A DNA stretch of 19,747 nt from positions 1-19,747 of the forward strand of contig NZ_NMWV01000009.1 in the NCBI RefSeq assembly GCF_002860405.1, written 5' to 3'. Shown here in pieces: positions 1 through 19,747 of the stretch. Numbering within the stretch: the first letter of the stretch is position 1; every line of letters starts with the position of its first letter. The stretch comes from Bifidobacterium imperatoris. Lineage in GTDB: Bacteria > Actinomycetota > Actinomycetes > Actinomycetales > Bifidobacteriaceae. The position numbers and the translations under genes are program-made. Below the pieces are notes generated by a model. It was not told the origin of the DNA and did no database searches. It saw only the letters and a list, made by a program, of their open reading frames with translations.

Positions 1-2
1 CG

Positions 3-356
3 GTCGCGCGCGAAAGCACCCGGGACGGCCGTCCCCGCCGCGTCTACGACGCACCACGCACCCCGTGGGAGCGGCTCAAGGAGTTCGACGAGGCGGACAG
101 GGCCGCCGGCGGCCCCGGCTTCATACCCGACGACAAGCGAGAGGAGATCGAACACACGCTCGCGACCGTGAACCCGGCCGAGCTCGTCCGCCGCATCCAC
201 GACATCCAGGACCGGCTCGAAGCACTGGCGGCACCGCGCACCGCGCGGCTGGCCAGACGCATGGGCCCGGACATGGCATACTTGAACAAGACGCTCGCCC
301 GGATCGCGGGCGTCGAACCGGAAGACGACGAAACCCCACAAGCCGACGCGGACTAG
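3..356 (+). CDS. Transposase/integrase, C-terminal fragment (start outside window)
   Basis: An open frame runs in from the left edge and stops with TAG at 354-356, giving about 117 residues. It carries RRVYDAPRTPWERL near the beginning, followed by a charged helical tail containing NPAELVRRIHDIQDRL. This arrangement, a short K/R-x-Y-D-x-P-x-T-P-(Y/W)-x-R-L segment followed by an LNPAEL-type helix, is what I know from the C-terminal end of rve-type DDE integrase/transposase proteins in actinobacterial IS elements; the catalytic DDE core would lie upstream of the window. The stretch is visibly much richer in G+C than the genes to its right, in keeping with acquired DNA. It points away from the upstream flank and toward the 3' end of the sugar cluster. 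A start at the internal ATG (168) is possible in the frame but unlikely, because homology-like sequence continues upstream of it. The exact IS family is not resolved. Confidence 0.65.
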   Translation, partial: VARESTRDGRPRRVYDAPRTPWERLKEFDEADRAAGGPGFIPDDKREEIEHTLATVNPAELVRRIHDIQDRLEALAAPRTARLARRMGPDMAYLNKTLARIAGVEPEDDETPQADAD

Positions 357-421
357 GATTTCACGCTCACCACAGGTGAGGCACCACTCCGGATTACGCG
401 CTCATTTTCAAATGAGGCACC
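356..421. repeat. Two imperfect tandem copies of a palindromic motif at the end of the transposase element
   Basis: Unit 1 (356-385) and unit 2 (391-421) share the frame GGATT...CGCTCA(C/T)...(G/A)TGAGGCACC. Each contains an inverted repeat, CTCACC/GGTGAG in the first and CTCATTT/AAATGAG in the second. The arms differ between units but change on both sides together, so the palindrome is conserved although the sequence is not. They follow directly on the transposase stop codon and end about 34 bp short of the GH42 stop codon, so they probably mark the terminal region of the mobile element. The transposon boundary itself (terminal inverted repeat, target duplication) cannot be fixed because the other end is outside the window. 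Confidence 0.6.
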
Positions 422-454
422 TCGTGACCGACTTAACAAGGCCTGAGATTTGAG

Positions 455-2521
455 TTATCGTGCCGTCACAATGACCTGATACGGAGCCAATGTGCAGTCA
501 GATTCCAGCACGGCATCGTGAGCCAGCAAATCGGCGGCACCAGACAGGGCCGGCAATGCAACCTGCTGTTCACGGTCGGTCAGGTTGATGACGAATGTAA
601 ACACTCGGCCATCATCCGCATATCGTTCGGCAACTTCGACGCCATCCGGGGTAGAGATCGAAGCCAAGCCTGCAGCATCCACTATCGGCTGTACCAACGC
701 ATCCATGCCGGGCTCGCTCAGCGGAGTGCCCACATAGTAAGCCTCACCCTTGCCAAACGTGTTCACGGTAACGGCTGGCGTACCGGCATAGAATTCGCTG
801 CCTCCATAGGTGGCGAGCGCACGGGCGCCTTCCAGATGCATGATGCTGGCCACGATTTCGCCGCTTGCCTCTACTGCGCCCGCGGCTGCAGCAGCCTCCG
901 CACCAAACGACACTGGGATCGTCTCCCCCGGTGCCATCGCGTCAATTTCCTCAGCCCGGACGCCGACGAGCGCACGGAACGGACCGGGGTAACCGCCCGG
1001 AATCACCAGATCATGCTCGTCGTGAATGCCGGACATGTAGCCGGTGATGAATCGCCCGCCATCGCGCACATATGATTCAACGGCTTCGGCAACGCCGGGC
1101 TTGACCATGATCAGCGTCGGTGCCGCCACAATGGCGTAACGGGCGAGTTCGGCTGCTGGCGTGGTGCTGGGGATGATATCCACGGCAAGTCCGCGACGGT
1201 TGAATGCACGGTAGAAGCGGTGCACTTCGTCCGGGTAGGAGAAGCCGGCGATGGGTCCCACGCAGCCTTCCAGCGACCAGTAGCTTTCCCAGTCGAACAT
1301 GACGGCCACATGTGCGCGCACTTCGGAGCCCATAATCTGCGGTGCGATATTCTCGAGTGCTTCGCCAAGCGCCGAAGTCTCACGGAATACGCGGGATTCC
1401 TCAGTGCCATCGTGTGCGATCACGGCCCCGTGGAAGCGTTCACAGCCGCCCAGGGACTGCCGCATTTGGAAGAACTGCACGGTATCCGCGCCATGCGCCA
1501 CGGCCTGCCAGCTCAATGCGGCCACCTCGCCGGGGCGCTTGACCTTGCAGTACGGGAACCAATTCTGCTGGTTCGGCGTCTGTTCCATCAGCATGAACGG
1601 TTTGCCGCCGCCCACGCCACGCATCAGATCGTGGTTCAGGGCCACGCGGCTTGCCGGCATGCCCATGCCCGGGTAATTATCCCAGCTGATCACGTCCATT
1701 TCTGGACCCCATGTGAAGTAGTCGAGGTCTTTGAACGTGCCCATCAGATTCGTGGTGATGGGCGTGATGGCATCGAACCGGCGCACGGCGTCGCGCTCGT
1801 TCGTAAAGCATGCCAGCTGGGATTCGTTCTGGAATCGGCGATAGTCGATGAGCAGCCCGGAGATTACACACTTCCTCGGATCCCAGTCGGATCCGATGCC
1901 GTCGCCGTAGCCGACCGGTGGCACAATATCGGCCCAATCCACAATGGTGTGGCTCCAGAAGTTCGCGCACCATGCTTTGTTGAGCGCCTCAAGAGTGCCG
2001 TACTTGGCCTTGAGCCATGTGCGGAATGCTTCAGCGCAGGTTTCGCAGTAGCATAGGCCGCCGCCTCCGCCGTATTCGTTGCCGATATGCCAAGCCTTCA
2101 AGCCTTCAGTACCGGCGTATCGTTCGGCAATCTTGCCGGCGAGTTTGCCGGCAACCGCACGGAAGTAGGCAGAGTTCGGGCAGAAGTTATGGCGTCCGCC
2201 GAATACATGGCGCTGGCCTTCGAACGTAGTGCGAATGATTTCAGGATGTTCGCGCACCATCCATGCAGGCAATGCGGCGGTGCCTGTGGCGAACACGATG
2301 TTGAAGTGATGCTTGACCAGCAATGCCACGATCTTGTCAAGCATCGTGAAATCGTAGGTCTCCTCGCCTGGCTGTAGGAGCGTCCAGGAGAACACATTGA
2401 TGGTTGCCTCATTGATGTGCGCGTCCTCGAGCATGTCGAGATCGCGTTCCCATGTTTCCTCGGGCCATTGTTCCGGATTCCAGTCGCCGCCGAAGAGGAA
2501 CGTGTCGAATAAAGGTGTCAT
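455..2521 (-). CDS. GH42 family beta-galactosidase (or alpha-L-arabinopyranosidase)
   Basis: 688 residues, the usual length for GH42, with no signal peptide, so cytoplasmic. The N-terminus has the family signature GGDWNPEQWPEETWERD (about 11-27). The acid/base glutamate is E149 in HIGNEYGG and the nucleophile glutamate is E313 in MLMEQTPN. Four cysteines, C114, C157, C159 and C162, have the spacing of the structural zinc cluster of thermophilic GH42 enzymes. The (beta/alpha)8 domain is followed by a GATase-like trimerisation domain (about 395-610) and a small beta domain ending in LAPYQVIV. GH42 enzymes retain the anomeric configuration and remove terminal beta-galactose; some bifidobacterial members instead prefer alpha-L-arabinopyranose. 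The start ATG has AAAAGGAG a few bases upstream. It is the last gene of the GH31-GH43-GH42 unit, so galactose removal from plant side chains is the favoured role. Family call is secure, substrate is inferred. Confidence 0.93.
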   Translation of the reverse strand: MTPLFDTFLFGGDWNPEQWPEETWERDLDMLEDAHINEATINVFSWTLLQPGEETYDFTMLDKIVALLVKHHFNIVFATGTAALPAWMVREHPEIIRTTFEGQRHVFGGRHNFCPNSAYFRAVAGKLAGKIAERYAGTEGLKAWHIGNEYGGGGGLCYCETCAEAFRTWLKAKYGTLEALNKAWCANFWSHTIVDWADIVPPVGYGDGIGSDWDPRKCVISGLLIDYRRFQNESQLACFTNERDAVRRFDAITPITTNLMGTFKDLDYFTWGPEMDVISWDNYPGMGMPASRVALNHDLMRGVGGGKPFMLMEQTPNQQNWFPYCKVKRPGEVAALSWQAVAHGADTVQFFQMRQSLGGCERFHGAVIAHDGTEESRVFRETSALGEALENIAPQIMGSEVRAHVAVMFDWESYWSLEGCVGPIAGFSYPDEVHRFYRAFNRRGLAVDIIPSTTPAAELARYAIVAAPTLIMVKPGVAEAVESYVRDGGRFITGYMSGIHDEHDLVIPGGYPGPFRALVGVRAEEIDAMAPGETIPVSFGAEAAAAAGAVEASGEIVASIMHLEGARALATYGGSEFYAGTPAVTVNTFGKGEAYYVGTPLSEPGMDALVQPIVDAAGLASISTPDGVEVAERYADDGRVFTFVINLTDREQQVALPALSGAADLLAHDAVLESDCTLAPYQVIVTAR

Positions 2522-2539
2522 GCGATGCTCCTTTTGCCG

Positions 2540-2564
2540 CCGGCTCCCCTTTTGAGGGAGCCGG
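2540..2564 (-). other. Intercistronic stem-loop between GH43 and GH42 genes
   Basis: The arms CCGGCTCCC (2540-2548) and GGGAGCCGG (2556-2564) are perfectly complementary around a 7-nt loop. On the minus strand the stem lies just before the GH42 ribosome binding site and is followed by CGGCAAAAGG, not by a U-tract. It therefore looks more like an RNA processing or stability element, or a weak attenuator, than a strong intrinsic terminator. Confidence 0.6.
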
Positions 2565-2575
2565 GCAGAATTGTG

Positions 2576-4114
2576 TTACTGCTGCACGCTGTAGTGCACG
2601 TTGTTGAAGGTGATGTTGCCTTGGCCGTGTGCATAGACGCCGAGCAGGATGCCGGTGAAGCCGCCTGCGTTGGTGAAGCTCAGCAGTTTGCCCGGCACAT
2701 GGCCGAGCAGTTGCTCGCCGCCCGCGAATGCACTGGTGTTGGCCACGGCGAAGTCATATCCTGATTCGTCGCCGCGCACAATCAAGCGCAGTTTGGCGCT
2801 TGCCGGCACAGCTACAGTACCAACTATGGTGGCAAGTCCGGCGTTGTGAGCCGTGGCTTTGACGCGAATCAATCCGTTGGCATCGGATGCGCGCACTGCG
2901 ATGGTTAGGTAGTGGTGACTGTTGGCGTATACGGCAACACCTGCTTCACCGAGGGACAGTGCTCGGGCATCCGCCAATGTTGCGCCGAATTCGAAACGCA
3001 GGTCGGTCTGGCGAGTGCCGATCATCGGTGCACCGTGGGTCAGATCGAATGATTGTGCGGCTGCATGCACGGTAATGGTCGCGTTATTGGTGGTAGCCGG
3101 CGCCATTGCATGACCGGACGATACGATGTACTGCTTGTCTGAATCGATGCCGGGAGTAATCCATTCAACATCTGATTCCAGTGAATCATTGTGACCGTTG
3201 AGGTCGCAGTCGTATGACTGATCGGCCAGCTCAGGCCAGCCATCCTTCCAATCGAACCAGACGGCGTACGGTTCGCGGCCGACCCAGCCTTGGGCTGGGT
3301 ATTCGTTGTTGTTGCGGGTGCCGTGGAATACCATCAGCGTGCGATCGTCTTCAAAATGCGCGCAATCGCAGTGACCGATGGCCTGCAGGGTCAGATGGGT
3401 GGAACGGTTGGTGATCAGCGGATTGCCCGGATACATCTCGTACGGGCCAGTCGGATTGTTGGAACGCGCGATGTTTTCCATATGCCCGGATTCGGTGCCA
3501 CCTTCTGCCCACATCAGATAGTAGGTGTCGCCGCGCTTGTACATGTGCGGGCCTTCCGGATTGGAACCGGTGATACCGCCACAGATGCGCTTACGCTTGG
3601 TCAGCACCGTTCCGGTGGTGACGTCGATTTTCGATAGGTAGATACCGGCTGGCTCGCGTTCGCCGTTCTCATCCGGCTCCCCGCCTTCGTTGCCACAGAT
3701 GTAGGCGGTGCCATCGTCGTCGAAGAACAGGCTCGGGTCGATGCCGGGCCAGCCTTCCACCCAGATGGGATCCGACCAGCCGGCGTGTGGATCAGTTGAG
3801 GTGAGAATCATGTTGCCGGTGTTCACGTTGGTCACGATGAGGTAGTAGATGCCATCGTGGTAGCGCAAGGTGGGCGCATAAATGCCCTGGCTGTTGTCCA
3901 TCGTCTCGTACGGGAACTGCTCGGGGCGGTTCATCGCGTCGCCGATCTTGTGCCAGTGTTCGCCGTCTTCGGATTCGAAAACCGGGAGCCCTGGGAAGAA
4001 TTCGAACGAGCTGTTGACCATCAGGTATGTTCCCTGCGGGGTTTCGCAGATGGTGGGGTCCGGGTGGAATCCGGAGGCGATGCGCCGTGCCGGCTTAACG
4101 TTGAACAGGGTCAT
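2576..4114 (-). CDS. GH43 family beta-xylosidase / alpha-L-arabinofuranosidase
   Basis: 512 residues without a signal peptide. The five-bladed propeller catalytic domain (about 10-320) shows the three GH43 acidic residues: the general base D19 in SGFHPDPTIC, the pKa-modulating D126 in GIDPSLFFDDDGTAYICG, and the general acid E188 in SNPEGPHMYKRG. A C-terminal beta-sandwich of the beta-xylosidase C-terminal (concanavalin-like) type occupies roughly 325-512, as in the two-domain exo-acting GH43 subfamilies. The family inverts and cleaves terminal xylose or arabinofuranose. Beside a GH31 alpha-xylosidase-like enzyme, arabinofuranose removal from xylosyl side chains is an attractive role, but xylosidase activity cannot be excluded. 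It sits between GH31 and GH42 in the same transcription unit, with stable hairpins in both gaps. The start ATG follows AAAGGTAG. Confidence 0.88.
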   Translation of the reverse strand: MTLFNVKPARRIASGFHPDPTICETPQGTYLMVNSSFEFFPGLPVFESEDGEHWHKIGDAMNRPEQFPYETMDNSQGIYAPTLRYHDGIYYLIVTNVNTGNMILTSTDPHAGWSDPIWVEGWPGIDPSLFFDDDGTAYICGNEGGEPDENGEREPAGIYLSKIDVTTGTVLTKRKRICGGITGSNPEGPHMYKRGDTYYLMWAEGGTESGHMENIARSNNPTGPYEMYPGNPLITNRSTHLTLQAIGHCDCAHFEDDRTLMVFHGTRNNNEYPAQGWVGREPYAVWFDWKDGWPELADQSYDCDLNGHNDSLESDVEWITPGIDSDKQYIVSSGHAMAPATTNNATITVHAAAQSFDLTHGAPMIGTRQTDLRFEFGATLADARALSLGEAGVAVYANSHHYLTIAVRASDANGLIRVKATAHNAGLATIVGTVAVPASAKLRLIVRGDESGYDFAVANTSAFAGGEQLLGHVPGKLLSFTNAGGFTGILLGVYAHGQGNITFNNVHYSVQQ

Positions 4115-4142
4115 GATTCTACCTTTATTGCAAAGTCTTATT

Positions 4143-4180
4143 GGTTCCCCTCAGTCACCTTGCGGTGGCTGAGGGGAACC
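4143..4180 (-). other. Strong intercistronic stem-loop between GH31 and GH43 genes
   Basis: A 17-nt left arm (4143-4159) pairs with a 17-nt right arm (4164-4180) with a single mismatch. Read on the coding (minus) strand the loop is GCAA, a GNRA tetraloop, closed by a C-G pair, which favours an RNA structure on this strand. The downstream sequence is AATAAGACTTTGC, without a continuous U-run. It probably acts in mRNA processing, 3' protection of the GH31 message or partial attenuation. Confidence 0.7.
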
Positions 4181-4197
4181 ATGTTGTTATTCGCCGA

Positions 4198-6237
4198 TCA
4201 GAAGGCCAGCGGATCGGAGCCGGGGCGAACCAGTACGGGCAGGGTGTGGTAGTCGTACTGTTCGGTGTACCAGCGGCCCGGCTCATAGGTCTTACCGGTC
4301 AGCAGGTTGGCCCATGCCTCACCAGCGTGGTCACCACCAGCATCCGGCACGTAGAAGCGAGCGGTGCCATCTTCGGAGAACACCGGCGCCACGAGCAAAT
4401 CATCACCCAGCATGTACTGGGTATCGATGTCTTCGCAGGCCGGGTCGGTCGGGAACTCAAGCACCATTGCGCGCATCATCGGCACGCCGGTCTCATGGGT
4501 TTCCTTGGCCATAGCTTCCAGATACGGCTTGAGCTTGAGCTTGAGCTCGGTGAACTCGCGGGAGACCTCCACAGCCTCGTCACCATACAGCCACGGCACC
4601 TTGTATTCGGTGGAACCGTGGTAGCGGGAGTGAGAGGAGAGCAGACCGAACTGGGTCCAACGCTTGAACAGATCCGGGGTCGGCTTGTCTTCGAAACCGG
4701 CGATGTCGTGGCTCCAGTAGCCGAAGCCGGACATGCCAAAGCTCAGACCGGCACGCAGGGATTCGGCCATAGACGGGTAGTTGGAGGAGCAGTCGCCACC
4801 CCAATGCACCGGGAACTGCTGGCCGCCCACGGTGGCGGAACGAGCGAACAGGATTGCCTCATCCTTGCCCTTGGTTTCCACCAGCACGTCGTACACAGCC
4901 TTGTTGTACAGGTAGGTGTAGTAGTTGTGCATCAGCTCGGGGTCGGAACCATCGTAGTACTGCACACCCTCGGTGGGGATACGCTCGCCGAAGTCGGTCT
5001 TGAAGCAATCGACGCCCTGAGCCACGAGGTGCTTGAGCTTGTCCTGGTACCACTTGGTGGCTTCGGGGTTGGTGAAGTCCACGATGGCCATGCCGGCCTG
5101 CCACTTATCCCATTGCCAAACGTCGCCGTCCGTGGTCTTGATGAAGTAGCCCTTCTTGGCGCCTTCCTCGAACAACGGGGACTTCTGGCCGATGTAGCTG
5201 TTGATCCACACGCACACCTTCAGGCCGCGTTCGTGCAGCTTGGCGAGCAGGCCTTCCGGATCGGGGAACTTGGTTTCATCCCACTCGAAGTTGCACCATT
5301 CGAGTTCCTTCATCCAACGGCAGTCGAAGTGGAACACGGACAGTGGAATATTGCGCTTGGCCATGCCGTCGACGAATTCCATCACGGTCTTTTCGTCGTA
5401 GTCGGTGGTGAAGGAGGTGGAGAGCCACAGGCCGTAGCTCCAGTCCGGCACCAGCGGCGGCTTGCCGGTCAAATCAGTGTAGGTGTTGAGAATGCCCTTC
5501 AGGTCCTTACCACCGATAACCGAGTAGCTCATCTCTTCGCCGGGCACGGAGAACTGCACACGGGAGACCTTCTCGGAGCCGATTTCGAAGCTGACCTTGC
5601 CGGGGTTGTCGACGTAGAGGCCGTAACCCTTGTTGGACAGGTAGAACGGAATGTTCTTGTAAGCCTGCTCGGTGCCGGTGCCGCCATCCTCGTTCCAGAT
5701 GTCAACAGTCTGGCCGTTCTTGACGAAGTTGGTGAAGCGCTCGCCCAAGCCGTAAATCTTCTCGCTGACGCCGAGATCCAACTGCTCGGAAACGTGCAGA
5801 CGGCCTTCCAGATCGGTCACGAGGCCCTTGGCACGCCAACCGGAGTGAGCGATGACCTTGCCGTCGTAAACATACTTGAAGTCGATGGTCTCGCCCTTGG
5901 AGATTTCCAGCGTCAGCTTGCCGGAAGTGAAGGACCACTTGTCATCGTCCTCGGTAATGGTGACGTTCGGGTCGGATTCGTTGAGCGCGAACTTCGGGCA
6001 GTGGCTGCGATCCTTCTTGAAGTTGATGAGCCTGGTGGTGATGATATCTTCACGCGGGCTGGTGACTTCGATGGTCAGAATGCCGCCGTCCAGGGTCTGG
6101 CCGGGGTGATGAATCGGCACACCGAACGGGCAGAACAGGGTGAGCTTCTTCTCTTCGACGTTCGCCGTGTACACATTGGCCGCGTACTTGACGTCGAAGC
6201 CGTCTTTGACAAGCCAGCCACCATTGAGGAACTTCAT
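4198..6237 (-). CDS. yicI: GH31 family alpha-xylosidase-like enzyme (YicI type)
   Basis: 679 residues, no signal peptide. It can be aligned by eye along its length with E. coli YicI, a retaining alpha-xylosidase acting on isoprimeverose and xyloglucan oligosaccharides. The nucleophile is D415 in FKTDFGERIPT and the acid/base is D482 in HWGGDC. Other conserved blocks are GLGERFTN (163-170), FHFDCRWMKE (302-311), VCVWINSYIGQKSP (341-354) and DKWQAGMAIVDFTNP. F276 and C306 match xylose-binding residues of YicI, but the neighbouring phenylalanine (F308 in YicI) is R307 here, so sugar preference at subsite -1 may differ. It is the first gene of the second transcription unit, behind a 22-bp operator, with AAGGAG eight to nine bases before the ATG. 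Family call is secure; alpha-xylosidase is the best specificity guess, alpha-glucosidase the main alternative. Confidence 0.92.
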   Translation of the reverse strand: MKFLNGGWLVKDGFDVKYAANVYTANVEEKKLTLFCPFGVPIHHPGQTLDGGILTIEVTSPREDIITTRLINFKKDRSHCPKFALNESDPNVTITEDDDKWSFTSGKLTLEISKGETIDFKYVYDGKVIAHSGWRAKGLVTDLEGRLHVSEQLDLGVSEKIYGLGERFTNFVKNGQTVDIWNEDGGTGTEQAYKNIPFYLSNKGYGLYVDNPGKVSFEIGSEKVSRVQFSVPGEEMSYSVIGGKDLKGILNTYTDLTGKPPLVPDWSYGLWLSTSFTTDYDEKTVMEFVDGMAKRNIPLSVFHFDCRWMKELEWCNFEWDETKFPDPEGLLAKLHERGLKVCVWINSYIGQKSPLFEEGAKKGYFIKTTDGDVWQWDKWQAGMAIVDFTNPEATKWYQDKLKHLVAQGVDCFKTDFGERIPTEGVQYYDGSDPELMHNYYTYLYNKAVYDVLVETKGKDEAILFARSATVGGQQFPVHWGGDCSSNYPSMAESLRAGLSFGMSGFGYWSHDIAGFEDKPTPDLFKRWTQFGLLSSHSRYHGSTEYKVPWLYGDEAVEVSREFTELKLKLKPYLEAMAKETHETGVPMMRAMVLEFPTDPACEDIDTQYMLGDDLLVAPVFSEDGTARFYVPDAGGDHAGEAWANLLTGKTYEPGRWYTEQYDYHTLPVLVRPGSDPLAF

Positions 6238-6281
6238 TGTTACGTCTCCTTCATTGCGAGTACGTTGTGTTGAAATTTATC

Positions 6282-6303
6282 TTATTTATAAGTCTATAAA
6301 TAA
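6282..6303. promoter_or_regulatory. 22-bp palindromic operator, copy 1 (GH31 unit promoter)
   Basis: TTATTTATA-AGTC-TATAAATAA has perfect 9-bp arms around a 4-bp spacer. It lies about 45 bp upstream of the GH31 start codon. On the minus strand it contains TAGACT and TATAAA, either of which could be the -10, so bound protein would cover the promoter. The same palindrome recurs at 14862-14883 and 14986-15007. The binding protein is not identifiable in the window; the TTATTT...AAATAA outline recalls ROK-family (NagC/Mlc/XylR) sites, but this is only a resemblance. Confidence 0.8.
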
Positions 6304-6362
6304 CCAATTTCGACACGCCAGTGCTGTACTAACTGAGGCATAAATACCGCAATAGACATGAA

Positions 6363-6405
6363 AAGGCCTGCCGCAGATTGCACTGAGCAATCCACAGCAG
6401 GCCTT
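6363..6405 (-). terminator. Intrinsic terminator of transcription unit 1 (after GH3)
   Basis: The outer arms AAGGCCTGC (6363-6371) and GCAGGCCTT (6397-6405) are perfectly complementary and enclose a second stem, GATTGC/GCAATC (6376-6381 with 6387-6392). On the minus strand the hairpin starts about 15 bases after the GH3 stop codon and ends in CCTTTTC. It separates the transporter-to-GH3 unit from the GH31 promoter. Confidence 0.75.
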
Positions 6406-6420
6406 GATATTGCTGAGATT

Positions 6421-8646
6421 TCAGGCGGTGATAGCCATGCCGTCTTGAGTTCGATCGGAATCCGCAGCCTTACATGCGGCAAGGAAGCCGGTCAGTCGAA
6501 TATCCGCCACTGATTCGCCAATGTACACATGGGCAGCCGATGCAAGGGCATATGCTTCCGACTCGTTGGACCAGTAGCGAAGCGCACGAGCGGCATCGAG
6601 CGCCAGTTCAACCTGGTGGCTTTCACCCGGCTGCAGTTCGACCTTCGTGAATCCACGCAATTCCTTAACCGGGCGGCACTCACCGGTACCTTCAAGACCG
6701 AAGTACACCTGCGGCACGGCTTTGCCGGCTCGCTTGCCGGTATTGGTCACCGTGAAGGCCACATGCACTGCGCCATCCACGAGTCGCACATCGCATGCGC
6801 TGTAGTCGAACGTGGTGTATCCCAAGCCATGACCGAACGGGAAGAGCACTGGAGCATGCTCAGTCTCATAGTGGCGGTAGCCCACAAAAATATCCTCGTC
6901 GTAGCGCACATGAAGGCCAGGGCCGAATGTACCGATGGAATGCGCTGGACTGTCTTCCAGAGCAATCGGGAACGTTTCGGGCAGGTGACCGCTCGGGTTC
7001 ACACGGCCAAGCAGGGTTTCGGCAAGCGCGGTGCCGGATTCGCATCCGTTGTACCAGTTCCAGACGATGGCGCGAGCGCGATCGGCCCACGGCATAGCCA
7101 CCGGAGAGCCGGCCACGAACACCAAGATCGTATTCGGATCAGCTTCGAGCAGTGCTTCAATCAGCTCATCCTGGCCATAGGGCAGCTGCAGGTTCTCACG
7201 GTCGCGGCCTTCAAGATCGTATTCGTGGTCAAGTCCGCCTACGAAGATTACCGGATCACCGGAGGCTGCGTATTCGCGAGCCAGGGATACGGCTTCCTCA
7301 CGCAGACGAGCGGCACGTTCGGCATCATCGGTGGCGGAACCGACCGAGTTCTCCAAGCTGTCTTCCTGCCAGGAATCATCCTGCACCACCTGCTTGGCGT
7401 CATAGCCGAGCGCGTATTCGATTTCCACGTTGCCGCCGAGCTGTCCGTTCAGACCCAAGATCGGGGTCACTTCGTGCAGCGCCTTGATGACAGCGCTGCC
7501 ACCACCGCTGGAGTGGATGCGGTCGGCGTTTGCGCCAACGACCAGCACGCGGCGCATCGCATGCTCATCAAGCGGCAGTAGCGTATGGCCTTGGGCATCA
7601 GCCTCGTTCTTCAGCAGCACGATGGATTCGCGCGCCACGTCCAGTGCAGCCTGAGCGTGTGCGAGCGTGGCATACGAGCCGGGCTTGCGGGATCGCGGAG
7701 CGTTCACCGCATCGCCATGCTCGTCCTGTGCCGGCAGCATGTGCAGCGCATCCATCACGGCAAGCACGCGCAATACCTTGGCATCGATATCCGCTTCGTC
7801 AACTTCGCCATCCTTCACCGCCTTGCGCAACGGGTTCGCGAAGTAATACTCATCGAAGTTCGGCGTCACGGACATCTCCACGTCCAGGCCCACGCGAGCG
7901 CTGGCCACCGTGCGCTTGACGGCGCTCCAGTCGGAGACCACGAAGCCGCGGAAGCCCCATTCGTCGCGCAGAATATCGTCCAGCAGACGCTTGGATTCGC
8001 AGCACTGCTCACCGTTGACGAGGTTGTATGCGCCCATCAAGGACAGCACGCCACCGCGCTTGACCACATCCTCGAATGCGGGCAGGTAGATTTCGCGCAA
8101 TGCTCGCTCGCTGATGGTCTCATCGACTTCCAAGCGATCGGTTTCCTGGCTGTTGGCCGCATAATGCTTGGCGCAGGCAGCCACATCGGATTCCTGCACA
8201 CCTTTGACGAAGGCCACGCCCTGTTCACCGGTCAGATAAGGGTCTTCGCTCATGTATTCGAAGTTGCGGCCGCACAGCGGGCTGCGCTTGATGTTGATAG
8301 AGGGGCCGAGAATCACATCCTTGCCGCGGCCTCGGGCCTCAGATCCCAGCACTTGGCCGGCCTTGTGCGCCAGCTCACGGTTCCAGGTAGATGCCACTGC
8401 GGAACCGGAGGGCAGGTAGGTGACGCGATCGCGGGTGTTATAGAGCGGAGCCCAGTTGTCATTGTGCAATTCCTCGCGCGGACCCATCGGGCCGTCGTCC
8501 ATTTTGAACGGCGGAATGCCCAGTCGCGGCACGCCTTCGGTGCGGAAGAGACCGGCAGCGTGAATCATGTCGACTTTTTCGTCCAACGTAAGCTGGGCGA
8601 GAAGTGCTCGCGCTGTGGCGATATTGGCTTCGGTAATGGCAGTCAT
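6421..8646 (-). CDS. GH3 family beta-glucosidase (or beta-xylosidase)
   Basis: 741 residues, cytoplasmic (no signal peptide). Domain order is the standard three-domain GH3 form: N-terminal (beta/alpha)8 domain (about 15-310) with RSPLCGRNFEYMSEDP, the K160-H161 substrate-binding pair in AKHYAANSQETDR and the nucleophile D239 in GFVVSDWSAV; an alpha/beta sandwich (about 340-580) with DLEGRDRENLQLP, which should supply the acid/base glutamate; and a fibronectin-III-like domain (about 625-710) with the family's PVKELRGFTKVELQPGE segment. No PA14 insertion is present. GH3 enzymes release non-reducing terminal beta-glucose, xylose or N-acetylglucosamine; the sequence most resembles the beta-glucosidase group. 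In this context it would remove backbone glucose once side chains are gone. It is the last gene of unit 1 and has GAAGGAAA before the ATG. Confidence 0.92.
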   Translation of the reverse strand: MTAITEANIATARALLAQLTLDEKVDMIHAAGLFRTEGVPRLGIPPFKMDDGPMGPREELHNDNWAPLYNTRDRVTYLPSGSAVASTWNRELAHKAGQVLGSEARGRGKDVILGPSINIKRSPLCGRNFEYMSEDPYLTGEQGVAFVKGVQESDVAACAKHYAANSQETDRLEVDETISERALREIYLPAFEDVVKRGGVLSLMGAYNLVNGEQCCESKRLLDDILRDEWGFRGFVVSDWSAVKRTVASARVGLDVEMSVTPNFDEYYFANPLRKAVKDGEVDEADIDAKVLRVLAVMDALHMLPAQDEHGDAVNAPRSRKPGSYATLAHAQAALDVARESIVLLKNEADAQGHTLLPLDEHAMRRVLVVGANADRIHSSGGGSAVIKALHEVTPILGLNGQLGGNVEIEYALGYDAKQVVQDDSWQEDSLENSVGSATDDAERAARLREEAVSLAREYAASGDPVIFVGGLDHEYDLEGRDRENLQLPYGQDELIEALLEADPNTILVFVAGSPVAMPWADRARAIVWNWYNGCESGTALAETLLGRVNPSGHLPETFPIALEDSPAHSIGTFGPGLHVRYDEDIFVGYRHYETEHAPVLFPFGHGLGYTTFDYSACDVRLVDGAVHVAFTVTNTGKRAGKAVPQVYFGLEGTGECRPVKELRGFTKVELQPGESHQVELALDAARALRYWSNESEAYALASAAHVYIGESVADIRLTGFLAACKAADSDRTQDGMAITA

Positions 8647-8669
8647 GCTGTATTTCCTTCTTCAATACT

Positions 8670-8692
8670 GCGGTACGCGACAATGCGACCGC
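8670..8692 (-). other. Short stem-loop in the GH29-GH3 gap
   Basis: GCGGT (8670-8674) pairs with ACCGC (8688-8692), with a possible inner CGC/GCG pairing. It falls in the 52-bp gap between the fucosidase and beta-glucosidase genes. It is short, lacks a U-tract, and could be fortuitous. Confidence 0.3.
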
Positions 8693-8698
8693 TGACGG

Positions 8699-10183
8699 CT
8701 ATGCGATGGTGATTTTGAATCCGACTGGTACGCTTGACTCGGTTTCAGTACGCTCGGCGCTGGAGACTGGGGTGATGACCAGCCCGTCGTTAGTGCGCTC
8801 CCACGCCACCGGCCCGGCTCCCAGTTGTTCCACTTCGGTGATGATGCCATGAAACGGTGCACGGATGCCGTCATGGTAAGCGGCGAATGTGGCGCTGGTG
8901 AGCGTGGCAGCACCGGCCGGGTTGAGGCAGAAGGCGTATACGTTGCCGTCTTTGGCGGTGAATCGCCAGTCGGCGGCCGTGTATTCGATGGCCGTCTGAT
9001 CAGCGAACGAACCTTCGGCGGCGCGCGTGGGGCCTTCTTCGGCAATCCGCCACGGGCGCGTATCGTAAATGCCTTCACCGTTGGTGTCCATCCAGCGACC
9101 GATGGATTCCAGCAGCTCACGGTCGCGTGGAGCGATCGAACCATCGGCGCGCGGGCCCACATTGAGCAGCAGATTGCCATTCTTGCTCACGGTGTCCACG
9201 AGGGTCACGATGAGTTCGGAGAGGTTCTTGTAGTCGAGCGAGTTCGTGTAGCACCATGAATTGCGCGCAATAGCGGTGTCGGTCTGCCATACATATGGGG
9301 TCGCGGTGGACAGGCCGCCGCGTTCCACGTCGAACAGGCCGGCGCCCCAAGCCATGCCGTCGTCTTTGTAGCAGATGATGACCGGCACACCCCATTCCAC
9401 GCCGCGGTTGTAATAGAACGCGGCGAGGCGTTTGATGTATGGCTTGAATACGTTGTGCTGAATCCACCAGTCGAAATACAGCATCTCTGGGCGGTAGTTG
9501 TCGATGAGCTCGCACACGCGCAGCAGCCAGTCGTCGAGGAACTCGTCGTCGGGCTTCGGCACGGAGAACAGGTCCTGATTGTCCGGCTCCGGGTTGGCAG
9601 GCCAGTAGAAACCGCCTTTGGCATCCGCTTCGGCACCTTGCACATCGGAGTCGAAGTCGCGGCCGTGCCCCATAAACCACCAGTGTTCGGCACGATGGTT
9701 GGAGGTGGCGAAATGCAGACCATGCTGCAAGGTGGCTTCGCGCAGTTCGCCGATGATGTCACGATGCGGGCCGGTTTCCACCGTGTTCCAATGCGAGAGC
9801 TCGCTGCGGTACATCTGGTAGCCGTCGTGATGTTCGGACACCGGGAAGTAGTATCGTGCGCCGGCTTTGGCGAACAGGTCGAGCCATTCGTCTGCGTTGA
9901 ATCGTTCGGCGGTGAACATCGGAATAAAGTCTTTGTACCCGAATTCGGACTGCGGCCCGAAAGCGGCGCGATGATGATCGAATTCCGGGTAGCCTTCGAT
10001 ATACATGTTGCGCGAATACCATTCGTTGCGGTATCCGGGCACGGTGTAAAGCCCCCAATGGGTGAAGATGCCGAACTTGGCATCCGGAAACCATGCCGGC
10101 ACCTGCACGTGGGACAGGGACTGCCAAGTGGGATCGTAGGGGCCTTGCGCGATCACGCGATCAATGGTGTTCAAATCAATCAT
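8699..10183 (-). CDS. GH29 family alpha-L-fucosidase
   Basis: 494 residues from the chosen start (MIDLNTIDRV). No signal peptide, so it acts on imported oligosaccharides. GH29 landmarks are FPDAKFGIFTHWGLYTVP and NEWYSRNMY near the N-terminus, the HHDGYQMYRSELSHWNT block, SNHRAEHWW, and the nucleophile aspartate D238 in MLYFDWWIQ; a beta-sandwich C-terminal domain follows GNLLLNVGPRADG. The enzyme retains configuration and removes terminal alpha-L-fucose. An ATG 30 bp further upstream (10213) is in frame, but the start at 10183 has AGGAG eight bases before it and overlaps the esterase stop by 8 bp, typical of translational coupling. Located between an esterase and a GH3 enzyme and in one regulon with GH42 and GH31, it would uncap fucose before galactose and xylose can be removed. 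Linkage preference (alpha-1,2 or otherwise) cannot be read from sequence. Confidence 0.93.
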   Translation of the reverse strand: MIDLNTIDRVIAQGPYDPTWQSLSHVQVPAWFPDAKFGIFTHWGLYTVPGYRNEWYSRNMYIEGYPEFDHHRAAFGPQSEFGYKDFIPMFTAERFNADEWLDLFAKAGARYYFPVSEHHDGYQMYRSELSHWNTVETGPHRDIIGELREATLQHGLHFATSNHRAEHWWFMGHGRDFDSDVQGAEADAKGGFYWPANPEPDNQDLFSVPKPDDEFLDDWLLRVCELIDNYRPEMLYFDWWIQHNVFKPYIKRLAAFYYNRGVEWGVPVIICYKDDGMAWGAGLFDVERGGLSTATPYVWQTDTAIARNSWCYTNSLDYKNLSELIVTLVDTVSKNGNLLLNVGPRADGSIAPRDRELLESIGRWMDTNGEGIYDTRPWRIAEEGPTRAAEGSFADQTAIEYTAADWRFTAKDGNVYAFCLNPAGAATLTSATFAAYHDGIRAPFHGIITEVEQLGAGPVAWERTNDGLVITPVSSAERTETESSVPVGFKITIA

Positions 10184-10853
10184 CGAAGGTGCTCCTATTC
10201 CAATCGAAACCAACAGCCTGACACCATGAACGGGCGATAATCATTGCGCCGCGTTCGTATGGGTGTACGCGATCCTGGCTGGCCAGGCAACCGTGCAGTT
10301 GGGTGAGCCAGTGGTCCACCGCCGCTTGCGTGTCCACGAAGATTGCATTGTGCTTTTCGGCCATACGCTTTGATGCCGCGGCGAATTCTTCGATTTTGGC
10401 GCGCATCTGGTCTTGCGGATTCGGCTCGAACATGAACGGACGCATGATGATAATGCCTTTGAGCTCCGGCAGGGATTCCTTGGTGCGTTCGAGCAGTTCA
10501 TCGTAAATGCGCTCGAAATCCTCCACGGTATTGAGGCGAGCCTGCCATAGCGGTCCGTCGAAGTACCGCCATGCATCATTGACGCCGACCATCACGGAAA
10601 CATAGTCCGGCTTCAAATCGATGACATCCTGCTGCCAGCGTTCGGACAATGCCACGATGTCGTCGCCGCTGATGCCGGAATTGATGGTGCACAATGCACG
10701 ATCGGGGTAGACGGCGGTAAGCAGGTTGTGCAGAGCGTTCACATAGCCGGTGCCGTAGCCCCAACCGCCCGGGATGGCAGTACGGTCGCGACCGGCATCG
10801 GTAATGGAATCACCCATGAACACGATGCGAGAATGTTTCGGGAAAATCAGCAT
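10176..10853 (-). CDS. SGNH/GDSL hydrolase, probable carbohydrate acetyl esterase
   Basis: 225 residues, no signal peptide. The SGNH blocks are complete: S16 in FMGDSITDAG (block I), the block II glycine in NSGISGDD (around 58-65), N92 in GVNDAW (block III), and D194/H197 in DRVHP (block V). This is the fold of lysophospholipase/rhamnogalacturonan acetylesterase-type enzymes; cytoplasmic members inside glycosidase operons commonly remove O-acetyl groups from oligosaccharides. Here the gene follows the sugar-binding protein and its last 8 bases overlap the start of the fucosidase gene, suggesting joint action on acetylated, fucosylated side chains. The ribosome binding site is weak. The broad esterase family is certain; the acetylated sugar as substrate is inferred from context. 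Confidence 0.88.
   Translation of the reverse strand: MLIFPKHSRIVFMGDSITDAGRDRTAIPGGWGYGTGYVNALHNLLTAVYPDRALCTINSGISGDDIVALSERWQQDVIDLKPDYVSVMVGVNDAWRYFDGPLWQARLNTVEDFERIYDELLERTKESLPELKGIIIMRPFMFEPNPQDQMRAKIEEFAAASKRMAEKHNAIFVDTQAAVDHWLTQLHGCLASQDRVHPYERGAMIIARSWCQAVGFDWNRSTFDD
10192..10196 (-). promoter_or_regulatory. Ribosome binding site deciding the GH29 start
   Basis: AGGAG on the minus strand is followed by an 8-base spacer and the ATG at 10183. The alternative upstream ATG (10213) has no comparable site and would extend the protein into sequence that is not part of the GH29 fold. Confidence 0.75.
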
Positions 10854-10881
10854 GATGATCGCTTTCGGTTTCAGATATGAG

Positions 10882-10921
10882 ATTGCGCGACGGCCCGGAA
10901 GGAGCGGGGCCGCCGCGCAAT
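10882..10921 (-). other. Strong intercistronic stem-loop between binding-protein and esterase genes
   Basis: A 15-nt arm (10882-10896) pairs with a 15-nt arm (10907-10921) around a 10-nt loop. The single irregular position is A-C on the plus strand but G-U on the minus strand, so the structure is fully paired only in the transcript of the operon. No U-tract follows. This position, directly after a solute-binding protein gene, is typical of 3' stabilising or partial termination hairpins that raise binding-protein level over the downstream genes. Confidence 0.75.
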
Positions 10922-10953
10922 GAGAGAGGGCCTGTTATGAGGGGATTACCTCA

Positions 10954-12711
10954 TCACTTGGAGGCTTCGTACTGCTTGACGACCTCCTGGCGGGCCTTGA
11001 TCCAGTCCTTGGCGTTCTGCTGGTCAACCTTCAGCACGCTGTCGTAACCGAGATCCTTGACCTGCTGGCGAGCGTCCTTGAGCACCTTGGTGAACTCGGA
11101 GTCGGACTTGGCCACCAGAGCGTTCCAGGAAGCGTTGACAACCTCGGTCTTGATGGAGCTACGGGTTGCGGAAACCGTGGACTCTTCCTGCGGAGTGGTG
11201 TAGGAGGCACCCGGAGCCACAGCGAGCAGGTTGTTCTTCTGGAGGTAGTCGATATCGCTGGTGGCGCCGCCCATGTGCTCGGACCAATCCTGGAACAGAG
11301 CGGAGGTGTCGGCCTCGGACTCCCACAGCTGCGGGTTGAATGCAGCACCGGTCTCGGAGTCGATGTCGTTCTGCTGCACGGCCTTGAAGTTCAGCAGGGA
11401 GAAGCCGGAGTCGTAAGTGCCGCCGCCGAGCTTGTCGGAGATCTTGAGGTTGGCGTGGTCGCCGTTCATGGCCTGCTTGCCGAAGTCGGTGAGCTGAGGC
11501 TTGCCATCCTCGCCCTCGGTCCAGCAGCCCAGATCCTTCGGGCAAGCGGCACCGCCGGCGTTGGAAGCGGCAGCGTACACACCGTCAGAGGAGTACAGCC
11601 AATCGATGAACTTGGCGATGCGTTCCTTGTACTTGGACTTGGATCCAATGGCGATGATGGTGGAACCGTCGCCGTCCGGGGTGAAGCCGGTGGAGTAGAC
11701 CTTCATGGACTGCAGCGGAGCGAGCATGAAGCCCACACCCTTGGCCTTGTTCTCATCGGAGTTCATACGCGGCTTGCCCAGCCAGCTGAAGATGGAGACT
11801 AGGGTCTTGCCGTTGGTCACCTTGTTCTGCATGGTGTCCCAATCCTGAGTGGTGGATTCAGGATCGACCAGGCCCATCTGATCGGCCTTGTTGAGGAAAT
11901 CGAGAGCCTGCTCGTAGACGCCGCCCTCCTGGGTGGCCGGCTGAACATCCTTGCCATCAGCGCTCACGAACACAGAGCCCTGGTTCTGGTAGCCGAGCCA
12001 GTTGACGATGGCGGAAGCGTTGTTCATCACGTCGCCATCCCAATCCTTGAACAGGGAGAAGGCGTAGATATCATCCTGGCCGGTTTCCTTGCGGGCCAGA
12101 TCCTGCATGTTCTTCAGCACGTCGAGGAAGGAATCGAGATCCTTGATCTCCGGGTAGCCGAGCTCCTTGTAGTACTCCCAGCGGATGTACGGAGCGGAAG
12201 TGGGCTCCATGCCTTCGCTCGGGCTGGACGGATCAGAGGAGGAGACGCCCTGCGGGATGCCCCACACGCCATCCTTGCCGGCCTGCTTGGTCACGGAATC
12301 GACAGCGTTCTGGTACTTCTTGACGTTGGTCATCTTGCCGTAGTACGGGGTCATATCGGCAACCAGGTTGGCCTTGACCAGCTTCTGCAGACGGCCGTTG
12401 CCGGTGCTGGTGATAATCAGATCACCCAGGGAGCCAGAGGCTGCGCGGGTATCGAAGACGGTGTCGCCACCGGAGACGTTCGGAGCAATGATGTTGAGCT
12501 TCAGGTTGAACTTGTCCTGAACGATCTTGGCGAACCAGCCCTTCTGTTCGCCCTGCTGGTTGGCCAGAGAGTCGAACACGTCGATAGTGACCAATGAGCC
12601 ATCATCCTTGGCATCGGCTGCGGTATCGCCACCGCAAGCGGCCAGCGAGAACGTCATCGCCGCGGCCAGGCCAACGGCCAGCACCGAGGTGAGCTTCTTC
12701 TTGATTTCCAT
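10954..12711 (-). CDS. ABC transporter extracellular sugar-binding lipoprotein (LplA type)
   Basis: 585 residues. The N-terminus is a lipoprotein signal: positive MEIKKK, a hydrophobic stretch, and the lipobox LAAC with the lipidated cysteine at position 26, followed by a Gly/Asp/Ala-rich linker. The mature protein has the organisation of large family-1 solute-binding proteins of the LplA type, for example SLGDLIITSTGNGRLQKLVKANLVADMTPY early and SIFSWLGKPRMNSDENK in the middle. It would be anchored outside the membrane and capture oligosaccharides for the two permeases encoded immediately upstream. The gap to the permease gene is 70 bp and contains a strong AAGGAGG ribosome binding site. The large size fits an oligosaccharide ligand rather than a monosaccharide. 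Ligand identity is inferred from the hydrolases, not from binding residues. Confidence 0.92.
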   Translation of the reverse strand: MEIKKKLTSVLAVGLAAAMTFSLAACGGDTAADAKDDGSLVTIDVFDSLANQQGEQKGWFAKIVQDKFNLKLNIIAPNVSGGDTVFDTRAASGSLGDLIITSTGNGRLQKLVKANLVADMTPYYGKMTNVKKYQNAVDSVTKQAGKDGVWGIPQGVSSSDPSSPSEGMEPTSAPYIRWEYYKELGYPEIKDLDSFLDVLKNMQDLARKETGQDDIYAFSLFKDWDGDVMNNASAIVNWLGYQNQGSVFVSADGKDVQPATQEGGVYEQALDFLNKADQMGLVDPESTTQDWDTMQNKVTNGKTLVSIFSWLGKPRMNSDENKAKGVGFMLAPLQSMKVYSTGFTPDGDGSTIIAIGSKSKYKERIAKFIDWLYSSDGVYAAASNAGGAACPKDLGCWTEGEDGKPQLTDFGKQAMNGDHANLKISDKLGGGTYDSGFSLLNFKAVQQNDIDSETGAAFNPQLWESEADTSALFQDWSEHMGGATSDIDYLQKNNLLAVAPGASYTTPQEESTVSATRSSIKTEVVNASWNALVAKSDSEFTKVLKDARQQVKDLGYDSVLKVDQQNAKDWIKARQEVVKQYEASK

Positions 12712-12781
12712 GACGGAAACCTCCTTGTTTCTTTTTCCTTTGTTGTCTGTTGAAGTTTGATTATGTAGTTGAAGGTCTCAA

Positions 12782-13702
12782 TCAGCCTTTAACCGCACCC
12801 AGCATCATGCCCTTGACGAAGAAGCGCTGGAAGAACGGGTAGACGAACATGATCGGCAGCACCACGATGACGGAGACGGTCATACGAATCGAGGTCGGGG
12901 TAGCGGCGGAAGCCAGGGCGGCCACGTTCGCGGCGTTCGCCTTAGCGGCGTTGGCCAAGGCGCTGGCCTGGTTGATGTACGTGTACAGCAGGTACTGCAG
13001 GGAGTAGAGCTTGTCGTCGGTCATGTAGATCAGCGTGTCCTGGAAGGAGTTCCACTGGCCGACTGCGGAGAAGATGGCGACCGTGGCCAGGATCGGCGTG
13101 CACATCGGCAGCACGATCTTGCCGAAGATCGTCAGCGTACCAGCGCCATCCATTTCGGCGGCTTCCTGCAGGGAGTTCGGAATCGACTCGATGTAGGTCT
13201 TCACCAGGATGATGTTGAACGGCTGCACCACTGCCGGCAGGATGTACACCCAGAAGTTGTTGGTCAGGCCGAGGTTCTTCATCGTGATGAACATCGGGAT
13301 CAAGCCGGCGTTGAAGTACATGGTGATGACCACGAAGCGGTACCAGAACGAACGTGCCCACATCTTCTTCTGCGTGAACATGAAGCCCAGGTAGGCGCTG
13401 GCGAGCACGGTCAGCACTGTACCGATCACGGTACGGGCCAGGGAGATCCATGCCGCGCGGCCAAGGCCGGAGAGCGCCAGCACATCCTTGTAGTTCTGCA
13501 GATGGAAGCCCTTGAACCACCAGGTCACCTCGCCCGCTGCGGACAGATTGTTATCAGACAGCGAGTTGATGATCAGGTAGTAGAACGGGTAGGTGCAGAT
13601 CAGTGCGAACACTGACAGCAGCACGATGTTGAATACGTTGTAGACTTTCTCACCCGTGGTGCGACGCATCGCCGGCGAGACACTTGACTTCTGCTTTGCC
13701 AT
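12782..13702 (-). CDS. ABC transporter permease, YtcP/MalG type
   Basis: 306 residues with about six predicted membrane segments, the first at about 22-46 and the last at about 275-292. The cytoplasmic EAA loop is clear: LQEAAEMDGAGTLTIFGKIVLP (from about 178), which docks on the ATPase. It belongs to the carbohydrate (CUT1) permeases found paired with LplB-type partners. An alanine-rich segment (about 246-268) lies in the last periplasmic-side loop just before the final membrane segment and looks low in complexity; its function is not known to me. The ATG follows AAGGAAC. The gene lies 41 bp after the other permease and 70 bp before the binding-protein gene. No ATPase gene is present in the cluster, so it presumably uses a shared MsmK-type ATPase. 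Confidence 0.92.
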   Translation of the reverse strand: MAKQKSSVSPAMRRTTGEKVYNVFNIVLLSVFALICTYPFYYLIINSLSDNNLSAAGEVTWWFKGFHLQNYKDVLALSGLGRAAWISLARTVIGTVLTVLASAYLGFMFTQKKMWARSFWYRFVVITMYFNAGLIPMFITMKNLGLTNNFWVYILPAVVQPFNIILVKTYIESIPNSLQEAAEMDGAGTLTIFGKIVLPMCTPILATVAIFSAVGQWNSFQDTLIYMTDDKLYSLQYLLYTYINQASALANAAKANAANVAALASAATPTSIRMTVSVIVVLPIMFVYPFFQRFFVKGMMLGAVKG

Positions 13703-13743
13703 GATTGTTCCTTAATAAATCTCGCGTGACTTTGCTTGGCCGA

Positions 13744-14784
13744 TCAGACGATGCCCTCGCCGCGGGTGCGCTTGGACAGCCAGTTGACGATGAAGAGCAG
13801 GGCGACGGAGACCAGCGACTTCAGGATGGAGATCGCGGTACCCAGAGACAGGCTGGAGTTGCCGAGACCGACGTTGTAGACGTACAGGTCGAGCACTTCG
13901 ATCCACTTCTGGTTGAAGTTGTTCTGGAACACGTAGTACTGGTCCATACCGTTGTTCAGGAAGTTGGAGATGGAGAGCATGAGCAGCACGAAGTAGGTGG
14001 GTAGCAGCTGCGGGATGGTCACATGCCAGATTTGCTGGAAGCGGTTGGCGCCATCCACCTGTGCGGCTTCATACAGTTCCTGATCGATGCCAGCGATGCC
14101 TGCGAGGTACATGATGGAACCCCAGCCGAGGCCCTTCCACAGGTTCCACAGCAGCATCTTGAGCCAGATGTGATCACCGGAATCAAGGAACTTGATTGGC
14201 TCGGTGATCAGGTGCAGGTTCTGCAGCAGCTCGTTGATCATGCCGGAGGAGGAGAACATCGCGAAGGCGATGGAGTAAACCAGCACCCAGGAGATGAAGT
14301 TCGGCAGCGTGGTGAGCGTCTGAATCAGGTTCTTGAACCACTTTGCGCGAATCTCGTTCAGGGCGATGGCGAAGATCACCGGGAAGAACGAGGTCAGGAT
14401 GTTCAAGCCGGACATGGCGAAGGTGTTCATCAACACCTGACCGATCTTGGCCAGCTGAGCCGGGTTCTGCACCAGCAGCTGGAACCATTGCAGGCCCACG
14501 AACTCGCTTTCGGAGAGCGGAATCGGCGGCTGGTAATCGTAGAATGCGTAAATCCAGCCGAACAGCGGCAGGTAGCTGAAGAGCACCACCATAACCAACA
14601 GGGGTGCGACCAGCAGGAACAGCTTCAATCCGTGGCGCTTGTTGTAATCAGCGCCGGGAAGCATCTTCTTCGCCTTGTTGGCGGCACGACGATCACGACG
14701 GTTACGCGCTGGCTTAGCGTCGGCAGCTGCGACGTTATCCGCGGCCAACCCGACTTCGCCGTCTGCGGTTGCAACGTTCTGCAT
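13744..14784 (-). CDS. ABC transporter permease, LplB/MalF type
   Basis: 346 residues from the chosen start (MQNVATADGE). An Ala/Asp-rich and then strongly basic cytoplasmic N-terminus (RNRRDRR...KAKK) precedes the first membrane segment LKLFLLVAPLLVMVVLFSYL. Six membrane segments are expected. The EAA loop is YEAAQVDGANRFQQIWHVTIP (EAA at about 239-241). It forms the channel with the YtcP-type permease. An ATG 51 bp upstream (14835) is in frame, but the start at 14784 has AAAGGAG five bases ahead and is preferred. First gene of transcription unit 1, directly behind operator copy 2 and a good promoter. Confidence 0.92.
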   Translation of the reverse strand: MQNVATADGEVGLAADNVAAADAKPARNRRDRRAANKAKKMLPGADYNKRHGLKLFLLVAPLLVMVVLFSYLPLFGWIYAFYDYQPPIPLSESEFVGLQWFQLLVQNPAQLAKIGQVLMNTFAMSGLNILTSFFPVIFAIALNEIRAKWFKNLIQTLTTLPNFISWVLVYSIAFAMFSSSGMINELLQNLHLITEPIKFLDSGDHIWLKMLLWNLWKGLGWGSIMYLAGIAGIDQELYEAAQVDGANRFQQIWHVTIPQLLPTYFVLLMLSISNFLNNGMDQYYVFQNNFNQKWIEVLDLYVYNVGLGNSSLSLGTAISILKSLVSVALLFIVNWLSKRTRGEGIV

Positions 14785-14789
14785 CTTGT

Positions 14790-14796
14790 CTCCTTT
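14790..14796 (-). promoter_or_regulatory. Ribosome binding site deciding the LplB-type permease start
   Basis: AAAGGAG lies five bases before the ATG at 14784 on the minus strand. The two in-frame ATGs further upstream (14835, 14817) have no comparable site. Confidence 0.75.
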
Positions 14797-14861
14797 GAAG
14801 CAATGCAGCGAAGACATTGTCTGGGTGCGACCCATTTCGCAACCCGTTGTCTTCTTGTCTC

Positions 14862-14883
14862 TTGTTTATAAGTTTATAAATAA
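14862..14883. promoter_or_regulatory. 22-bp palindromic operator, copy 2 (transporter unit)
   Basis: TTGTTTATA-AGTT-TATAAATAA differs from perfect symmetry at one arm position. It covers the -10 of the minus-strand promoter at 14871-14899, about 80 bp upstream of the permease start, which predicts repression by occlusion. It shares both the 9-bp arms and the AGTN spacer with copies 1 and 3. Confidence 0.8.
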
Positions 14884-14899
14884 GAATTTTTTCTGTCAA
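14871..14899 (-). promoter_or_regulatory. Promoter of transcription unit 1
   Basis: On the minus strand a perfect TTGACA (14899-14894) is followed after 17 bases by TAAACT (14876-14871); TATAAA at 15-base spacing is an alternative -10. It lies upstream of the LplB-type permease gene and overlaps operator copy 2. Confidence 0.65.
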
Positions 14900-14969
14900 A
14901 CGCACTTATGGCCAAAACCACTCATCACCGCGCAATCAACCTCTGAAAACCCTTGGAAAATCGCGGAAT

Positions 14970-14998
14970 TCGACCAATAGAATTTTTATTTATATACT
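14970..14998 (+). promoter_or_regulatory. Promoter of the DUF624 gene
   Basis: TCGACC (14970-14975) and TATACT (14993-14998) are separated by 17 bases. The -10 lies inside operator copy 3. The start codon of the downstream gene is about 65 bp away. Confidence 0.5.
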
Positions 14999-15007
14999 TA
15001 TAAATAA
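14986..15007. promoter_or_regulatory. 22-bp palindromic operator, copy 3 (DUF624 gene)
   Basis: TTATTTATA-TACT-TATAAATAA has perfect 9-bp arms; read on the other strand the spacer is AGTA, matching the AGTN of the other copies. It sits 102 bp from copy 2 in the divergent intergenic region, so each operator serves one direction, though cooperative binding across both is possible. Confidence 0.8.
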
Positions 15008-15064
15008 GCGTGTCGCAATCGGTGAGTACGTGCTTGTACACTTACCTGAGGAATAGGAGGAACA

Positions 15065-15712
15065 ATGAAGTTCAACACCAATGCACCCTTCTGGCGGTTC
15101 ATGGATACTCTGGTGCATTTCACCGCACTGAATCTGCTGTATCTGCTGACGTTGATTCCGGTCATCACCATTGGCCCGGCTCGCGCGGCATTGTACAGCA
15201 CCATGTTTGCGTACGACGAGAATGACGACATCAGCCTCACCCGCGAATACCTGCGCCGTTTCAAGCGCGAATTCAAGCACGGCCTGATCTCCGGCATTAT
15301 CATCATGGTGCTTGTCGCGGCCATCATCTTCGGCCTTGCCTTCTGGAGCGCATGGAACACCAACGCTTCCTATATTCCACTGATTGTGCTCATCATCGCA
15401 GCGGTGATTGTGGTACTCACCGCCGAATACCTCTTCCCTATGCAAGCCCGTTTCGAGAACTCTTTGGGTACGCAGTGGAAGCTGGCGGCCATGTTCCCTT
15501 GGCGTGCGTTCCCCTGCACGCTGGCACTGCTCGGCATTGATGTGGTGCTGCTCGCCGTGGCCTACTTCATTCCGTTCATTCGCGTGCTTGTACTGATTTT
15601 CGGCGTGGCATGGGGTGCTTACGCCAAGTCCTTGGTCTTCCTGTGGGGCTTCAAGCGTTACGGCGGCATGGGACCGGTGGAACAGCCCACCTATATCAAC
15701 GCACACGACTGA
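15065..15712 (+). CDS. DUF624 (YesL-like) membrane protein
   Basis: 215 residues with about five hydrophobic segments (roughly 18-38, 73-97, 102-122, 145-165, 167-190). The N-terminal part, FWRFMDTLVHFTALNLLYLLTLIPVITIGPARAALY, is the recognisable DUF624 signature. Members such as B. subtilis YesL are repeatedly encoded beside LplA/LplB/YtcP-type sugar transporters, but their biochemical function is not established. Here it is divergent from such a transporter and carries the same operator, which supports a joint role in uptake. AGGAGGAACA precedes the ATG, a strong ribosome binding site. It ends in a double stop (TGATAA) and is followed by a hairpin. Confidence 0.9.
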   Translation: MKFNTNAPFWRFMDTLVHFTALNLLYLLTLIPVITIGPARAALYSTMFAYDENDDISLTREYLRRFKREFKHGLISGIIIMVLVAAIIFGLAFWSAWNTNASYIPLIVLIIAAVIVVLTAEYLFPMQARFENSLGTQWKLAAMFPWRAFPCTLALLGIDVVLLAVAYFIPFIRVLVLIFGVAWGAYAKSLVFLWGFKRYGGMGPVEQPTYINAHD

Positions 15713-15745
15713 TAACAATCGCGCACACTCCTTTTCCTCTCAAGC

Positions 15746-15776
15746 AACGGCAAGGCATGTTGATTGCCTTGCCGTT
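15746..15776 (+). terminator. Hairpin after the DUF624 gene, probable terminator
   Basis: AACGGCAAGGCA (15746-15757) and TGCCTTGCCGTT (15765-15776) form a perfect 12-bp stem with a 7-nt loop. There is no U-tract (CGCGTATA follows), so termination would be of the hairpin-only kind. It isolates the sugar regulon from the DUF6020 gene. Confidence 0.55.
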
Positions 15777-15802
15777 CGCGTATACGGCTACCATTGACTG
15801 AC

Positions 15803-17980
15803 ATGACGTCACCAGCCATCTCCAAGCCTGCCGCCGCCGCGAATCCTACAAAATCCGCGATCAGTTCGCGCCCTCATACGCAACTTGCCCGCCTTGGCAC
15901 CATCGCCCGGTGGACACTAGCGGTATTGGCTTGCTTGTGGCTGTCGTTGTGCACTGCCGTCGGCCCGTTGTATTGGGATTTTGAAACCGGCACCATCGCA
16001 CACTGGAACTGGGCGAATACCGCAATCTTCATTGGCTCATTCGTCATCTATTTCGGCATTATCGTTGCCTTGGTGAGATTCGCTGCAATCGGCCATGCGC
16101 TTCCCGCCAAGCTGAGCGAACAGCTGCGCACTGCAAAGCAGCAGTTCTTCGCGAGCGCCGGTAGTACCAAGCGTCGCCACGATGCTGACAACAACAATTC
16201 TGAATCATCAACAGACATCGGAAGCACAGCTGATGCTGCAACCAGTAAGAATAAGCGCAAAACCCGTTTTCATATCTCTCCTCAACGCATCGCTACGGCG
16301 GTAGCACAGGCGCTGCTGTTCTGCCAGCGTTGGATTATCCGCGGCACGAACCGATTCTGGAAACTCCTGCTCGTATTCTTCATTGGCTGGCTGTGGGTGC
16401 CCACCACGCTGCTTGCTGCATTTGGTGCTGACGTTCGTTCGCAGATACGCGAATTCAGCTGGGCCTGGAACCAGTGGACTGGATTGAAGCAGCCTTATAT
16501 CGGCTTCTTCTCATTCGTGCCGATGGACATCTACCCCACCGCGCACTATATGTGGCCGTCCAACCCCACGTATTTGACTGACCAGCACAATATTGTGCTC
16601 ACGTTGATTTACGGTGCAACGGCTGCATTCTCCCGTTATGTGACCGGTTCGAATGATGCAGGCATTGTGGTGCTCGCCGCCCTGCAAATGTTGTTCGCCG
16701 TATTCTGCTGTGCGGCAGCCGCCCATCGATTCTTGAACCGACCGTGGCTGAGTGCCGCCGATACTTCCGCGTACACCGCTACGGATTCAGCTGTGCCTCA
16801 ACAGGCTGGTGGCTTGGCTCGTTTCCTGATTCTTCTCTTCTTCATGGTGTGCCCGCTGGCTGTATTCGCCACTATTTCTCTGACCAAATCGCCGTTGTTC
16901 GCGTTCGCATTCGTCTGGTGGTTTGGTATCTGGTACGAGCTCACACAGACCTGGAGGCCAGCAGCCAAGTGGCGTATGCGCAGCAAGAACAACCAGCACC
17001 ATGCTGTACAGCCGATTATCCGATTGCCGCGCCATAGCTTCCTTGCCTTTATCGTCTCTACTGCAGTGATGCTGATTTCCGCTAAATACGCGTGGTATAT
17101 CATCGCTTTGCAAATCGTGCTGGCACTTATCGCCGACCGCCGCCGCTGGGCTACCTATGTTGCCGCGCTGCTCATTCCCACAGTGCTGATTCACGGCGGC
17201 ATCTCCTATGCCATCTCATCGAATATGATTATCGGCGGCGATCCGATTGAAAGCCGCGGTGTGCAGCTGCAGATGATCGCCCGCGTGGCGCAGCGCAACC
17301 CCGATGGCATTTCAAATGAGGCCATGAAGAACCTCTCCCCCGTGTTCAACAAGGATCAGATGGCTGACGCATACTTCCAGCAGGATGCCGATCCGGTGAA
17401 GTCCTCGGGTATTCAAGCCAAAAAAGTGAGCTACAAGTGGCGCACGGTCACGCCGGAGGATATGGCGAATTTCAATACTGCTTGGCTCGATATCATCAAA
17501 GACAATCCGGTGATTGCACTCGATGCGCTGCTGGCCAAATGCTTCGGCTATTTCAATGTGACCGATCTGCCGTATGTTTCGATGGATTATTACGTCAGCA
17601 GCGACTATGTGCAGAAGAATTCCGCATGGATTAAGTACTACAACCATGACTGGCGTGAACAAATCACTCACTTCACCCAAAGCTGGGGCAAGATTCCAGT
17701 CATTGGTTGGCCTACGCATGGCAATTTCTATGTGGTACTGACGTTGCTTATCGGTGCTGCCGAAGTGATTCGCCGCCGCTGGCTCACGCTGATGACGCAT
17801 ATCCCACTGCTGTTGCTGATGGGTGTGATGATTACTGCCCCGGCTAATAATTTCGAACGTCATATGCTTCCGGTGGCCTTTGTATTCGGTTTTGTTGTGC
17901 TTACATACTGGCGTGAGTCGCGTGCCGAGCTGGCTACAGCCGCGGCTTCAACGCCGATGATGCTCAGCAGCCGCGCATAG
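15803..17980 (+). CDS. Polytopic membrane protein of the DUF6020 type
   Basis: 725 residues from the ATG at 15803. There are many hydrophobic segments: two before residue 95 (one around GTIARWTLAVLACLWLSLCTAVG), then a polar Ser/Asn/Lys-rich cytoplasmic stretch with DADNNNSESSTD, and about eight to ten more segments. The central block with PMDIYPTAHYMW...YLTDQHNIVLTLIYG followed by a phase of membrane helices and a soluble region (about 480-620) is what I associate with DUF6020, a family with a GT-C glycosyltransferase-like layout found in actinobacteria and other Gram-positives. No catalytic assignment is possible here. An in-frame TTG at 15764 is rejected as start because it lies in the preceding hairpin. 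No clear Shine-Dalgarno precedes the ATG; TATACG at 15780 could be a -10, making the message nearly leaderless. It is not linked to the sugar operators. Confidence 0.7.
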   Translation: MTSPAISKPAAAANPTKSAISSRPHTQLARLGTIARWTLAVLACLWLSLCTAVGPLYWDFETGTIAHWNWANTAIFIGSFVIYFGIIVALVRFAAIGHALPAKLSEQLRTAKQQFFASAGSTKRRHDADNNNSESSTDIGSTADAATSKNKRKTRFHISPQRIATAVAQALLFCQRWIIRGTNRFWKLLLVFFIGWLWVPTTLLAAFGADVRSQIREFSWAWNQWTGLKQPYIGFFSFVPMDIYPTAHYMWPSNPTYLTDQHNIVLTLIYGATAAFSRYVTGSNDAGIVVLAALQMLFAVFCCAAAAHRFLNRPWLSAADTSAYTATDSAVPQQAGGLARFLILLFFMVCPLAVFATISLTKSPLFAFAFVWWFGIWYELTQTWRPAAKWRMRSKNNQHHAVQPIIRLPRHSFLAFIVSTAVMLISAKYAWYIIALQIVLALIADRRRWATYVAALLIPTVLIHGGISYAISSNMIIGGDPIESRGVQLQMIARVAQRNPDGISNEAMKNLSPVFNKDQMADAYFQQDADPVKSSGIQAKKVSYKWRTVTPEDMANFNTAWLDIIKDNPVIALDALLAKCFGYFNVTDLPYVSMDYYVSSDYVQKNSAWIKYYNHDWREQITHFTQSWGKIPVIGWPTHGNFYVVLTLLIGAAEVIRRRWLTLMTHIPLLLLMGVMITAPANNFERHMLPVAFVFGFVVLTYWRESRAELATAAASTPMMLSSRA

Positions 17981-18025
17981 GAACCCGTATAAGGCACTTG
18001 TAGCTCAAGCATCAAGGTTTACACT

Positions 18026-18922
18026 ATGGTTATGCCTTCAGACTTTCTTGATCTTCTAGCCGCCGACGCAGCTGACGCCAACGACGTTTCCGCTGCAGAC
18101 CGGATACGCAAGGTTCTGTTTGAATGTCTGTTCCATCAACTTTCCGATCAACGTGTCACATCGTTGTTTACTTTGCTTGGATTTACCGGTGAATTCGACT
18201 GCTATGCCATCGCTGGTTATCCTGCAAGGTCCTCTGTACGAACCCGTAAAACCATCGAGAAAATCGTATCTGACTTCGGTGGAGTATGCATTACTGCCGA
18301 ACATACATTGCATTCCCCGCTTGCGGCTGAGCAGGGTGGTTCGTCATTCGATAGTACGGTGGATAAGTCTGTGGATAAGTCGGCAAAACAGTCCGGTAAT
18401 ACTGTGGTTGTGGCATTGATTCGCCCGGTGGGTGCAGCAACGCCTGAGGTGATTTGCAATACGATTGCCTCGGAGTTCGACGATGCGCGTGCTTTGACGT
18501 TAGGACCTCAACTGCATGGCGCGAATGGTGCTATGCGTTCCATTCGTACGGCTTTGTACTGTTTGCAAGCGGCACCAGCATTGGCTGCTGCAGTGCCGCA
18601 ATTACCCCGCCCATTACGCAATGATGATGCATTGCCCGAGCGTGCGATGATTGGTGATCCTGATGCGCGTAAGGAACTAGTGGACGTGGTGTATGGCAGC
18701 TTGGCCGCAGCAGGACCAGATGATCCAACGCTAGTGACGGTTTCGACGTTTTTGAAGTATGGCGGTTCACTGGAGACGGCAGCTAAGGAACTAAACGTGC
18801 ATCCGAATACGATTCGGTACCGTTTGAAGCGTGCAGCCGAATCGACGGGCTGGGATGCTTCCGACCCGCGTGAGGCGTTTGTGCTCTCCTGTGCGATTGC
18901 ATTGGGCCATATGGCTGCTTAG
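18026..18922 (+). CDS. PucR-family transcriptional regulator, FasR-like
   Basis: 298 residues. The C-terminal helix-turn-helix, SLETAAKELNVHPNTIRYRLKR (248-269), is the PucR/CdaR-type DNA-binding domain, preceded by the characteristic LVTVSTFLKYGG. The stretch from LPERAMIGDPDARKELVDVVYG to the end closely resembles, as I remember it, the C-terminus of Streptomyces FasR, the activator of fatty acid synthase genes. The N-terminal half is a diverged ligand/dimerisation region with a low-complexity linker containing a duplicated VDKS. A role in fatty acid synthesis control is inference; no fatty acid genes are in the window. It follows the DUF6020 gene by 45 bp without a visible terminator and could be co-transcribed. 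The ATG at 18026 has AAGG eight bases ahead. It ends before a strong terminator. There is no specific reason to think it binds the 22-bp operators. Confidence 0.8.
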   Translation: MVMPSDFLDLLAADAADANDVSAADRIRKVLFECLFHQLSDQRVTSLFTLLGFTGEFDCYAIAGYPARSSVRTRKTIEKIVSDFGGVCITAEHTLHSPLAAEQGGSSFDSTVDKSVDKSAKQSGNTVVVALIRPVGAATPEVICNTIASEFDDARALTLGPQLHGANGAMRSIRTALYCLQAAPALAAAVPQLPRPLRNDDALPERAMIGDPDARKELVDVVYGSLAAAGPDDPTLVTVSTFLKYGGSLETAAKELNVHPNTIRYRLKRAAESTGWDASDPREAFVLSCAIALGHMAA

Positions 18923-18944
18923 GCAGAATTGCCACGAACGCAAA

Positions 18945-18990
18945 AGGGCCTCTATGAAACTAGTGCTCCATAGAGGCCCTCGTCTTTGTT
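18945..18990 (+). terminator. Intrinsic terminator after the PucR-type regulator
   Basis: AGGGCCTCTATG (18945-18956) and CATAGAGGCCCT (18969-18980) form a perfect 12-bp stem with a 12-nt loop, followed by CGTCTTTGTTT. It starts 22 bp after the regulator stop codon. Confidence 0.8.
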
Positions 18991-18991
18991 T

Positions 18992-19014
18992 GTATACCGC
19001 GAATATCGGTATAC
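18992..19014. repeat. Inverted repeat in the regulator/rRNA intergenic region
   Basis: GTATACCG (18992-18999) and CGGTATAC (19007-19014) are perfect 8-bp arms around a 7-bp centre. It lies right after the regulator terminator, with no gene starting next to it on either strand. Function unknown. The rest of the gap from 18923 to 19146 shows nothing beyond this repeat and the two terminators. Confidence 0.5.
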
Positions 19015-19100
19015 GGATGCATCGCGCATTGGCTGACGCGCATATGTAAGGCGCCGTGTCGTAATTACCGTTGTTATTCGTTACGTAGGAAAAGGAGAAT

Positions 19101-19134
19101 AAAAAAAGTCCGACATCGATTGATGTCGGACTTT
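19101..19134 (-). terminator. Intrinsic terminator of the rRNA operon
   Basis: AAAGTCCGACATC (19105-19117) pairs perfectly with GATGTCGGACTTT (19122-19134) around a 4-nt loop. The run of seven A on the plus strand (19101-19107) gives a U-tract on the minus-strand transcript. It lies about 12 bp beyond the 3' end of 5S rRNA. Confidence 0.9.
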
Positions 19135-19146
19135 AATAAGTTTAAA

Positions 19147-19263
19147 TGCGGCGGTGTGCTACTCTCCCACACCCTGTCGGGTGCAGTACCATCGCCGTGC
19201 CAGGCCTTAGCTTCCGGGTTCGGAATGGGACCGGGCGTCTCCCCTGGGCCATGACCGCCGCAA
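19147..19263 (-). rRNA. rrf: 5S ribosomal RNA
   Basis: Read on the minus strand, the sequence starts CGGCGGTCATGGCCC and contains CCCGGTCCCATTCCGAACCCGGAAG and GGGTGTGGGAGAGTAG, then ends CACACCGCCGC. These are the conserved 5S loops, and the two ends pair as helix I. The length of about 117 nt is normal; the ends are placed to within a few bases. It lies downstream of 23S rRNA, the usual order. Confidence 0.95.
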
Positions 19264-19434
19264 ATCTTCTGTTATACGGTCCAAGACCATGTCTTGGCCG
19301 GCATGTGGTGGTTCGGGGACCGGATGGTGGACGCTTCCTGATGTTCGTTTTCCGATGTTCCGCGACGATGCAGTGTCTTTCTGTCGTCCGCGTGTCATTG
19401 TGCGCAGCACGGTCGCCAACAATCGAAGATGTTG
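19264..19434 (-). other. 23S-5S internal transcribed spacer
   Basis: About 170 bp with no tRNA recognisable on either strand. It contains an inverted repeat CCAAGAC/GTCTTGG (19281-19287 with 19291-19297) close to the 5S gene, which may belong to a processing stem. Confidence 0.7.

Positions 19435-19747
<313 letters not shown>

Follow-up and report, generated by a model that had tools for sequence, protein, structure and literature searches.

A nine-gene cluster with a palindromic operator in Bifidobacterium imperatoris, predicted to import and dismantle xyloglucan oligosaccharides

The analysed window (19,747 nucleotides from the start of Bifidobacterium imperatoris contig NZ_NMWV01000009.1) carries a minus-strand run of nine co-directional genes at positions 455-14784, three palindromes and a divergent DUF624 gene (Table 1). 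Pfam and NCBIfam searches confirmed the GH29, SGNH, GH42, GH43, YicI-type GH31 and GH3 genes and the CUT1 transporter named in a first-pass annotation of the DNA. Its limits for the cluster also agree with the gene ends: GH42 stops at 455, and permF probably starts with the ATG at 14784, which has AGGAG upstream. For GH29, the ATG at 10183 was preferred over the TTG at 10213. Intergenic spacing is 41 to 183 bp except for an 8-bp overlap between GH29 and SGNH. Catalytic motifs were located by script in GH29 and GH31 and by eye in the translations of the other enzymes, against known family motifs. No transporter ATPase was found among the genes of the window, and profile searches of these genes found no two-component regulator; relatives have a TetR gene instead. 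The DUF624 gene adjoins the transporter in all of the 14 related loci. Past GH42, the window continues into unrelated sequence. This segment (positions 1-424) showed no plasmid match (translated 3-353), no phage match, no Pfam match (frame 2-379) and no NCBIfam match (frame 3-353).

Table 1 Genes and predicted operators of the cluster in the B. imperatoris window
Feature	Position	Strand	Basis
GH42 beta-galactosidase	455..2521	-	Pfam GH42 448 bits; closest solved structure 3tts (bacterial GH42)
GH43 + GH43_C2 domain	2576..4114	-	Pfam; closest solved structures 5z5d (beta-xylosidase), then BoGH43B, BoGH43A
GH31 YicI-type alpha-xylosidase, 679 aa	4198..6237	-	NCBIfam PRK10658
Palindromic operator (predicted) 5' of GH31, 0 mismatches	6282..6303	.	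pattern search
GH3 beta-glucosidase	6421..8646	-	Pfam; PDB GH3 beta-glucosidases
GH29 alpha-L-fucosidase or alpha-L-galactosidase	8699..10183	-	Pfam 326 bits
SGNH/GDSL acetyl esterase	10176..10853	-	Pfam Lipase_GDSL_2; closest structures annotated acetyl xylan esterase
Lipoprotein solute-binding protein (SBP), cluster-G fold	10954..12711	-	modelled fold
CUT1 permease (MalG-like)	12782..13702	-	Pfam; NCBIfam score under cut-off
CUT1 permease (MalF-like, permF)	13744..14784	-	Pfam; NCBIfam score under cut-off
Palindromic operator (predicted) 5' of permF, 1 mismatch	14862..14883	.	pattern search
Palindromic operator (predicted) 5' of DUF624 gene, 0 mismatches	14986..15007	.	pattern search
DUF624 membrane protein, divergent, predicted co-regulated	15065..15712	+	Pfam 55 bits

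The six enzymes had been described as cytoplasmic. Indeed, by a crude hydrophobicity test rather than SignalP, all six N-termini are non-hydrophobic (Kyte-Doolittle maximum over 15 residues 0.26-1.05), while that of the SBP is hydrophobic (2.11) and carries a lipobox-like LAAC. The GH31 protein scored 1156 bits against the alpha-xylosidase model PRK10658, far above the equivalog cut-off of 606, and 834-836 bits against YicI. However, the alignment spans profile positions 1-666 of 771, so that the C-terminal part of YicI is missing, and the DCFW motif has an Arg at a position that is Phe in YicI. Cluster-type GH31 proteins are 676-682 aa long in all 17 copies examined (lengths in relatives come from a rough script rule). 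Longer copies are found in four paralogues (771, 780, 805 and 725 aa) and in a Lachnospiraceae relative (L023; 777 aa), for which transfer between phyla would be no more than a guess. The short, Arg-containing proteins may tentatively be regarded as a YicI-type lineage of their own. Such a truncated lineage appears in no publication searched (open-licence literature, with most subscription papers outside coverage).

GH29 matches its family and has the catalytic Asp/Glu motifs. Its closest solved relative (about 402 bits), with the catalytic region aligned, is the exo-alpha-L-galactosidase BpGH29 of Bacteroides plebeius (7ljj, 7snk), an enzyme whose target is alpha-L-galactose in porphyran (PMC12316285). 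A fucosidase structure, the alpha-L-fucosidase 4ni3 of Fusarium graminearum, is further away (about 213 bits). Therefore, fucose release by GH29 is not assured. Compared with BpGH29, the window protein lacks a hydrophobic N-terminus and is set in a xyloglucan-type cluster. GH42 is predicted to remove galactose from xylose, and GH43 is predicted to be an alpha-L-arabinofuranosidase or a beta-xylosidase.

A sequence search of the PDB found no relative of the SBP, but a fold search did. The modelled SBP has the large, two-lobed, large-ligand "cluster G" fold, as in AlgQ1/2 and FusA, and its fold neighbours are FusA, AlgQ1/2 and 5GX8. The same three are listed as neighbours of Athe_2052, which binds xyloglucan oligosaccharides (XGOs; PMC12710961). 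9PMY (Athe_2052) itself was absent among the fold-search matches listed. The fold group also includes Blon_2347, deposited as a human-milk-oligosaccharide-associated SBP, and the cluster-G fold therefore does not single out xyloglucan.

GH42, GH31, GH3 and GH29 are constant in the 14 related loci, a set that omits G024 and G037 (GH29 at 52-53%, no cluster), G043 and G050 (other genera) and L023. GH43 (9/14) and SGNH (8/14) are accessory genes. The SBP (>300 bits) occurs in at least 26 of the 112 genus genomes, a count that omits matches of 206 bits or less and for which, in several genomes, 12 of the first-look candidates were scored. The cluster GH31 lies within 30 kb of the SBP in all 26 (the 30 genomes with GH31 include G073, whose copy is partial and contains a stop), and GH29 at 58% identity or more occurs in 25, one copy being split in two. 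About 3 to 6 kb past GH42, and thus outside the window, relatives carry a GH94 gene closest to cellobiose phosphorylases (1081 bits); one top PDB match is named lactose phosphorylase, and NCBIfam had no model for it. GH5 endoglucanases lie inside the cluster in five of the 14 related loci. The window encodes no endo-enzyme, in agreement with the first-pass annotation. Six near relatives (G001, G018, G022, G091, G094 and G002) gave no match to GH9, GH12 or Sortilin-Vps10, a rough stand-in for GH74; a GH44 search gave no match there, nor in control genomes, and so has no discriminating power. A GH5 (PF00150) search of four of them, G001, G002, G018 and G022, gave only partial matches (20.8, 24.4, 33.9 and 34.8 bits), of which three exceed the Pfam cut-off of 23.5; GH5 genes of related clusters score 143-171 bits. 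Among the families usefully tested, near relatives thus yielded no strong endo-enzyme candidate.

The common palindrome that had been proposed for the cluster is real. Three copies of the 22-bp pattern TTATTTATA-N4-TATAAATAA lie in the window, against a chance expectation of 0.00 (200 shuffles). The near relatives G001, G018 and G022, which were matched to B. saguini, B. felsineum and B. callitrichidarum, each have four sites with at most two mismatches in the whole genome: the three cluster sites and a fourth upstream of GH94. As a control, the pattern in reverse matched once in G001 and not in G018 or G022. Their GH94 operon also contains a TetR gene (TetR_N domain), and we consider that this TetR probably represses all cluster promoters through the palindrome. 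A backbone-derived sugar such as cellobiose is a plausible inducer; repression and inducer are both predicted.

We think it unlikely that some other regulator acts through the palindrome in place of this TetR; the pairing of the two is a prediction from sequence comparison. TetR accompanies the SBP in 24 of the 26 genomes (G030 and G124 being without a close TetR) and lies less than 30 kb from GH31 in 23 of the 24 compared by position, the two being on different contigs in G130. Among the genomes with TetR but without SBP, six of eight have the palindrome before GH94 with TetR downstream, while the reversed control matched in one. These 24 and eight genomes form a set of 32, from which the G008 and G079 copies spanning only residues 1-95 are omitted. 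Another 20 genomes have no close TetR; the site was found in two of these and the control in three, giving control matches in four of the 28 genomes of this wider survey. Two genomes speak for another regulator: in G063 none of the genes searched for lies near a perfect site, and G124, without a close TetR, has the cluster and a two-mismatch site.

The substrate invites similar weighing. GH42, GH43, GH29 and SGNH enzymes are also found in pectin and arabinogalactan systems, and GH29 is closest to a galactan-acting L-galactosidase, so that another fucosylated, acetylated plant side chain (fucosylated arabinogalactan or pectic), with GH31 and GH3 working on side activities, has some appeal. Yet the constant genes include GH31 and GH3, while GH43 and SGNH vary, and GH94 shares the operator; we regard this alternative as quite improbable. 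We give hardly any credence to xylan-type oligosaccharides, with the esterase as an acetylxylan esterase and GH43 and GH3 as xylosidases. The nearest SGNH and GH43 structures fit that idea, but ordinary xylans need no alpha-xylosidase, beta-galactosidase or fucosidase, five of the 14 loci lack GH43, and GH94 and GH5 fit poorly. What puts xyloglucan ahead of the fucosylated arabinogalactan, pectin and xylan readings is GH94 and GH5 together with the invariable core of GH31, GH3 and GH42.

We consider it highly probable that the locus is an operon pair for XGO uptake and dismantling in a B. saguini-like strain. The observations behind this reading are the genes, their order and motifs, the palindromes, the co-occurrence and the modelled fold. 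The enzyme families match xyloglucan side chains and the GH31 score favours an alpha-xylosidase; the Arg in its DCFW motif and the missing C-terminal part count against. The GH94 gene under the shared operator and the GH5 genes in related clusters indicate a beta-1,4-glucan backbone. The XGO substrate class assigned by the first-pass annotation is thus well supported in silico by YicI-type GH31, GH42, GH3 and the cluster-G SBP, together with these two features of relatives. So is scavenging, which fits the lack of an endo-enzyme in the window and of a strong candidate in near relatives. The statement that nothing needed is missing, however, does not hold; "complete" is too strong a word because neither the GH94 backbone step nor an ATPase is encoded within the window. 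The weak growth of B. callitrichos strains on cranberry xyloglucan (mean OD 0.156; PMC6096940) would count against the XGO reading if these strains carry the cluster.

The cluster looks like a system for importing small xyloglucan pieces and breaking them down inside a primate-gut bifidobacterium; every substrate and the order of steps are predicted. Intact oligosaccharides freed by other microbes would enter through the SBP and two permeases, helped by an ATPase encoded elsewhere. Cytoplasmic GH29 would take off terminal L-fucose (or L-galactose), SGNH would strip acetyl groups, GH42 galactose and GH43 arabinofuranose where present. GH31 and GH3 may then alternate, taking exposed alpha-xylose and exposed glucose in turn. 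The final two backbone glucoses (cellobiose) would probably be split by the GH94 cellobiose phosphorylase encoded beside the cluster in relatives.

This type of system is already known. The XGO cluster Ccel_2451-2458 of Ruminiclostridium cellulolyticum, shown experimentally (PMC4780118), shares with the window signal-less GH42, YicI-type GH31 and GH3 beside an SBP and two permeases, and both clusters are without an ATPase. Its GH42/GH31/GH3 set leaves cellobiose among the end products, and GH94 in relatives suggests the same here. R. cellulolyticum differs in having a two-component system and cellulosomal endo-enzymes, and the available text of PMC4780118 describes no GH29, SGNH, GH43 or TetR/GH94 operator wiring for its cluster. 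Within the genus, xyloglucan islands (XG-1) were predicted in 2021 in the marmoset bifidobacteria B. myosotis, B. hapali and MARM_A1 (PMC8406136). The alpha-xylosidase, beta-glucosidase and alpha-fucosidase proposed there for xyloglucan all have predicted counterparts in the window, and a B. myosotis locus (L020) that may correspond to XG-1 is syntenic with it but without GH43. The available text of PMC8406136 mentions neither an operator or regulator nor a GH94 link or a transporter fold. The XGO transporter locus of Anaerocellum bescii, Athe_2052-2054 (PMC12710961), shares SBP fold neighbours, CUT1 permeases and a GH31 gene; the likeness of the SBPs is one of fold neighbours, and GH42 and a putative fucosidase carry locus tags outside that locus. 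The BgrT regulons (PMC4746261) resemble the predicted one in combining TetR-family regulators, palindromes of 18-22 nt and beta-glucoside genes, and BgrT genes are co-located with cellodextrin phosphorylase. This likeness is one of general description. That study covered ten genomes without B. saguini or the named near relatives, and the word "xyloglucan" is absent from its main text.

The relatives' genomes suggest a single switch that also governs the gene finishing the bare glucose backbone. In some bifidobacteria the operator-GH94-TetR unit stands alone, and the xyloglucan cassette would lie between this unit and DUF6020-PucR. With somewhat less than an even chance, xyloglucan debranching was wired into a pre-existing cellobiose-phosphorylase switch, with the operator on the cassette promoters and induction by the undecorated backbone product; the short GH31 lineage forms part of this reading. 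The cell would then sense the end of the pathway and not the imported oligosaccharide. No report tying a TetR/GH94 operator to xyloglucan genes was found in the open-licence literature searched, most subscription papers lying outside it.

Bifidobacteria are usually associated with milk sugars, starch, arabinoxylan and gums. If the reading is true, a cytoplasmic xyloglucan set in at least 26 of 112 genus genomes would let bifidobacteria work alongside endo-degraders on the cell walls of fruit and vegetables. Through the operator that it shares with GH94, the substrate guess becomes a directly testable regulon. Within the genus, the GH5 genes in the clusters of some relatives would set predicted primary degraders apart from species predicted to scavenge.

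Nine genes lie on the minus strand of the window, running from GH42 to the first permease, with a DUF624 gene in divergent orientation. They encode six enzymes (GH42, GH43, GH31, GH3, GH29 and an SGNH esterase), all of which lacked a hydrophobic N-terminus in a crude test, and a transporter comprising a lipoprotein solute-binding protein (SBP) and two CUT1 permeases. For GH29, the ATG at 10183 was taken as the start, with an 8-bp overlap with the SGNH gene. The first-pass annotation had read this set as an operon for scavenging xyloglucan oligosaccharides. As a predicted function, this reading is well supported by the enzyme set, the transporter, a repeated palindrome and a GH94 gene found in relatives.

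Features and their locations (window positions unless a locus or genome contig is named)
Feature	Location	Remark
Nine-gene set	455-14784	minus strand; GH42 stop to first permease start
GH31	4198-6237	
Palindromes	6282-6303, 14862-14883, 14986-15007	22-bp putative operator
DUF624 gene	15065-15712	divergent from nine-gene set
DUF6020 and PucR-type regulator	15764-18922	beyond DUF624, flanking cluster
Suggested GH29 allele exchange	8500-9500	
Window end	1-424	looks like end of mobile element
Second YicI-like GH31	L029:17057-19219, L032:387-2423, L033:711-2864	adjoins cluster
Second related SBP gene	G002:C32:69761-71689, G009:C4:27884-31595	near cluster
B. felsineum SBP gene	L017:6293-8047	in-frame stop
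B. italicum GH29	L021:12079-13582	matches as two pieces

The GH31 protein matched the YicI alpha-xylosidase model with 1156 bits (cut-off 606), the match ending at position 666 of 771. Cluster-type GH31 proteins were 676-682 residues long in all 17 copies examined, including those of L092 and L093, two loci from genomes without the SBP, while four longer YicI-like paralogues had 771, 780, 805 and 725 residues and a Lachnospiraceae copy 777 (rough script lengths throughout). Against the other YicI-like proteins compared, the shortfall of the cluster-type proteins was mostly about 100 residues. The motif DCRW was found in 16 of the 17 (the L093 copy was unmatched by the search pattern); at the same motif, non-cluster GH31 proteins had DCFW (the Lachnospiraceae copy and one paralogue) or DCYW (three). 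YicI itself has Phe at this position (DCFW). The solved structure closest to GH29 was BpGH29, an exo-alpha-L-galactosidase. A published network places BpGH29 in its cluster 2, and fucosidases of its clusters 2 and 3 can take fucose off xyloglucan (PMC11189522), which makes fucose the likelier, if unproven, predicted product.

With up to three mismatches allowed, the window has three copies of the palindrome, TTATTTATA-N4-TATAAATAA, against none in 200 shuffles. These copies precede GH31, permF (a MalF-like CUT1 permease gene) and DUF624. Genome-wide, the near relatives B. saguini, B. callitrichidarum and B. felsineum each had four sites at up to two mismatches; the reversed control pattern gave one match in B. 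saguini and none in the other two. Three of the four sites were those of the window, and the fourth lay directly in front of a GH94 gene, which is found some 3 to 6 kb beyond GH42. Across 14 related loci (11 genome loci plus L019, L020 and L021), the permF-DUF624 interval carried the palindrome at up to two mismatches in 13 and at three in the remaining one, and the site before GH31 was present in eight.

The GH94 protein was closest to cellobiose phosphorylases (1081 bits), one top-matching chain being named lactose phosphorylase (1079 bits). Chitobiose phosphorylase (375 bits) and cellodextrin phosphorylases (88 bits) scored far below, and NCBIfam held no model for the protein. A BD-FAE-type esterase gene and a TetR regulator gene lie 3' of GH94 in the same direction, and in relatives a ROK kinase gene comes next after GH42. 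In Ruminiclostridium cellulolyticum, a characterised GH42/GH31/GH3 set breaks the oligosaccharide XXXG down to xylose, glucose and cellobiose; the authors of that work suggested that a cellobiose phosphorylase completes the pathway (PMC4780118). Since GH94, a gene beyond the view of the first-pass annotation, joins the palindrome set and the R. cellulolyticum set yields cellobiose, a beta-1,4-glucan backbone is indicated.

The cluster-linked TetR is a candidate regulator. Among 112 genus genomes, the SBP (>300 bits) was found in 26, the cluster GH31 (at least 70% identity) in 30 and the TetR (at least 58% identity, >250 bits) in 32. All 26 SBP genomes had the GH31, in every case within 30 kb, and 24 had the TetR. 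GH31 and TetR were at most 30 kb apart in 23 of 24 genomes compared and on separate contigs in the other. The groups consist of related species, so Fisher values on these co-occurrences overstate independence. Of the eight genomes with the TetR and no SBP, six had the palindrome before GH94 (matched piecewise in three) with the TetR downstream, and the reversed control matched in one of the eight. Another 20 genomes, none with a close TetR, gave the site in two cases and a control match in three. The link between palindrome and TetR is imperfect, because one of these two site-bearing genomes (G124) has the cluster. TetR regulators of beta-glucoside genes (BgrT) were predicted earlier, and some of those systems adjoin cellodextrin phosphorylase (PMC4746261).

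The transporter, GH29, GH3, GH31, GH42 and DUF624 were present in all 14 loci. GH43 (nine loci), SGNH (eight) and GH5 (five) were accessory, with two GH5 genes each in G025 and G009; the SBP of G028 matched in two pieces. Of the 26 SBP genomes, 25 had GH29 at 58% identity or more, in one case as a copy split into two frames; only G030 lacked it. Two of the 13 genus genomes with a GH29 match (G024 and G037) had a distant GH29 and no cluster. L029's larger GH5, an 831-aa protein that also carries CBM_X2 and CBM46, was closest to GH5 cellulases and also matched xyloglucan-specific endoglucanases (4w85, 134 bits); PF00150 (GH5) gave weak partial matches only, at most 34.8 bits, in the B. saguini, B. 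callitrichidarum, B. felsineum and G002 genomes. A Lachnospiraceae MAG locus, excluded from the 14, had permeases, SBP, GH42, GH31 and GH3 at identities of 42-65%; between its GH42 and GH31 lie two other genes that resemble, by eye, a two-component pair. The second YicI-like GH31 genes listed in the table (47-48% identity) are adjoined by distant permease genes (for L032, via the overlapping L022), and a perfect palindrome follows the second SBP gene in G002.

In both G033 and G014, DUF6020 and PucR come after the GH94-TetR unit with no xyloglucan genes between, apparently at the cluster's usual chromosomal site minus the cassette. Clusters were partly decayed in G060, G073 and G088; in the partly decayed loci L083, L087 and L088, GH42, ROK, TetR and DUF624 remain and no transporter match was found. 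In 500-base blocks, identity between the window and B. saguini DSM 23967 was 95-100% except in the 7.5-10.5 kb stretch. There it fell to 86-93% on the flanks and to 73-74% at 8.5-9.5 kb, a segment within GH29 in which the closer matches were B. callitrichidarum and B. miconisargentati (81-89%); this dip suggests local recombination. The first 424 bases are G+C-rich and have a reading frame that stays open to about position 355. They were not found in B. saguini loci, where the ROK kinase comes after GH42, and had no match in plasmid, phage, Pfam or NCBIfam collections; judged by eye, they resemble the terminal part of a mobile element.

Every function assigned to the cluster is a prediction, and an operon for xyloglucan oligosaccharide scavenging is of a kind already known. 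To this the present analysis adds a probable regulon, a step that handles cellobiose, and the division into core and accessory genes.
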